From assembly GCA_025455885.1 (NCBI GenBank), contig JALOLR010000001.1, positions 257,441-321,440 on the forward strand: DNA of 64,000 nucleotides. The letters run 5' to 3'. Positions 1 through 64,000 of the stretch are shown in pieces. The position numbers were made by a program, and so were the translations under genes. The notes under the pieces are model-generated. The model was not told the origin of the DNA and did no database searches. It saw nothing but the letters and a program-made list of their open reading frames with translations. Position 1 is the first letter of the stretch; every line of letters starts with the position of its first letter. Source of the DNA: Acidimicrobiales bacterium. GTDB lineage: Bacteria > Actinomycetota > Acidimicrobiia > Acidimicrobiales > Acidimicrobilacustridaceae.

Positions 1-27
1 TTCGCTGGACGGATCGGGGTTACGGTC

Positions 28-792
28 TTGTCGCTAGAGCCATGCCGGCCGAGTGACTCGGGGCGCAGAGTGGGACAGCGGGTGAAACAGGTGGTTCGGC
101 CGACCATCGAGCGCGTCGCCCGCCTGGCTCGAGTGCGGGTCGAGCCTGCGTATCACGGTCTCGATCAGCATCGTCTGAGGGTTCTTCGAGCGAAGGGCGT
201 GGAGCTCGTGCTCGACGTCGGCGCCAACGTCGGCCAGTACGCCCAATCGCTTCGTCGAGATGGCTACTCGGGTCGGATCGTCTCGTTCGAGCCCCAACCC
301 GAGGCGGCGGGGGTCCTCGAGTCCAGGTCGCTGGATGACCCCCTCTGGTCGGTCGAGCCATACGCGCTTGGAGCCGAGGCATCGGAACTCCCGATCTATA
401 GAACGTCTGATTCCGTGAGCTCGTCGCTTCTCGCACCGAGGAACGATGCGCTCGGGCATGGCTTCCTGGCCGGAGAATGGCGGGGTGCAACGGAAGTCCG
501 TCGCCTGGACGACGTCATCCTTCCCGTGGAGGCCGACTCCACGGTGTATCTGAAGCTCGACGTGCAGGGCTATGAGCTGAACGTTCTCGCCGGGGCTACC
601 GCAACGCTTGCTGGCGTCGCCGCAGTGGAGTGCGAGCTGACGGTTCAGCCCCTTTACGAGGGACAGGTGCTGATCGAGGAGATCGTCGGCCATCTGCGCG
701 CCCTCGGTTTCACGCCGACCTGCCTGACGCGTGGCTACACCGACCCGGTGTCGCACGAGGTGGTCCAGATGGATGGGATCTTTGTCCGCTAG
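28..792 (+). CDS. FkbM-family SAM-dependent methyltransferase
   Basis: A 254-residue class I methyltransferase of the FkbM type, probably O-methylating a sugar or glycan of the surface polysaccharide. The SAM-binding motif I (VLDVGANVGQ) lies at residues 61-70, an acidic post-motif SFEPQ follows about 20 residues later, and the family motif LKLDVQGYE with VLAGA sits in the second half; the ending DGIFVR is typical of the family. The TTG at 28 gives the longest frame, but it has no clear ribosome site; a GTG at 70 is the alternative, so the exact N-terminus is uncertain. A TACGGT box lies at 21-26. It is followed in the same direction by a glycosyltransferase, which supports a role in glycan decoration. 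The substrate cannot be deduced. Confidence 0.85.
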   Translation: MSLEPCRPSDSGRRVGQRVKQVVRPTIERVARLARVRVEPAYHGLDQHRLRVLRAKGVELVLDVGANVGQYAQSLRRDGYSGRIVSFEPQPEAAGVLESRSLDDPLWSVEPYALGAEASELPIYRTSDSVSSSLLAPRNDALGHGFLAGEWRGATEVRRLDDVILPVEADSTVYLKLDVQGYELNVLAGATATLAGVAAVECELTVQPLYEGQVLIEEIVGHLRALGFTPTCLTRGYTDPVSHEVVQMDGIFVR

Positions 793-846
793 CGGGGTTC
801 AGTGGGGCGATCTGCAGCAGTTCTGCACGACGGCATCGGCTTTGCT

Positions 847-1938
847 ATGAGCAGTCGACTCTGCGTCGTTCACAACAACGTCGACGGGGAGTCGAGTATC
901 GGGAAGATCGCCCGATGGGCCGTACGCACCGCACTGGCGGACGGCTGGGAGGTGACGGTGGTCGCGCGTGACCTCGACCCCGAGCTGCGCGACCGCGTGG
1001 ACTGGCGGCGGCTCTACGTCCCACCGCGCATCCATCTCGTGCAGTGGGCAGCGGCTCGGGCGACCGTGAAACGGGCCATGGCCGGTCGTTCTCATGATGT
1101 CGTGCACGTCTTCCAGGCGCAGGTCGCCGCGCTGGCGGACGTGTACCACGTCCAGTACCTCTCGAAGCCTGCGCAGGATGCGGGCAGCTTCCCGTTGGGT
1201 CCGGGACTGCGGTCCGCAGCTGCGGGCGCTCAGCTGCGTGCGGTCGCTGCTCTGGAAGGCGGGTACCTGCGCCACCTTGGCGAGCGCCCCGGCCTCCTCT
1301 TCTGCAGCGAGTTGCTGCGCGGAGAGTTCCGGTCGCGGTACCCCGAGCCCCGAGAGACGTGGGTGCTCCCCAACCCGAATCCCGAGCCGATCGAACTGTC
1401 CCACGAAGAGAGGGACGCAGCCCGGGCAGGTTTCGTGAAGGATTCGACGGCTCCGGTCTGGGGCTACCTCGGTGGGTGGGACGAGCGGAAAGGCTTTCGT
1501 GAGCTGTTCGATGCGCTGCGACTCGAGCCGACAGCGCACCTGCTCTTTGCTGGCCCGGGTGGGCCCGGCGATGTCCCGGTTGACCTGCTTGGTCGGGTCA
1601 CCGTGCTTGGTCGGCTCCAGGACCTGCGGGCGTTCTTCGCTGCCATCGACGTGTTGGCGGTGCCGAGCCGTTTCGAGCCCTACGGCCTGGTCGTCGGCGA
1701 GGCGGCTGCGTTCGGGGTTCCCGTCGTCACAAGCCCGGCGGTCGGGGCAGCCCCGCTCGTCGAGCGCCACCACGCCGGTGAGGTCGCGAGCGGATCGGCC
1801 GCCTTGGCCGCGGCGTTGTCACGATGGTCGGCGGGTTCCCGCTCCTCGCGAGCCGCCTGCGATCGGTTGGCGGCCGCCACCAGTGAATCGGCGCTGGGTC
1901 CCGAGCTCCTCGAGGTCTACGGACGTGCCGCTCGCTGA
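847..1938 (+). CDS. Glycosyltransferase family 4 protein
   Basis: A GT-B fold retaining glycosyltransferase of about 363 residues, expected to act at the cytoplasmic face of the membrane in polysaccharide assembly. The C-terminal nucleotide-sugar half shows WGYLGGWDERKG, HLLFAGPGG, VTVLGRL and the donor-site motif PSRFEPYGLVVGEAAAFG, where the two glutamates match the GT4 E-x7-E pattern. The ATG at 847 was chosen because the family-like opening SSRLCVVHNNVDG begins there; the frame stays open upstream to 802 without family similarity. It lies 54 bp after the FkbM methyltransferase and converges with the methyltransferase gene on the other strand, 17 bp away. The sugar transferred is unknown. 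Confidence 0.85.
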   Translation: MSSRLCVVHNNVDGESSIGKIARWAVRTALADGWEVTVVARDLDPELRDRVDWRRLYVPPRIHLVQWAAARATVKRAMAGRSHDVVHVFQAQVAALADVYHVQYLSKPAQDAGSFPLGPGLRSAAAGAQLRAVAALEGGYLRHLGERPGLLFCSELLRGEFRSRYPEPRETWVLPNPNPEPIELSHEERDAARAGFVKDSTAPVWGYLGGWDERKGFRELFDALRLEPTAHLLFAGPGGPGDVPVDLLGRVTVLGRLQDLRAFFAAIDVLAVPSRFEPYGLVVGEAAAFGVPVVTSPAVGAAPLVERHHAGEVASGSAALAAALSRWSAGSRSSRAACDRLAAATSESALGPELLEVYGRAAR

Positions 1939-1955
1939 TGACTCGATTGGCCCGA

Positions 1956-2705
1956 TCAGCTCGGCGAGGCGGCGGGCATCCACAACCACTGGTTCGCATC
2001 CGGACGGCTCTCGGAGAGTGCTCGGACCTGGTCGGCCGGGCTCAGGGTCGACAGCTCCGGGAAGTCGGAGGGAACCCGGGGCTGCTGCGGGATGATGTCG
2101 ATCGAGCGATCCGAGAATCGATCCACCAGCAGCTCGGTGACTCCTGGGCGGGCGAAGTCGTGCGTCTCCACCAGGAGGTCGGCGAGCCCGAGCGCGGGCA
2201 CGGCGACGGGGTCGAGGAGGTCGGCTTCTGCCCCTTCGATGTCGACGATGAGGAGCGTGTCGGCCACGATCCGCTCCTGAAGGCCCGCCGGCGTGATCTC
2301 TCCACCGATCTCCGCGTTGACACCGTTGCGCCGGGTGTTCTCCCGTGAGGCATCCTGCGCCGCCAGGGAGATGTCGAAACCCAGGACCTCCGCTTCGGGG
2401 AGGAGACGGGCGACGCCGACGATGTACCAGCCCTCCCCGCAGCCGACATCGATGACCCTCCGATAACCAGTCCAGCTCTGGATCACCTGGTGCAACTCGA
2501 GCTCGTACGAGCCGAGCCGCTTGGGGAAGTCGCAGCCCGTGGTGACCCGGTCGAAGTGCGCGCCGGCGAAAGGGCCGCTCCTGACCGAGCCGCCTGGGAT
2601 GGTTTGCTCCAATCGCCGCCATCGTGCGGCGTTCCGACGGCGCCGTGGGACAGTGGCATCGGCGATCTTCCGAGCGACTCGCCGGCGATCTGAGGTCGAC
2701 ATCAC
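1956..2705 (-). CDS. SAM-dependent methyltransferase (FkbM-like)
   Basis: A 249-residue protein with a Rossmann-type SAM site: RRVIDVGCGEGWYIVG (motif I), then EVLGFDIS (motif II acidic residue), and IVDIEGAEADLL, which resembles the FkbM LKxDxEGxE motif. Such proteins methylate sugars or lipid-linked glycans. The N-terminal 50 residues are basic and probably not part of the fold. It sits 36 bp downstream of a minus-strand glycosyltransferase and is probably co-transcribed with it. Two ATG codons stand in tandem at the start; the first was taken. The substrate is unknown, and the methyltransferase call rests on the motifs. Confidence 0.8.
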   Translation of the reverse strand: MMSTSDRRRVARKIADATVPRRRRNAARWRRLEQTIPGGSVRSGPFAGAHFDRVTTGCDFPKRLGSYELELHQVIQSWTGYRRVIDVGCGEGWYIVGVARLLPEAEVLGFDISLAAQDASRENTRRNGVNAEIGGEITPAGLQERIVADTLLIVDIEGAEADLLDPVAVPALGLADLLVETHDFARPGVTELLVDRFSDRSIDIIPQQPRVPSDFPELSTLSPADQVRALSESRPDANQWLWMPAASPS

Positions 2706-2741
2706 GAGAGCTTGGCAGGTGTCTGTTCGCTTGGTCCGATC

Positions 2742-3848
2742 TCAGCGCAGCTCGATTCCGAGCTCCTCGATGTGCGAGAGCAGGGTGGTGGCGAACCGGT
2801 CGGCGGTGAACGACTCCCGGCAGCTGCGACGGGCTTCTCGTTCGAGCCCTTCTCGGAGTGCTCGGTCACCGAGCACTTTCGTGAGGGCCCGTGCCAGCGC
2901 CGCAGGGTCCTGCGGCTCTACCAACATGCCGTTGACGCCATCGGTGACGTAGTCGATGACGCCTGATGTCCTGGTGGCGACGACGGCCTTGCCGAGGGCG
3001 AGCGCATCGAGGAGCACCAGGGGGCCGTGAGGGAGGACGGTGGGTTCGTTGACGATCGCCACGACCCGTGCCCGGCGAACGAACTCGCGGGCATCGTCGG
3101 GGGAGAGGGCCCCGAGGAGGGTGATCCGGTCCGCCATCGCCGGGGGAACCGAGACCGCGGCCGCACTGCTCAGGTGGACGGGCCCCGACGGGGTGGGCAG
3201 TAGTTCGATCGCCGAGATGAATGTCGGCCAGTCCCGGTGGGCGAAGCCGCCGGAGTAGATGGAGCCATCGTCCTCGGTCGGAACGGACAGCAGGCGCGGG
3301 TCGGCGGGGAAGGGGATGAACGCCAGACGATCCAGGGGGACCGCGCACACTCGATGGAGCGTGTCCATGTCCGCGGAGCGGATGCAGAGGACTCGGTCGA
3401 ACCTCGAGAGGAGCCGGAGAAGGGCCCGGTTGCCCCGCCTGGGGGCTGGTGTGAGGAAGTCGACGGCGACGAGCTTGAGCCGGGGTGCGATGAGCCATCG
3501 CAGTCCGGCGATGACGAGCATGTCGATCGCCGCATTGCAGACCACCAGCACCTGTGCATGGCGGGCGTTGCGGAGGACCCGGATGGCGGAGGTGACGTGG
3601 TGGAGCCGCTTGCGCCAGCCGTGCAGGCCCCAGTCGCTGTCACGGGGACGGATGGCGATGGCCGGGTCGGAGGTGAGCCGATCGCTCAATTGCAGGATGG
3701 GGCTCCAGCTGACCGAGATCACCAGGACTGGGGTCGGTGCCTGGGCCGCCATCGTTGCGACCCTAGTGTTGGCGCCTGCGGCCCCGGTGAGAGGTGGAAG
3801 CGGTCCCCACGTGAGCAGTGCACAGGACGGACCCGTCAGCGTCGTCAT
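2742..3848 (-). CDS. Glycosyltransferase (GT4-like)
   Basis: A 368-residue GT-B glycosyltransferase. The N-terminus LLTWGPLPPLTGAAGANTR is the usual acceptor-side glycine-rich loop of the family. The C-terminal half carries SIYSGGFAHRDWP, ITLLGAL, a donor-site segment LPHGPLVLLDALALGKAVVA and the tail GMLVEPQDPAALARAL. The donor segment has a less canonical glutamate arrangement than the neighbouring GT4 proteins. The ATG at 3848 is needed to retain the conserved N-terminal loop, which makes this gene overlap the 5' end of the divergent glycosyltransferase by 38 bp. It leads a two-gene minus-strand unit with the methyltransferase downstream. The sugar is unknown. Confidence 0.8.
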   Translation of the reverse strand: MTTLTGPSCALLTWGPLPPLTGAAGANTRVATMAAQAPTPVLVISVSWSPILQLSDRLTSDPAIAIRPRDSDWGLHGWRKRLHHVTSAIRVLRNARHAQVLVVCNAAIDMLVIAGLRWLIAPRLKLVAVDFLTPAPRRGNRALLRLLSRFDRVLCIRSADMDTLHRVCAVPLDRLAFIPFPADPRLLSVPTEDDGSIYSGGFAHRDWPTFISAIELLPTPSGPVHLSSAAAVSVPPAMADRITLLGALSPDDAREFVRRARVVAIVNEPTVLPHGPLVLLDALALGKAVVATRTSGVIDYVTDGVNGMLVEPQDPAALARALTKVLGDRALREGLEREARRSCRESFTADRFATTLLSHIEELGIELR

Positions 3849-5022
3849 CGCCCCGAGTTCATTCGCGCCTCACAAGGGGGGAGTCGAGGAGCTCACGAGG
3901 CAGTTGGCGGGGCAACAACTCGCCCGTGGCATGAGGCCCACGGTCGTGACGATGCGCTGGCCGAAATCGCTGGCCGAGTCGGAGGTGATCGAGGGCGTGC
4001 CCGTGCGTCGCGTCCTCTTCCGGACCCCGGAGGGACGGGCCCGCCATCGTGCGCTCGCCCGGGCGTCGCGCCGTGGTGCTGTTGCCCAGGTCGTCGCTCA
4101 CCTGCGGTCCGTCGACGCGCAGCTGGTGCATATCCAGTGCGTGAGCCCGGCGGCCTGGTTCGTGGCAGAGGCGGCGCGCCGGCTCGACGTCCCGCTCGTG
4201 GTGACCCTCCAAGGGGAGCTCACCATGGACGCCACCAACGTGTACGGGCGCTCCGCATTCCTCCGCTCGACGTTGCTCGACCTCATGGGTTCGGCCGATG
4301 CGGTGACGGCGTGCTCCCAGCACACCCTCGACGAGGCGGTGGCCTGGTCGGGCATCGACCTCGGTGATCGCGGAAGCGTCCTCTACAACGGGGTCGAGGT
4401 CGCCGAGTTCGACGGGCCGCCGGTGGACGAGCCGGCACGTCCGTACGTCCTGGCCGTGGGGCGCCACGTCCATCAGAAGGGCTTCGACGTGCTGATCGAT
4501 GCCTTTGCTCAGCTCGTGCGCGAGCAGGACTTCTCCTGGGACCTGATCATCGTCGGCGATGGGCCTGAGCACCGCTCGTTGGTCGATCGAGCGAAAGGTC
4601 TCGGGCTGGGCGCCCGGGTCTCGTTCACTGGTGCCCTCGGCCGGTCAGAGACCGTTGCGTGCTTCCGGGCCAGCTCGTTGTTCGTGCTGCCGTCGCGCCA
4701 CGAGCCCTTCGGGATCGTGAGCCTCGAGGCGATGGCGGCAGGGAAGCCGGTGGTCGCGACCGCGGTCGGGGGCGTCCCCGAGTTCGTTGCGGATGGTGAG
4801 ACCGGCCGTCTGGTTCCCCCGGACGATCCCGAGGCGCTGGTCACAGCCGTTCGCTGGATGCACGACCACCCTGTGCAGGCCGCGGACTTCGGCGAGGTCG
4901 GTCGACAGCGGGCAGCGTCGTTCGACTGGTCCGTCATCGCCGACGAGTACCAGGCCGTGTACTCCGACGCCCTTCGTCGTCATGGTGAGAGGCGGCTGGG
5001 TCACTCCGGTGCTGGCCACTGA
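3811..5022 (+). CDS. Glycosyltransferase family 4 protein
   Basis: A 403-residue retaining glycosyltransferase. The N-terminus VSVVIAPSSFAPHKGGVEE gives the GT4 acceptor loop. The C-terminal half has LAVGRHVHQKGFDVLIDAF, LIIVGDGPEH, VSFTGAL and PSRHEPFGIVSLEAMAAG, with both glutamates of the E-x7-E motif; the end GRLVPPDDPEAL is standard. The GTG at 3811 was chosen because GAGAGGTGG at 3789-3797 is a plausible ribosome site and the conserved domain begins right after. The much longer open frame starting near 3259 is antisense shadow of the opposite gene. Its 5' end overlaps that of the divergent glycosyltransferase. It belongs to the polysaccharide locus; the substrate is unknown. Confidence 0.85.
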   Translation: MSSAQDGPVSVVIAPSSFAPHKGGVEELTRQLAGQQLARGMRPTVVTMRWPKSLAESEVIEGVPVRRVLFRTPEGRARHRALARASRRGAVAQVVAHLRSVDAQLVHIQCVSPAAWFVAEAARRLDVPLVVTLQGELTMDATNVYGRSAFLRSTLLDLMGSADAVTACSQHTLDEAVAWSGIDLGDRGSVLYNGVEVAEFDGPPVDEPARPYVLAVGRHVHQKGFDVLIDAFAQLVREQDFSWDLIIVGDGPEHRSLVDRAKGLGLGARVSFTGALGRSETVACFRASSLFVLPSRHEPFGIVSLEAMAAGKPVVATAVGGVPEFVADGETGRLVPPDDPEALVTAVRWMHDHPVQAADFGEVGRQRAASFDWSVIADEYQAVYSDALRRHGERRLGHSGAGH

Positions 5023-5042
5023 CGAGCGGGTGCTCGGCTGAG

Positions 5043-5603
5043 TTAGGTCGTAGAGCGACGGGGTGTGGCGACGGTGGGCATGCTGCGAACGATGTGATTC
5101 GCTGGAACGTCGTCGAGGACGACGACGTTGGCGCCGATGACGGCGTCGTCGCCGATGTCGATGCCGCCGACGACGACTGCGTGGGAGAGCACGGTGACGC
5201 GATCACCGATGCGGGGCTGGTTGCTTCCCCACTCCGGTCTGAGCTTGGCGCTCCCACCGAGCACCACACCCGGGAACAGGGTCAGATCCGAGCCGGCGAC
5301 GACGGCGTCACCGATCACGATCCCCGAGGTGTGGGCGATGCGGAGGCGTGATCCGATGGTGGCATCGGGCCAGATGTCGGCTCCCCAGATGAGCAGTCCG
5401 AGGGCTCGGAGGATCCCCGGGAGCACACGGACCCGGCGCTGCCGCAGACCATGGGCGACCCGGTGAAGGACGATCAGCCAGAACGGGGCGAGCGTGACGA
5501 GGCTGAGCATTGTGCGCAGGGGGCTGGTGATTCCGTTGGCGAGCGCGTCGGATCGGATCAGATCCCGTGTCACGTCGCCTCGTCGCATCTCTGGGGGCCC
5601 CAT
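5043..5603 (-). CDS. Hexapeptide-repeat acyltransferase (serine acetyltransferase-like)
   Basis: A 186-residue left-handed beta-helix acyltransferase. Residues 1-75 form a hydrophobic helical N-domain as in CysE-like proteins (LVTLAPFWLIVLHRVAHGL), and from about residue 78 the hexapeptide turns appear: IWPDATIGSRLRIAHTSGIVIGD, then IGDRVTVLSHAVVVGGIDIGDDAVIGANVVVLDDVP. The histidine in IAHTSGIVIG matches the catalytic histidine position of serine acetyltransferases. Given its place among glycosyltransferases, O-acetylation of a polysaccharide or sugar precursor is more likely than cysteine biosynthesis, but this is inference. It converges with the glycosyltransferase ending at 5022 and follows the glycosyltransferase at 5640 on the same strand. 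Confidence 0.8.
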   Translation of the reverse strand: MGPPEMRRGDVTRDLIRSDALANGITSPLRTMLSLVTLAPFWLIVLHRVAHGLRQRRVRVLPGILRALGLLIWGADIWPDATIGSRLRIAHTSGIVIGDAVVAGSDLTLFPGVVLGGSAKLRPEWGSNQPRIGDRVTVLSHAVVVGGIDIGDDAVIGANVVVLDDVPANHIVRSMPTVATPRRSTT

Positions 5604-5639
5604 GCTCTCGTTCTCTCCTCAGCGACCCGTCGCCATAGG

Positions 5640-6686
5640 TCAGGGGGCCGCACACCGGCGTGGGGGGTGGGTGAGCAGCTCGGCATAGACACTCTCGTAT
5701 CGGTCGAGGACATGCTCCCAGGAGTAGTTCTTCGCGTGCGTGCGCCCCAGTTCGCTCATGGTGTCGCGTCGGGACCCATCCGCGAGCAGCTCGAGGAGGG
5801 CGGTTCCCAGGTTGTGAGGTTCGGTGAGCAGCCCGTATCGGCCTTCGCCGAGTACCTCCCGTGCTCCTGGATTCGGTGTGGCCATGACGGGACAGCCCGC
5901 GGCCATCGCCTCGATGTAGGGAACGCCGAAGCCCTCGTAGCTGCTCGGTAGACAGAACACCCACGCGCTCTGGTAAAGATCGGCGAGTTCGGCGTCGCTC
6001 ACGCGACCGAGCACCTCGACCCCCGGCTGCTCGGGGGCATCGGAGCAGACCATCAGCAGGCGCGCATCGGGAAGCTTGGGCCTGACGACCGAAGCGAACT
6101 GTTCGGTCAGCAGCTTTCCGCGTTTGCGGTTCAGGTAGGTACCGACGAACAGGATGGTTGGCACGGCGGTAGGCGCACGGCCGGGCGGTGGGTCCGGGAC
6201 TTCGACGCCGTTCGGTATGACCCCGTCGATCCAGGGATAGACGCGCTTCGTGGCCTCGGAGACCCCATAGGAACGATCGGCGATGAGAGTGGATGCAACC
6301 TCGCCGAGGCCGAGCAGTCCCATCCGGGTCTTCGCTTTCGCCCCGGGAATCCGGCGGGCTTCGGCGAAGCACGAACCGTGGATGCTTCTGACGTGGGCCG
6401 GGCGTGGTCGGCCTGCAAGAAACGTGTCGTCGCCGTGGGCGTGCAGGATGTCGAATCCCGAGAAGTCGACGTGCCGTAGTCGCCAGGCGAACCGAAAGGT
6501 CCGCAACGACGTCCCGGGGTCGACGTGGGCGTACGTGTAGCGAGCCTCCTCGCCAGGGAGGTCGGGGCTGAAGACGGTGACCTCGTGGCCCCGCTTGACC
6601 AAGTGATTCGCGAAGTGGTGCACCTGGAAGCCGGTACCGATCTTGCTCGAGCCGGGTAGGTACAGGCTGGTGATCGCGATCTTCAC
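5640..6686 (-). CDS. Glycosyltransferase family 4 protein
   Basis: A GT-B glycosyltransferase of about 348 residues: VKIAITSLYLPGSSKIGTG (acceptor loop), HAHGDD, ILFVGTYLNRKRGKLL, LLMVCSDAP, and donor motif LPSSYEGFGVPYIEAMAAG with the two family glutamates, ending in RYGLLTEP. The GTG at 6686 was taken because the conserved strand starts there, with a GGAAG stretch a few bases upstream; a TTG at 6716 would add ten unconserved residues. It is separated from the next upstream minus-strand gene by about 109 bp, so it may carry its own promoter or be the tail of the same operon. The sugar is unknown. Confidence 0.85.
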   Translation of the reverse strand: MKIAITSLYLPGSSKIGTGFQVHHFANHLVKRGHEVTVFSPDLPGEEARYTYAHVDPGTSLRTFRFAWRLRHVDFSGFDILHAHGDDTFLAGRPRPAHVRSIHGSCFAEARRIPGAKAKTRMGLLGLGEVASTLIADRSYGVSEATKRVYPWIDGVIPNGVEVPDPPPGRAPTAVPTILFVGTYLNRKRGKLLTEQFASVVRPKLPDARLLMVCSDAPEQPGVEVLGRVSDAELADLYQSAWVFCLPSSYEGFGVPYIEAMAAGCPVMATPNPGAREVLGEGRYGLLTEPHNLGTALLELLADGSRRDTMSELGRTHAKNYSWEHVLDRYESVYAELLTHPPRRCAAP

Positions 6687-6795
6687 CGGCAGGGTCTTCC
6701 GCTTGCCACAGGCCAAGGCATGGGGGAACGCAAGCCGTAGATCTCAGCACGGCCAGTTAGCGCTGGTGGGGTCAACCGCATGTCGGTTACGGGTC

Positions 6796-7737
6796 CTACT
6801 GGTGTCTACTTCGCCGACTCTTGCGGTAGGCGAGCCCCTTCGCGGTGCCGATACCTATGCTGACGGGGACTGCAAGAAGCCGACTCGCCGCGCCGACAAG
6901 TGCCCTTGAGCGGCCAACCACGAGCGTCCTGCAGAAGCGCCACGGGACCGGCGAGCGCGGGCCGAAGTGGGCGACGAGGACGAACATGTGATTTCGATTC
7001 CCGTTGAAGTCGTATCTCAGATCGAACCGGCGCCCCTTTGCTTGCGGTGCGCCGATGTGGCGCACTCCGGCACGTGGGTTGAACACCAAGCGCCAGCCGG
7101 CGTCGCGAACGCGTAGCGAGACGTAGAGGTCTTCGCGTAGAGCCGATACCCCGGCAGGCCAGGCTGGGATCCCGCCGGAGTCCTCCAGCGCGGCGCGGCG
7201 AAACGACATGTTGCACCCGATGAGGTGGTCGACCTCGATCTCCTCGCCAGGATCCGCTGCGAAGAACCCCGTGAGAGATCCGTCGGTGAAGAACCGACCG
7301 ATCTGGTCAGAGCCTTCGACCTCCTCGCCGGGTTGGCCATTTCGTGCCTGCCCGCCCACGCCACCGATTCCGGCCCCGTAGCTTCCCGCGAGTTCGGCCA
7401 GCCAGTTCGGGTCGGCAAAGGCGTCGTCGTCGAGGAACGCGACGACGTCCCCGTCCGTTTCGGCGACACCGATCTGCCGCGATCGCGGCAGGGTGCCCAT
7501 TCCTTCGTCGTTCCTTGTGTATCTGGCACTGGAGAACGTGGCGACGACGGAGCGGCTCTCATCGTCGGGTGAGGCGTCCACGACCAAGATCTCCCGCGGG
7601 GTCGCCGTCTGGAGCTCGAGATGTTCGAGGCACGAACGCAACACTTCAGGCCGTTTGTAGGTCGCGATCACGACTGACACGGATCTGGGCTCGACGCGCC
7701 CACCCCCGCGGGTCGGCACCGTTGATGCCACGCTCAT
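6796..7737 (-). CDS. Glycosyltransferase family 2 protein
   Basis: A 313-residue GT-A inverting glycosyltransferase. VSVVIATYKRPEVLRSCLE opens the nucleotide-sugar domain near residue 20; VVAFLDDDAFADPNWL contains the DxD metal site near residue 100; DHLIGCNMSFRRAALEDSGG and ALREDLYVSLRVRDAGW carry the acceptor and ED base motifs. The C-terminus (about residues 265-300) is hydrophobic and may lie on the membrane. The start at 7737 overlaps the stop of the upstream methyltransferase by 4 bp, so translation is probably coupled. It is the last gene of the overlapping minus-strand chain that begins at 14524. Confidence 0.88.
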   Translation of the reverse strand: MSVASTVPTRGGGRVEPRSVSVVIATYKRPEVLRSCLEHLELQTATPREILVVDASPDDESRSVVATFSSARYTRNDEGMGTLPRSRQIGVAETDGDVVAFLDDDAFADPNWLAELAGSYGAGIGGVGGQARNGQPGEEVEGSDQIGRFFTDGSLTGFFAADPGEEIEVDHLIGCNMSFRRAALEDSGGIPAWPAGVSALREDLYVSLRVRDAGWRLVFNPRAGVRHIGAPQAKGRRFDLRYDFNGNRNHMFVLVAHFGPRSPVPWRFCRTLVVGRSRALVGAASRLLAVPVSIGIGTAKGLAYRKSRRSRHQ

Positions 7738-8468
7738 CGTCGAAGCCTCGAACGAGCTCGGGCCAGGTGGAACGTGAGTGAACGGCCCATCGCAGCCGGG
7801 AGTTCGCTGAGCAATTCACGCATGCCCGGCGACTCCGTGGCCAGCAACTGGGGGTGTACGGCGTCCGCGATGATGGGCCACAAGTTCGGGCGGTGACCGT
7901 GGATGCTCGGGTCGACGAAGAGGAAGAGGTTCTGTCGGCACCAGAATGCCACGTCTCGATCGTGCCAGAGTGCGGGTCGGACGACATCCCAGGCTTCGAA
8001 TCCGTTGCTGGCAAAGGCGTCGATCCAGTAGCTCTGCCAACGTTCGTTGATGTGCTCGACGCCACCCTGTTGAGGGATTGCGGCCGAGAAGAGGACCGCT
8101 GGGGCGAGGGCAGTCAACTCGCGGACGAACCCCTGCGCTCTCGCGGGTGGAAGGTGCTCGGCTACCTCGATGCTCATCGCAAGATCGAAGCGCTCATCCA
8201 CGGTGAGTGGTCGGGTGAGGTCTGTAGGCCTGAAGCAGGAACGGGGTATGGCCAGGAGCTCAGCCGGTACATACGGGCCGTCGAGGCCGATGACGTCGCA
8301 GGCTGTGAGCCCGGCAAGGGCGCTGAGCCAGTCCCCAGTGCCACACCCCACATCGATCGCTCGGGCAGGGGAGACGAACTCGAGAACGATCGGGAGCACC
8401 TTCGAAGCCGAGGCGCGAGCGCTCCCTGCGAGGCCTGCGTAGAAGTCATCGTCGTAGCTTCCATTCAC
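7734..8468 (-). CDS. Class I SAM-dependent methyltransferase
   Basis: A 244-residue methyltransferase: ARAIDVGCGTGDWLSAL is motif I (about residues 34-50), VIGLDGPY motif II, and FDLAMSIEVAEHLPP the motif-III region seen in the Methyltransf_23 type. The later part contains AAIPQQGGVEHINERWQSYW, a pattern common in sugar or small-molecule methyltransferases of polysaccharide clusters. It overlaps both neighbours by 4 bp, so it is within a translationally coupled operon of glycosyltransferases. With the Wzt-type exporter nearby, a role in capping or decorating the exported glycan is plausible but not shown. Confidence 0.82.
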   Translation of the reverse strand: MNGSYDDDFYAGLAGSARASASKVLPIVLEFVSPARAIDVGCGTGDWLSALAGLTACDVIGLDGPYVPAELLAIPRSCFRPTDLTRPLTVDERFDLAMSIEVAEHLPPARAQGFVRELTALAPAVLFSAAIPQQGGVEHINERWQSYWIDAFASNGFEAWDVVRPALWHDRDVAFWCRQNLFLFVDPSIHGHRPNLWPIIADAVHPQLLATESPGMRELLSELPAAMGRSLTFHLARARSRLRR

Positions 8469-9817
8469 TTGGGCTGGTCCTCGGCAGATCGGGTTCGAGC
8501 GGGTGACCGGCTACCAGGCGAGGATGACCGATGGCCCTCCTCGGCCCAGACGGGGAAAGCCGACGCTTCCTTGGCGAATCGGCCACTCGAGGTCGAGGCT
8601 CGAGTGTTGGATGGTGCGGTCTCCCGCTCCAGCATCAGCCTGTGGAGTTCGTCTGCCCGGTGCTCCCAAGTGTTGGCGCGGGCAAAGCGTATGGATGGAG
8701 TCGAACGTGTGCCCTCCGTCAGCGCCTCTTGGATGGCTGCGGAGAAGGAGTCGGCGGTCTTTGCGACGCGGACGGGCGGGGAAAGGGCGCGACATGCCGC
8801 AGAGTCGAAGGCGACCACGGGCAGCCCGTAGGCGCTGTACTCATAGACCTTCGTCGGGTTCACGCCGTCGCTGATCGGCCCGGCGACGAACGGGACCAAC
8901 CCGACGTGGGCGGAGCTGAGGAGAGCGATCTTCTCCGCTTCGGTCACCGTGCCCTTCACCTCGACATTGGGCAACAGTCGTAGCGCGGCAACGGTTGCCT
9001 CGGAGTTCACTCGCCCGGCGATGACGAACCGACAATGAGCAAGGCGCTCAGCAACTCCGGCCAAGAGGGAGGCGTCGAAGCGCCAGTCGACGGTGCCCAC
9101 GTAGACGGCGAGAGGGGGCCCAGCAGGGGCAGGCCGGTTCTTGACGATCAGGGCGTCCGACACGGCGTTTGGGAGCAGCCCGGCAGCAAGCCCGCGTCGC
9201 TGAAGCTCCTCGACGAGGCTCGGCGCTGTAGCCAGAAGGAGATCTGCCATGCGGGCCACCCGGGCTGTCGTCTTCCATACCGCGTTGGCGTCACCTTCGA
9301 AGATGGGGTCGATCACCTCGATGCCTCTGAGCACCCCGCGCCTGGCCTTAGCCCAATCCGAGAAAGCTCCCATCGTGTAGGTCCAGTACGACGTGACACC
9401 GATCGTGTGAAGCAGCCGATCCAGACTCCGGTCGTTCAACAGGGCAGCGACCCCGGGTCGCCTCCTGCGGAGCGCCTCGTACCCGCGACTCAATGACTGC
9501 GGGACGACTTCCACTCCACCGACCTGCCCGACGAGCCGTAGTCGGGGCCTCAGTCGGTGGAGGCGAGGGTCGGCGGGAGCGTCGTCAGCGCACACGTAGA
9601 TGACGCGGCGATGCCTGGCCAAATGCTGGCTGAGTTGGTATTGGCGAGATTCCCCGGCCCAGTACGGCCCTGGAAAGTGCATGACCACCGGAAGGCTGTG
9701 GCTCTTGGCCCCGACCGTCTTCTCGAAAGGTGCTTCGCTGTGGGGCGCTGAGATGGCGATGCCTACGGATGGCTCCCGCCCGATCGCAGACTGCGCAACC
9801 GCTTCTTGACCATTCAC
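8465..9817 (-). CDS. Glycosyltransferase (GT4/GT1-like)
   Basis: A GT-B glycosyltransferase of about 450 residues. The N-terminal part shows VVMHFPGPYWAGESRQYQL, where a glycine-poor acceptor loop replaces the usual GG. The C-terminal part has LAVYVGTVDWRFDASLL, CRFVIAGRV, VEVKGTV and a donor motif DGVNPTKVYEYSAYGLPVVA, typical of proteins with a KxxEYxxxGxPVV signature. The GTG at 9817 is chosen because it forms a GTGA overlap with the stop of the upstream gene; the frame extends to 9904 but that stretch lies inside the upstream coding sequence. The C-terminal 50 residues are low in conservation and rich in Ser/Arg. The sugar is unknown. Confidence 0.82.
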   Translation of the reverse strand: MNGQEAVAQSAIGREPSVGIAISAPHSEAPFEKTVGAKSHSLPVVMHFPGPYWAGESRQYQLSQHLARHRRVIYVCADDAPADPRLHRLRPRLRLVGQVGGVEVVPQSLSRGYEALRRRRPGVAALLNDRSLDRLLHTIGVTSYWTYTMGAFSDWAKARRGVLRGIEVIDPIFEGDANAVWKTTARVARMADLLLATAPSLVEELQRRGLAAGLLPNAVSDALIVKNRPAPAGPPLAVYVGTVDWRFDASLLAGVAERLAHCRFVIAGRVNSEATVAALRLLPNVEVKGTVTEAEKIALLSSAHVGLVPFVAGPISDGVNPTKVYEYSAYGLPVVAFDSAACRALSPPVRVAKTADSFSAAIQEALTEGTRSTPSIRFARANTWEHRADELHRLMLERETAPSNTRASTSSGRFAKEASAFPVWAEEGHRSSSPGSRSPARTRSAEDQPK

Positions 9818-11691
9818 GTGACGACCACGCCCGAGCCGGCGCTCAGTCGCATAGGTGGGGGTCCGAATCTCCGAAGCGCGTAGCTCGCCATGCCGCGCAG
9901 GCATGCTCTCTTCTCGCTCGCCGGCTCCGGTCCCACCACGACCCGATGTAACTGCCGGAGCGCGAGATCGAGTGCTGACTTTTGGCCCCCATACTTCCGG
10001 TATGTCTCCAACATGTTCCGAGTCGACAGGTACGCGGTTACTCGGCGACGTTCGGGATCCTGTCCACCAGCCCGTTGGCTGGCTCTGTGGTCACCCGAGA
10101 CAGCGACACGCCAGCCGCTGCTCCTGAGTCGGAGGCCGAGGTCAACATCCTCTCCATAAAGAAAAAAGCGATCATCGAACCCGCCGATCTCGATCAGCGC
10201 GCCCGTCCTCCCGACGAGCACGGCACCATCGAGCCAATCGACGTCGTGAAGACCGAAGTCGTAGGTTCCAAAGTGGAACGCCCCGCCTCGGTGAAATCCG
10301 CCGCCGCCGCTGAAGAAATCGCCCTCTGGACTGAAGAGCACCGGGCCGATCAGCGCCAGGCCGGGCTCCTGAATGATCGCGGCGCTGAGTTCGAGAAGTG
10401 CAGTGCGTGAGATGCAGGCGTCGTGGGTGAGGAGTACGGTGACTTGCCAGTTGTGCGCTTCAGCATATTCCAGTCCGCGATTCATCCCAGCGGAGTAGCC
10501 GAGGTTGACGTCGGACGACCAGATTTGGTAGTCCGTCCGCGGGGGTGAGGGGCAGGAAGCGGCACTGATGATGATGGCGATCTGGGATGCCGAGAACCCC
10601 TCATTGACCAGCAAGTCAGCTTGCTGGGTCGCTAGCCGACTATCCCGATAGGCCAGAATAATCACCCCGACCTTGTCGGCCAGGGATTCCGGGACGATCT
10701 CTCGGTCGCCTGCAAGGTGCGCCGCCTTGCCGGCCTGCATGAAATCGACTTCCGGTGAGCGCGGACGGCCGGGGCTCGACCTCGTCGGCTTTCCAAGAGG
10801 CACGTGTTCAATGACGCGCTTTAGGGCCCTATCTCCTCCGTCAACCCACTGTTTCGGAAGCCAGTCTGAGGTCCGGGCTCTGCGCCAAAATCTGCCCAGC
10901 TGTTGCCTAGCACCCTCCGGTGAGTCGAAGTCGAAGTACCGAGGCGCTGTCGCCAGGAGTGCCCGCTGCGTTGGATTGAGGCTTTCTGGCGAGCGGACAA
11001 TCACGCTCTCGCCAGTATGAGGTACGATACCGAGCGATCTCATGTTGAAGATATGAGTCTCGGAACGGTGTCTGGGGCGGTCGAGTTCCGCATGAGAGAA
11101 GGATGCGTACTTCTGGCCGACTGATAGCGCCTCTTCCAGATAGGTGAAGTGGGAGCCCGCGTCAGCCAGATGCAAGGCGGGGATGGTTGCCCGCAGTTCA
11201 CTTGGAGTGCCGAGCGCTCCGACTCGACAGGCTCGGGCTGCGGTCCAGGGATCGAAGAGCTCCCAATTGGCACGCCAGAAGCATGACCGTTGCGATAGAG
11301 CCGCGGTATCGAAAGGACGGAGCCGAAGATGCTCGAGCATGTTCGGATCGGGAATCTCGTCAGCATCGGCGATAATCGCGATGTCCTCTGGGTCTGCGTC
11401 ACCCAAGCCTCTGAGGATCGCGTCGCGCTGAAACCTCTCAGCTGCCCAGCGATCAGGGATCGGAGGTGGGAGATCCTCTACCACAACATGGTTGATTCGG
11501 TTGACGTGACGGGAGAAGCGATTGCGGTTCTCTTCGAAGTGGAGTGGTTTCGCTAGGCCGCTAAAGGTTCGGGTGGCTTCCACGAGCACGAACCGGTGAA
11601 CGACAGAGGAAAGATGGTCGAGCCGGAACTCCAAGAGGTCGAGCTCGGTCGAGAATGTGAAACAGTCGAAGATCCGGGAAACGCGAGTCAA
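9814..11691 (-). CDS. GT17-GT2 fusion glycosyltransferase
   Basis: A 625-residue two-domain enzyme. Residues 1 to about 290 resemble family GT17 (beta-1,4-mannosylglycoprotein N-acetylglucosaminyltransferase-like): FDCFTFSTELDLLEFRLD, FVLVEATRTFSG, KPLHFEEN and the metal site IADADEIPDP at 107-116. Residues 341 to about 600 are a GT2 domain: VGVIILAYRDSRLA, NLGYSAGMNRGLEYA, LLTHDACIS as the DxD-like segment, and FFLYGEDVDLGLRLR as the catalytic ED region, like rhamnosyltransferases. It overlaps its neighbours by 4 bp on both sides. Two catalytic domains on one chain suggest two successive sugar additions. The base composition looks less GC-rich than that of the housekeeping genes further right. 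Confidence 0.83.
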   Translation of the reverse strand: MTRVSRIFDCFTFSTELDLLEFRLDHLSSVVHRFVLVEATRTFSGLAKPLHFEENRNRFSRHVNRINHVVVEDLPPPIPDRWAAERFQRDAILRGLGDADPEDIAIIADADEIPDPNMLEHLRLRPFDTAALSQRSCFWRANWELFDPWTAARACRVGALGTPSELRATIPALHLADAGSHFTYLEEALSVGQKYASFSHAELDRPRHRSETHIFNMRSLGIVPHTGESVIVRSPESLNPTQRALLATAPRYFDFDSPEGARQQLGRFWRRARTSDWLPKQWVDGGDRALKRVIEHVPLGKPTRSSPGRPRSPEVDFMQAGKAAHLAGDREIVPESLADKVGVIILAYRDSRLATQQADLLVNEGFSASQIAIIISAASCPSPPRTDYQIWSSDVNLGYSAGMNRGLEYAEAHNWQVTVLLTHDACISRTALLELSAAIIQEPGLALIGPVLFSPEGDFFSGGGGFHRGGAFHFGTYDFGLHDVDWLDGAVLVGRTGALIEIGGFDDRFFLYGEDVDLGLRLRSSGWRVAVSGDHRASQRAGGQDPERRRVTAYLSTRNMLETYRKYGGQKSALDLALRQLHRVVVGPEPASEKRACLRGMASYALRRFGPPPMRLSAGSGVVVT

Positions 11692-12935
11692 CTGCCCGAC
11701 CTTGCTGACGTTGGCCGGGGGAGGGGGTCTATGGTCTGAGACACATACGAAAAGTCCGGGAGCACTGTGGACGAAGCGAGCGCCTCTTGAATGTTGTCGC
11801 CCGGGAACGGAATTGAGGGTCCAACACGGAAATGAGCGGCACCCTCGACAGCGTCAACGATTCCAGGGCTACATGCAAAGAGGTCGACTCGATATTCGCC
11901 GGGTAGTAGCCAGGGTTGGACCATTCGGAGGGTGACAACATGGGTCTCCGAGGGTTCGAGCCAGAGGCCGATGAGGCGGGAGTCGCACTGGGCGATCACG
12001 GTGCCCTTGCTGTCGACGATATGGGCGGAGACGAAGTAGGGAGCGGTCGCCTCCGTGGTAGGGGTGACGGTGAACCGCACCCCCTTGGGCGAGGTGGCCT
12101 TGTCGGGATCCCCGACCACGACAACATCATCGATGTGAAGCACTGCCTCAGGGCTGCGGCGTCGTTGTTGCGGACGGTCGGTCCTTATCGATCCGATGTA
12201 GGCGTCCGCTGCTTCGATCACTGCACCGTCGAACGCAAGCGCACCGTCCATGAGGAGGATGGCCCGATCGCAGAGCTGGGTGATGGAGGCGAGCTGGTGG
12301 CTGACGAACAGCACCGTGCGCCCGTCGACGGCGACGTCGTGCATCTTGCCGAGGCACTTCTTCTGGAACTCCTGGTCGCCGACCGCCAGAACCTCGTCGA
12401 CGAGAAGGATCTCGGTCTCGAGGTGCGCGGCGACGGCAAACGCCAGGCGCACGTACATGCCGCTGGAGTAGCGCTTCACCGGGGTGTCGAGGAACTTCTC
12501 GACGCCGGCGAAGTCGACGATGGCGTCGAACTGGCGGTCAATCTCCTTGCGGCTCATGCCCAGGATCGACCCGTTCAGGTACACGTTCTCCCGCCCCGTG
12601 AGTTCGGGATGGAAGCCCGTCCCGACCTCGAGTAGCGACCCGACCCGCCCCCACAGGTCGATGCGGCCGGCGGTGGGGCCGGTGATGCGGGTGAGCAGCT
12701 TCAGCAGCGTGCTCTTGCCGGCGCCGTTGCGGCCGATCACGCCGAGCACCTCGCCCTGCTTCACCTCGAAGCTCACGTCGCGTAGCGCCCAGAAGTCCTC
12801 GCGCTCGTTGCGTCGGAACGGGTGCTTCGCTCGCTCCAACGCCACCTGGGCCAGGGTGACGTGGTCGTTGGTCTGGTGGCGGATCGTGTAGGCCTTGCCC
12901 AGGCCCTCGACGCGGATGGCGACGTCAGATGACAT
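11688..12935 (-). CDS. Wzt-type polysaccharide ABC transporter ATP-binding protein
   Basis: The 415-residue ATPase of a polysaccharide exporter. Walker A GRNGAGKS at 68-75, Q-loop region GSLLEVGTGFHPELTG, ABC signature YSSGM at 156-160 and Walker B ILLVDE at 176-181 are all intact. Residues 265-400 form an extra beta-rich domain (VRFTVTPTTEATAPYFVSAHI, ETHVVTLRMVQPWLLPGEYRVDLF) matching the Wzt C-terminal domain, which in characterised O-antigen systems binds the modified non-reducing end of the glycan. It overlaps the Wzm permease gene upstream by 11 bp and the glycosyltransferase downstream by 4 bp. Energises export of a lipid-linked polysaccharide across the cytoplasmic membrane. Confidence 0.92.
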   Translation of the reverse strand: MSSDVAIRVEGLGKAYTIRHQTNDHVTLAQVALERAKHPFRRNEREDFWALRDVSFEVKQGEVLGVIGRNGAGKSTLLKLLTRITGPTAGRIDLWGRVGSLLEVGTGFHPELTGRENVYLNGSILGMSRKEIDRQFDAIVDFAGVEKFLDTPVKRYSSGMYVRLAFAVAAHLETEILLVDEVLAVGDQEFQKKCLGKMHDVAVDGRTVLFVSHQLASITQLCDRAILLMDGALAFDGAVIEAADAYIGSIRTDRPQQRRRSPEAVLHIDDVVVVGDPDKATSPKGVRFTVTPTTEATAPYFVSAHIVDSKGTVIAQCDSRLIGLWLEPSETHVVTLRMVQPWLLPGEYRVDLFACSPGIVDAVEGAAHFRVGPSIPFPGDNIQEALASSTVLPDFSYVSQTIDPLPRPTSARSGS

Positions 12936-13785
12936 CGGCGAACTGCCTCTCCATGCGACTGAAGATCACCGTGCCGACGGCCAGCACCAGGAGCGACACG
13001 CCGATGGCGTAGGCCGCCAGTGCCGCCGACGGCCGGGGGGTGCCGATGAGCGACCAGCGCATCCCCTCCAGCAGGCCCGTCAGCGGGTTCAGCTCGATCA
13101 GCCACTGGGCGTCGGCGGGCACGTCGGCCAGCGTGTAGGCCACCGGGCTGGCGAACAGCAGGAACTGCACGGCGACCGGCAAAATGTAGGAGATGTCGCG
13201 GTAGCGCACCATCAGCGCCCCGGCGGCGAGGCCGATCCCGAGGCCCAGAGCGACGACCATCAGGAACCACAGGGGAAAGGTGATGAACCCCAGACCGGGG
13301 CGCACCCCGGTGACCCCCAGGAGCACGAGCAACAGGGCCAACGACACGACCGCATCGACCATGGTCGAGAGCACGGTGGAGATCGGCAGCAACAGCCTGG
13401 GGAAGTACACCTTGCCGACCAGCTGGGCGTTGCCGACCAGCGAGCCGCTGGCCCGGTTGGTCACCTGACTGAACGCCGTCCACGCCACCATGCCGGCCAG
13501 GGTGAACACGTAGTACGGGACGTCGGGCGACGGGCTGGGGAGGTCGGCCACCCCGCCGAACACGAAGGTCAGGATCCCTGCCGCCAGCAGCGGTACCAGG
13601 ATCACCCAGATCACCCCGAGGGCGGTCTGGCGGTAGCGCAGCGTGATGTCGCGCGCTGCGAAGCGCACCGTGAGCTCGCGGAACGACCACAGCTCCTTCG
13701 GCGACGCGGGCAGCCACGAGCGTCGCGGCTTGATGGTGATGAGGGGCGGGGGGGCCACCGAGGCGGTCACGGAATCGCTGGACAC
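12925..13785 (-). CDS. Wzm-type polysaccharide ABC transporter permease
   Basis: A 286-residue ABC-2 family membrane protein with about six hydrophobic segments: GVIWVILVPLLAAGILTFVFG, YYVFTLAGMVAWTAFSQV, VVSLALLLVLLGVTG, FLMVVALGLGIGLAAGAL, VQFLLFASPVAYTL and AYAIGVSLLVLAVGTVIF. The N-terminal ARDITLRYRQTALGVIW motif is the usual cytoplasmic entry of Wzm/TagG-like permeases. It begins with GTG at 13785, 43 bp after the sugar transferase, and overlaps the ATPase gene by 11 bp. Together they form the export pore for the polysaccharide made by the surrounding enzymes. Confidence 0.92.
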   Translation of the reverse strand: MSSDSVTASVAPPPLITIKPRRSWLPASPKELWSFRELTVRFAARDITLRYRQTALGVIWVILVPLLAAGILTFVFGGVADLPSPSPDVPYYVFTLAGMVAWTAFSQVTNRASGSLVGNAQLVGKVYFPRLLLPISTVLSTMVDAVVSLALLLVLLGVTGVRPGLGFITFPLWFLMVVALGLGIGLAAGALMVRYRDISYILPVAVQFLLFASPVAYTLADVPADAQWLIELNPLTGLLEGMRWSLIGTPRPSAALAAYAIGVSLLVLAVGTVIFSRMERQFADVI

Positions 13786-13828
13786 GAGGCCTGGAGTCTA
13801 CGACCGGGAGGGCGCGGGGTCGACGACC

Positions 13829-14524
13829 TCACCGGGGGCCGAAGCAGCGCCGCCACAGCACCGCCGGGGTGCGCACGAAGATGTCGAGGTCCATGCGCAG
13901 CGTCCACTCGTCGACGTAGCGCAGGTCCAGCTCGGTGTACTTGCCGAAGTCCGGGTCGGTGTGCCCGTCGAGCTGCCACAGCCCGGTGATCCCCTGGGGC
14001 ATCAGCTCCCGGCGGCGCAGCTCGTCGGGGAACTGGGCGGCCTCGGCGGGCAACGCCGGACGGGGCCCGATGATGCTCATCGTCCCTTCGAGGACGTTCA
14101 CGAACTGGGGGAGCTCGTCGAGGCTCGTGCGGCGCAACCAGCGGCCCGACCGGGTCACCCGGGGGTCGTCGGCCACCTTGAACAGCGGGCCCCGACGCTC
14201 GTTGACGTGGGCCAGGTCGGCCTTGCGCCGCTCGGCGTCGCGCACCATCGTCCGGAACTTGTAGATGGTGAACAGCCGCCCGTCGCGCCCCAGGCGGGTC
14301 TGGCGGAAGATCACCGGTCCGCCGTCGTCGAGCCAGATCATCACCGCGATGGCGGCGAAGAGCGGCGAGAGCACCACCAGCACCACCGCCGCCACCACCA
14401 CGTCGAACAGCCGCTTCACCCACAGCCGCACCGTGCGCTTCGGGGGCCGGCGCAGCACCGGGCGCACCGACGGGACGACCGACGGTGCCGAGCTCTCCAC
14501 CGCCGTTCTCTCGACTGCGCTCAC
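13829..14524 (-). CDS. Polyprenyl-phosphate sugar-1-phosphate transferase (initiating)
   Basis: A 231-residue bacterial sugar transferase (WcaJ/RfbP C-terminal type) that loads the first sugar phosphate onto undecaprenyl or a related lipid phosphate. After a cytoplasmic stretch it shows [19 protein letters not shown] (membrane hairpin), [45 protein letters not shown] and [11 protein letters not shown], the full family signature. The GTG at 14524 is preceded by AGGAG at 7-nt spacing, so the longer frame to 14602 is unlikely. As first gene of the minus-strand operon it makes the lipid acceptor extended by the glycosyltransferases and exported by Wzm/Wzt. Confidence 0.92.
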
Positions 14525-14569
14525 CGTGTCTCCTGGTTCCCGGGCGGGGGTCCTGGGCTCCCGTCGCCG

Positions 14570-14575
14570 ACAGTA
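14570..14575 (-). promoter_or_regulatory. Candidate -10 box of the polysaccharide operon
   Basis: On the minus strand TACTGT (TANNNT form) lies about 45 nt upstream of the GTG of the sugar transferase gene, leaving a short leader that contains the AGGAG ribosome site. No convincing -35 box is visible. Confidence 0.4.
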
Positions 14576-14647
14576 GCCGTGCCCCTGGCATCGGCACGCC
14601 ACTCCCGGGTCCTGTAACGGAGAGTTCTCGCGACGTCCTCCCGGACG

Positions 14648-16144
14648 TCACCCCGCCGGCGCCCCCGCCCCCGGCGTCGCCGCCTCGAACGCGGTGCGCA
14701 CCGCCGCCACCGCGTCGTCCACCGGCATCCGAGGCAGCGCGATGGCGGGCACCGTCTCGCAGAGCGCGGCGAGCACGTCGAGGGCGCCGGTCACCGCGAA
14801 CGTCTCCGCGAACGTCGAGCGCAACAGCTCCACCAGGGCGTCCACCGGGGCGAGGGGCGTGGCCACCGGCGTGTCCTCCGGGTCGGCACCGTCGGGCCGA
14901 CCCAACAGCACCAGCAGCGTCGGGGTGCCACCCGACGACACCGTCCCCAGCCGCGTCGGCACCACCCGCTCCTTGGCCACCCGCTCGTCGCCGGCCGGCT
15001 CGAGCCCCAGCAACCGCTGGGAGTCCACCGACAGATCCAGCGCTTTCGGATACGGCGCCACCCGGCCGGTGCCGGGGTCGAGCAGCACCAGCTCGTCGGT
15101 CACGTAGGCGAACCCGGCCTGCACCAGCGCGGCGGTGAGCGTGCTCTTGCCGCGCCCGCTCTCCCCGGCGACCACCACCACCCGGCCGTCGCGCTCCACC
15201 GCCCCGGCATGCCACAGCACCCGACCGGTCGACCCGGCGATGGCCACCAGGTTCAGCTGAGTCATCAACGTCTCCAGCGCCTCGGCCCCGTCGGCCGCCG
15301 CCGACACCACCTGGCCGTCGAGCACCACCCGCCACCGCCCCCCGGACGAGGGCGGCACCAGCCATGCGGTGTGCTCGGCGTCGTCGGGATCGGCCTCGTC
15401 GTCGTCGCCGGGCGCCTGCCCGTCGCCCGGGGGCGTGCGGGGGAGCGGGGCCAACAGGTCCTCGGTGGCGGCGGCCACGGCCTCGTCGCTCGTGCGCACG
15501 ACGAGGGTCGTGCCCGCCAGCCCCACCGGGCCCACCGTGTGGACCCCGTCGGTGCGGGCCAGGAGGCGCTCCACCGTCGGGGCCCACCGCTGCCGGCGAG
15601 CGGCGCGGGGGTCGCCCGGGTCGGGCTGACCGGGCGAGCGCGTCGGGGGAGGCTCGGGGGGCGCGTGGCTGCCCGCCGGGTGCACCAGGCCCTCGGCCCG
15701 GAACGACGTCAACGCGTCGGTCACGTCGGCGCGCAGACGGTCGGCGTCCACCCCGGTCTCGTCGTGGAGCAGCGCCACGAGGTCGTCGACGCTGCGCCGC
15801 CCGTCCACCGCGTCGAGGATCAGCCCGGCGCTCGGGTTCAGCACGTGGCACACCGAGGTCGCCCGGTCGAACACCACCAGGCGATCGCCGACCACGGCCC
15901 GCAACGGGTGCGGGTTGGGCACCAGCACGTCCGTCGGCCCCGGGGGCCGGAGCGGCTCGTTCAGCGAGAAGGCACGCACCCCGGTCCCGTCGCCGCAGCC
16001 GACGCACGGCGGGTCCCGGCGTGCGCCGTCAGGGGCGGCGGCGGAGGTCGGGCCACCACGCAGACGATCCCGGAGCCGGTCCCACACGCCGGCGAGTCTG
16101 ACGGGCGCGGCCGCAGCCGGTCCACCCGCCGGGAGGCGACCCAC
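14648..16144 (-). CDS. PqqD domain-HprK-like kinase fusion (copy A)
   Basis: A 498-residue cytoplasmic protein. Residues about 80-155 form a PqqD-like winged-helix domain (VVGDRLVVFDRATSVCHVLN, then RSVDDLVALL and ALTSFRAEGLV), the fold that binds peptides in PQQ and lasso-peptide systems. Residues about 310-490 resemble the HPr kinase/phosphorylase P-loop domain: WHAGAVERDGRV, Walker A GESGRGKS at 327-334, then a TDE segment at 349-351 in place of the HprK ADD. A CVGC pair at 47-50 could bind metal or redox partners. A 100-residue middle section with an acidic linker separates the domains. It is divergent from a Tat-exported protein gene 93 bp away and sits directly upstream of the polysaccharide operon. 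The phosphate acceptor is unknown. Confidence 0.8.
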   Translation of the reverse strand: MGRLPAGGPAAAAPVRLAGVWDRLRDRLRGGPTSAAAPDGARRDPPCVGCGDGTGVRAFSLNEPLRPPGPTDVLVPNPHPLRAVVGDRLVVFDRATSVCHVLNPSAGLILDAVDGRRSVDDLVALLHDETGVDADRLRADVTDALTSFRAEGLVHPAGSHAPPEPPPTRSPGQPDPGDPRAARRQRWAPTVERLLARTDGVHTVGPVGLAGTTLVVRTSDEAVAAATEDLLAPLPRTPPGDGQAPGDDDEADPDDAEHTAWLVPPSSGGRWRVVLDGQVVSAAADGAEALETLMTQLNLVAIAGSTGRVLWHAGAVERDGRVVVVAGESGRGKSTLTAALVQAGFAYVTDELVLLDPGTGRVAPYPKALDLSVDSQRLLGLEPAGDERVAKERVVPTRLGTVSSGGTPTLLVLLGRPDGADPEDTPVATPLAPVDALVELLRSTFAETFAVTGALDVLAALCETVPAIALPRMPVDDAVAAVRTAFEAATPGAGAPAG

Positions 16145-16165
16145 GAATCCTTACTCAGGAAAGAG

Positions 16166-16194
16166 TCGAACCGGCTCGGCAGTCCGTCTAGCAT
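16166..16194 (+). promoter_or_regulatory. Candidate promoter of Tat-exported protein A
   Basis: TCGAAC (16166-16171) and TAGCAT (16189-16194) are separated by 17 bp. The predicted transcript would start near 16201, leaving a leader of about 37 nt with a TAGGAG ribosome site. Confidence 0.45.
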
Positions 16195-16237
16195 CCCTGC
16201 TGCAGGGCCTCGTCCGATCCCCCGTAGGAGCCCCCTG

Positions 16238-16849
16238 ATGTCCGAGACCACGCCCGAGGCGCCCCCGCACCCGGGTCCGTCCCGCCGCACCGTCCTCAAG
16301 GGCGCCGCCGTCGGCGCCGGCGCGCTCTGGGTCACGCCCACCGTGCTGTCCCTCGGCGCCACCCCCGCCGCCGCCAGCCCCGCCGGCTGCAACATCTGCC
16401 TCCCGCCAGCCAACCAGCTGATCCCCCTTGCGGTGGGGAACGGGACTTCTCTGGTCGGCTGGACGAACCAGGCGAACATCGAGGCAGTGGGCGGGGTGTT
16501 CCGGACGTCCAACTTCTTCACGCAGGGCTCGGCCCGATTCGTCCCCCCGGATTTCACCACGGAGTGCATTGCTCGCTTCGCCAGCCAGACCCCCGTCGAC
16601 CTGACCCTCGCGGCGAATCTCACTGCGCCCGGCAGCCCCTCGTCGGTGACCGTCACCTTCTACAGCACCCCAGGTGGCGTCGGAACGCCCGTCGGTTCCC
16701 CGATCACCATCGCGAGCAACACAGTTCAATCGGCCAGTGGCCCCATACCCCCGGGGGCGGTCAGCCTCCGCGTCACGATGACCACAGGCTTCTGGTTGTT
16801 CGCCAGGGGTACCGTCGACAACATCACGCTGACCGTCGGTACCTGCTGA
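16238..16849 (+). CDS. Tat-exported Cys-rich beta protein (copy A)
   Basis: A 203-residue secreted protein of unknown function. The signal has twin arginines at 16-17 (SRRTVLKG), a hydrophobic core ending in LWVTPTVL at 30-37, and a likely cleavage after the Ala-rich ATPAAAS near residue 47. The mature part is Thr/Ser/Gly/Val-rich with alternating hydrophobic strands, suggesting a beta-sandwich, and has cysteines at 51, 54, 110 and the very last residue 203. The ATG has TAGGAG eight bases upstream. It is divergent from a PqqD-HprK kinase gene; a second similar pair lies downstream, so the two proteins probably work in the same system. No enzymatic motif was recognised. Confidence 0.8.
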   Translation: MSETTPEAPPHPGPSRRTVLKGAAVGAGALWVTPTVLSLGATPAAASPAGCNICLPPANQLIPLAVGNGTSLVGWTNQANIEAVGGVFRTSNFFTQGSARFVPPDFTTECIARFASQTPVDLTLAANLTAPGSPSSVTVTFYSTPGGVGTPVGSPITIASNTVQSASGPIPPGAVSLRVTMTTGFWLFARGTVDNITLTVGTC

Positions 16850-16857
16850 CGAAGCGA

Positions 16858-16935
16858 TGGTCGGGGAGGGGAGATTCGAACTCCCGGCCTCCTGCTCCCA
16901 AAGCAGGCGCGCTAACCAAGCTGCGCCACTCCCCG
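16858..16935 (-). tRNA. tRNA-Pro (anticodon UGG)
   Basis: A 78-nt minus-strand cloverleaf. The acceptor stem CGGGGAG pairs with CTCCCCG, followed by an A discriminator and an encoded CCA. The anticodon stem CCTGC/GCAGG closes a 7-nt loop TTTGGGA with anticodon TGG. The T arm GGGAG-TTCGAAT-CTCCC is perfect. It lies between the two kinase/Tat-protein pairs. Confidence 0.97.
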
Positions 16936-17036
16936 GACCGCCCGAGCGTACCGGCCCGCCGAAGCACCCCTTGATCCGTCGCCGGACGCGGATCCAACTC
17001 GCCCACGGGCGGGATGGGCGGCGCCGCAGCGGCGTC

Positions 17037-17042
17037 TAGCGT
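17037..17042 (+). promoter_or_regulatory. -10 box for leaderless kinase B transcript
   Basis: TAGCGT (TANNNT) lies 7 nt before the ATG of kinase B, and no ribosome site is visible, so transcription probably begins at or next to the start codon. Confidence 0.55.
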
Positions 17043-17049
17043 CGCCACG

Positions 17050-18285
17050 ATGTCGGACGGTGATCCGCTGGTCCAGCCCCCTGAGCACCTGCAGTCGGCG
17101 ATCGCCGGCGACTCGCTCCTCCTGCTCGACTCCATGGCCGGATCCACGTTCACCTTCTCCGGTGGTGCGGCGTTCGTGTGGACGTCGACCGTCGGCCCCC
17201 CGCTCCGGCCCTCCGACATCGCGCGTGAGATGGCCGAAGACATCGGGGGATCTGCCGACGATCACCTCCCCTACGTGCAGCGAACCGTTCGGCAGCTCCT
17301 CGACCAGGGCCTCCTCGTCCACGCCCGAAGTACGACAGCGAACCCCCGACCCGCACCGCCGCCCATCGCTCCGTCACGCTCCCGCCGGCTCGCACAGATC
17401 CGGGGTGCCCTGGCCGGCCGGAGCGGGCCGGCCTGCACCGTGGCGACCGGGGCCACGACGACCGAGCTCGTGAGCGACGACCCGGGGGACGGCCGGTTCC
17501 TCGCCGCAGCCCTCGCGTCGATGAAGGCCGAGACCAGCCAGCCGCCCGAGCACCAGATCGCCACCGTCCGCTCACGTCGCGCCGAGTTGCCGTTCCGCCT
17601 CTTCGTCGACGGCCGCCGACGACACCGCGCCGCCAATCGGGACGAGCTGCTCCGCCAGGTGGTGTTCGAGCTCAACGCGCTCGCCCGAGCCGTGAGCGGA
17701 GCCGCCGTCGCGCTCCATGCAGGGGCCGTCGAGCTCGACGGCAGGGTGCTGCTCGTCGCCGGGGAGAGCGGCGCAGGCAAGAGCACGCTGACCGCCGCCC
17801 TCGTCCAGCGCGGGGCGAGCTACCTGACCGACGAGGTGGCCGTCGTCCGCCTCCCCTCCGGTGGGGTCGCACCCTTCCCGAAGCCGATCGACCTCTCGTC
17901 GACGAGCCGGCGGCTGCTGGGGATCGCACCACCCCCCGAGGTCGGCGGCGAGGACCCGGTCGAGAAGCTTCCGCTCCCCGCGCCCTCCCTCGGCCCGACG
18001 TCGACCGGTGGCACCGCAGCCGCCGTCCTGGTGCTCGATCCGGAACCCTCCGGCCCGCATCCGATCGACGGCCCCGAGGCACGAGCGACCACCGTCCTCC
18101 GTCACGCGTTCCGCGAGCCGTTCGATCAGCCGTCGGGCGGCGAGCTGCTCCAGGCGCTGGTCGAGTGGTCGTCGAGGACCACGATGGTCCGCCTGGGCCG
18201 TGTGCCGCTCCCTGCCGCGTGCGACGTGGGGCTGGGCCTGCTCGCCTCGAGCCGTGCCGAAGCACGGACGCCACCGGGAGCGTGA
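17050..18285 (+). CDS. PqqD domain-HprK-like kinase fusion (copy B)
   Basis: A 411-residue paralogue of kinase A with the same plan. Residues about 12-92 form a degenerate PqqD-like domain (LLLLDSMAGSTFTFSGGAAFVW, then QRTVRQLLDQGLLV). A middle region ends in DELLRQVVFELNALA. The HprK-like domain starts at ALHAGAVELDGRVLLVAGESGAGKS (Walker A 238-245), followed by SYLTDEVAVV and VAPFPKPIDLS, closely matching copy A. The N-terminal CxxC of copy A is absent. The ATG at 17050 fits a TAGCGT -10 box 7 nt upstream and the lack of a ribosome site. It is followed 74 bp later, same strand, by its own Tat-exported partner. The kinase substrate is unknown. Confidence 0.8.
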   Translation: MSDGDPLVQPPEHLQSAIAGDSLLLLDSMAGSTFTFSGGAAFVWTSTVGPPLRPSDIAREMAEDIGGSADDHLPYVQRTVRQLLDQGLLVHARSTTANPRPAPPPIAPSRSRRLAQIRGALAGRSGPACTVATGATTTELVSDDPGDGRFLAAALASMKAETSQPPEHQIATVRSRRAELPFRLFVDGRRRHRAANRDELLRQVVFELNALARAVSGAAVALHAGAVELDGRVLLVAGESGAGKSTLTAALVQRGASYLTDEVAVVRLPSGGVAPFPKPIDLSSTSRRLLGIAPPPEVGGEDPVEKLPLPAPSLGPTSTGGTAAAVLVLDPEPSGPHPIDGPEARATTVLRHAFREPFDQPSGGELLQALVEWSSRTTMVRLGRVPLPAACDVGLGLLASSRAEARTPPGA

Positions 18286-18347
18286 GTCGTCCGGCCCCTT
18301 TTCCGGCGCGAGACCCTGGGGTGCAGGGGGAGCCGGGATAGGCGTTG

Positions 18348-18353
18348 TAGGGT
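18348..18353 (+). promoter_or_regulatory. -10 box for leaderless Tat protein B transcript
   Basis: TAGGGT lies 6 nt before the ATG at 18360. There is no Shine-Dalgarno sequence, so a leaderless mRNA is likely and this gene need not depend on read-through from kinase B. Confidence 0.55.
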
Positions 18354-18359
18354 TCCCCG

Positions 18360-19130
18360 ATGTCCGAGATCGAAGGTGTGGCCAATCACATGGACGCCGT
18401 GGACCGACGGCGGTTCCTCGTGAAGGCGGGAGCCACCGCCGCCGTCGCCGGTGGTCTCTGGGCCGCTCCGGAGATCCTGACGCCCAGCCGGGCCTTCGCC
18501 GGCACCAGCTGCGTGCTCAGAGCATCGACCTTGAACAACGCCTTGACGCCACCACAGTGGCGGACCCTGTCATGGCCGGCGTCCGGCTCCTATCCCGCTG
18601 TCGCACTGACCGTTCCCCCCGCGTCGAACATTGCGATCGGCAGTCCGAGCCCGAACACCGGCAACGCCTCCATCAGAGTCCCCGTCCTCACGGGGGTCGG
18701 CGTCCCGAGCGTCCCGGTGTTCTACTTCGATCTCAACGACGCCGACGGCACTGCCGGTGGCGGCGAGGGTTGGACCACCACCTTCGTGTTCTCGGTACCC
18801 GTCTTCAACGTCGAGTTTCGCGTCTGGGACATCGATCGCAACACGACGAGCGATGGGAACGGTCAGAACTACCGAGACTCGGTCAGCGTGACGGCCACGG
18901 GAGGGGCCACGGTGTCCGGGACGGCTCCGGGAGGCGGCGTGTCCGGGACCCCAGCGGGGCCGTTCCTCGGCGACATCGTGGGCAACGAGTTGGAGACCCG
19001 ATCATACGTCGACTTCTTCCTCAGTGGCGCCGTCACGAGCTTCACCCTCGTCTACAGGAACGCCATCCCAGCCGGTCAGGACGGAACCCGGATGATCATC
19101 GGGATCGGCGACATCGGCTTCTGCCGATAG
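18360..19130 (+). CDS. Tat-exported beta protein (copy B)
   Basis: A 256-residue secreted protein of unknown function. Arginines at 16-18 (DRRRFLVKAG) start a Tat signal whose hydrophobic core ends in LWAAPEIL at 33-40, mirroring LWVTPTVL of copy A, with likely cleavage after SRAFA at 47. The mature protein is Thr/Gly/Val-rich; the segment VEFRVWDIDRNTTS followed by DSVSVTATGG looks like a jelly-roll adhesive or carbohydrate-binding sandwich. Cysteines lie at residue 51 and at 255, the penultimate residue. The start at 18360 is supported by the adjacent TAGGGT box; an internal ATG at 18390 is less likely. It pairs with kinase B upstream and converges with the M15 peptidase gene. Confidence 0.78.
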   Translation: MSEIEGVANHMDAVDRRRFLVKAGATAAVAGGLWAAPEILTPSRAFAGTSCVLRASTLNNALTPPQWRTLSWPASGSYPAVALTVPPASNIAIGSPSPNTGNASIRVPVLTGVGVPSVPVFYFDLNDADGTAGGGEGWTTTFVFSVPVFNVEFRVWDIDRNTTSDGNGQNYRDSVSVTATGGATVSGTAPGGGVSGTPAGPFLGDIVGNELETRSYVDFFLSGAVTSFTLVYRNAIPAGQDGTRMIIGIGDIGFCR

Positions 19131-19148
19131 GCCTTCGAGCCGGCTCGG

Positions 19149-20204
19149 TCAGGCGGGCGCCGCGACCGCGGACGTCGTGGGAGAGGTCGTGGGCGTTGTC
19201 GTGGGATCCGGGACCGAGATCGCAGCGGTCCCCGCAGGCGGGGGCACGGTCACCGTGCGACAGCCCAACAGCACGTTGGTGCCCGGCGCCACCTTGTCGA
19301 TCGGGTAGACGCACACCTCCCACACGCCCGGATCGGCCGGCACGGTGACGTCGATCCCGTGGGGCTGCGACGAGTACGACGGGTACGCCGCCCCCACGTC
19401 CGGCCGGGGCGTGTTCGCCACGTGGCTGCCGCCCCACCACGGGCCGATGTACACGTGCACGTCGATGGGTGACACCTGGTCGGGGTCGAGCGCCCAGCCG
19501 AGCACCCGGAACCCGCCCGCCACCGGCCACACCGCCTCCAGGTTCCCGATCGGGCTCCCGCTCATCGGCAGGGTGTTGTACAGCCCGAAGTACTGGCCGG
19601 GGAACAGCTTGCCGCCGTCACCGATCCACTCCCAGTGCCACGGCTCGGGCACCGGGCCGCCCTGCTTCATGCCCTTCGGGTGGATCCAGCCGAAGATGCC
19701 GGCGTTGGCCACCAGCCACGCGTAGCCCGGGCTGTCGAAGGTCATCGGCGCCGAGCCCTCGCGCCAGTCGACCGCCTTACCCCACCCGTGGTTCGACGTG
19801 CCCGGCACCGCCGCCATGTGGCACGCCCCCCGGGCGCACCACGACTCGCGCGCCGCCACCTGGCCGGCGTAGTCGCGGTAGCAGCTCGACGGCGTGATCG
19901 TCACGCCGCCCGCCTTGGCCGCCGAGATCATCTCCCGCATCGACTGCGCCATCTCCCAGTACACCTTGCAGCCCGGCACGACCTCCACCAGGCGCTCCGC
20001 CCCCAGCTGGCCGTTCGACGCCCCGAACACCGGGTTGGCCCGGTTGTTCTCGTCGAGCTGGTAGCAGGCCGCGCCGACCAGCGTCAGCACCACCACCATC
20101 GCCGCCATCACCACCGCCGGACGACGGCGACGCCCGCGACCGACCGCAGCGGGCGGCGGGCCGGCGGGGGAGAGGAAGGACGCGGGGACGGACGGCACGG
20201 TCAT
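19149..20204 (-). CDS. Secreted M15-family D-Ala-D-Ala carboxypeptidase-like protein
   Basis: A 351-residue VanY-like zinc peptidase that probably trims peptidoglycan stem peptides outside the membrane. A transmembrane or signal segment (VVMAAMVVVLTLVGAAC) at 31-47 follows a basic stretch; GAAC could be a poor lipobox. The zinc motif SNHGWGKAVD supplies His139 and Asp146, and EPWHWEW supplies Glu187 and His190. Residues about 215-325 form a second Trp/Pro-rich beta domain of unknown role, then a Thr/Pro tail. The ATG at 20204 has GGAG 7 nt upstream; the open frame to 20561 runs back through the tig promoter and is not coding. Divergent from tig. Confidence 0.85.
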   Translation of the reverse strand: MTVPSVPASFLSPAGPPPAAVGRGRRRRPAVVMAAMVVVLTLVGAACYQLDENNRANPVFGASNGQLGAERLVEVVPGCKVYWEMAQSMREMISAAKAGGVTITPSSCYRDYAGQVAARESWCARGACHMAAVPGTSNHGWGKAVDWREGSAPMTFDSPGYAWLVANAGIFGWIHPKGMKQGGPVPEPWHWEWIGDGGKLFPGQYFGLYNTLPMSGSPIGNLEAVWPVAGGFRVLGWALDPDQVSPIDVHVYIGPWWGGSHVANTPRPDVGAAYPSYSSQPHGIDVTVPADPGVWEVCVYPIDKVAPGTNVLLGCRTVTVPPPAGTAAISVPDPTTTPTTSPTTSAVAAPA

Positions 20205-20340
20205 CGACAGCTCCGGGAGAAGAGGCGGCTCCAGGGGTGATCGGCACGCACGACGCAGCACTTCAGCCCCGATCTCGGCACGGCGGCGCCGAGCCCGGGC
20301 CACGCCCTCCCCGCCGGTTCGGGCCGTCGCCGCCCCCCGG

Positions 20341-20346
20341 TACACT
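20341..20346 (+). promoter_or_regulatory. -10 box of the tig-clpPX operon
   Basis: TACACT lies 9 nt before the GTG start of tig, in the 151-bp gap between the divergent M15 peptidase and tig. A near-leaderless transcript is likely. Confidence 0.5.
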
Positions 20347-20355
20347 CGCCGGACT

Positions 20356-21831
20356 GTGAATGCCACCGTCGAGCCCCTCGAGGGCAACAAGGTCAAGCTC
20401 TCGATCGAGGTCGACGAGGACGAGTTCGAGACGGCGGTCGACGCCGCCTTCCGCAAGATCGCCAAGGAGGTGCGCATCCCCGGGTTCCGCCCCGGCAAGG
20501 CCCCCCGCCGGCTCCTCGAAGCCCGCCTCGGCGTCACCGCCGGCCGGGTCCAGGCCCTCAACGACGCCCTCCCCGACTACTACCTCGCCGCGGTGCGCAC
20601 CCACGAGGTCGACGTCATCGCCGCCCCCGAGTTCGACGTCACCTCCGGCGAGGAGTCCGGCCCGGTGGTGTTCGACGCCGTCGTCGAGGTCCGCCCCACC
20701 GTCGAGGTGCCCGGCTACCGGGGCCTCGTCGTCACCATCCCCTCCCCGGTGGCGAAGGACGACGAGATCGACGCCCAGATCGAACGCATCCGCGGCCAGT
20801 ACGCCGAGCTCGAGGTCGTCGAGCGGGCCGCCACCTCCGGCGACTTCGTCACCATCGACATCGAGGGCAGCCAGGACGGCGAGGTGCTCGAAGGGCTCGT
20901 CGCCACCGCGTACCTCTACGAGGTCGGTTCCGGCGGCGTCGTCCCCGAGCTCGACGACGCCCTCGAGGGCGCCGAGGCCGGTGCCGAGCTCGGCTTCGAC
21001 GCCGACCACCCCAACAACTCCGACGACACCCCCGAGGAGCCGCTGCACTTCTCGGTCACCGTCGCCGAGGTCAAGGCCAAGGTCCTGCCCGACCTCGACG
21101 ACGCCTTCGCCTCCGAGGCCTCCGACTTCGAGACCCTCGTCGAGTGGCGCGACGACCTCGTCAACCGCATGAACGACGTCAAGCGGGCCCAGTCCGCCAT
21201 GGCGCTGCGCGAAGGCATCGGCCAGGCCCTCGCCGAGCTCGTCACCGACGAGCTGCCCGACCCGCTCGTCGGCGCCGAGATGCAGGAACGCCTCCAGGAC
21301 ATGGCCCTGCGCCTCGAAGCCCAGGGCATGACCCTCGACCAGTGGATCCAGATGTCGGGCACCGACCAGGAGCAGTTCGTCGCCGACCTCCGCGAGACCG
21401 CCACCACCGCCGCCAAGGTCGACCTCGCCCTGCGCGCCGTCGCCGCCGCCGAGGGCCTCGAGGCCGACGACGACGACCTCGCCACCGAGTTCGCCGCCGT
21501 CGCCGAGCGCGTCGGCACCGACCCCGACGAGGTGCGGGCCCGCATCGACGAGAACGGCCAGGGCCCCGCGGTGCGCGCCGACATCGCCAAGCGCAAGGCC
21601 CTCGACTGGCTCGTCGAGACCGTCACCATCGTCAGCGACGACGGCGACCCCATCGACCGCGCCCAGCTCGAGATCGTCGAGCGCCCCGAACCCGACACCG
21701 AACCCGACGCCGGGCCCGAGGGTGCCGAGGCCTCCGCCGATAGCGTCGGCGACGACACGACGACCGGCGACGACCCGGCCGACGACACCGACACCCCCGA
21801 GGCGTCGACCAAGGAAGGGACCAGCGAGTGA
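20356..21831 (+). CDS. tig: Trigger factor
   Basis: The ribosome-associated chaperone and peptidyl-prolyl isomerase, 491 residues. The N-terminal ribosome-binding signature [19 protein letters not shown] lies at about 38-56. The FKBP-like domain ([19 protein letters not shown] and a Glu/Asp-rich run) follows, then the helical C-domain. The last 55 residues are an acidic, Thr/Asp/Glu-rich disordered tail, making it longer than the usual 430-450. It starts with GTG and its stop overlaps the GTG of clpP (GTGA), so chaperone and protease are co-translated. Confidence 0.97.
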
Positions 21832-22499
21832 CCATCTCCAACGGTGCAGGCGCCAACGACCACCGGGCCTCCAACTACATCCCCAACCCGGCGGTCCTCT
21901 ACGAGACCAGCCGCGGCCAGACCATTCAGGCCGACCTCTACTCGCGGCTGCTCAAGGAGAACATCATCTTCCTGGGCACCCCCATCGACGACACCGTCGC
22001 CAACCTCATCTGCGCCCAGCTGCTCCACCTCGAGTCCGAGAACCCCGACCGCGACATCAGCATCTACATCAACAGCCCCGGCGGCGACATCACCGCGCTG
22101 TTCGCCATCTACGACACGATGACGTTCGTCAAGCCCGACATCGCCACCATCTGCTTCGGCCAGGCCGCATCGGCCGCCGCCGTCCTCCTCGCGGCCGGCA
22201 CCAAGGGCAAGCGACTCGCCCTCCCGCACGCCCGCGTCCTCATCCACCAGCCCTACGCCGGCGCCCAGGGCCAGGCCACCGACATCGAGCTGGCCGCCAA
22301 GGAGATCCTGCGCATGCGCAGCCTCCTCGAGGAGATCCTCGCCGCCCACACCGGCCAGACCGAGGAGAAGGTCCACCGCGACACCGACCGCGACTTTGTA
22401 ATGTCGGCGGAGGAAGCCAAGGAGTACGGCATCATCGACGAGGTCATCTCGGCCCGCCAGCTCGCCGACATCTCCGGTCCGATCACCGCAGTCCAGTAG
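21828..22499 (+). CDS. clpP: ATP-dependent Clp protease proteolytic subunit
   Basis: A 223-residue serine protease subunit that forms the tetradecameric chamber served by ClpX. The nucleophile is in [18 protein letters not shown], the histidine in [14 protein letters not shown], and the aspartate region in [19 protein letters not shown]. The oxyanion segment [18 protein letters not shown] is intact. It overlaps tig by 4 bp and is followed 40 bp later by clpX. Many actinobacteria have tandem clpP1-clpP2 here; only one clpP is present at this locus, so any second copy must be elsewhere. Confidence 0.97.
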
Positions 22500-22539
22500 C
22501 ACCCGACCACACGCACACGTCGCAGACCGGGGGAACCAG

Positions 22540-23811
<1,272 letters not shown>

Positions 23812-23826
23812 GCCGGCGCCGCCCTC

Positions 23827-25128
23827 GTGGACTACCCCGAGGCGCTGCGCTTCCTCGACACCCACATCAACCACGAGGCCACCGCCGGGTTGATCCACGG
23901 GCTGTCGCTCGACGCCATGCGCAGCCTCGTCGGCGTCCTCGGCGACCCCCACACCGCCTACCCGACGATCCACCTCACCGGCACCAACGGCAAGGGCTCC
24001 ACCGCCCGCATGATCAGCGCGCTGCTCGTCGAGCACAACCTCTCCGTCGGCAGCTACACCAGCCCCCACCTCCAGAAGGTCAACGAACGCCTGGCCTGGA
24101 ACGGTGAGCCCATCGGCGACGACGCCTTCGCGGCCCTCGTCACCGAGATGGCCCGCCTCGGACCCCTCTCCGGCATCGAGCCCTCCTACTTCGAGCTGCT
24201 CACCGCCGCGGCGTTCACCTGGTTCGCGGAGATCGCCGTCGACGTCGCCGTCGTCGAGGTCGGCCTCCTCGGGCGCTACGACGCCACCAACGTCGTCGAC
24301 GCCGACGTCGCCGTCGTCACCAACGTCGGCCGGGACCACACCGACGGGCTGGGCGACTGGCGCCGCCGCATCGCCGACGAGAAGGCCGGCATCGTCAAGC
24401 CCGACTCGCTGCTCGTGCTCGGTGAGACGGCCCCCGACCTTGTGCCCACCTTCCTCGCCGAAGGGCCCCGCGAGGCGTGGCGGCGCGGCGAGGAGTTCGA
24501 CGTCGTCGACGACCTGCCCGCCGTGGGCGGACGACTCGTCACCGTGCGCACCCCGCACGGCGAGCTGTCCGAGCTGTTCCTCCCCCTCCACGGTCGCCAC
24601 CAGGCCGACAACCTGGCCGCCGCCGTCGCCGCCGTCGAGGGGTTCTTCGGACGGGCCCTCGACGCCGACGTCGCCCGCCAGGCCCTCGCCGGCCTCACCA
24701 TGCCGGGGCGCTTCGAGGTGGCCCGCCGCTCGCCCCTCGTGCTGCTCGACGGCGCCCACAACCCCCAGGGCGCCCTCGCCGCCGCCGACACCCTGGCCAC
24801 CGAGTTCGACGTCCCCGGGCGGCGCGTCCTCGTGGTGGGGCTGTTGCAGGGGCGCGACCCGTTGGAGATGCTCGAGTCCTTCGACGCCCGCCGCGCCGAC
24901 CTGCTGATCGCCTGCACGCCGGATTCGCCCCGGGCGCTGCCGGCCGAGGAGCTGGCCGCGGTGGCTCGGCGCCTGCCGGTGCTCACCGAGGTGGTGGCCG
25001 ACCCCGCCGCCGCCGTCGCCCGGGCCCTGGCCGTCTCCACCGACGACGACGTGGTGCTGGTGGCCGGGTCGCTCTACCTGGTCGGCGCCGCCCGCACCGC
25101 CCTCGCCGAGCTGGATCAGGACGATTGA
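23827..25128 (+). CDS. folC: Folylpolyglutamate synthase/dihydrofolate synthase
   Basis: A 433-residue Mur-ligase-family enzyme that adds glutamate to (dihydro)folates. The P-loop is HLTGTNGKGSTARMI (about residues 43-57), followed by SYTSPHLQKVNERL, the VEVGLLGRYDATNVV metal/ATP segment, VGRDHTDGLGD, and LLDGAHNPQG in the C-terminal ligase domain. It begins with GTG 15 bp after clpX. Next to clpX and followed (after a 13E12 gene) by ndk, this is a common actinobacterial arrangement, here interrupted by the HNH gene. Confidence 0.95.
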   Translation: MDYPEALRFLDTHINHEATAGLIHGLSLDAMRSLVGVLGDPHTAYPTIHLTGTNGKGSTARMISALLVEHNLSVGSYTSPHLQKVNERLAWNGEPIGDDAFAALVTEMARLGPLSGIEPSYFELLTAAAFTWFAEIAVDVAVVEVGLLGRYDATNVVDADVAVVTNVGRDHTDGLGDWRRRIADEKAGIVKPDSLLVLGETAPDLVPTFLAEGPREAWRRGEEFDVVDDLPAVGGRLVTVRTPHGELSELFLPLHGRHQADNLAAAVAAVEGFFGRALDADVARQALAGLTMPGRFEVARRSPLVLLDGAHNPQGALAAADTLATEFDVPGRRVLVVGLLQGRDPLEMLESFDARRADLLIACTPDSPRALPAEELAAVARRLPVLTEVVADPAAAVARALAVSTDDDVVLVAGSLYLVGAARTALAELDQDD

Positions 25129-25198
25129 CCCGCGCGCGGCCGCCGCCGGGCCGCGCGCTCCGGTCGCTCGGCTGCTCGCGAATCTTCCTCGAAAGGGG

Positions 25199-25227
25199 TT
25201 GCGTACACGCGTTCGATGTGGCAGGAT
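25199..25227 (+). promoter_or_regulatory. Promoter with candidate SOS (LexA) box upstream of 13E12 gene
   Basis: TTGCGT (25199-25204) and CAGGAT (25222-25227) are spaced by 17 bp. Overlapping the -35 and spacer is CGTACACGCGTTCG (25202-25215), one base away from the mycobacterial-type LexA core CGAAC-N4-GTTCG. A bound repressor would block this promoter. Confidence 0.5.
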
Positions 25228-25298
25228 GAGGTCCTTCCCCATCGACGCCTCGCCGGTTCCGGCGGGCGCCCCGGTCCGGTGCCGACACGAGGTCCGAC

Positions 25299-27080
25299 AT
25301 GGCGATGGTGGATGTGAGTTCCGCAGCGGCACCGACCGTCGCGTCGGGTCCGCCCGGCCCTCCGGCCGGAGTGGTCGAAGCCAGGGCGGCGCAGGCCGTC
25401 GTCGAGCGCCTGCTCGCCTCGTTCGACCCCGCGCTGGTCACCGTCGGGGCCGCGGCCGAGCTCGTCGAGGTGTTCGCCTCCATCGAGAACCTCGGCGCCG
25501 CCGGCAAGGCGCTGGCCGCCAAGCGGGTCGCCGATGGCGGCACCTGGCGCCGCCAGGGCTACAAGAACCCCGCCGAGTGGTTGGCCCGGCGCTCGGGGGC
25601 CAAGGTCGGCGACGCCGTGGGCGTGCTCCGCACGGCCGACGCCCTGCACGGCCTCGAGGCCACCACCCAGCGGTTCAAGGCCGGGCTGCTGTCGCCCCGC
25701 CAGGCCCGGGCGGTGGCCGGCGCCGCCTCGGCCGACCCTTCCGCCGAGGGCGCCCTCCTCGACGCCGCATCGCGCGGGACGCTCGACGACCTCGAGCGCA
25801 CCGCCCGCCTGGTCCGCCAGGCCGCCTCCACCGAGACCGACGCCGCCCGGCGCCGGCGGTTGCACCGCGACCGTTCGGTGCGCACCTGGATCGACGACGA
25901 GACCGGCGCCGGGTGCGGCCAGTGGCGCCTCCCACCCGACGCCCACGCCCGCCTGGTGGCCTCCCTGGCCGGCGGCGCCGACCGTGCCTTCCGCCAGGCC
26001 CGGCGCGAGGGCCGGGTCGAGCCCGCCGCGGCCTACACCGCCGACGGGCTCATGGCCCTGGTCGACCACGACCGCGGCCTCGGCTCTGCCCCGGGTGGCC
26101 CGGGCGGAGCGCCCACCGGTCCCGCACCGACGCCTCGTGCTCCCGCTCCCGTAGGCGCCGCTCCTGTAGGAGCCGAACCCGTGGGCGTTGCCGACCGTGC
26201 GGGTACCGCTGCTGCGGCCACCGCCGACCCTTCGGGCACCGCCAACCCCGCGGGCGCTGCCGACCGTGCGGGTACCGCTGCTGCGGCCACCGCCAACCCC
26301 GCGGGCTTCGCTCCCAGGGGCCTCGCCGCTCCCGCGGGCACCGCTCCGGCCGTGCCGTCCCACCCGCCGGCGTCGCCAGCAACGTCCGAGGCGCACGCGT
26401 CGCCTGCGGGCCCGCTCGGGCCGGGCGCCCCGCCCGACGACGGGCCCGACCCGCCGCCCGGGCGCAGGCCGACCACCCGGTCGGGTTCGTGGCGAGACAC
26501 CAAGATCCTCGTTCGGGTCGACGAGTCGGCCCTGCGCAGGGGCGAGGTCGCCCCGGGGGAGCGTTGCGAGGTCGCGGGGGTGGGCCCCGTGCCCGTGGCC
26601 GCCGTGCGGGCGTGGATCGCCGAGGGAGCCTTCACCGCGGCGATCGTCGCCGACGGCGTCGACATCCGCGCCGTCGCCCACCTCGGTCGACGGCCCCTGG
26701 CCCAGCAGATCACCGCTCTCCAGTGGATCCACGGCGACCGTTGCGCCGTGCAGGGCTGTGCCCGCACCACCAATCTCGAGATCGACCACGTCGAGCCGTG
26801 GGCCCGCACCCGGCGCACCACCCTCGACGAGCTCGCGCCGCTCTGCCCGCACCACCACGATCTCAAGACCTTCCAGGGCTTCACCCTCGGACCGCTCGAC
26901 GCCGACGGCCGTCGAGCCCTCTCACCCCCGCTCGTGCCCCCGGCACCCAACCCCGAGGCCGGCGCCGCCCTCGACCACCCCGACGAGTGCGGCCCCGGCT
27001 GTGAGACCGATTGCGACGTCGAGGGCACCGACCCTGGCCTCCTGCGTGCCGCCCCGTCGTTGTTCGACGACTCGAGCTGA
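25299..27080 (+). CDS. 13E12/DUF222-family HNH endonuclease-like protein
   Basis: A 593-residue member of the actinobacterial 13E12 repeat family. The N-terminal 245 residues are the helical DUF222 domain (SIENLGAAGKALAAKRVADGG, YKNPAEWLARRSGAKVGDA). Residues about 250-390 are a low-complexity Ala/Pro/Gly linker with a 37-bp DNA repeat. The C-terminus carries the HNH nuclease motif CAVQGCARTTNLEIDHVEPW followed by LAPLCPHHHDLK. Such genes are multicopy and mobile in actinobacteria; their function is unsettled. It sits between folC and ndk, which are often closer together, consistent with an insertion. ATG codons at 25299 and 25305 are both possible. A candidate SOS box lies 84 bp upstream. 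Confidence 0.88.
   Translation: MAMVDVSSAAAPTVASGPPGPPAGVVEARAAQAVVERLLASFDPALVTVGAAAELVEVFASIENLGAAGKALAAKRVADGGTWRRQGYKNPAEWLARRSGAKVGDAVGVLRTADALHGLEATTQRFKAGLLSPRQARAVAGAASADPSAEGALLDAASRGTLDDLERTARLVRQAASTETDAARRRRLHRDRSVRTWIDDETGAGCGQWRLPPDAHARLVASLAGGADRAFRQARREGRVEPAAAYTADGLMALVDHDRGLGSAPGGPGGAPTGPAPTPRAPAPVGAAPVGAEPVGVADRAGTAAAATADPSGTANPAGAADRAGTAAAATANPAGFAPRGLAAPAGTAPAVPSHPPASPATSEAHASPAGPLGPGAPPDDGPDPPPGRRPTTRSGSWRDTKILVRVDESALRRGEVAPGERCEVAGVGPVPVAAVRAWIAEGAFTAAIVADGVDIRAVAHLGRRPLAQQITALQWIHGDRCAVQGCARTTNLEIDHVEPWARTRRTTLDELAPLCPHHHDLKTFQGFTLGPLDADGRRALSPPLVPPAPNPEAGAALDHPDECGPGCETDCDVEGTDPGLLRAAPSLFDDSS
26189..26294 (+). repeat. 37-bp direct repeat within the 13E12 linker
   Basis: Positions 26189-26225 and 26258-26294 are identical over 37 bp with a 69-bp period (23 codons). 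They encode a repeated ADRAGTAAAATA-like segment of the linker, so copy-number change would stay in frame. Confidence 0.8.
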
Positions 27081-27226
27081 CTCTGCACCGGGCCGGTGGC
27101 GGGCAGCCGGCCTTGCCGGATCGCGGCTTCGACCTTCACCTCGACCCGGACCACGGAGTCGAGGGCGGGCCGCGGCGGCGTCACTCGGGCCCAGGCCGTG
27201 ACTTCGACGCCGCGCGGCGCGGCGTC

Positions 27227-27232
27227 TAGGTT
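27227..27232 (+). promoter_or_regulatory. -10 box upstream of ndk
   Basis: TAGGTT lies 10 nt before the ndk ATG with no ribosome site between them, consistent with a very short or absent leader. Confidence 0.45.
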
Positions 27233-27242
27233 GAGCGGCCCT

Positions 27243-27650
27243 ATGGATCGCACCCTCGTCATCTGCAAGCCCGACGCCGTCGAACGCGGCCTCGTCGGCG
27301 AGATCATCTCCCGGCTCGAGCGGCGCACCCTCACCATCGTCGCCGCCGAGCTGCGCACCATCGACGTCGAGACCGCCGGCCGGCACTACGCCGAGCACGA
27401 CGGCAAGCCGTTCTACGCCGACCTCGTGGCCTTCATCACCCGGGGCCCCGCCATGGTCCTCGTGGTGGAGGGCCCGGAGGACACCTGGAAGGTCGTGCGC
27501 ACGATGATGGGCGCCACCAACCCCCGTGACGCCGCCCCCGGCACCATCCGCGGCGACCTCGGCATCCTCTTCACCGAGAACCTCATCCACGGCTCCGACG
27601 GCCCCGAGTCCGCCGCCCGCGAGATCGAGCTGTTCTTCCCCGGACTCTGA
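27243..27650 (+). CDS. ndk: Nucleoside diphosphate kinase
   Basis: A 135-residue enzyme that balances nucleoside triphosphate pools by phosphate transfer from ATP to NDPs. MDRTLVICKPDAVERGLVG is the diagnostic N-terminus, with the ATP-binding lysine at position 9; the catalytic histidine is in FTENLIHGSDG. Length is standard. The start is the ATG at 27243 because the family begins exactly there; frame extension to 27096 is non-homologous. Transcribed separately from the 13E12 gene by its own TAGGTT box. Confidence 0.97.
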   Translation: MDRTLVICKPDAVERGLVGEIISRLERRTLTIVAAELRTIDVETAGRHYAEHDGKPFYADLVAFITRGPAMVLVVEGPEDTWKVVRTMMGATNPRDAAPGTIRGDLGILFTENLIHGSDGPESAAREIELFFPGL

Positions 27651-27690
27651 TCAGGGCGCTGATCCGGATCTCGGCCGAGGCGGGAATTTG

Positions 27691-27718
27691 TTGCAGTTCG
27701 ATTACGAAGCGGTACCCT
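27691..27718 (+). promoter_or_regulatory. Promoter of the mreB operon
   Basis: TTGCAG (27691-27696) and TACCCT (27713-27718) with a 16-bp spacer lie about 95 bp before mreB, in an unusually AT-rich patch. A second TACCCT at 27771-27776 could be an additional start point but lacks a -35 box. Confidence 0.55.
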
Positions 27719-27815
27719 GCGCCCGCGGGCGGAACGCATGCCACGGCTGACGCCGGGCGGCGCCGTCGCCTACCCTGAACTGACTTCTCGCCGCGGCGCC
27801 ACCGGAAGGTCCCAC

Positions 27816-28862
<1,047 letters not shown>

Positions 28863-28876
28863 CAGCAGGGCGCACC

Positions 28877-29704
28877 GTGGCCCTACCCCGCCGCAGCGGT
28901 CGCCGCCGCTTCACGCTGGCCCTGCTGGTGCTCACCTCCGTCACCCTCCTCACCCTCGACTTCCGCGGGTTCGAGCCCATCGACCGGGCCCGCTCGGCGA
29001 TGCTCTCCGTGCTCGCCCCCGTCGGCGACGTCGCCTCCAGCGTGTTCCGCCCCGTCACCGACCGGTGGGACGCAGCGTTCAACAGCGACGCGATCCTCGC
29101 CGAGAACGAACAGCTCCGCGCTCGCGTCGACGAGCTCGAGGGCCGGCTCACCAGCGGCTCGGTCGCCGAGGAGTCCCTCCAACAGCTCCTCGAACAGGTC
29201 GGGATCCCCTTCGTCGGCGACATCCCCACCGTCCAGGCCAAGGTCGTCTCGGGCGCGGTGTCCAACTTCGACACCACGCTCGAGCTCGACAAGGGCAGCT
29301 CCGTCGGCATCGCCCGGGCCATGCCCGTCGTCACCGGGCGGGGCCTCATCGGCCGGGTCGTCCAGGTCAGCGACAGCCGCTCCCGCGTCCAGCTGCTCAC
29401 CGACGGCGACATGCAGGTCGGGTTCAACGTGGTGGGCACGCCCATCATCGGCACCGCCCGCGGCACCGGCCGCGCCGGCCAGCTCACCGGCACCGTCGAC
29501 CTGGCCCGCGACGTCGCCCCCGGCCAGCTCCTCGTCACGAGCGGCCTGGCCGGGAGCCCCTACCCGGCCGGCATCCCCATCGGCACCATCACCGAGGTGC
29601 GCACCGACGAGGGCGCGCAGGAGAAGACGCTCGACATCACGATGCTCGCCGACGTGTTCGACCTCACCTTCGCCAGCGTCGTCCTCTACACGCCACCCTC
29701 ATGA
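28877..29704 (+). CDS. mreC: Rod shape-determining protein MreC
   Basis: A 275-residue bitopic membrane protein linking MreB filaments to periplasmic-side wall synthases. One transmembrane segment (RFTLALLVLTSVTLLTLDF) near residue 20, a coiled coil about residues 70-95 (NSDAILAENEQLRARVDELEGRL), then the beta domain with VVSGAVSNFDTTLELDKGS and RGLIGRVVQVSDSRSRVQLL. It starts with GTG 14 bp after mreB; its stop overlaps the mreD ATG (ATGA). Confidence 0.94.
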   Translation: MALPRRSGRRRFTLALLVLTSVTLLTLDFRGFEPIDRARSAMLSVLAPVGDVASSVFRPVTDRWDAAFNSDAILAENEQLRARVDELEGRLTSGSVAEESLQQLLEQVGIPFVGDIPTVQAKVVSGAVSNFDTTLELDKGSSVGIARAMPVVTGRGLIGRVVQVSDSRSRVQLLTDGDMQVGFNVVGTPIIGTARGTGRAGQLTGTVDLARDVAPGQLLVTSGLAGSPYPAGIPIGTITEVRTDEGAQEKTLDITMLADVFDLTFASVVLYTPPS

Positions 29705-30207
29705 CCTCCACGTGGCGCTACGCCGTCCTCCTCGGTTCCGCCGTCGTCCTCCAGCGGGCCGTGTTCTCCAACCTGCGCATCGCCGACGCCGTCGTCGACC
29801 TGCTGCTCGTCCTCGCCGTGGCCGCGGGCATCGCCGGGGGTGCCGAACGCGGCGCGGTGGTCGGCTTCTTCGCAGGGCTCCTCCTCGACCTCATGCTGCC
29901 CACCCCCATGGGCCTCGGCGCCCTCTCCTACCTGCTCACCGCCGCCGCCGTCGGCCGCCTCCGCGCCGCCGACCCCCGCGCCGCCCGCTGGCGCGTCGTC
30001 GCCCTCAGCGCCGGCGGCTGCGCCTTCGGGGTGGTCCTCTTCGCCCTCGTCGGCACACTGTTGGGCCAGGAGGGGTTCCTCACCTGGCACCTCCTCACCG
30101 TCGTCCTGGTGGTCGCCGTCTCCGGCGCCGTCCTCGGCCCGGCTGCCGTGCGGCTGTGCCGGTGGGCCAACGCCGACACCGACACCTTCCGTCCCGCGCT
30201 CCGCTGA
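29701..30207 (+). CDS. mreD: Rod shape-determining protein MreD
   Basis: A 168-residue polytopic membrane protein with about five hydrophobic segments (AVVDLLLVLAVAAGIAGG, GAVVGFFAGLLLDLMLPTP, VVALSAGGCAFGVVLFALVG, LLTVVLVVAVSGAVLGPAA). The GLLLDLMLPTPMGLGALSY motif is characteristic of MreD. The ATG overlaps the mreC stop by 4 bp. Acts with MreC in the elongasome. An 84-bp C-rich gap separates it from mrdA. Confidence 0.9.
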   Translation: MTSTWRYAVLLGSAVVLQRAVFSNLRIADAVVDLLLVLAVAAGIAGGAERGAVVGFFAGLLLDLMLPTPMGLGALSYLLTAAAVGRLRAADPRAARWRVVALSAGGCAFGVVLFALVGTLLGQEGFLTWHLLTVVLVVAVSGAVLGPAAVRLCRWANADTDTFRPALR

Positions 30208-30291
30208 CGGCCGTCGTCTGCGAACCTTGAACTCACCCGTGCCCTCCCTCGCCCCCCGCCCCGCCCCCGCCCCCGAGCGGCCCCAGCCCTG

Positions 30292-32292
30292 ATGGAGACC
30301 ACCACCTCGCCCCGACTGCGGATGAGCGTGCTCGGCTTCGTCGTCATCGGCTGCTTCGTCGCGCTCTTCGCCCGCCTCTGGTACCTGCAGGTCATGGCCT
30401 CGGACACCCTCACCGTCGAGGCCGCCGCCAACCGCTACCGCGAGGTCGCCGTCGAGGCCCCCCGGGGCCGCATCTTCGACGTGGAGGGGCGCCTCGTCGT
30501 GGACAACCGCACCTCGCTCGTCGTCACCGTGAACCGCCGCGACCTCGCCGAGCTCACCGACGAAGGAGGACGCGAGGCCTTCGTGGCCCGCCTCGCCGAG
30601 ACCCTCACCCGCTTCGGGGTGCCCACCAAGATCGAGGCCATCGAGCGGCGCCTCCAGGATCAGCAGTACGACCAGATCCAGCCGGTCCCGGTGGCCATCG
30701 ACATCCCCGAGGAGCTGCTCGTCTACCTCTCCGAACGGGCCGACGACTACCCCGCGGTCGCCGTTGAGCGCGAGTCGGTGCGCACGTATCCGTACGGGGC
30801 GTCGGCGGCCAACATCGTCGGCTACGTGGGACGCATCAGCGCCGAGGACCTCGAGACCGCCACGCCCGGGGTCGATCCCGAGACCGGCGTCGAGAAGACC
30901 TACCAGCCCAACTCCAACATCGGTCTCGCCGGCGTCGAGGCCGTCTACGAGGACGACCTGCGCGGCACCCCCGGTCTCGAGGTCATCGAGGTCGACGCCA
31001 ACAACCGGCCCATCCGCACCGTCAGCTACCAACCGCCCCGGCCGGGCAGCGACATCCAGCTCAACGTCGACATGGACGTCCAACAGCGCGCCGAGCAGGC
31101 CCTCGCCGACCGCCTGGCCTTCTTCCGCGGCAAGACCCAGCGCGGCGCCGACCTGCCCCGCAACGCCCCGGCCGGGTCGGCCGCCGTGGTCGACCCCCGC
31201 AGCGGCTCGGTGCGGGCCCTCGCCACCTACCCGACCTACGACCCCTCGGAGTTCGTGAACGGCATCAGCCAGCAGCGTTACTCCCAGCTCACCGACGTCG
31301 GCGGCGTCAGCGCCCTCGTCGACCGGTCGATCTCCGGGCAGTACTCACCCGGCTCCACCTTCAAGCTCGTCACCGCCGACGCCGCCCTCACCAACGGCGT
31401 CCTGCGCCCCGGCGACTACTACAACGACACCGGCGTGTTCGAGGTCGGCGGCCAGCAGTTCACCAACGCCGGCGGCAGCCGCTACGGCAGCGTCAACGTC
31501 ACCCGGGCCCTGACCGTGTCCGTCGACACCTTCTTCTACAGCCTCGGCGCCCGGATGGACGGGACCACCGCCATCCAGGACACCGCCGCGCGCTGGGGCT
31601 TCGGCTCGCCCACCGGCATCGACCTCCCCGGCGAGTCCAGCGGCTACGTCCTCACCCCGGAGGACAAGAAGGCCCTCAACGAGCGGTACCCCGACGCCTA
31701 CCCCTACGGCGAGTGGTTCACCGGCGACAACGTCCAGCTCGCCATCGGCCAGAACGTCGTCGTCGTCACCCCGCTCCAGCTCGCCAACGCCTACGCCGCC
31801 CTCGGCAACGGCGGCACGCTCTACCAACCCCACGTCGTCTGGCGGGTGCTGCAGGCCGGCTGGGACCCCGCCACCACCCCCGAGCCCACCGTCGTGCGGG
31901 CCATCGAACCGGTCGTGCTGCGCACCGTCGACACCTCGCCCGAGGTCGTCCAGATCCTCTTCGACGGCCTCGCCGGCGTCACCACCGCCTCGGGCGGCAC
32001 CGCCGTCGGCACGTTCGCCGGCTTCGACCAGCGGGCCTTCCCGGTCGTCGGCAAGACCGGCACCGCCCAGGTCGAGTTCTACGAGAACGGCCAGCAGAAG
32101 TTCAAGGCCGACACCTCGCTGTTCGCCGCCTTCGGACCGGCCTTCGACCCCCAGTGGGCCATCGGCGCGGTGATGGAGGAGACCGGCTTCGGCGGCGAGG
32201 GCAGCGGCGTCGTCACCCGCCAGATCTTCGAGCTCGTCGCCGGCCAGGACCTCACCGGCGGCGACCTCAGCACCCGGTTCGGCGGGGACTGA
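30292..32292 (+). CDS. mrdA: Penicillin-binding protein 2 (elongation transpeptidase)
   Basis: A 666-residue class B PBP that cross-links peptidoglycan during elongation. One N-terminal membrane anchor (MSVLGFVVIGCFVALFARLWY), a dimerisation domain beginning RYREVAVEAPRGRIFDVEG, and the transpeptidase domain with the active serine in SPGSTFKLV, the SxD motif SVDTFFYSLG and the KTG motif VGKTGTAQVE. PWV length is typical. It works as a pair with the SEDS glycosyltransferase RodA encoded next, 6 bp downstream. Confidence 0.95.
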   Translation: METTTSPRLRMSVLGFVVIGCFVALFARLWYLQVMASDTLTVEAAANRYREVAVEAPRGRIFDVEGRLVVDNRTSLVVTVNRRDLAELTDEGGREAFVARLAETLTRFGVPTKIEAIERRLQDQQYDQIQPVPVAIDIPEELLVYLSERADDYPAVAVERESVRTYPYGASAANIVGYVGRISAEDLETATPGVDPETGVEKTYQPNSNIGLAGVEAVYEDDLRGTPGLEVIEVDANNRPIRTVSYQPPRPGSDIQLNVDMDVQQRAEQALADRLAFFRGKTQRGADLPRNAPAGSAAVVDPRSGSVRALATYPTYDPSEFVNGISQQRYSQLTDVGGVSALVDRSISGQYSPGSTFKLVTADAALTNGVLRPGDYYNDTGVFEVGGQQFTNAGGSRYGSVNVTRALTVSVDTFFYSLGARMDGTTAIQDTAARWGFGSPTGIDLPGESSGYVLTPEDKKALNERYPDAYPYGEWFTGDNVQLAIGQNVVVVTPLQLANAYAALGNGGTLYQPHVVWRVLQAGWDPATTPEPTVVRAIEPVVLRTVDTSPEVVQILFDGLAGVTTASGGTAVGTFAGFDQRAFPVVGKTGTAQVEFYENGQQKFKADTSLFAAFGPAFDPQWAIGAVMEETGFGGEGSGVVTRQIFELVAGQDLTGGDLSTRFGGD

Positions 32293-32298
32293 GCCACC

Positions 32299-33444
32299 GT
32301 GCTGCCCTCCTCGGTCTCCCGTCGGGCCTCCGACCGCAGCCGCCGCGACCCCACCGCGCCGTTCAAGCACCTCGACCCCGTGATCGTCGTCTGCGCGGTG
32401 GTCCTCGGCCTCATCGGCGTCGTCGCCGTCTGGAGCGCCACCCGTGGGCCCGGACCCGACTACGTCAACACGTTCCTGCTCCGTCAGGGCGCCTTCGTGG
32501 CCGCCGGGCTGGTGGCCATGGGCGTCTTCGCCATCGTCGACTACCGCAAGCTCCACGACTGGGCGTGGGTCTTCTACGGGCTCACCACGCTGATGCTCGT
32601 CGCCGTCGTCTCGCCGCTCGGCACCCGGTCCAAGGGCGCCCAGGCGTGGTTCAGCCTCGGCCCGTTCCAGCTCCAACCCGCCGAGTTCGCCAAGCTCTCC
32701 CTCATCGGGGCGCTGGCCTTCCTGCTCTCGGAGTTCCGCGGGGAGATCGGCTTGCGCCGCCTGCTCGCCCTGCTCGGCGTGGCCGCCCTGCCGATGGCGC
32801 TGATCATGCTCCAGCCCGACCTCGGCCAGGTGCTCACCCTCACCGCCATCACCCTCGCCGTCCTCCTGGTCGGCGGGCTCCCCGGTCGTTACATCGTCGT
32901 GCTCACCGTCGTCGGGGTCATCGGCGTCATCGGGGCGCTCAACTCGCCGGTCCTGAAGGAGTACCAGCGCGACCGGCTCACCGCGTTCGTGAACCCCGAG
33001 GACCGCTCCAACGACGCCCGCTACAACATCGACCAGAGCCAACAGGCCATCGCCAGCGGCGAGGTCACCGGCCACGGCCTGTTCGAGGGGCCCCAGACCC
33101 GCCTCGGCTTCGTGCCCGAGCAGCAGACCGACTTCATCTTCACCGCCGTCGCCGAGCAGTTCGGGTTCGTGGGCGCGGCCTCGGTGCTCGTCCTCTACGG
33201 CGTGCTCTGCTACCGGATCTGGCGCACCGCCCAGATCGCCCGCGACACCTTCGGCACCCTGGTCTGCATCGGGGTGCTGGCGATGTTCGTGTTCTCGGTG
33301 TTCCAGAACGTCGGGATGGCGATGGGCATCATGCCGGTGACCGGCATCCCGCTGCTGTTGCTCTCCTCGGGCGGCTCGAGCACCGTCGTGGCCTTCGCCG
33401 GCCTCGGCCTGGTCCTCAACGTCCACATGCGCCGCTTCCGCTGA
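32299..33444 (+). CDS. rodA: RodA SEDS peptidoglycan glycosyltransferase
   Basis: A 381-residue polytopic enzyme with about ten membrane segments that polymerises lipid II. The SEDS motifs LGPFQLQPAEFAKLSLIG, MLQPDLGQ, VTGHGLFEGPQTRLGFVPEQQTDFIFT and the ending LLLLSSGGSSTVVAFAGLGL are present. It starts with GTG just after mrdA. The rodA stop is followed by a palindromic element and a G-rich tract, likely ending the operon. Confidence 0.94.
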   Translation: MLPSSVSRRASDRSRRDPTAPFKHLDPVIVVCAVVLGLIGVVAVWSATRGPGPDYVNTFLLRQGAFVAAGLVAMGVFAIVDYRKLHDWAWVFYGLTTLMLVAVVSPLGTRSKGAQAWFSLGPFQLQPAEFAKLSLIGALAFLLSEFRGEIGLRRLLALLGVAALPMALIMLQPDLGQVLTLTAITLAVLLVGGLPGRYIVVLTVVGVIGVIGALNSPVLKEYQRDRLTAFVNPEDRSNDARYNIDQSQQAIASGEVTGHGLFEGPQTRLGFVPEQQTDFIFTAVAEQFGFVGAASVLVLYGVLCYRIWRTAQIARDTFGTLVCIGVLAMFVFSVFQNVGMAMGIMPVTGIPLLLLSSGGSSTVVAFAGLGLVLNVHMRRFR

Positions 33445-33458
33445 CCCCCTTCACCTCG

Positions 33459-33508
33459 GAACTGTTGCGTCCCGGGATCGTCCTGGCGAGCTGAGGACTC
33501 GACAGTTC
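33459..33508. repeat. Intergenic palindromic repeat, copy 1
   Basis: GAACTGT (33459-33465) and ACAGTTC (33502-33508) form inverted arms about 36 bp apart, with an inner GTCCT/AGGAC hairpin around GGCGAGCTG. The first 15 bases GAACTGTTGCGTCCC recur exactly in the second copy at 57971. It lies 15 bp after the rodA stop and may end transcription or be a small repetitive element. Confidence 0.75.
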
Positions 33509-33514
33509 GGGTGT

Positions 33515-33535
33515 GGGGGAGGGGGGAGGGCGGGG
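33515..33535 (+). other. G-quadruplex-prone G tract
   Basis: Runs of 5, 6, 3 and 4 guanines separated by single bases lie on the plus strand between rodA and rarA, followed by 60 more G-rich bases. This satisfies the usual quadruplex pattern in both DNA and the rodA-direction RNA. The second copy of the palindromic repeat is also followed by G runs. Confidence 0.55.
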
Positions 33536-33615
33536 TCGGGGCGGGGGTAGGGCGGGGTCGGGGCGGCGCCGGGACGGGGCGGCGTCGGGGCCGGGGTCGT
33601 GCAAGGCTCGGCGTC

Positions 33616-34965
33616 GTGCCCGAGGACCTGTTCGCCGCCGCCGCCGAGGACCGCCTCACACGCCAGGCGCCGCTGGCCGCCCGGCTCCGACCGACCACGC
33701 TCGACGAGGTCGTCGGCCAGGAGCACCTCCTCGGTCCCGGCAAGCCGCTCCGGGCGCTCATCGAGGCCGACCGTCTCTCGTCGGTCATCCTGTGGGGCCC
33801 ACCGGGCACCGGCAAGACCACCATCGCCCAGCTCATCGCCCGCACCACCGCCAAGGCCTTCGAGCAGCTCTCCGCCGTCACCGCGTCGGTGAAGGACGTG
33901 CGCGAGGTCGCCGCGGGCGCCCGGGAGCGGCTCGGCCAACGCGGCCAGGGCACGATCCTGTTCCTCGACGAGGTCCACCGCTTCAACAAGGCCCAACAGG
34001 ACGCCCTGCTGCCCTCCGTCGAATCCGGGCTCCTGGTCCTCATCGGCGCCACCACCGAGAACCCGTTCTTCGAGGTCAACCCACCGCTGCTCAGCCGCTC
34101 GACCCTGTTCCACCTCGAGCCGCTCTCCACCGACGCCGTCGAGGCGCTCGTCGGGCGGGGCCTCGCCGAGGAGGGTGCCGCCATCGACGACGACGCCCTG
34201 GCCCTGCTCGTCGACCGCGCTGGCGGCGACGGCCGCCACGCCCTCACCAGCCTCGAGGTCGCCGTCGCCCTCGCCCACGAGCACCCCGACGCGGCCCGCG
34301 ACGCCGGCGGTCGCATCGTCGACGAGACCGTGCGGGTGTCGGTCCGAGACGTCGAGGCCGCCCTCGGCACCAAGGCCCTGCGCTACGGGCGCGACGACCA
34401 CTACGACGTCGTCTCGGCGTTCATCAAGAGCATCCGCGGCTCGGACCCCGACGCCGCCCTCTACTGGCTGGCCCGGATGCTCGAGGCCGGCGAGGACGCC
34501 CGCTTCATCGCCCGTCGCCTGGTCATCCTGGCCAGCGAGGACATCGGCCTGGCCGACTCGCTCAGCCTCGTCGTGGCCGACGCCGCCGCCCGGGCCGTCG
34601 AGTTCGTCGGCCTGCCCGAGGCGCAGCTCAACCTGGCCCACGCCACCGTCCACCTCGCCGTCGCCCCCAAGTCCAACCGGGTCACCGTCGCCCTCGGCCG
34701 GGCCCGCGAGGACGTGCGCGAGCGGGCCGGCGGCGAGGTGCCGACGCACCTGCGCGACGGCCACTACAAGGGTGCGAAGAGCCTCGGCCACGGCGAGGGC
34801 TACGAGTACCCTCATGACGCGCCCGAGGGATGGGTCGACCAGCAGTACCGCCCCGCCGAGCTGGCCGGGCGGGTCTACTACGAGCCGTCGCCGCACGGCG
34901 GCGAGGAACGGGTCCGCCAACGCATGGAGCAGCACCGAGCCGCCGAGGGGGGAGAGGGGACGTGA
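33616..34965 (+). CDS. rarA: Replication-associated recombination protein A (AAA+ ATPase)
   Basis: A 449-residue MgsA/WRNIP1-like ATPase acting at stalled replication forks. Residues 1-50 contain PLAARLRPTTLDEVVGQEHLLG; Walker A GPPGTGKT, Walker B TILFLDEVHRFNKAQQD, sensor-1 IGATTENPFFEVNPPLLSRS, and the C-terminal tetramerisation part KSIRGSDPDAALYWLARMLEAGED are all present. The GTG at 33616 was chosen because upstream codons are from the G-rich intergenic tract. Its stop overlaps the next gene (GTGA). Confidence 0.94.
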   Translation: MPEDLFAAAAEDRLTRQAPLAARLRPTTLDEVVGQEHLLGPGKPLRALIEADRLSSVILWGPPGTGKTTIAQLIARTTAKAFEQLSAVTASVKDVREVAAGARERLGQRGQGTILFLDEVHRFNKAQQDALLPSVESGLLVLIGATTENPFFEVNPPLLSRSTLFHLEPLSTDAVEALVGRGLAEEGAAIDDDALALLVDRAGGDGRHALTSLEVAVALAHEHPDAARDAGGRIVDETVRVSVRDVEAALGTKALRYGRDDHYDVVSAFIKSIRGSDPDAALYWLARMLEAGEDARFIARRLVILASEDIGLADSLSLVVADAAARAVEFVGLPEAQLNLAHATVHLAVAPKSNRVTVALGRAREDVRERAGGEVPTHLRDGHYKGAKSLGHGEGYEYPHDAPEGWVDQQYRPAELAGRVYYEPSPHGGEERVRQRMEQHRAAEGGEGT

Positions 34966-35435
34966 CCACCGTGTCGGTCGTGGTGATCGTCGTCGCCATC
35001 GTCGGGCTCGTGGTGGTCGCCATGGCCGTCCAGGCCCTCATCGCCACGCTGCGCTCGCTGCGCGAGACCGTCGAGGACCTGCGCCGGGAGACGCTCCCCG
35101 CCATCGCCGAGCTGCGCGCCACCGTCGACACCGCCAACGTCGAGCTGGCCCGGGTCGACGCCCTGCTCGACACCGCCGAGGAGGTCTCGGCCCGCGTCGA
35201 CGCCACCTCGAAGCTCTCGTGGATGGTGCTGCGCAACCCGCTCGTGAAGCTGGCCTCGGTGTCGGTGGCCACCGACCGGATGGCCCGACGCCTCCAGCGC
35301 GCCCCCGGCGACGCCACCCCCGCCGGGCCCGGCGGATCCGACGCCCTGTCCGCCCCGGTGGCCGAGCTCCCGCCGGCCCCGGGCCGCCGCAACCCTCGTC
35401 CCACCGGCGGGCGCCGCCGGCGACGAGCGGGCTGA
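34962..35435 (+). CDS. DUF948-like membrane-anchored coiled-coil protein
   Basis: A 157-residue protein of unknown function. One N-terminal transmembrane helix (VVVIVVAIVGLVVVAMAVQAL) is followed by an amphipathic helical stretch (TLRSLRETVEDLRRETLPAIAELRATVDTANVELARVDALLDTAEEVS), the pattern of DUF948 proteins, then a Pro/Arg-rich tail. It starts with GTG overlapping rarA by 4 bp and precedes another small membrane protein by 13 bp. A role as an envelope-associated scaffold is only a guess. Confidence 0.75.
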   Translation: MTTVSVVVIVVAIVGLVVVAMAVQALIATLRSLRETVEDLRRETLPAIAELRATVDTANVELARVDALLDTAEEVSARVDATSKLSWMVLRNPLVKLASVSVATDRMARRLQRAPGDATPAGPGGSDALSAPVAELPPAPGRRNPRPTGGRRRRRAG

Positions 35436-35448
35436 CCGGGGCGCGGCG

Positions 35449-35733
35449 ATGTTCAAGCGGGTCACCTGGTTCACCATCGGCGCGGCCGTCGGGGCCGGTG
35501 GCACCGTCGTCGGCTACCTCCGCGCCCGCGAGCTGGCCCGACGCCACGTCCCCGTCTCGGTCCACGACGCCGCCAGCCGCGCCGCCGAAGCCGCGGCGAC
35601 CGAGGCCGGGGCCCTCGCCGGTCGGGCCGCCGAGACCGTCGACGAGTGGCGGGCCCGGGCCGCCACCGCCGGCGACGACCGTCGCCGCGCCGAACGCATC
35701 CTGCGCGCCGAGCTCGACCGCGCCGGCCTCTGA
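35449..35733 (+). CDS. Small hypothetical protein with N-terminal hydrophobic helix
   Basis: A 94-residue protein of unknown function. VTWFTIGAAVGAGGTVVGYL near the N-terminus is a Gly/Ala-rich membrane-type helix; the rest is an Ala-, Glu- and Arg-rich helix. Small proteins of this shape are often found between the DUF948-type gene and alaS in actinobacteria. The ATG follows GGGGCGCGGCG without a strong ribosome site. Probably co-transcribed with the preceding gene. Confidence 0.65.
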   Translation: MFKRVTWFTIGAAVGAGGTVVGYLRARELARRHVPVSVHDAASRAAEAAATEAGALAGRAAETVDEWRARAATAGDDRRRAERILRAELDRAGL

Positions 35734-35846
35734 CCCCGCGCCGGGCTCCCGGCCGGGCCCGGGACCCCGTCACCCCTGCCGCTGACCCCGGCTCGCTCGC
35801 CCCCTGCCCCTCCGTGCGAACAGTCGGGGGACGGGAGGGCACTCGT

Positions 35847-35852
35847 TAGGCT
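35847..35852 (+). promoter_or_regulatory. -10 box of the alaS operon
   Basis: TAGGCT lies 9 nt before the alaS ATG in the 128-bp gap after the small protein gene. Suggests a near-leaderless alaS-ruvX-mltG-aroE transcript. Confidence 0.5.
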
Positions 35853-35861
35853 GCCCGCACC

Positions 35862-38438
35862 ATGAACCCCATGACCGCCAACGAGCTGCGCCGGGCCTTC
35901 CAGGGCTTCTTCGCCGAGCGCGGTCACACCGTGGTGCCGTCGGCGAGCCTCATCCCCCACGACCCCGACCTCATGTTCACCGTGGCCGGCATGGTCCCGT
36001 TCAAGCCGTACTTCCTCGGCGAGGAGGTCGCCCCCTACCCCCGCGCCACCACCGTCCAGAAGTGCGTCCGGGCCGGCGGGAAGGACTCCGACCTCGAGGA
36101 GGTGGGCCGCGACGCCCGTCACCTCAGCTTCTTCGAGATGCTCGGCAACTTCAGCTTCGGCGACTACTTCAAGGCCGAGGCCATCCCCATGGCCTGGGAG
36201 ATGGTCACCGAGCTGTTCGGCCTCGACCCCGACCGCCTCTGGGTCACCGTCCACCTCACCGACGACGAGGCCCACGAGATCTGGCGCGATGCGGTCGGGG
36301 TGGCCCCCGACCGCATCCAGCGCCTCGACGCCGACAACTGGTGGGGCCCCCCGGGCGGGCCCCCCGGTCCGTGCGGGCCGTGCTCGGAGATCTTCGTCGA
36401 CAAAGGCGCCGCCTACGGCGCCGACGGCGGCCCCGCCCACGGCGGCGACGAGCGCTTCCTCGAGATCTGGAACCTCGTGTTCATGCAGTACAGCCGCAAC
36501 GTCGACGGGGTCGACACCGAGCTGCCCCGCAAGAACATCGACACCGGCGCCGGGCTCGAGCGCATCCTCGGGGTCCTCCAGGGCGTCGACTCGGTCTTCG
36601 AGACCGACGTGCTCGCCCCGCTCGTCGACACCGCCCAGCGCGTCACCGGGCGGCGCCTCGGCGTCTCGGACCGCTCCGACGTCTCGCTGCGGATCCTCGC
36701 CGAGCACGCCCGCACCATGTCGTTCCTCGTCAGCGACGGCGTGTTCCCGTCCAACGAGGGCCGCGGCTACGTGCTGCGCCGCATCATCCGCCGCGCCGTC
36801 CGCGAGGCCTACCTCCTCGACGTCGCCGACCTCGTGACCCCCGACCTCGTCGACACCACCGTGGCGGTCATGGGGGAGGCCTACCCCGACCTCGTCACCC
36901 ACCACGACTTCGTCCGCAACGTCGTCACCCGGGAGGAGGAGCGCTTCCGGTCCACGCTGCGCTCGGGCACCGCCCTGCTCGACGCCGAGCTCGACAAGCT
37001 CGGCCCCGGAGCCCAGATCGGCGGCTCGGTCGCCTTCCTCCTCCACGACACCCACGGCTTCCCCCTCGAGCTCACCCGGGAGATCGCCCTCGAGCGGGGC
37101 CACGACGTCGACCAGCCCGGGTTCGACGCGGCGATGGCCGAGCAGCGCCGCATGGCCAAGGAGGCCCGACGCGACGGCGCCGGCGCCGGCGGCGCCGAGT
37201 GGGCCGAGTTGGCCGACACGCTGGGCGCCACCGAGTTCGTCGGCCGCGACCACGACCGCATCGAGGCCACCGTCCTGGCCGTCGCCGACGACTCGATCGT
37301 GCTCGACCGCACCCCCTTCTACGCCGAGTCCGGCGGCCAGGTCGGCGACACCGGCTGGATCACCTCGCCCACCGGGCGCGCCGAGGTGCTCGACACCGTG
37401 TACGGCGCGCCGGGCCTCGTCCGCCACCGCATCGGGCCGATCGAGGGCGACGTCGAGGCCGGCCAGAAGGTCGACGCCGCCATCGACGTCGACCGCCGCA
37501 ACGCCATCCGCCGCAACCACACCGCCACCCACCTCCTGCACTGGGCGCTGCGCCAGGTGCTGGGCGAGCACGTGAAGCAGCAGGGCTCCCAGGTGGGGCC
37601 CGACCGGCTCCGGTTCGACTTCAGCCACTACGAGCCGCTGAGCGACGACGAGATCGCCGCCATCGAGGACCTCGTCGCCGCCGAGGTGCTGGCCAACCCG
37701 CCGGCCCGTCACTACGAGACCACCAAGGAGTACGCCGAGCAGATCGGCGCGGTGGCCTTCTTCGGCGACAAGTACGGCGACATCGTGCGGGTCCTCGAGG
37801 CCGGACCGCACTCCGTGGAGCTGTGCGGCGGCACGCACGTGAAGGCCCTCGGCGACATCGGCCCGGTGAAGATCGTGAGCGAGGCGTCGATCGGGTCGAA
37901 CCTGCGTCGCATCGAGGCGGTGTCGGGCACCGGCCCCCTGCACCGCCTGCGTGCCGACGAGGCCCGCATCGCCGCGGCCGCGTCGGCGCTCGGCGTCGCC
38001 ACCGACGAGCTCGTCGACGCCGTCGAGCGTCGCGTCGCCGAGATCAAGGACCTGCGGACCCGGGTCCGCGACCTCGAGCGCCAGGCCGCCTCCGGCCAGG
38101 CCGGCGACCTCGCCGCCGCCGCCGTCGACGGCATCGTGGTGGCCCGCGTCGACGGGCTCGATCGCGACGCCCTGCGTGACCTCGCAGTCGCGGTGCGTGA
38201 CGTCCCCGCCGTCCGGGGGGTCGTCCTCGGGAGCGCCCCCGACGGAGGCGGGGTGGCCATCGTCGCCGCCGTGCGGGCCGACTCGGGGCTGCACGCCTCG
38301 GAACTGATCACCGAGGCCGCCCGGGCGGTGAAGGGCGGCACCGGCAAGAACGCCGAGCTGGCCATGGCCGGCGGCAAGGACCCCTCCGCCCTCGACGACG
38401 CCCTCCAGATGGTCCGCAGCGCCGTCGGGCTCGCCTGA
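35862..38438 (+). CDS. alaS: Alanine--tRNA ligase
   Basis: An 858-residue class II synthetase. The activation core shows FTVAGMVPFKPYF, KCVRAGGKDSDLEEVG, HLSFFEMLGNFSFGDYFK and GAGLERIL. The editing domain carries the HTATHLLH zinc motif and the CGGTHV pair that hydrolyse Ser- or Gly-tRNA(Ala). The C-terminal Ala/Gly-rich C-Ala domain has KGGTGKNAELAMAGGKD. ATG at 35862 or 35871 (MTANELRR) are both possible. It is followed 2 bp later by ruvX. Confidence 0.97.
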   Translation: MNPMTANELRRAFQGFFAERGHTVVPSASLIPHDPDLMFTVAGMVPFKPYFLGEEVAPYPRATTVQKCVRAGGKDSDLEEVGRDARHLSFFEMLGNFSFGDYFKAEAIPMAWEMVTELFGLDPDRLWVTVHLTDDEAHEIWRDAVGVAPDRIQRLDADNWWGPPGGPPGPCGPCSEIFVDKGAAYGADGGPAHGGDERFLEIWNLVFMQYSRNVDGVDTELPRKNIDTGAGLERILGVLQGVDSVFETDVLAPLVDTAQRVTGRRLGVSDRSDVSLRILAEHARTMSFLVSDGVFPSNEGRGYVLRRIIRRAVREAYLLDVADLVTPDLVDTTVAVMGEAYPDLVTHHDFVRNVVTREEERFRSTLRSGTALLDAELDKLGPGAQIGGSVAFLLHDTHGFPLELTREIALERGHDVDQPGFDAAMAEQRRMAKEARRDGAGAGGAEWAELADTLGATEFVGRDHDRIEATVLAVADDSIVLDRTPFYAESGGQVGDTGWITSPTGRAEVLDTVYGAPGLVRHRIGPIEGDVEAGQKVDAAIDVDRRNAIRRNHTATHLLHWALRQVLGEHVKQQGSQVGPDRLRFDFSHYEPLSDDEIAAIEDLVAAEVLANPPARHYETTKEYAEQIGAVAFFGDKYGDIVRVLEAGPHSVELCGGTHVKALGDIGPVKIVSEASIGSNLRRIEAVSGTGPLHRLRADEARIAAAASALGVATDELVDAVERRVAEIKDLRTRVRDLERQAASGQAGDLAAAAVDGIVVARVDGLDRDALRDLAVAVRDVPAVRGVVLGSAPDGGGVAIVAAVRADSGLHASELITEAARAVKGGTGKNAELAMAGGKDPSALDDALQMVRSAVGLA

Positions 38439-38440
38439 GG

Positions 38441-38881
38441 GTGCGGGCCCTCGGCCTCGATCTGGGCAGCCGTCGCATCGGCGTGGCCCTCAGCGACTCC
38501 GCGGGCACGCTGGCCACGCCCTACGAGACCGTCGAACGCTGCGGCGACATCGCCCTTGACCACCGCCGCATCCTCGCCCTCGCCGCCGAGGCCGAGGTCG
38601 AGGCCCTCGTCGTCGGCCTGCCCCTCGCCCTCGACGGCACCGTCGGACCGGCGGCGGCGGCCGTGCTCGCCGAGGTCGACGAGCTGCGCGACGCGACCCC
38701 CCTCCCCGTGGAAACCTACGATGAGCGCCTGACCACCGTCACCGCGACGCGGCTCCTCCGTGAGGGCGGGGTCACGGGCAAGGCCCGTCGCCACCTCGTC
38801 GACAAGGTCGCCGCCGCCGTCATCCTCCAGTCGTGGCTCGACGGTCGGGCTGCGGCCCCCCGCCCGCCCGACGCCCACTGA
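38441..38881 (+). CDS. ruvX: Putative Holliday junction resolvase RuvX/YqgF
   Basis: A 146-residue RNase H-fold protein. ALGLDLGSRRIGVALSD contains the first catalytic aspartate; VVGLPLALDGTVG and YDERLTTVTATRLL are the other family motifs, and the final aspartate lies in LVDKVAAAVILQ. In other bacteria the protein is linked to Holliday junction resolution and 16S pre-rRNA processing. Begins with GTG directly after alaS and is followed by mltG, a conserved actinobacterial order. Confidence 0.92.
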   Translation: MRALGLDLGSRRIGVALSDSAGTLATPYETVERCGDIALDHRRILALAAEAEVEALVVGLPLALDGTVGPAAAAVLAEVDELRDATPLPVETYDERLTTVTATRLLREGGVTGKARRHLVDKVAAAVILQSWLDGRAAAPRPPDAH

Positions 38882-38902
38882 CCGCCACCGAGAGACCGCC
38901 CC

Positions 38903-40342
38903 GTGCCCGACCAACGCCCACCCGACGAGAGCGCCGGCCCCGCCGGCCCGTCGGATCCCGGTGTCCCCGACGACGACCCGCGGACAGGGCTGGTGGATGC
39001 CCCCGCCGAGGCCAGCACGGCCCAGACGTGGGACCCCGTGCGGCGCGAGTGGGTCGATCCCGTCACCCCGGCGCGGGTGGAGCCCGACCCGGGCGCGGCC
39101 CCCGGCGACACCCCGACACCGGTCTGGGACGCCGAGCGAGGCTGCTGGGTCGACGGCTACGGGCTGGTCTTCGACGAGTCCACGGGCGAATGGGTCGAGG
39201 ACCCGGCCTGGACCGTCGACACCGGCGCCGACCCCGAGGCCTTCCACGACGAGGCGGCCGACGACGACTACGTGGCGGTGAGGGCCACGGGCACCGGGCC
39301 GAGCCGTTGGCTCGTGGCCGGCCTCTCCCTCGTCGCCGTGGTGGCCATCGGGCTGCTCGCCGTCGGTCTCTGGGTGCGGGGCCAGATCGACCCCGGCAAC
39401 CCCGGTGACCCCGTCGAGCTGACCGTCCCGTCCGGCGCCACCACCGCCGACATCGCCCGGCTCCTCGAGACCAAGGGGGTCATCTCCAACCCCACCGTGT
39501 TCGAGTGGTACCTGCGCTTCAACGGAGGCGGGCCGTTCAAGGCCGGTGACTACGAGGGCCTCCGCCAGAACCAGGCGATGGGCGAGGTCATCGACATCCT
39601 CGACGCCGGACCGCTGCCGCCCCGCACCGTCAACATCACGTTTCCCGAGGGGCTCTGGCTCGTCGAGACCCGCCAGCGCATCCTCGACACGTTCCCCGAG
39701 ATGGACCCCGGGGCGCTCGACGCCGCCATCGCCGCCACCCGCGCCCCGATCATGCCCGCCGACGTGGACTTCCCCGACGGCGTGCTGTTCCCGGCGACCT
39801 ACGAGGTCGCCGCGGCCGACGTCAACGACCCCCGCATGCTCCTCGACCAGATGGTGGCAGCCTTCGAACGGGTGTCGGTGACCACCGGGCTCCCCGACGC
39901 CACCGCCCGGCTCGACGGCGTGGCCGGGGGCAGGGAGATCACGCCCTACGAGGCGCTCATCGTCGCCTCCATGGTCGAGGCCGAGGCCCGGGTCCCCGAG
40001 GACCGCCCCAAGATCGCCAGGGTCATCTACAACCGGATCGCCGAGGGGATGCGCCTCGACATCGACGCCACCGTGCTGTTCGCCATCGGCGACCGCCTCG
40101 CTCCGCTCACCGAGTCGGCGCTGCGCACCGACTCGCCGTACAACACACGGCTGAAGAGCGGGCTGCCGCCCACCCCCATCAACTCGCCGGGGCAGGCGTC
40201 CATCGAGGCCGCGCTCGACCCCGCCGAGGGCGACTGGCTCTACTACGTCCTCGCCGACGAGAACGGTGCGCACTTCTTCACCGAGGACTTCGACGAGTTC
40301 AACCGGGCCGTCGCCGACGCCAGGGAGAAGGGCCTGCTGTGA
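38903..40342 (+). CDS. mltG: Endolytic murein transglycosylase MltG
   Basis: A 479-residue inner-membrane lytic transglycosylase that cuts nascent glycan strands. Residues 1-135 are cytoplasmic, acidic and Pro-rich, with three Trp-containing repeats (WDPVRREW 43-50, WDAERGCW 75-82, FDESTGEW 90-97). The transmembrane helix is at 136-157. The YceG domain has VPSGATTADIARLLETKGVI (LysM-like part) and the catalytic glutamate in ALIVASMVEAEARVP, plus TDSPYNTRLKSGLPPTPI. GTG start; the stop overlaps the aroE GTG. Confidence 0.93.
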   Translation: MPDQRPPDESAGPAGPSDPGVPDDDPRTGLVDAPAEASTAQTWDPVRREWVDPVTPARVEPDPGAAPGDTPTPVWDAERGCWVDGYGLVFDESTGEWVEDPAWTVDTGADPEAFHDEAADDDYVAVRATGTGPSRWLVAGLSLVAVVAIGLLAVGLWVRGQIDPGNPGDPVELTVPSGATTADIARLLETKGVISNPTVFEWYLRFNGGGPFKAGDYEGLRQNQAMGEVIDILDAGPLPPRTVNITFPEGLWLVETRQRILDTFPEMDPGALDAAIAATRAPIMPADVDFPDGVLFPATYEVAAADVNDPRMLLDQMVAAFERVSVTTGLPDATARLDGVAGGREITPYEALIVASMVEAEARVPEDRPKIARVIYNRIAEGMRLDIDATVLFAIGDRLAPLTESALRTDSPYNTRLKSGLPPTPINSPGQASIEAALDPAEGDWLYYVLADENGAHFFTEDFDEFNRAVADAREKGLL

Positions 40343-41229
40343 CCCACCGTGGCTCACCCGGGGGCGCCACCCGGGTCGCCGCCGTGATCGGCCACCCCGT
40401 CGCCCACTCGCTGTCGCCGGCGCTGCACAACGCCGCCTTCGCGGCGGCCGGCCTCGACTGGGTCTACGTCGCCCTCGACGTCGAGCCCGGCGCGGTGGCC
40501 GACGCCTTCGCCGGGGTCCGGGCCCTCGGCATCGCGGGGCTCTCCGTCACCATGCCCCACAAGGAGGCCGCCGCGGCAGCGGCCGACGAGCTCACCGACG
40601 ACGCCCGCCGCCTCGGCGCCGTCAACTGCGTCGTCAACCGGCGGGGCGCACTCGTCGGGCACAACACCGACGGTCCCGGGCTCCTCGCCGCCCTCGACGC
40701 CGAGGTGGGCTACGCACCCCACGGCGCACGGTGCGTGGTGCTCGGCGCCGGCGGCGCCGCCCGAGCGGTCGTGCTCGCCCTCGCCCGTGCCGACGCCGCC
40801 GAGGTGGCGGTCGTCAACCGCACCCCCGACCGGGCCGCCGCCGCGGCGGCGCTGGCCGGCGACCGCGGTGTCGTGGTCGCCCCCGCCGCCGCCGGGGCCC
40901 GCCTCGCCGCCGCCGACCTCGTGGTCAACGCCACCCCCGTCGGGATGGGGGAGCCCGCCGCCGCCGACGTGCCGTTCGACCTCGACCACCTCCGTCCGGG
41001 CCAGGTCGTCGCCGACCTGGTCTACCGACCCCTCGTCACGCCCCTCGTCGCGGGCGCCCGCGACCGGGGGGTCACGGCGGTCAACGGGCTCGGCATGCTC
41101 GTCCACCAGGCGGCGCTCGCCTTCGAGCTCTGGACCGGCGTCGACGCCCCGCTCGACGTGATGACCGGTGTCGTGGAGGCCGCCGTCGGTGCCGCCGACG
41201 ACCCACCCGACGGCCCCGCTCCCACATAG
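40339..41229 (+). CDS. aroE: Shikimate dehydrogenase
   Basis: A 296-residue NADP-dependent enzyme reducing 3-dehydroshikimate to shikimate. The substrate site shows IGHPVAHSLSPALHNAAF and SVTMPHKEAA (catalytic lysine), NTDGPGLL follows, and the nucleotide fold begins VVLGAGGAARAVVLAL with NRT for NADP. LVYRPLVTPLV and GLGMLVHQAALAFELWTG complete the family. GTG start overlaps mltG by 4 bp. The rest of the pathway (aroC, aroK, aroB, aroQ) is 2 kb downstream. Confidence 0.95.
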   Translation: MTHRGSPGGATRVAAVIGHPVAHSLSPALHNAAFAAAGLDWVYVALDVEPGAVADAFAGVRALGIAGLSVTMPHKEAAAAAADELTDDARRLGAVNCVVNRRGALVGHNTDGPGLLAALDAEVGYAPHGARCVVLGAGGAARAVVLALARADAAEVAVVNRTPDRAAAAAALAGDRGVVVAPAAAGARLAAADLVVNATPVGMGEPAAADVPFDLDHLRPGQVVADLVYRPLVTPLVAGARDRGVTAVNGLGMLVHQAALAFELWTGVDAPLDVMTGVVEAAVGAADDPPDGPAPT

Positions 41230-41333
41230 GTCGTTCGGGCCACTCGCCGAAAAAGACTCGACTTCCGTCGGCTGCGTGCCGATGCTCTCATCCGAGGTGG
41301 TTCGGGCGGCCCGGACCACGCGTAGGAGGAACA

Positions 41334-42296
41334 GTGGCACTTCAGGGCACGATCGACACGTTCGCACTCCCCGACGTCCTGCGGCTCTTGGGTTCGACCA
41401 ACAAGACCGGTCGCCTGACCCTCGACGGCGACCGCGGCCGGGGCGAGGTGCTCGTCGTCGACGGGCAGGTCAACGGCCTGGCCCTCGGTGACGACGGCGC
41501 CTTCGACGAGCATCCCGCCGACGAGGCCATGTTCGAGCTCCTGCGCTTCGCAGAAGGCGACTTCGTGTTCGCCACCGACGAGAGCGCCCGCGACCACTCC
41601 GGCACCCCGTGGGAGGTGGAGCCGCTGCTCGGCAGCGCCGAGAACATCGCCGCCGAGTGGACCGAGATCTGCCGCGTCGTCCCCTCCGAGGACGCCTGGG
41701 TCTCCCTCGCCGCCCAGATCCCCGGCCCCGAGGTCGTGATCGACGCCGACCGCTGGCAGCTCCTCGCCCTGGTCGGCTCCGGTGTGCCCGTGGCGGCGCT
41801 GCGCACCGCGCTGGCCGCCTCCGAGCTCCAGGCCGGCCGCGTCGTCCGCGACCTCCACGACCTCGGCGTGGTGGAGATCACCGCGGACGCCCCCCTCGGA
41901 GCCCGTGACGTGACGCTCTCCGTGAGCGCCCCCGTGGCCGAGCCGGCCGAGCCCGACGCCGGCACCCCCCCGTCGAGCTGGTTCGACGAGACCGAGTCGT
42001 TCGTCGAGTCGGCGCCGTCGGACAACGGCGACGTGGCCCACGACACCGAGGCCGTCGAGAGCGCCGTCCTCCTGGACCTCGCCCCCGACAGCGAGCTCTT
42101 CGACGACGACACCAGCGCCGCCGAGTTCGCCCGTCACCTCGCCAGCCTCAGCCCCAAGGCCGCCCAGGCCGTGGCCGCCGCCGCCCGCGCCGAGACGGTG
42201 GAGGAGCGCGAAGCGGCCCTCGCCGAGGTCGCCTCCAGCGACGACAGCATCGACCACGACCTGCTCCTGCGCTTCCTCGGGGAGACCGAGGCCTGA
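41334..42296 (+). CDS. DUF4388 (PATAN-like) domain protein
   Basis: A 320-residue protein. Residues 1-110 are the DUF4388 fold (LQGTIDTFALPDVLRLLGSTNKTG, LTLDGDRGRGEVLVVDGQVNGLALG), a domain linked in other bacteria to regulatory or gliding/pilus-associated proteins. Residues about 140-200 look like a winged helix (WQLLALVGSGVPVAALRTALAASELQAGRVVRDLHDLGVVEI). The remainder is acidic and ends in a helical Ala/Glu region. The GTG at 41334 follows a strong AGGAGGA ribosome site. It lies just before a prepilin peptidase gene, suggesting a type IV pilus or secretion link, which is inference. Confidence 0.8.
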   Translation: MALQGTIDTFALPDVLRLLGSTNKTGRLTLDGDRGRGEVLVVDGQVNGLALGDDGAFDEHPADEAMFELLRFAEGDFVFATDESARDHSGTPWEVEPLLGSAENIAAEWTEICRVVPSEDAWVSLAAQIPGPEVVIDADRWQLLALVGSGVPVAALRTALAASELQAGRVVRDLHDLGVVEITADAPLGARDVTLSVSAPVAEPAEPDAGTPPSSWFDETESFVESAPSDNGDVAHDTEAVESAVLLDLAPDSELFDDDTSAAEFARHLASLSPKAAQAVAAAARAETVEEREAALAEVASSDDSIDHDLLLRFLGETEA

Positions 42297-42364
42297 TCAG
42301 CGCCTCCCTCCCGCCGGCCGGCCCCGCCCACGGGGCCATTCCCGGCGGGGGAGCGGACGACCGC

Positions 42365-42370
42365 TACGGT
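42365..42370 (+). promoter_or_regulatory. -10 box of the prepilin peptidase gene
   Basis: TACGGT lies 8 nt before the GTG at 42379 with no ribosome site, fitting a leaderless transcript. Confidence 0.45.
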
Positions 42371-42378
42371 CGCCCCCT

Positions 42379-43065
42379 GTGAACGTCGCCCGGGTCGTCG
42401 TCTGTGCCGTGCTGGCGCTCCCGGCGGGCTGGTTCGCGGCGGTGCTGGTCGAGCGGGTGCCCGACCGGCTCGCCCTCTTCGACCCGGTCAAGCCCGTCCG
42501 CCCGTCACGACGCGACCTCGCCGTCCACGTCCTCGTGGCGGTGCTCTTCGTCCTGGCCGCGCTGCGTTTCGACGACGCCCCGGTCGGTGAGCTGGCGGCC
42601 TTCCTCCTCCTGTTCGGCGCCCTCACCGCCCTCACCGTCATCGACATCGAGACCTACCGGCTCCCCGACCGGATCGTGCTGCCCACCCTGGCGGTGTCGA
42701 TCCCCCTCGTGGCCGTCGTGTCGATCGTCGCCGACGAGCCCGAGCGCATCCGCTTCGCCCTGGCCGGCGGGGCGCTCTACTTCGGCTTCCTGTTCGTGGC
42801 CCACCTCATCTCGCCACGGGGGATGGGCTTCGGGGACGTCAAGCTCGCCGCACTCATGGGTCTCTACGTCGGCTGGCTCGGCGGCGACTACGTCGAGGCG
42901 ATGGCCCTGGTGCTCTGGGCGATGCTCATCGGCTTCCTCACCGGCACCGTCCTCGGCGTCGCCCTCCTCGTCACCCGCCGGCGCAGCCGGCCCTTCCCGT
43001 TCGGGCCGTTCCTCGCCCTCGGGACCGTCGCCGCGGTGATGCTCAGCACCCGGCTCGTCGGGTGA
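42379..43065 (+). CDS. Prepilin peptidase (A24 aspartic protease)
   Basis: A 228-residue polytopic membrane protease that removes the leader of type IV pilin-like proteins. The two catalytic aspartates are in VIDIETYRLPDRI (Asp89) and GMGFGDVKL (Asp153, GxGD motif). About six hydrophobic segments surround them. The first cytoplasmic loop is short and has no CxxC pairs, so the N-terminal methyltransferase part of PilD is missing or reduced. No pilin or pilus ATPase lies in the window; its substrates must be elsewhere. Confidence 0.9.
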   Translation: MNVARVVVCAVLALPAGWFAAVLVERVPDRLALFDPVKPVRPSRRDLAVHVLVAVLFVLAALRFDDAPVGELAAFLLLFGALTALTVIDIETYRLPDRIVLPTLAVSIPLVAVVSIVADEPERIRFALAGGALYFGFLFVAHLISPRGMGFGDVKLAALMGLYVGWLGGDYVEAMALVLWAMLIGFLTGTVLGVALLVTRRRSRPFPFGPFLALGTVAAVMLSTRLVG

Positions 43066-43115
43066 GCGGCCCCGACGGGCCGGAACCCTCACCGTGGCCG
43101 ACGGGCCCCGCCCGG

Positions 43116-43121
43116 TAGATT
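43116..43121 (+). promoter_or_regulatory. -10 box of the aroC operon
   Basis: TAGATT lies 7 nt before the aroC ATG and no ribosome site is present, so aroC-aroK-aroB-aroQ-pepP is probably read from a leaderless mRNA. Confidence 0.55.
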
Positions 43122-43128
43122 CACTGCA

Positions 43129-44394
43129 ATGCTGCGCTTCCTGACCGCCGGAGAGTCCCACGGACGGGCCCTCGTCGTCATCGTCGAGGGACTCCCGTCC
43201 GGGCTGGCGATCACGGTCGAGGACATCGGCGCCGAGCTCGCCCGCCGTCGCCTCGGCTACGGCCGTGGGCCGCGCATGCGCTTCGAGGCCGACGAGGTCG
43301 TCATCCTCGCCGGGGTGCGCCACGGGCTCACCCTCGGCTCCCCGGTCGCCATCGAGATCGCCAACAGCGAGTGGGAGCGCAAGTGGACCGAGGAGATGTC
43401 CCCGGCCCCGGGTCGCACCACCCGCCGGCTCACCACCCCCCGCCCCGGCCACGCCGACCTCACCGGCATGCAGAAGTACGACTTCGACGACGCCCGCAAC
43501 GTGCTCGAGCGGGCCTCGGCCCGTGAGACCGCGGCGCGGGTCGCCGCCGGGGCCCTCGCCAAGGCGCTGCTCGCCCATCTCGGGGTCGAGATCGGCTCCC
43601 ACGTCGTGCAGATGGGCGCCGTGCGGGCCGATCCCGCCCACCGGCCCGCGCCCGGCGCCCTCCAGGCCGTCGACGCCAGCGAGGTGCGCTGCGCCGACCC
43701 CGACGCCGAGGCGGCGATCATCGCCGAGATCAAGGCGGCCGCCAAGGAGGGCGACTCCCTCGGCGGGGTGGTCGAGGTCGTCGCCCACGGGGTGCCGGTC
43801 GGACTGGGCAGCCACGTCCACTGGGACCGCAAGCTCGACGGCCTGCTGGCCCAGGCGCTGATGAGCATCCAGGCCGTCAAGGGCGTGGAGGTCGGCGACG
43901 GCTTCGACGTGGCCGGCCGCCGGGGCAGCGCCGCCCACGACGCCATCGCCTGGGACGCCGACACGGCGACCTACCGACGGGCCTCGGCGCGCGCCGGTGG
44001 CATCGAAGGGGGCATGTCGACCGGTGAGGTCCTCGTGGCCCACGTCGCCATGAAGCCCCTCGCCACGCTCAACCGCCCGGTGCTCGCCACGGTCGACACC
44101 GCCACCAAGGAGTCGACCGTCTCGTTCAAGGAGCGCACCGACGTGACCGCCGTGCCCGCCATGGGCGTGGTCGCCGAGGCGATGACCGCCCTGGTGCTCG
44201 CCGGCGAGGCGCTGCGCAAGTTCGGGGGCGACTCCCTCGGCGAGATGGTCCGCAACCACCGGGGCTACGTCGCCCAGCTCCGCGACCAGGCCCTGTCGGC
44301 CGTCGCGCCCGACGATGGCGACGACGCCCCGCCGCTCAACTGGGACGCCGAGCAGGCCTTCGCCGAACCGGATCCGACCGGCAGCCGATCGTGA
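43129..44394 (+). CDS. aroC: Chorismate synthase
   Basis: A 421-residue FMN-dependent lyase making chorismate from EPSP. Signature segments: [65 protein letters not shown], and [21 protein letters not shown]. The C-terminus (after [16 protein letters not shown]) extends about 30 residues beyond many homologues. First gene of the overlapping aro cluster; its stop overlaps the aroK GTG. Confidence 0.97.
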
Positions 44395-44927
44395 GCGCCG
44401 CCCACCACGTCGTCCTCGTCGGGATGATGGGCGTCGGCAAGACCACCGTGGGTCGGCGCCTCGCGGAGGTGCTCGACCGGCCGCTGCTCGACTCCGACGA
44501 GCTCGTCGAGGCCCGCACCGGCCGGACCGTCGCCCAGATCTTCGCCGCCGACGGCGAGGCGGCGTTCCGCTCCCTCGAGACCGAGGTGCTCGTCGAGTGC
44601 GTCGCCGCCGAGACCCCGGCGGTCATCGCCGCCGCGGGCGGGACTGTTCTCGCGCCCGCCAACCGCGACCTGCTGCGGCGGGCCGGCACCGTCGTGTGGC
44701 TGCGAGCCCCCGTCGACGTGCTCGTCGGCCGGGTCGCCGGCTCGACCCACCGCCCGGCCGTCGCCGAGGACCCCGCCGCCACGCTCACCCGCCTCGCCGA
44801 GGGGCGCGACGACCTCTACGCCGAGGTCGCCGACCTCACCGTCGACGCCACCCGACCGGTTGACTCCGTCGTCGACGAGATCGTCGTGCTCGTCGGGCGC
44901 CGGGCCGCCGAAGGGGCCCGGTCGTGA
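44391..44927 (+). CDS. aroK: Shikimate kinase
   Basis: A 178-residue NMP-kinase-fold enzyme that phosphorylates shikimate at O3. Walker [12 protein letters not shown], the shikimate-binding aspartate in [20 protein letters not shown], arginine in FRSLETEVL, and AAGGTVL. GTG start overlaps aroC by 4 bp and the stop overlaps aroB by 4 bp, so the three are translationally coupled. Confidence 0.95.
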
Positions 44928-45955
44928 TCGTCGTCCCCGTCGAGCTGCGCGACCGGTCCTACGACGTCGTCGTCGGCCCCGGCGCCCGCCACGAGCTCGC
45001 CGGCCGCCTCCCCGACGGCGTCGGGCGGGTGGCGGTCGTCACCCAGCCGGGGATCGGCGTCGACGTCGACCCCGGCGTCGAGCACCGCCGCTTCGAGATC
45101 CCCGACGGCGAAGGGGCCAAGACGATGGCCACCGTCGAGGACCTGTGCCGGCAGTGGGCCCGCTGGGGGCTCACCCGGGCCGACGCCGTCGTGGCCGTCG
45201 GCGGCGGGCTGGTCACCGACACCGCCGGCTTCGCGGCCGCCAGCTACCACCGGGGGGTGCCCGTGATCCACGTCGCCACCACCCTCCTCGGTCAGATCGA
45301 CGCCGCCATCGGCGGCAAGACCGGCGTCAACCTGCCCGAGGGCAAGAACCTCGTCGGTGCCTACTGGCAGCCCGCCGCCGTCCTGTGCGACACCGAGACC
45401 CTCGCCACGCTGCCCGAGCGCGAATACCGCAGCGGCCTCGGCGAGCTGGCCAAGTACCACTTCCTCGGCGGCGGCCACCTCGACGCCCTGCCCCTCGACG
45501 AGCGCGTGGCGGCGTGCGTGGCCATCAAGGCGGCGGTGGTCGCCGACGACGAGCGCGAGGGGGGCCGCCGGGCCACGCTCAACTACGGCCACACCCTCGG
45601 CCACGCCATCGAGATCGCCGGACGCCACGACCTGCGCCACGGCGAGGCGGTGGCGGTGGGCCTGGTGTTCGCCGCCGAGCTCGCCCACCGTCTCGGGCGC
45701 ATCGACGCCACCCGCGTCGCCGAGCACCGTCGGGTCGTCGCCGCCTACGAGCTGCCGTCCACCCTGCCGCCCGGCCTACTCACGCCCGAGCTCGTCGAGC
45801 TCATGGGCCGCGACAAGAAGGCCCTCACCGGGCTCACTTTCGTCCTCGACGGCCCCGACGGGGTCGAGCCGGTCACCGGCGTCGACGCCCACGCCATCGC
45901 CGCGTCCATCGACGCCGTGCGCCGGCCCGACGACCCCGAGATCGGGAGCTGGTGA
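44924..45955 (+). CDS. aroB: 3-dehydroquinate synthase
   Basis: A 343-residue NAD- and metal-dependent enzyme of the shikimate pathway. VAVGGGLVTDTAGFAAASYHRG binds NAD, HVATTLLGQIDAAIGGKTGVNLPEGKN is the DAHP site, and the metal ligands include the glutamate in RSGLGELAKYHFLGG and the histidines in LNYGHTLGHAIE. Starts with GTG; spacing to aroQ is 1 bp. Confidence 0.96.
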   Translation: MIVVPVELRDRSYDVVVGPGARHELAGRLPDGVGRVAVVTQPGIGVDVDPGVEHRRFEIPDGEGAKTMATVEDLCRQWARWGLTRADAVVAVGGGLVTDTAGFAAASYHRGVPVIHVATTLLGQIDAAIGGKTGVNLPEGKNLVGAYWQPAAVLCDTETLATLPEREYRSGLGELAKYHFLGGGHLDALPLDERVAACVAIKAAVVADDEREGGRRATLNYGHTLGHAIEIAGRHDLRHGEAVAVGLVFAAELAHRLGRIDATRVAEHRRVVAAYELPSTLPPGLLTPELVELMGRDKKALTGLTFVLDGPDGVEPVTGVDAHAIAASIDAVRRPDDPEIGSW

Positions 45956-45956
45956 C

Positions 45957-46409
45957 ATGAGCGAGACCCCCGTCGTGCTGTTGCTCTCCGGGCCCAACCT
46001 GAACCTCCTCGGCGAGCGTGAGCCCGAGATCTACGGCACCGCCACCCTCGACGACCACGTCGCCCTCGCCACCGCCACCGCCCGCGAGCACGGCCTGGCC
46101 CTCGAGCACCTGCAGAGCAACCACGAGGGCGACCTCGTCGACGCCGTGCACGCCGCCCGCGGCCGGTGCGCGGCCCTCATCGTCAACGCCGCGGCGTTCA
46201 CCCACTACGCGTGGGCGCTGGCCGACGCCCTCGCCTCGTTCGACGGCCCGGTCGTCGAGCTGCACCTCTCCAACCCCCTCGGCCGCGAAGCCTGGCGCCA
46301 CACCTCCGTGGTCGGCACCGTGGCCACCGGCAGCATCGCCGGGTTCGGCGGCGACGGTTACCGGCTGGCCGTCGACGCCGTCGCCACCCTGCTCGAGGGC
46401 CGGCCGTGA
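45957..46409 (+). CDS. aroQ: 3-dehydroquinate dehydratase, type II
   Basis: A 150-residue flavodoxin-like dodecameric dehydratase. LLLSGPNLNLLGEREPEIYG holds the catalytic tyrosine at the end, LQSNHEGDLVDAVH follows, IVNAAAFTHYAWALADAL contains the catalytic histidine region, and VVELHLSNPLGREAWRHTSV binds substrate. ATG one base after the aroB stop. Completes steps 2 to 5 and 7 of the shikimate pathway in this window, apart from EPSP synthase. Confidence 0.96.
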   Translation: MSETPVVLLLSGPNLNLLGEREPEIYGTATLDDHVALATATAREHGLALEHLQSNHEGDLVDAVHAARGRCAALIVNAAAFTHYAWALADALASFDGPVVELHLSNPLGREAWRHTSVVGTVATGSIAGFGGDGYRLAVDAVATLLEGRP

Positions 46410-47560
46410 CCCTCGCCGACGTCGGGGCGCCCGACCGTTCCCTGCGCGACCGCCTGGCCGCCCTGTCGGCGCCCGACCACCCGGCTCGCCTCACCCGGCT
46501 CCGCGACCGCGCCGCCGACCTCGGCTGCGACGCCGTGCTGTTGACCCACCTCACGAACATCCGGTGGCTCACCGGCTTCACCGGGTCGGCCGCCCTCGTG
46601 GCCCTCACCGCCGACGACCTCGTGTTCGTCACCGACGGCCGCTACACCGACCAGGCCGCCGCGCAGCTCGACGCTTCCGGGCTGGGCGCAGGCGCGGCCA
46701 CCCTCGAGATCACCGGCACCGGCCAGCGCGAGGTCGTGCAGGCGGCATTCACAGGACGGGCCCGGGTCGGCCTCGAGGCCGACCACGTCAGCTGGGCCGC
46801 CCAGCAGCGCTACGCCGACGACTGGCTGCCCGACCACGAGCTGGTGCCCACCACCGAGCTCGTCGAGGCGCTGCGCCTCGTCAAGGACGACGCCGAGCTC
46901 GAGCGCATGGCGGCCGCCGCCGCCGTGGCCGACGCCGCCCTGGCGTCGGTCCGCCACCGCCTCCTCGAGGGCCCCACCGAGATCGAGTTCGGCCTCGAGC
47001 TCGACACCGCCATGCGCCGTCTCGGCGCCACCCGTCCGAGCTTCGAGACCATCGTGGCCTCCGGTCCGAACGGGGCCCGCCCCCACGCCCGCCCCTCCGA
47101 CCGGCGCATCACCACCGGTGACCTCGTCGTCGTCGACTTCGGCGCAGTGGTCGACGGGTACTGCTCGGACATGACCCGCACGTTCGTCGTCGGCGACCCC
47201 GACCCCGTCCAGGCCCGGATGCTCGAGGTGGTCGGCGAGGCGCAGGCCGCCGGCGTGGCCGCCGTCGGACCGGGCGTCGCCGCCGCCGACGTCGACACCG
47301 CCTGCCGCGCGGTCGTCGAGGCGGCCGGATGGGGCGACGCGTTCACCCACGGCACCGGCCACGGCGTCGGCCTCGACATCCACGAGGCCCCCCGCGTCGG
47401 CGCCACCAGCACCGCCGTGCTGGGGATCGGACAGGTGGTCACCGTCGAGCCGGGCGTGTACCTGCCCGACCACGGCGGCGTGCGCATCGAGGACTCGGTG
47501 GTCGTGACCGCCGACGGGTGCCGCCCCCTCACCTTGACCTCGAAGCAGACCGCCCCCTAG
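46406..47560 (+). CDS. pepP: Xaa-Pro aminopeptidase (M24 family)
   Basis: A 384-residue creatinase-fold metallopeptidase that removes N-terminal residues before proline. The N-domain shows LLTHLTNIRWLTGFTGSAA and VFVTDGRYTDQA. Metal ligands lie in VVVDFGAVVDGYCSDMTRTF (two Asp), FTHGTGHGVGLDIHE (His), TVEPGVYLP (Glu) and VRIEDSVVVT (Glu). The GTG overlaps the aroQ stop. A PepP homologue next to efp is a widely conserved order. Confidence 0.93.
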   Translation: MTLADVGAPDRSLRDRLAALSAPDHPARLTRLRDRAADLGCDAVLLTHLTNIRWLTGFTGSAALVALTADDLVFVTDGRYTDQAAAQLDASGLGAGAATLEITGTGQREVVQAAFTGRARVGLEADHVSWAAQQRYADDWLPDHELVPTTELVEALRLVKDDAELERMAAAAAVADAALASVRHRLLEGPTEIEFGLELDTAMRRLGATRPSFETIVASGPNGARPHARPSDRRITTGDLVVVDFGAVVDGYCSDMTRTFVVGDPDPVQARMLEVVGEAQAAGVAAVGPGVAAADVDTACRAVVEAAGWGDAFTHGTGHGVGLDIHEAPRVGATSTAVLGIGQVVTVEPGVYLPDHGGVRIEDSVVVTADGCRPLTLTSKQTAP

Positions 47561-47607
47561 ACCGAAGCACGCCGCGGCGCCACCACGTCTCTCCGCAAGG
47601 ACCCCCG

Positions 47608-48171
47608 ATGCCCACGATCACCACCAACGACCTCAAGAACGGCATGGCCCTCGACCTCGACGACGGCCTCTTCGAGGTCGTCGAGTTCCAGCACGTCAAG
47701 CCCGGCAAGGGCGGGGCGTTCGTGCGGACCTCGTTGCGCAACGTGCGCTCCGGGGCCACCGCCGACCGCACGTTCCGGGCCGGCGAGAAGGTCGAGCGGG
47801 CCATGATCGACAAGCGCGACATGCAGTTCCTCTACCGGGCCGGCGACGACTACGTGTTCATGGACTCGACCACCTACGACCAGCTCACCGTCGAGCAGCG
47901 CTCCCTCGGCGAGGCCGCCCTCTACCTCGTGGAGAACGCCGAGGCGGTCCTCAAGATGTTCGGCGACGAGATCGTCGGGGTCGACCTCCCGGCGGCCGTC
48001 GAGCTCGCCATCGCCGAGACCGAGCCGGGCGTGCAGGGCGACCGGGTGTCCGGCGCCCGCAAGCCGGCGACGCTCGAGACGGGCCTCGTCGTCCAGGTGC
48101 CGCTGTTCGTCGGACCGGGGGAGCGCGTCAAGGTCGACACCCGCACCGGCGAGTACCTCACCAGGGCGTGA
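47608..48171 (+). CDS. efp: Elongation factor P
   Basis: A 187-residue translation factor that rescues ribosomes stalled at polyproline. The N-terminal KOW domain has VEFQHVKPGKGGAFVRTSLRN, with Lys34 at the loop tip where other bacteria modify or use the residue; SGARKPATLETGLVVQVPLFV marks the OB domains. The ATG at 47608 has AAGGA upstream. The C-terminal stop overlaps the nusB GTG. No EpmA or EarP homologue is visible nearby, so the lysine may act unmodified. Confidence 0.96.
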   Translation: MPTITTNDLKNGMALDLDDGLFEVVEFQHVKPGKGGAFVRTSLRNVRSGATADRTFRAGEKVERAMIDKRDMQFLYRAGDDYVFMDSTTYDQLTVEQRSLGEAALYLVENAEAVLKMFGDEIVGVDLPAAVELAIAETEPGVQGDRVSGARKPATLETGLVVQVPLFVGPGERVKVDTRTGEYLTRA

Positions 48172-48629
48172 GCCCCACCGAGCCCGACGAGCCCATCGAG
48201 CCCATCGGCCCGGGCGCCCCCGAGCCGCTCACCGTGTCGGGCACCCGACGGGAGGCCCGGGAGCGGGCCTTCCACCTGCTCTACGAGTGCGAGGTGAAGG
48301 GCGTCGGACCGGACGTGGTGCTCGCCGAGCTCCCGCTGCGCCCCGATGCCTTCGCCGTCGAGCTGGTCGAGGGCGTCGAGGGCCATGCCGCCGAGATCGA
48401 CGCCCTGGTGGCCGCCCACGCCCGCAACTGGGAGCTCGGCCGCATGCCCGCGCTCGACCGTGCGCTGCTGCGCCTCGCCACCTACGAGCTCGCCCACCGC
48501 CCCGACGTGCCCACCGCCGCGGTGATCAACGAGGCCGTCGAGCTCGCGAAGCAGTACTCGACCGACGACAGCGGCCGCTTCGTCAACGGCGTCCTGAGCG
48601 CCGTGGCCGCCGAGGTCCGCCCCGCCTGA
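48168..48629 (+). CDS. nusB: Transcription antitermination factor NusB
   Basis: A 153-residue all-helical protein that binds the rRNA boxA with NusE. TRREARERAFHLLYECEVKG is the family N-terminus, LDRALLRLATYELAH and TAAVINEAVELAKQYSTDDSGRFVNGVLSAVA the conserved helices. Starts with GTG overlapping efp. It ends 150 bp before pyrR; that gap holds the pyrimidine operon leader. Confidence 0.95.
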   Translation: MSPTEPDEPIEPIGPGAPEPLTVSGTRREARERAFHLLYECEVKGVGPDVVLAELPLRPDAFAVELVEGVEGHAAEIDALVAAHARNWELGRMPALDRALLRLATYELAHRPDVPTAAVINEAVELAKQYSTDDSGRFVNGVLSAVAAEVRPA

Positions 48630-48715
48630 CCGGATCGACGCCCGCCGGCGCCCCATCGCCACGACCGCCGGCCGACCGCCATCCGGTGGGGCGCCCGAAC
48701 GGGCCCGCCGTGGGG

Positions 48716-48721
48716 TAGTGT
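48716..48721 (+). promoter_or_regulatory. -10 box of the pyr operon
   Basis: TAGTGT would start transcription near 48728, just before the PyrR-binding stem-loop. It gives a leader of roughly 50 nt before the pyrR GTG. Confidence 0.5.
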
Positions 48722-48731
48722 CCCGATCTGA

Positions 48732-48762
48732 CCGTGAAGCGGGTCCTGTGAGGCCCGCACGG
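48732..48762 (+). promoter_or_regulatory. PyrR-binding RNA stem-loop in the pyr leader
   Basis: The RNA folds as a lower stem CCGU/ACGG, a 5'-side purine bulge GAA, an upper stem GCGGG/CCCGC and a loop UCCUGUGAGG. Against the known PyrR loop consensus ARUCCNGNGAGGYU the stretch 48742-48755 matches 12 of 14 bases, and the two differences replace an A-U pair by G-C. The ribosome site AGGAAGGA starts 3 nt after the stem, so bound PyrR would block it. Confidence 0.8.
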
Positions 48763-48779
48763 ACAGGAAGGACCACGCT

Positions 48780-49346
48780 GTGGCCGAACGCGAACGACGC
48801 CTCACGCCCCCGTACGGGGGCGTTTTCGTTGCCCGCACCCAGGTGATGAGCGCCGACGACATCGCCCGGGCCACCCGGCGCATGGCCCACGAGATCATCG
48901 AGCGCAACCAGGGCCTCGACGACGTGGTGCTCATCGGGCTGCAGACCGGCGGCGTGCCCATCGCCGCCCGGCTCGCCGAGGCCCTCCTCGCCATCGAGGG
49001 CAGCCAGGTCCCGGTGGGGATGCTCGACGTCGCCTTCTACCGCGACGACATCGGCCTGCGGCCCGTCCTGCCCGAGGCCGTCACCCGCATCCCCGGCGAC
49101 CTCGACGGCCGCATCGTCGTGCTCGTCGACGACGTCCTGTTCACCGGGCGCACCATCCGGGCCGCCCTCGACGCCCTCGCCGACCACGGCCGGGCCCGGG
49201 CGGTGCAGCTCGCCGTCATGGTCGACCGCGGCCACCGCGAGCTGCCCATCCGCCCCGACTACGTGGGCAAGAACCTCCCGACCCGCCGCGACGAGGTGGT
49301 CGACGTCAACGCCGACGGCGTCGACCTCGGGGAGATGCGCAAGTGA
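48780..49346 (+). CDS. pyrR: Pyrimidine operon regulator/uracil phosphoribosyltransferase PyrR
   Basis: A 188-residue PRTase-fold RNA-binding regulator. [23 protein letters not shown] and [17 protein letters not shown] open the fold; the PRPP loop is [20 protein letters not shown], and [22 protein letters not shown] is diagnostic. The GTG at 48780 has AGGAAGGA 7 nt upstream; a GTG/ATG at 48843/48846 would start exactly at the conserved MSADD but has no ribosome site. With the upstream start, a perfect 8-bp hairpin followed by TTTTCGTT lies inside codons 9-17. Senses UMP and PRPP to control pyrB through pyrF. Confidence 0.93.
48804..48830 (+). terminator. Intrinsic-terminator-like hairpin inside the start of pyrR
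   Basis: ACGCCCCC and GGGGGCGT form an 8-bp perfect stem around a GTAC loop, followed by TTTTCGTT. This is the clearest intrinsic terminator shape in the window and lies within the predicted first codons of pyrR, where translating ribosomes would disrupt it. It may act as the attenuator of the pyr operon. Confidence 0.65.
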
Positions 49347-50389
49347 GCGCCCCGACCGCCACGCCGCGGCCGGCCGCCGGCACCGGCCCGCAGCCGGGAG
49401 CCGGCACCACCGCGCCCCGTCAGGGCCCCGGGGGGAGATCCGGCGCCGGGCGCCACCTCCTCGGCATCGACGACCTCGGCCCCGACGTCGCCGCCGGCAT
49501 CGAGGAGGTGATGACGCTCACCGACTCCTTCGTCGAGGTCAGCGAGCGGACCATCCCGAAGGTCCCGGCGCTGCGGGGCCGTACCGTCGTGTCGCTGTTC
49601 TTCGAGGACTCCACCCGCACCCGCCTCAGCTTCGAGACCGCCGCCAAGCGGCTCTCCGCCGACACCATGAGCTTCTCGGTGTCCACCTCGTCGCTCAAGA
49701 AGGGCGAGTCGCTGCGCGACACCGTCGAGACCATCGAGGCCATGGGCGTCGACGCCGTGGTCGTGCGCCACGCCTCCTCCGGCGTGCCCCGCCAGGTGGC
49801 CCGCTGGACCGACGTCGCCGTCGTCAACGCCGGCGACGGCTGGCACGAGCACCCCACCCAGGCCCTCCTCGACTGCTACACCATCCGCCAGCACGCCGGC
49901 TCGCTCGCCGGCCGGCGGGTGGCCATCGTCGGCGACGTCAAGCACTCGAGGGTGGCCCGCAGCAACGTGGCGGCGTTCACCGCCCTCGGCGCCGAGGTCA
50001 CCCTCGTGGCGCCACCCACCCTGCTCCCGCCGAGCCTCGCCGGCTGGCCCGTCGACGTGAGCCACGACCTCGACGACGTCCTCGGCCGCACCGACGTCTG
50101 CTACCTGCTCCGCATGCAGCGCGAGCGCATGACCGAGGCGCTGGTGCCGTCGCTGCGCGAGTACACGGCCCGCTTCGGCCTCACCTCCGCCCGGGCCGAT
50201 CGCCTGGGCGACGACGCGCTGGTGATGCACCCCGGGCCGATGAACCGGGGGGTGGAGATCGCCGCCGAGGTCGCCGACCGCCCCAACGCCGTCATCGTCG
50301 ACCAGGTCCGCAACGGCGTCGCCGTGCGCATGGCCGTGCTGTTCCTCCTCATCGGGAGCGGCACCGCCTGGGGCGGCGACGATGCCTAG
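49343..50389 (+). CDS. pyrB: Aspartate carbamoyltransferase catalytic subunit
   Basis: A 348-residue enzyme forming carbamoyl-aspartate. The carbamoyl-phosphate motif [19 protein letters not shown] is followed by [20 protein letters not shown] (the 80s loop), [13 protein letters not shown] and [11 protein letters not shown]. The first 35 residues are a Pro/Gly/Ala-rich extension not present in most homologues; the GTG at 49343 overlaps the pyrR stop, supporting it. No regulatory PyrI subunit lies nearby, as usual in this phylum. Confidence 0.96.
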
Positions 50390-50458
50390 GCCCCGCCCGT
50401 CCGCCTCACCCCCGCCTCGCCCCCGCTCGACCGCTCCGAACCCGAAGGCCCCCCAGCG

Positions 50459-51808
50459 ATGAACCCAGCGCCCGCCCCACCTCACCCGCCGCGCACCACC
50501 GGCGTCGTCCTGCGCGGCGGCACCGTCCTCGACCGCCGGGGGGAGCGCCGCGCCGACGTGGCCGTCGCCGCCGACGGCACCGTCGCCGCGGTGGGCGCCG
50601 ACCTCGACCTCGCATCCCTCGGCCTCGACGACGCCGACGAGCTCGACTGCACCGGCTGCATCGTCGCCCCCGGGCTCGTCGACATCCACACCCACCTGCG
50701 CGAACCGGGCGGCGAGGACGCCGAGACGATCGAGACCGGCAGCCGGGCCGCGGCCCTCGGTGGCTACACCGCCGTCGTGGCCATGCCCAACACCCGTCCC
50801 GCCATCGACACCGCCGCGGTGGTCGGCCAGGTGCTCGAGGCCGGCCGGCACGCCGGGCTGTGCGACGTGCGCGCCGCCGGGGCCATCACCGTCGGCCGCG
50901 ACGGCGAGGCGCTCGCCCCCATGGGGGAGATGGCCGACCTGGGCGTCACCCTTTTCACCGACGACGGCTGCGGGGTGCAGGACGACCGCCTCATGCGCCG
51001 CGCCCTCGAGTACGCCTCGGGCCTCGATGTCACGCTCGCCCAGCACTGCGAGGTGGAGGCGCTGAGCGAGGGCGGCCACATGCACGAGGGGGAGTGGTCC
51101 AGCCGGCTGGGCATCCCGGGCATCCCCGCCGAGGCCGAGGAGCTCATGGTCTTCCGGGACATCGCCCTGTCCCGACTCACCGGCGCCACCGTCCACTTCC
51201 AGCACCTGTCGACGGCCGGCTCGGTCGAGCTGGTGCGCCAGGCCAAGGCCCGGGGCCTCGCCGTCACCGCCGAGGCGACCCCCCACCACTTCACCCTCAC
51301 CCATGCCGAGGTGGCCGCCTACGATCCCACCTTCAAGGTCAACCCGCCGCTGCGCACCGCCGAGGACGTCGCCGCGGTCAAGGCCGGACTGGCCGACGGG
51401 ACCATCGACGCCATCGCCACCGACCACGCCCCCCACCCCCAGGAGGCCAAGGAGGCGCCCTTCGACGAGGCCCCGTGCGGGATGCTCGGCCTCGAGACGG
51501 CCCTCGCGCTGGCGATCACCGAGCTCGTCGAGCCCGGTGTGCTCACCCTCGCCGAGGTCCTCGCCCTCATGTCCTGGAACCCGGCGGCCATCGCCCGGAT
51601 CGACGACAGCCACGGGCGCGACGTCGAGCCCGGTGCCCCCGCCCACCTCGTCGCCTTCGACCCCGCCCACGAGTGGGTGGTCGACCCGAGCGAGTTGGCC
51701 AGCCTCAGCCACAACACCCCCTACGCGGGGCGCACCCTCCGCGGCAAGGTGCGCCACACCCTGCTCTGTGGTGAACCGACGGTCCGCGACGGAGAGGCGA
51801 CCCGATGA
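50459..51808 (+). CDS. pyrC: Dihydroorotase
   Basis: A 449-residue type I amidohydrolase that closes carbamoyl-aspartate to dihydroorotate. The HxH metal site with RE is in DIHTHLREPGGEDAETIETG; GGYTAVVAMPNTRPAID, LAQHCEVEALSEGGHMHEG, FQHLSTAGSVELV and IATDHAPHPQEAK give the remaining ligands and substrate residues. Starts with ATG 69 bp after pyrB, in a C-rich gap without other signals; its stop overlaps carA by 4 bp. Confidence 0.96.
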   Translation: MNPAPAPPHPPRTTGVVLRGGTVLDRRGERRADVAVAADGTVAAVGADLDLASLGLDDADELDCTGCIVAPGLVDIHTHLREPGGEDAETIETGSRAAALGGYTAVVAMPNTRPAIDTAAVVGQVLEAGRHAGLCDVRAAGAITVGRDGEALAPMGEMADLGVTLFTDDGCGVQDDRLMRRALEYASGLDVTLAQHCEVEALSEGGHMHEGEWSSRLGIPGIPAEAEELMVFRDIALSRLTGATVHFQHLSTAGSVELVRQAKARGLAVTAEATPHHFTLTHAEVAAYDPTFKVNPPLRTAEDVAAVKAGLADGTIDAIATDHAPHPQEAKEAPFDEAPCGMLGLETALALAITELVEPGVLTLAEVLALMSWNPAAIARIDDSHGRDVEPGAPAHLVAFDPAHEWVVDPSELASLSHNTPYAGRTLRGKVRHTLLCGEPTVRDGEATR

Positions 51809-52919
51809 GCGAGATCCGAGAGGCACAGCTCGTGCTGGCCGACGGCACCGTGTTCGAGGGGGAGGCCCTCGGCGCCGACCCTCCGGGCGGGGTGGCCACG
51901 GGTGAGGTGGTGTTCAACACCTCGCTCACCGGCTACCAGGAGATCATCACCGACCCGTCCTACGCCGGGCAGATCATCACCTTCACCTATCCCCACATCG
52001 GCAACTACGGGGTCACCGCCGCCGACGACGAGTCACGGCGGCCGTTCTGCCGGGGCGTCGTGGTGCGCGAGATGGCCCGCCGGCACAGCAGCTGGCGCGC
52101 CGAGGGCGGCCTCGCCGCCTTCCTCACGGCCAGCGGCGTGCCGGCCATCGGCGGCATCGACACCCGCCGGCTCACCCGCCACATCCGCGACGCCGGGTCC
52201 ATGCCCGGCGCCTTCGGCACCGCCGACGAGGCCACTCTGCGGGCCGCGGCCGCCGCCGAGCCGGGCACCGACGGCGTCGACCTCGTCGCCGCGGTCACCA
52301 CCGACGCCCCCTACACCGTCGAGTACACCGGCCCGGCGGGGCGCCCGCCCCGCCACGTCGTGGCCTACGACCTCGGCATCAAGACCACGATCGTGCGCCA
52401 CCTCTCCGACATCGCCACCGTCGAGATCGTCCCCGCCACCACGCCCGCCGCCGAGGTGCTCGCCCGGCGCCCCGACGGGGTCTTCCTCTCGAACGGGCCC
52501 GGCGACCCCGCCGCCGTCACCGCCCTCCCCGGCATCGTCGACGGCCTGCTCGGCGAGGTGCCGGTGTTCGGCATCTGCCTCGGCCACCAGCTCCTCTCCA
52601 CCGCCGTCGGCGGCCGCACCTACAAGCTCCCCTTCGGCCACCACGGCGGCAACCACCCGGTGAGCCGCCTGGCCACCGGCACCGTGGAGATCACCTCGCA
52701 GAACCACAACTACGCCGTCGACGACGCCTCGCTGCCGGCGAACGTCGAGGTCACCCACCGCAACCTCAACGACGGGGTCGTCGAGGGCGTGCGCTGCCTC
52801 GACGTCCCCGCCTTCGGCGCCCAGTACCACCCCGAGGCGGGCCCCGGCCCCCACGACGCCGCCTACCTCTTCGAGCTGTTCGACGACCTGATGGCCGACT
52901 TCGGGAAGGCGGCGCGCTG

Positions 52920-52920
<1 letters not shown>
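51805..52920 (+). CDS. carA: Carbamoyl-phosphate synthase small subunit
   Basis: A 371-residue glutaminase subunit supplying ammonia to CarB. The N-domain shows [25 protein letters not shown]; the class I amidotransferase domain has the catalytic cysteine in [11 protein letters not shown] and the His/Glu in [13 protein letters not shown]. Start overlaps pyrC; the stop codon TGA shares its last base with the carB ATG. Confidence 0.97.
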
Positions 52921-56236
<3,316 letters not shown>

Positions 56237-56240
<4 letters not shown>

Positions 56241-57193
56241 GCCCGCTGCGTCGGCGGCCCTCGCCGCCCCCCGGTCCGCCCGTCGACCTCACCACCACCA
56301 TCGGGTCGGTCACCCTCCCCAACCCCGTGCTCACCGCCTCGGGCACCGCCGGGCACGGCGACGAGCTGGCCGCCTACGTCGACCTCGCGTCCATCGGGGC
56401 GGTGGTCGTCAAGTCGCTCTCGCCCGAGCCGTGGGCCGGGAACCCCGCCCCCCGGGTCCACGAGACCCCGGCGGGGATGCTCAACAGCGTCGGGCTCCAG
56501 GGCCCCGGGGTGTCGAGGTGGCTCGAGGACGAGCTGCCCGCGGTGCTCGCCACCGGTGCGCGGGTGGTGGCCAGCATCTGGGGTCGGTCGGTCGACGACT
56601 ACCGCCGCGCCGGCGAGCTCCTCGCCGACGCCGAAGGGGTGGTGGCCGTCGAGGTCAACGTCTCGTGCCCCAACCTCGAGGACCGCAACCGCATGTTCGC
56701 CCACGCCGCCGGGTCCACCGCCGAGGCGGTCGCCGCCGCCGCGGCGTGCGGGCGGCCGATGTGGGCCAAGTTGAGCCCCAATGTCAGCGATCTGGTCCCC
56801 ATCGCCGTCGCCGCCCACGACGCCGGGGCCGAGGCCGTCGTGCTGGTGAACACCGTGCTGGGGATGGCCATCGACCCCGAGACCCGCCGGCCCCGCCTGG
56901 GCGGGGGAGGGGGCGGCCTCTCCGGTCCCGCCATCCACCCCGTGGCGGTCCGCGCCGTCCACGACGTCCACGCCGCCCGACCCGAGCTCCCCATCGTCGG
57001 GGTGGGGGGCGTGGCCCGGGGGGTCGACGCCGTCGAACTGATGCTGGCCGGGGCCAGCGCCGTCGAGGTCGGCACGGCCACCTTCGCCGACCCGCGCAGC
57101 GTGACCCGGGTGCGCGACGAGCTCGAGGAGTGGTGCCGGTCCCACGGGGTCCGCGCCGTCCGCGACCTGATCGGGGACGCCCATGGCCGCTGA
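56237..57193 (+). CDS. pyrD: Dihydroorotate dehydrogenase, class 1B type
   Basis: A 318-residue FMN enzyme oxidising dihydroorotate. [12 protein letters not shown] carries the class 1 catalytic cysteine (Cys144) instead of the class 2 serine. [39 protein letters not shown] and [28 protein letters not shown] match class 1B, the NAD-linked form that normally pairs with the iron-sulfur/FAD subunit PyrK. No pyrK is found here: carB and pyrD overlap, and pyrF overlaps the 3' end. The first 14 residues are a Pro/Arg extension. Confidence 0.93.
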
Positions 57194-57926
57194 GGACGCC
57201 CTCGACCTCTCCGCCGGCGCGCCGCCCGAGGTGCGGGCCGGCCTGGCCCTCGCCCTCGACGTCGATGACCTGGTCGAGGCCATCCGGCTCGCCCGCCTGC
57301 TGTCCCCGTGGTTCGGTGTGGCCAAGGTCGGCCTCGAGCTCTACAGCGCCGCCGGGCCCGACTCGATCGCCGCGCTCGTCGACCAGGGCATGGTCGTGTT
57401 CGCCGACCTGAAGCTGCTCGACATCCCGACGACCGTGGCGAAGGCCGCCCGTGTCATGGGCTCGCTGGGGGCCGGCTACCTGACGCTGCACACCCGGGCC
57501 GGGGTCGACCACCTCCGGGCCGGCGTGGAGGGCCTGGCGGAGGGGGCGGCGGCGGTCGGCCTGCCCGCGCCGACCGCCCTCGGCGTGACGGTGCTCACCA
57601 GCGAGGCGGCCGACCCCGGAGCGCTCGTCGAGCGCCTGGGGGTGGCCGTGGAGGCCGGGGCGGGCGGTCTGGTGTGCGCGGCGTCCGACCTCGGCGAGGC
57701 GGCGCGGCTCGCTCCCGGGCTCGTCCGGGTCGTCCCGGGGATCCGACCGGCAGGGGTGGGCGCGGACGACCAGGCCCGTCCCGCCACCCCGGCGGCGGCC
57801 ATCGCCGGCGGGGCCGACCTGTTGGTGGTGGGCCGGGCCGTCACCCGCGACGCCGATCCCCGCGCCGCCGCCGCAGCGCTCGCCGCCGAGGTGCTCGCCG
57901 CCCGGCGGCCGGCCCCCCGCCGTTGA
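57183..57926 (+). CDS. pyrF: Orotidine 5'-phosphate decarboxylase
   Basis: A 247-residue TIM-barrel enzyme producing UMP. GLALALDVDDLVEAIRLA starts the barrel, and FADLKLLDIPTTVAKAA holds the DxKxxD catalytic residues (Asp75, Lys77, Asp80). LGVTVLTSE, VVPGIRP and LLVVGRAVT complete the phosphate site. The ATG at 57183 overlaps pyrD by 11 bp. Last gene of the pyr operon; a palindromic element follows 44 bp after its stop. Orotate phosphoribosyltransferase (pyrE) is not in the window. Confidence 0.95.
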   Translation: MAAEDALDLSAGAPPEVRAGLALALDVDDLVEAIRLARLLSPWFGVAKVGLELYSAAGPDSIAALVDQGMVVFADLKLLDIPTTVAKAARVMGSLGAGYLTLHTRAGVDHLRAGVEGLAEGAAAVGLPAPTALGVTVLTSEAADPGALVERLGVAVEAGAGGLVCAASDLGEAARLAPGLVRVVPGIRPAGVGADDQARPATPAAAIAGGADLLVVGRAVTRDADPRAAAAALAAEVLAARRPAPRR

Positions 57927-57970
57927 CGCCCCTGCCGCTGGCGCCCCCTGCCGCTGACGCCCCCCGAGGC

Positions 57971-58020
57971 GAACTGTTGCGTCCCCAGCTCGCCGAGGCG
58001 AGCGGAGCACTCAACAGTTC
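57971..58020. repeat. Intergenic palindromic repeat, copy 2
   Basis: GAACTGTTG (57971-57979) and CAACAGTTC (58012-58020) are perfect 9-bp inverted arms, enclosing a second palindrome GCTCGCC/GGCGAGC (57988-58003). The left end shares 15 identical bases with copy 1 after rodA, and both copies keep GGCGAGC inside and G-rich sequence to the right. It lies at the end of the pyr operon. Confidence 0.78.
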
Positions 58021-58132
58021 GGGGTGAGTGGGCGTGGGGGCGGCGTGGGGCTGGACCCGGGGGCGGCGTGGGGCTGGGGCCGGGGCGCCGAGGCGACGTG
58101 CGGCGGGGTGCGACATGTGGCACACTCCGGGC

Positions 58133-58153
58133 TTCTAAGTGTCCGCATTAGAA
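58133..58153. promoter_or_regulatory. Palindromic candidate operator
   Basis: TTCTAA and TTAGAA are perfect 6-bp inverted arms separated by 9 bp, in an AT-rich patch 22 bp before the flavin oxidoreductase start. The TetR regulator encoded downstream is the obvious candidate to bind it. Confidence 0.6.
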
Positions 58154-58175
58154 CATCCGTGACCGGAGGGGTCCC

Positions 58176-59414
58176 ATGGAATTCGCAGTGTTCCTGAACG
58201 GCTACACCCCGGGCCCCGCGGCCCACGACACCGACCTCGAGCACCTCGAGCTCATGCGGGAGATGGAGTACGCCATCACCGCCGACAAGCACAACTGGAA
58301 GTACGTCTGGCTGGGCGAGCACCACGCCCTCACCGAGTACTCCCACCTGTCGGCGCCCGAGGTGATGATGGGCTACATCGCCGCCAACACCGACTACATC
58401 CACATCGGCACGGCGATCAACAGCCTCTCCCCGCGCAAGGAGCACCCGGTCCGCTTCGCCGAGCGCGCCGCCATGCTCGACCACGTCACCGACCGCCGGT
58501 TCGAGTGGGGCACCGGACGCGGCGCCGGCTCCCACGAGATGGCCACCTTCAACATCCTCGACAAGGACTCCACCAAGCCGGAGTGGAACGAGGTCGTCCG
58601 CGAGGTCCCGCGCATGTGGGAGCAGACCGACTACGAGCACCACGGCGAGTCGTTCACCGTGCCCTACCCCCACAACGTGCTGCCCAAGCCCTACGGCCAG
58701 GGCCACCCGCCCATCTGGGTGGCGTGCGGCAACCCCGGCACCTTCACCACCGCCGGCGAGATGGGCATCGGCGCCATCGCCTTCAACTTCGAGCCGATCT
58801 TCGCCCTCCGGGGCCGCATCGACGCCTACAAGGAAGGCGTCGCCAACTGCACGGACCCGATCGGGCAGTTCAAGAACGACAACGTGATGATCACCAACTC
58901 CGTGATCGTCGCCGACACCCGTGAGGAGGCCCGGCAGATCGCGCTGCGCAAGGGCCGGGGGTACCTCGTCAGCATGGTGAACCTGTACCACGACACCATG
59001 CCGAAGTCCCCCGACGCCATCACCTGGCCGAGCCCGCCGATGTCGCTGCACGACATCGTCCAGGACCCCAACATCGACGCCGACGAACTGCTCGACGGCA
59101 TCATCACCGCCGGCCACATGCTGTGCGGCACCGTCGACGAGGTCAGCGAGCAGATCGCGGCCTGGGGCGACGTCGGCATGGACCAGCTCGCCTTCGGCCT
59201 GCCCATCGAGGGCATGTACCACGAGGAGATCCTGGCCACCCTGGAGCTCTTCGGCGACAAGGTCATCCCCGAGTTCGACAAGGACCGGACCCACTCGACC
59301 GACCGGTACCGGGCCACCGCCCAGCCGAAGTGGGGCCGCTTCACCCAGCCCCTCCCCGACATCGAGTGGCCGACCGTGCTGCCCGAGTCGGCGCTGGCCC
59401 CGCTGCCCAACTGA
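58176..59414 (+). CDS. Luciferase-like (LLM class) flavin-dependent oxidoreductase
   Basis: A 412-residue TIM-barrel monooxygenase-type enzyme. EFAVFLNGYTPGP, KYVWLGEHHALTEYSHLSAPEV, IHIGTAINSLSPRKEHPVRFAE and FEWGTGRGAGSHEMATF are bacterial-luciferase-family motifs; PIWVACGNPGTFTTAGEMGIGAIAF follows and FGLPIEGMYHEEILATLELF lies near the end. It may use FMN or F420; the sequence does not decide which. GGAGGGG precedes the ATG. The next gene is a TetR regulator, 55 bp on, and a palindrome sits in its promoter. The substrate is unknown; hydrophobic small molecules are typical. Confidence 0.87.
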   Translation: MEFAVFLNGYTPGPAAHDTDLEHLELMREMEYAITADKHNWKYVWLGEHHALTEYSHLSAPEVMMGYIAANTDYIHIGTAINSLSPRKEHPVRFAERAAMLDHVTDRRFEWGTGRGAGSHEMATFNILDKDSTKPEWNEVVREVPRMWEQTDYEHHGESFTVPYPHNVLPKPYGQGHPPIWVACGNPGTFTTAGEMGIGAIAFNFEPIFALRGRIDAYKEGVANCTDPIGQFKNDNVMITNSVIVADTREEARQIALRKGRGYLVSMVNLYHDTMPKSPDAITWPSPPMSLHDIVQDPNIDADELLDGIITAGHMLCGTVDEVSEQIAAWGDVGMDQLAFGLPIEGMYHEEILATLELFGDKVIPEFDKDRTHSTDRYRATAQPKWGRFTQPLPDIEWPTVLPESALAPLPN

Positions 59415-59469
59415 CGTCGGCCGGAGCCGGAGGGGGCCCACGGGCCCCCACCGGCCCGCGCCCCGTACC

Positions 59470-60174
59470 GTGCCCCGCGACAGCACCGCCACCAAGGAGC
59501 GCCTCCGGCGCGAGGCCGAGCGCCTCTTCGCGCGGCGGGGGCTGTACCGCGTCACCCTGCGGGAGATCACCGACGCCGCCGAGCAGCGCAACGTGTCGGC
59601 GGTGAGCTACCACTTCGGTTCCCGAGAGGGGCTCCTGGCGGCCATCCTCGCCCGCCACGGTGACCCCACCGACGCGGCGAGGGGCGAGCTGCGGGCCCGC
59701 CTCGCCGACCCGGCTCCCACCCGCGACCTCGTCGCCTCGCTGGTCGTCCCGTACACCGCCAACCTGGCCACCCCCGACGGACGGGACTACGTGCGCATCG
59801 TCGCCCAGCTCGCCGAGGGCTTCCTCGACTGGCGGCGGCCCGCCGCCGGCACTGGGCCCCACCTGCGGGCGATCCTCGGCGAGCTCGAGGAGCGGGGCCC
59901 GGCGCTCCCCGCCGAGGTACGTCGTGAGCGCGTCATCGAGTTGATCATGTTGATGACCTCGGCCACCGCCCAGCGGGCCCGTCTCGTCGAGTCGCGTCGG
60001 CCCGTCGAGCTCGCCGACGACGGGTTCGTCACCAACCTCGCCGACGTGCTCGTCGGCGTGCTCGAGGCCCCCGCCCTCGGTCCCCTGACGTCGGTGTTCG
60101 GTCTCGGGCCGAACCCGGTCGCGGCCGGCGGGGCCCCCATGGTCCAGGCCGGGGGCCATCGGCCAGGGCGCTAG
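59470..60174 (+). CDS. TetR/AcrR-family transcriptional regulator
   Basis: A 234-residue regulator. The N-terminal helix-turn-helix is KERLRREAERLFARRGLYRVTLREITDAAE with SAVSYHFGSREGLLAAIL, the canonical TetR recognition helix. The C-terminal ligand domain is Leu/Ala/Glu-rich. GTG start with no strong ribosome site. By context it probably represses the preceding flavin oxidoreductase gene through the TTCTAA/TTAGAA palindrome. Its inducer is unknown. Confidence 0.87.
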   Translation: MPRDSTATKERLRREAERLFARRGLYRVTLREITDAAEQRNVSAVSYHFGSREGLLAAILARHGDPTDAARGELRARLADPAPTRDLVASLVVPYTANLATPDGRDYVRIVAQLAEGFLDWRRPAAGTGPHLRAILGELEERGPALPAEVRRERVIELIMLMTSATAQRARLVESRRPVELADDGFVTNLADVLVGVLEAPALGPLTSVFGLGPNPVAAGGAPMVQAGGHRPGR

Positions 60175-60177
60175 TGT
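60172..60177 (+). promoter_or_regulatory. -10 box of mihF
   Basis: TAGTGT lies 8 nt before the ATG at 60186 and overlaps the stop codon of the TetR gene. No ribosome site is seen, so a leaderless or near-leaderless mRNA is likely. Confidence 0.5.
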
Positions 60178-60185
60178 CTGCGCTC

Positions 60186-60503
60186 ATGCCGCTGCCTCCC
60201 ACCCTCACCGACGAGCAACGCAAGGCCGCGCTGGCGAAGGCCGGCGAGGCCCGCAGGGCGCGGGCCGAGCTCAAGGAGCGCCTGAAGATGGGTTCGCTCG
60301 ACCTCGGCGAGCTGCTCGCCATGGCCGACACCGACGACATGGTCGCCGGCATCAAGGTGCTCGCCGTCCTCGAGTCCCTGCCGGGCGTCGGCAAGGTCAC
60401 CGCCCGGCGCACCATGGAGGAGATCGGCATCGCCGAGTCCCGACGCCTCCGCGGGCTCGGCGCACAGCAGCGCAAGGCGCTGCTGGCCGCGTTCCCGTCC
60501 TGA
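60186..60503 (+). CDS. mihF: Integration host factor, actinobacterial type
   Basis: A 105-residue nucleoid-associated DNA-binding protein unrelated to enterobacterial IHF. LTDEQRKAALAKAGEARRARAELKERLKMG is the helical N-terminus, and the helix-two-turn-helix segment VLAVLESLPGVGKVTARRTMEEIGIAESRRLRGLGAQQR follows. The ATG at 60186 matches the family length and sits 8 nt after a TAGTGT box. It precedes gmk and rpoZ, the conserved actinobacterial order. Confidence 0.94.
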   Translation: MPLPPTLTDEQRKAALAKAGEARRARAELKERLKMGSLDLGELLAMADTDDMVAGIKVLAVLESLPGVGKVTARRTMEEIGIAESRRLRGLGAQQRKALLAAFPS

Positions 60504-60517
60504 GGCGCACCGCCGCG

Positions 60518-61066
60518 TTGATCGTCGTCGTCTGCGGGCCGGGGGGCGTCGGCAAGGGCACCGTGGTGTCGCGCCTCGTCGCCGAGGACCCCTCACTGTG
60601 GGTCTCACGCTCCTGGACCACCCGTCCACCGCGGCCCGGTGAGGACCCCGAGGCCTACCGCTTCGTCGACCGCGCCACCTTCCTCGCCCACGTCGACGCA
60701 GGCGGGTTCCTCGAGCACGCCGAGTTCCTCGGCCACCTCTACGGCACCCCGTGGCCCGACGCCGACCGGGAGGGCGACGTCATCCTCGAGATCGAGGTCC
60801 AGGGCGCCGCCCAGGTGCTCGAGCGCGACCCCACGGCCCTCGTCGTCCTGCTCGAACCGCCCTCCGCGGAGGAGCAGGCCGCCCGCCTGCGGGGTCGTGG
60901 GGACACCGAGGAGGCCATCGCCGAGCGGGTGGCCGTCGGCGCCGGCGAGATGGAGGAGGGCCGGCGGCTCGGGGGCGTGCGGATCGTCAACGACGACCTC
61001 GCCGCCACCGTCGAGGCCGTCCGCGGCGTCATCGTCGACGCCCGGGCGCGGCGCGCCCGCTCCTGA
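60518..61066 (+). CDS. gmk: Guanylate kinase
   Basis: A 182-residue GMP kinase. P-loop VCGPGGVGKGTVVSRL, GMP-binding SRSWTTRPPRPGE and the Glu/Tyr in FLEHAEFLGHLYGTP, then VILEIEVQGAAQV; lid arginines in LRGRGDTEEAIAER. The TTG at 60518 is used because it is the only start-type codon ahead of the P-loop. Its TGA stop is part of the first unit of a 24-bp tandem repeat. Confidence 0.93.
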   Translation: MIVVVCGPGGVGKGTVVSRLVAEDPSLWVSRSWTTRPPRPGEDPEAYRFVDRATFLAHVDAGGFLEHAEFLGHLYGTPWPDADREGDVILEIEVQGAAQVLERDPTALVVLLEPPSAEEQAARLRGRGDTEEAIAERVAVGAGEMEEGRRLGGVRIVNDDLAATVEAVRGVIVDARARRARS

Positions 61067-61182
61067 GCCCGCTCCGGGCAGGTGGCCTGAGCCCGCTCCG
61101 GGCAGGTGGCCTGAGCCCGCGCCGGGCAGGTGGCCTGAGCCCGCTCCGGGCAGGTGGCCTGCGCCCGCTCCGGGGAGGTGGG
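61063..61182 (+). repeat. 24-bp tandem repeat, five units, between gmk and rpoZ
   Basis: Five head-to-tail copies of CTGAGCCCGCTCCGGGCAGG plus TGGC start at 61063, 61087, 61111, 61135 and 61159. Units 1 and 2 are identical, unit 3 has one change, unit 4 is identical to unit 1, and unit 5 is degenerate. Each unit can form a GCCCG/CGGGC hairpin. The first unit provides the gmk stop codon, and every later unit except the last repeats a TGA in the same frame. Confidence 0.92.
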
Positions 61183-61194
61183 GAGCGGGGCTGG

Positions 61195-61200
61195 TAGGCT
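61195..61200 (+). promoter_or_regulatory. Candidate -10 box of rpoZ
   Basis: TAGGCT lies just after the tandem repeat and would start transcription near 61207, giving a leader of about 45 nt before the rpoZ GTG. Confidence 0.4.
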
Positions 61201-61255
61201 CCCTCGGCTCGTCGCGCGACCCAGCGCGCCCGGAACCCCCGAGAGTGTGAACCCC

Positions 61256-61564
61256 GTGGCCCAGATCCATGACTCGATGATCGAACCCCGCATCGAGGAG
61301 CTCCTGTCCAAGGTCGACTCCAAGTTCACCCTCGTCACGCTGGGCGCCACCCGGGCCCGCCAGATCAACGCCTACTTCGGCCAGCTCCAGGACGGCGCCA
61401 CCAACAACGTGCCGCCCCAGGTCACCTCGGTGGCCCGCAAGCCGCTCTCCATCGCCTTCGAGGAGATCGCCGCCGACAAGATCGTCCCGGAGCGCATCGT
61501 CGAAGAGGAGCTGGGCGAGGTCGAGCTCGACCTCGTCGAGGTCGACGGCGACCCGGCCGAGTGA
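61256..61564 (+). CDS. rpoZ: RNA polymerase omega subunit
   Basis: A subunit of about 102 residues that stabilises the beta-prime subunit. EELLSKVDSKFTLVTLGATRARQINAYF is the family core; QVTSVARKPLSIAFEEIAADKI is the conserved actinobacterial C-terminal helix, followed by an acidic tail. The GTG at 61256 has GAGAG about 10 nt upstream; a GTG at 61247 is equally possible, and an internal ATG at the MIEPRIEEL segment is less likely. It follows gmk and precedes coaBC, the usual order. Confidence 0.93.
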   Translation: MAQIHDSMIEPRIEELLSKVDSKFTLVTLGATRARQINAYFGQLQDGATNNVPPQVTSVARKPLSIAFEEIAADKIVPERIVEEELGEVELDLVEVDGDPAE

Positions 61565-61595
61565 ACCTCGGTCCACCCCGACCGCACCTCATGCC

Positions 61596-62857
61596 GTGAA
61601 CCTGGCCGGACGCCGCATCGTCCTCGGCGTCACCGGGGGGATCGCCGCCTACAAGGCCGTCGAGATCTGCCGTCGCCTCGTCGACGCCGGCGCCCACGTG
61701 GCGCCCGTGCTCACCGAGGGGGCCACCCGCTTCGTGGGCGAGGTCACCTTCTCCGCGCTGGCGTCGGAGCCCGTGCAGACCTCGCTGTGGGACGAGGACA
61801 GCCCGATCCCGCACACCCGTCTCGGCCAGGGCGCCGACCTGGTCCTCGTCGCCCCGGCCACGGCCCGCCTCCTCGCCGCCTACGCCCACGGGCTGTCCGA
61901 CGACCTGTTGACCGCCACCCTGCTCGCCACCCGGGCCCCGGTGGTGGTGTGCCCGGCCATGCACACCGAGATGTGGGAGCACCCGGCGGTGCAGGACAAC
62001 CTCGAGGTGCTCCGGGCCCGCGGCGTGCACGTCGTCCCTCCCGGAGAGGGACGCCTCGCCGGCGGTGACGTCGGGGCCGGTCGCCTCGCCGAGCCCGACG
62101 ACGTCCTCGCCGCAGTCCACGCCGCCCTGTCCACCCGCCCCGCCGATCTGGCCGGCACCCACGTGCTCGTCACCGCCGGGGGCACCCGAGAGGCCATCGA
62201 CCCGGTGCGGGTCATCTCCAACCGGTCCTCCGGCAAGCAGGGCTACGCGCTGGCCGCCGAGGCCGCCGAGCGCGGGGCCCGGGTCACCCTCGTCACCACC
62301 GTCGACCGCCCGGTGCCCCCCGGGGTCGAGGTCGTCGACGTGGTCAGCGCCGCCGACATGCAGGCCGTCGTCGTGCCCGCGGCCGCCGACGCCGACGTGG
62401 TGGTGATGGCCGCCGCGGTCGCCGACTTCCGTCCCGCCCGTCGGGCCCCCCAGAAGCTGAAGAAGGACGAGTTCGGCGCCGACGGACCCCCGGCGATCGT
62501 CCTCGAGGCGACCCACGACTTCCTGGTCGACCTCGGGGCGTCCAAGCCCGCCGGCCAGGTCCTCGTCGGGTTCGCCGCGGAGACCGCCGACGTCGAGGCC
62601 AACGCCCGGGCCAAGCTCGAGCGCAAGCGCCTCGACCTGATCGTGGCCAACGACGTCGCCGCCCCGGGAGCCGGGTTCGAGCACGACACCAACGCCGTCG
62701 TGCTGCTCGGCGCCGACGGCATGCGCCAAGATGTCCCCTTGACCGACAAGCGGTCCGTGGCCCGGGCCGTGCTCGACGCCGTCGTCGCCCTCCGGGGAGC
62801 GACACCGCACGAGTCCACCGACGAGAGCCGGGCCGACGCCCGTAGCGAGGAGCAGCA

Positions 62858-62861
<4 letters not shown>
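61596..62861 (+). CDS. coaBC: Bifunctional phosphopantothenoylcysteine decarboxylase/phosphopantothenate--cysteine ligase
   Basis: A 421-residue coenzyme A biosynthesis enzyme. The FMN-dependent CoaC half (1-180) has [20 protein letters not shown], the histidine in [23 protein letters not shown], and [17 protein letters not shown]. The CoaB half (185-400) has [31 protein letters not shown] and the CTP-linked segments [11 protein letters not shown] and KLKK. GTG start; its stop overlaps the metK GTG by 4 bp. Confidence 0.96.

Positions 62862-64000
<1,139 letters not shown>

Follow-up and report, generated by a model that had tools for sequence, protein, structure and literature searches.

Genes of the locus

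The window, a stretch of 64,000 nucleotides, contains two genes for HprK-like kinases with a fused PqqD/RRE domain, each beside a gene for a predicted Tat-exported protein. Kinase A is located at 14648..16144 on the minus strand and comprises 498 residues from the GTG at 16144; a codon-usage gene caller favours the alternative start at GTG 15979, which gives 443 residues. Its PqqD/RRE domain lies at 15674..15919 (minus strand) and its HprK-like kinase domain, with the segments HAGAVE, GESGRGKST, TDE and VAPYPK, at 14747..15253 (minus strand). The gene for Tat A (16238..16849, plus strand, 203 residues) is divergent from that of kinase A and is followed by tRNA-Pro(TGG) at 16858-16935 on the minus strand. 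Kinase B (17050..18285, plus strand) has 411 residues, or 423 if read from the ATG at 17014; it carries a divergent PqqD/RRE domain at 17077..17325 and an HprK-like kinase domain at 17674..18162, both on the plus strand. Tat B (18360..19130, plus strand, 256 residues) follows 74 nt downstream on the same strand. An earlier sequence-only reading had described both kinases, both Tat proteins and the tRNA gene, with pair A divergent and pair B co-directional, and the re-analysis bears out these positions and orientations.

Kinase A points in the same direction as the polysaccharide genes that follow it on the minus strand. These are a sugar transferase (PF02397, Bac_transf, 211 bits; 13829..14602 in its longest reading, start uncertain), which begins 45 nt after the stop of kinase A, then a Wzm-like ABC-2 polysaccharide permease (12925..13785; PF01061, 69 bits) and a Wzt-like ABC ATPase (11688..12935; PF00005, 79.9 bits). 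The four genes probably form one operon. The genome has one NTP_transf_5 gene, located approximately 9 kb left of the window (C1:247874-248602), and a separate PqqD match approximately 10 kb outside it (C1:246852-247019).

The PqqD-HprK architecture proposed for both kinases is matched by PqqD and kinase profiles built without the window sequences. At Z=25000 the E-values are 1.1e-20 and 1.3e-5 for the PqqD domains of kinases A and B, and 2.1e-39 and 4.3e-29 for their kinase domains. Pfam PqqD (PF05402, gathering cut-off 23.4) matches kinase A with 50.4 bits (E 2.9e-13) and kinase B with 15.7 bits, under the cut-off. The segments that the earlier reading listed as common to both kinases lie in a region of 44% identity over 198 residues.

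Both kinases have HprK_rel_A (TIGR04352) as their best NCBIfam match, with 68.7 and 63.2 bits far short of the cut-off of 200, which was passed in none of the 61 genomes searched. PqqD_rel_X (TIGR04353) gives 31.3 bits against a cut-off of 35 for the PqqD part of kinase A, and kinase B is not among the matches listed. The HPr-rel-A system defined by these two families thus has the same kinds of domain, but the window proteins score under the curated cut-offs; we know of no described substrate of that system. With HprK/P the kinases share the P-loop kinase and weak matches to PF07475 and 3tqf, but the N-terminal domain is a different one, and the HPr(Ser) kinase/phosphatase family TIGR00679 scores 17.3 and 22.6 bits against a cut-off of 240. 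Genome-wide, kinase A has two matches at E<=0.001, both inside the window. Closer alignment of the kinases against named genomes gave nine distant relatives, all in other phyla; in a genome of the same genus (G001) a single distant kinase match was found, while no leader reached E<=1e-5.

Tat B passes the Tat signal model TIGR01409 with 17.5 bits (cut-off 16.7), while Tat A remains under it with 10.7 bits and reaches 18.8 bits against 22.7 for PF10518. In both Tat signals W-x-x-P-x-[I/V/L] stands where the hydrophobic stretch ends, as W-V-T-P-T-V at 16328..16345 in Tat A and W-A-A-P-E-I at 18459..18476 in Tat B (both plus strand). The leader profile A3, of which both leaders are themselves rows, matches them with E 1.9e-12 (Tat A) and 2.4e-10 (Tat B); it found no third leader in the genome, so that the only two leaders of this WxxP-Tat subtype are those beside the kinases. 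Tat A and Tat B have mature parts without significant similarity to each other. Mature-part homology was rejected as a link between the kinases: a search of 99 genomes gave a single distant match for Tat B beyond its own genome, and the matches of Tat A in other genomes are limited to the leader.

Recurrence of kinases and WxxP-Tat leaders

The pairing recurs in other genomes. In 104 fetched stretches (a selection of all kinase matches, mostly the better-scoring ones) plus the window, a WxxP-Tat leader lies within 5 kb of 46 of 94 kinase homologues and within 0.5 kb of 30, counting kinases at >=60 bits and leaders at >=24 bits plus three loci (L039, L126, L133) allowed by hand down to 19 bits. 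Twenty hand-picked control regions, each 20 kb long (400 kb in all), contained no leader. Leaders are 11 times denser in the sequence up to 2 kb from kinases (36 in 0.44 Mb) than in the remaining fetched sequence, control regions included (12 in 1.68 Mb). Leaders were counted with the profile on six frames; a first gene-based count, which missed small genes, had placed a WxxP-Tat gene within three genes of 20 of 74 kinases. The profile was seeded from the fetched loci, controls included, using the pattern RR + WxxP plus nine hand-picked leaders. A stricter regular expression lost true leaders and was dropped.

Other counts speak against a link between kinase and leader. PqqD-fused kinases, in either order and as in the window, have a leader within 5 kb in only 8 of 24 cases, versus 38 of 70 for unfused ones, and only 7 of the 17 best-scoring kinases (>=150 bits) have one. 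Absence of a Tat neighbour from most homologues, which the earlier reading had named as evidence against itself, came out borderline: 48 of the 94 kinases (51%) have no leader of the WxxP subtype within 5 kb, and several genomes carry leaders away from the kinase.

In a class survey of 296 genomes, 33 of the 34 leader-positive genomes are among the 72 that match the kinase/PqqD profile, 16 of the 72 in the PqqD part alone (Fisher p 1.6e-22, a value that treats related genomes as independent). Up to 25 leader candidates and up to six kinase-profile candidates per genome were scored, and the leader and kinase runs, made with the same settings, are taken as one draw. Among the 59 leaders of this survey, 30 are separated from any kinase match by over 10 kb or sit on a different contig. 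A smaller comparison covered 22 kinase-positive genomes, hand-picked after many neighbourhoods had been seen (a selection that does not enter the class survey), and 18 kinase-negative ones: NTP_transf_5 is present in 21 of 22 versus 2 of 18. Chance proximity was rejected on the near-kinase counts and the class-wide co-occurrence, and the earlier argument that a repeated pairing is not accidental has held up on the recurrence, the co-occurrence and the empty control regions.

In genome G059 a fused kinase occurs without any leader. Nine RRE-Tat fusion proteins occur in seven genomes, the window's own among them; all nine keep the Tat signal and lack the W of the motif, and in three of the genomes (G018, G019, G020) there is no kinase-domain match.

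The signal motif and the PqqD domain

Because the leader profile was seeded on the RR + WxxP pattern, the motif was assessed separately with TIGR01409 and at position W+5. Tat signals found with TIGR01409 within 2 kb of kinases, a sample independent of the motif, carry WxxPx[LVIFA] in 14 of 16 cases; the remaining two adjoin kinases without it. It is absent from all 20 sampled signals far from kinases, a sample that left out seven known positives, and from all 20 sampled in genomes that lack a kinase match, the 40 being hand-picked. When all TIGR01409 matches are taken, the leader profile recognises 15 of 16 near signals, 7 of 90 far ones and 0 of 30 in kinase-negative genomes. The looser form [WYF]xxPx[LVIFA] also scores in 3 of 20 far signals. 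Position W+5 is L, V, I or F in 42 of 43 non-redundant leaders, compared with 12 at W+4 and 14 at W+6. A universal phosphosite was not found among the leaders, S or T occurring at W+7 in 26 of 43; in the RRE-Tat fusions the corresponding position, P+4, is S or T in 8 of 9, as judged by eye. A sharp spacing between W and the cleavage site was considered as a likeness to linear polyphosphorylated peptides (LPP) and rejected, since W stands at -11 to -18 from the first AxA-like site, which is too loose. According to PMC13381572 and PMC8498205, [Y/W]xxPx[L/V/I/F/A] is the motif bound by the RREs of lasso peptides and LPP.

In profile comparison the PqqD domains are of an RRE type whose best matches are two leader-binding lasso RRE structures. 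A family profile of 31 PqqD domains matches TbiB1 (5v1u, E 3.7e-15) and TfuB1 (6jx3, 2.4e-11) ahead of PqqD (3g2b, 3.4e-10) and PqqC/D (1.6e-9), with LppB (5.2e-8) and PbaB1 (6.3e-7) behind the latter. As a lone query, an 85-residue piece of kinase A matched none of TbiB1, TfuB1, LppB, PbaB1, PqqD and PqqC/D. Of the LppB pocket positions the family keeps L32 (29/31), N33 as N or D (27/31) and D70 (23/31), while F74 and V63 are not conserved; kinase A lacks Y60 and F74, and in kinase B L32 is changed to F, N33 to S and D70 to Y.

Only the PqqD domain of kinase A was modelled as a structure, because the full-length AlphaFold model from a two-row alignment was poor (pLDDT 37.6). The earlier reading had named a predicted N-terminal domain unlike PqqD as a refuting outcome; the prediction instead suggests a beta3-alpha3 fold, in a model of mediocre confidence (mean pLDDT 67.5), with TbiB1, TfuB1 and PqqD as top Foldseek matches at weak E-values (best 1.4e-2); structure comparison by VIA gives Z of 4.7 or less.

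Proposed function and alternatives

The LPP systems (lpp clusters of Bacillota, PMC13381572) and the paeninodin systems lie in capsule loci and use the [Y/W]xxPx[L/V/I/F/A] motif together with an RRE, an NTP transferase and an HprK-like Ser kinase (PMC13381572, PMC8498205). The present loci resemble LPP in the PqqD-fold RRE, the HprK-like kinase, the NTP transferase in related loci, the [Y/W]xxPx[hydrophobic] leader motif, a conserved leader with a variable C-terminal part, the polysaccharide-locus setting and the patchy distribution. They differ in that the leader is a Tat signal and the predicted substrates are exported proteins of about 60 to over 300 residues, and in that the window kinases carry the RRE, discrete in LPP clusters, as a fused domain. 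Furthermore, the LPP leader reads YxxPxVLxHQxIxFETxxS, whereas the window partners have only WxxPx[VI] within the Tat signal. LPP clusters encode an MsbA-like transporter and a SipW-like SpI leader peptidase; the window's scanned ABC genes match PF01061 and PF00005 and are Wzm/Wzt-like. Paeninodin shares the WxxP leader motif, the B1-type RRE and the HPr-kinase homologue, and pseudomycoidin a nucleotidyltransferase, which there adds hexose to the phosphate. Unlike in lasso systems, the proposed substrate is not a short peptide, and neither a macrolactam synthetase nor a B2 protease turned up when 15 window proteins were scanned with Pfam. The earlier statement that no described system has this exact composition stands, our literature search having found no published description, but the LPP and paeninodin systems come close. 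PMC13381572 gave no hit for 'tat'. Two papers listed as genome or metagenome studies (PMC11763638, PMC11508158) contain PqqD or RRE together with 'twin-arginine'.

We consider it probable, with room for real doubt, that the Tat signal is a docking site for the PqqD part and that the kinase phosphorylates the precursor before export. The kinase would be a RiPP-type modification enzyme with a Tat-exported protein, not a short peptide, as its substrate. The PqqD domain would act as an RRE on W-x-x-P-x-[I/V/L] in the partner's Tat signal and bring the precursor to the HprK-like domain, which would phosphorylate a Ser (or Thr) either close to the junction of leader and mature part or within the latter. 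Docking may also mask the Tat signal until modification is complete. Tat proofreading chaperones are cytoplasmic proteins that hold the Tat signal until maturation is complete; they have unrelated folds, while the binder proposed here is an RRE fused to a kinase. The modified protein would then be exported by Tat and its leader removed by signal peptidase. The NTP_transf_5 enzyme, here and in related loci, probably adds a sugar to the phosphate, as in pseudomycoidin, and the modified protein probably has a role in the polysaccharide layer that the neighbouring genes produce. The earlier idea of capture and modification thus receives indirect support from the partners' WxxPx[IVL], the lasso RRE match and the kinase-leader co-occurrence. 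We regard as distinctly unlikely the more far-reaching version, in which kinase, RRE and NTP_transf_5 turn the Tat-exported protein into a phosphoglycan carrier that receives Ser-phosphate and a first sugar in the cytoplasm and on or to which, after export, the neighbouring machinery's polysaccharide is built or linked; such a capsule would be anchored on protein and produced by RiPP-type enzymes, the Tat signal taking the part of the RiPP leader.

The PqqD domain could also bind the WxxP Tat signal solely as a chaperone or timing device while the kinase acts elsewhere, for example on a polysaccharide assembly enzyme, as a regulator that couples Tat export and glycan synthesis. The earlier reading's alternative, control of polysaccharide synthesis, likewise retains some probability. 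The coupling by a regulator is unlikely in our view, yet several observations fit it: kinase A lies just upstream of, and in the same direction as, sugar transferase and ABC exporter genes, a kinase elsewhere is fused to a sugar transferase (L048, 817 residues) and another to a membrane protein read as polymerase-like (L125), 21 of 94 kinases have a Wzz/Wzc-like gene and 17 of 94 a polymerase-like gene no more than six genes away ('polymerase-like' being our own label for proteins without a Pfam match and 'Wzz/Wzc-like' for proteins matched in the ATPase part only), and some genomes with RRE-Tat fusions have no kinase-domain match. In the lpp cluster, by contrast, the characterised RRE and HprK-like pair phosphorylates the leader-bearing precursor itself (PMC13381572).

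It is very unlikely that the true substrate is an unannotated small precursor peptide and that the WxxP Tat proteins merely travel with polysaccharide or RiPP-like islands. LPP precursors, of 35-200 residues with highly variable C termini, were indeed found manually (PMC13381572), and a nearby Tat leader is missing for 48 of the 94 kinases; but the RRE motif lies within the Tat signals themselves, with its near-invariant hydrophobic W+5, leaders on other contigs are still almost confined to genomes with a kinase/PqqD match, and RRE-Tat fusions exist. Least credible, and highly improbable, is that WxxP belongs to a Tat subtype unrelated to PqqD, such as a translocation or anchoring signal, and co-occurs through genome size or lifestyle. 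The nine fusions that keep the Tat signal without the W speak for this, as does the small size of many of the 18 kinase-negative genomes (1.7 to 4.8 Mb); yet 13 of these 18 hold generic Tat signals and none a WxxP leader, those of 4.2 and 4.8 Mb included, and leaders cluster strongly with kinases.

The comparisons suggest that exported proteins with an RRE docking motif in their export signal may be phosphorylated before they leave the cell. If phosphorylation after docking is correct, RiPP leader-reading logic would extend to whole exported proteins, and a single signal peptide would serve as both enzyme docking site and Tat ticket. A large set of HprK-like, PqqD and NTP_transf_5 genes in polysaccharide loci would gain a function, and their substrate class would be findable by sequence as WxxPx[IVL] within a Tat signal. 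There would also be implications for the biological role of paeninodins and LPPs, described as unknown in PMC13381572.

Gene organization of the locus

Kinase A (14648..16144, minus strand) and kinase B (17050..18285, plus strand) each consist of a PqqD domain joined to an HprK-like P-loop kinase domain, and share 44% identity across 198 residues. The gene for the Tat-signal protein Tat A (16238..16849, plus strand) is divergent from kinase A, that for Tat B (18360..19130, plus strand) lies 74 nt downstream of kinase B, and a tRNA-Pro(TGG) gene is located between the two pairs. The genome (3.29 Mb, 33 contigs) contains two matches to kinase A, both inside the window.

The polysaccharide genes left of kinase A run in the same direction as the kinase. 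A sugar transferase (PF02397, 211 bits) starts, in its longest reading, 45 nt past the kinase A stop and is followed by an ABC-2 permease, an ABC ATPase and glycosyltransferases. Over window positions 1-14000 the GC content of this cluster is 0.60-0.68, against 0.68-0.78 to its right, and for this reason the cluster may have been acquired. The tRNA-Pro gene lies just outside its edge. By eye, 19149-20204 (minus strand) encodes an exported protein whose sequence shows a VanY/M15-like peptidase motif (SCYRDYAGQ, HGWGKAVDW), and there is an ORF resembling HNH-endonuclease/DUF222 proteins at 25371-27080 (plus strand).

Kinase and PqqD domains

With the Pfam PqqD model kinase A scores over the cut-off and kinase B under it. 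The PqqD domain of kinase A spans about residues 75-160. A second PqqD/kinase profile, built from 11 relatives with the window sequences left out, detected the PqqD domains with E-values (Z=25000) of 1.1e-20 in kinase A and 1.3e-5 in kinase B, and the kinase domains with 2.1e-39 and 4.3e-29, respectively. The closest named families in NCBIfam are HprK_rel_A and PqqD_rel_X, with scores under their cut-offs. In a PDB search with a profile of 31 PqqD domains from the collected loci, the lasso-peptide RREs (PqqD-fold leader-binding domains) TbiB1 (E 3.7e-15) and TfuB1 (2.4e-11) rank first, followed by PqqD (3.4e-10), PqqC/D (1.6e-9), LppB (5.2e-8), the RRE of the linear polyphosphorylated peptides (LPP), and PbaB1 (6.3e-7); the PqqD domain of kinase A as a single query matched none of these six. 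The predicted model of this domain (mean pLDDT 67.5) has three strands and three helices; its top-ranked Foldseek matches, at weak E-values, are TbiB1, TfuB1 and PqqD.

When the binding pocket of LppB is mapped onto the 31 domains, with an inferred numbering offset, L32 is conserved in 29, N33 (as N or D) in 27 and D70 in 23, while F74 and V63 are not conserved. Kinase A carries L, N and D at the three conserved positions. Kinase B has none of them, and its pocket has diverged.

Distribution of kinases and WxxP leaders

Of 61 genomes, comprising that of the window and 60 relatives, 19 gave a TIGR04352 match at E<=1e-6, and its cut-off was exceeded in none of the 61. The kinase/PqqD profile A1 matched in 72 of the 296 class-sample genomes (E<=1e-10) and in 36 of 396 genomes of a phylum sample that includes same-class genomes (1e-15). 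From these lists matches were chosen and 104 surrounding regions fetched; 20 hand-placed regions of 20 kb served as controls. Gene calling on these regions, the controls and the window gave 2011 genes, 113 of them with a kinase domain (94 at >=60 bits).

Tat genes near the kinases commonly share an odd signal, RR-x(10-17)-W-x-x-P, hereafter the WxxP leader. A six-frame search with the leader profile found it within 5 kb of 46 of the 94 kinases, within 2 kb of 40 and within 0.5 kb of 30, and nowhere in the 400 kb of control sequence. The sequence-only reading had proposed that kinase and Tat protein belong together. On this neighbor test the proposal is borderline, as it holds for these kinases and fails for the other 48. 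A leader accompanies 8 of 24 kinases with the PqqD-fused architecture of the window versus 38 of 70 unfused ones, and 7 of the 17 best-scoring kinases. At L047, L054, L106 and L143 one homologous Tat-protein family with the signal WxAP[KR][VI][DE]G[LF]S occurs near the kinase, which the Tat gene directly adjoins in three of the four loci.

Gene maps of paired loci show recurring neighbors: PqqD, NTP_transf_5, a Wzz/Wzc-like protein and a membrane protein that we read as polymerase-like. Of the 94 kinases, 64 have PqqD within six genes, 38 NTP_transf_5, 21 a Wzz/Wzc-like protein, 17 a polymerase-like protein and 10 a sugar transferase; the 369 control genes include two Wzz/Wzc-like genes and none of the other four kinds. 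At L048:6408-8858 a sugar transferase, PqqD and an HprK-like kinase are joined in a single protein of 817 aa, and at L125 a kinase is fused to the polymerase-like protein.

Among 40 hand-chosen genomes WxxP leaders (E<=1e-3) are present in 21 of the 22 kinase-positive ones and in 0 of the 18 kinase-negative ones. Generic Tat signals occur in 22/22 and 13/18 of these genomes, and NTP_transf_5 (PF14907) in 21/22 and 2/18. The window's genome has two WxxP leaders, both inside the window, and a single NTP_transf_5 at C1:247874-248602, some 9 kb to the left of the window; a PqqD match lies roughly 1 kb from this gene. A leader (E<=1e-5) is present in 34 of the 296 class-sample genomes, and 33 of these are among the 72 A1-positive ones. 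By our own count 56 of the 72 have a match to the kinase domain, 32 of them with a leader, and the other 16 match in the PqqD part only, one with a leader. Of the 59 class-sample leaders, 26 are no more than 5 kb and 29 no more than 10 kb away from a kinase match, and 30 are farther away or on other contigs; the latter may represent substrates unlinked to the kinase, or may make the kinase-leader connection weaker. In the sampled same-genus genome there is a single distant kinase match, and the class run (E<=1e-5) gave no WxxP leader there.

As leaders were originally collected by W-x-x-P, circularity is a risk, countered by two tests. TIGR01409 Tat signals within 2 kb of kinases show WxxPx[LVIFA] in 14 of 16 cases, against 0/20 among signals of these genomes that lie far from a kinase (7 known leader-profile matches left out of this far sample) and 0/20 in genomes free of kinase matches. 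The looser [WYF]xxPx[LVIFA] gives 14/16, 3/20 and 0/20. Over all TIGR01409 matches the leader profile hits 15/16 near, 7/90 far and 0/30 in kinase-negative genomes (own tally). Position W+5, which was not part of the initial search pattern, holds L, V, I or F in 42 of the 43 non-redundant leaders, compared with 12 at W+4 and 14 at W+6; the collecting profile could favor W+5 slightly, and leaders found by pattern alone have these residues at W+5 in 24 of 26 cases (by eye).

Relation to peptide-phosphorylating systems

Popov et al. (2026) describe LPP clusters of Bacillota, located inside capsule loci, that encode an RRE together with an HprK-like kinase, an NTP transferase, a transporter and a leader peptidase resembling signal peptidases; the kinase places several phosphates onto core Ser3, and deletion of the NTP transferase left the detectable products unchanged (PMC13381572). 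The same source gives [Y/W]xxPx[L/V/I/F/A] as the motif bound by lasso-peptide and LPP RREs, WxxP being preferred by paeninodin-type RREs (PMC13381572). For pseudomycoidin, a review describes one or two hexoses put on the phosphate by a nucleotidyltransferase (PMC8498205). In the literature searched, kinases of the PqqD/RRE type that act on Tat proteins are not described. In the window system the role of the leader would fall to the Tat signal, and signal peptidase is plausibly the counterpart of the leader peptidase. With this different leader, and no cyclase among the proteins scanned, the system falls outside the LPP and lasso families as defined.

Nine proteins from seven genomes are RRE-Tat fusions, in which an N-terminal PqqD domain is directly joined to a Tat signal. 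One of them (G000:C13:34622-35020), with a tail of Pro/Ala repeats, is encoded on a different contig of the genome that contains the window. In the fusion signals the W is missing in 9/9 and P-x-[V/I]-x-[S/T] is kept in 8/9 (by eye), a pattern that would fit replacement of the anchor by tethering in cis. Three fusion-bearing genomes (G018, G019, G020) gave no kinase-domain match with TIGR04352 or A1. The fusion at L109:8514-9074 ends, by eye, in what looks like an LPXTG-type sorting signal (LAFTG), hinting at wall anchoring.

The main rival explanation sees the kinases as a regulator acting on polysaccharide enzymes. Several points count against docking and phosphorylation of Tat proteins: about half of the kinases are unpaired, fused and top-scoring kinases often so, the pocket of kinase B is divergent, and the same-genus genome is without the leader. 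Since the parts map onto the LPP/lasso scheme and the pocket positions are partly kept, we regard it as rather probable that the PqqD part of the kinase would dock on the Tat signal of its partner and that the kinase would then phosphorylate the Tat precursor before export. The data themselves show association, motif and family relationship; binding, phosphorylation and purpose are inferences. The window system may work like the LPP and lasso systems.
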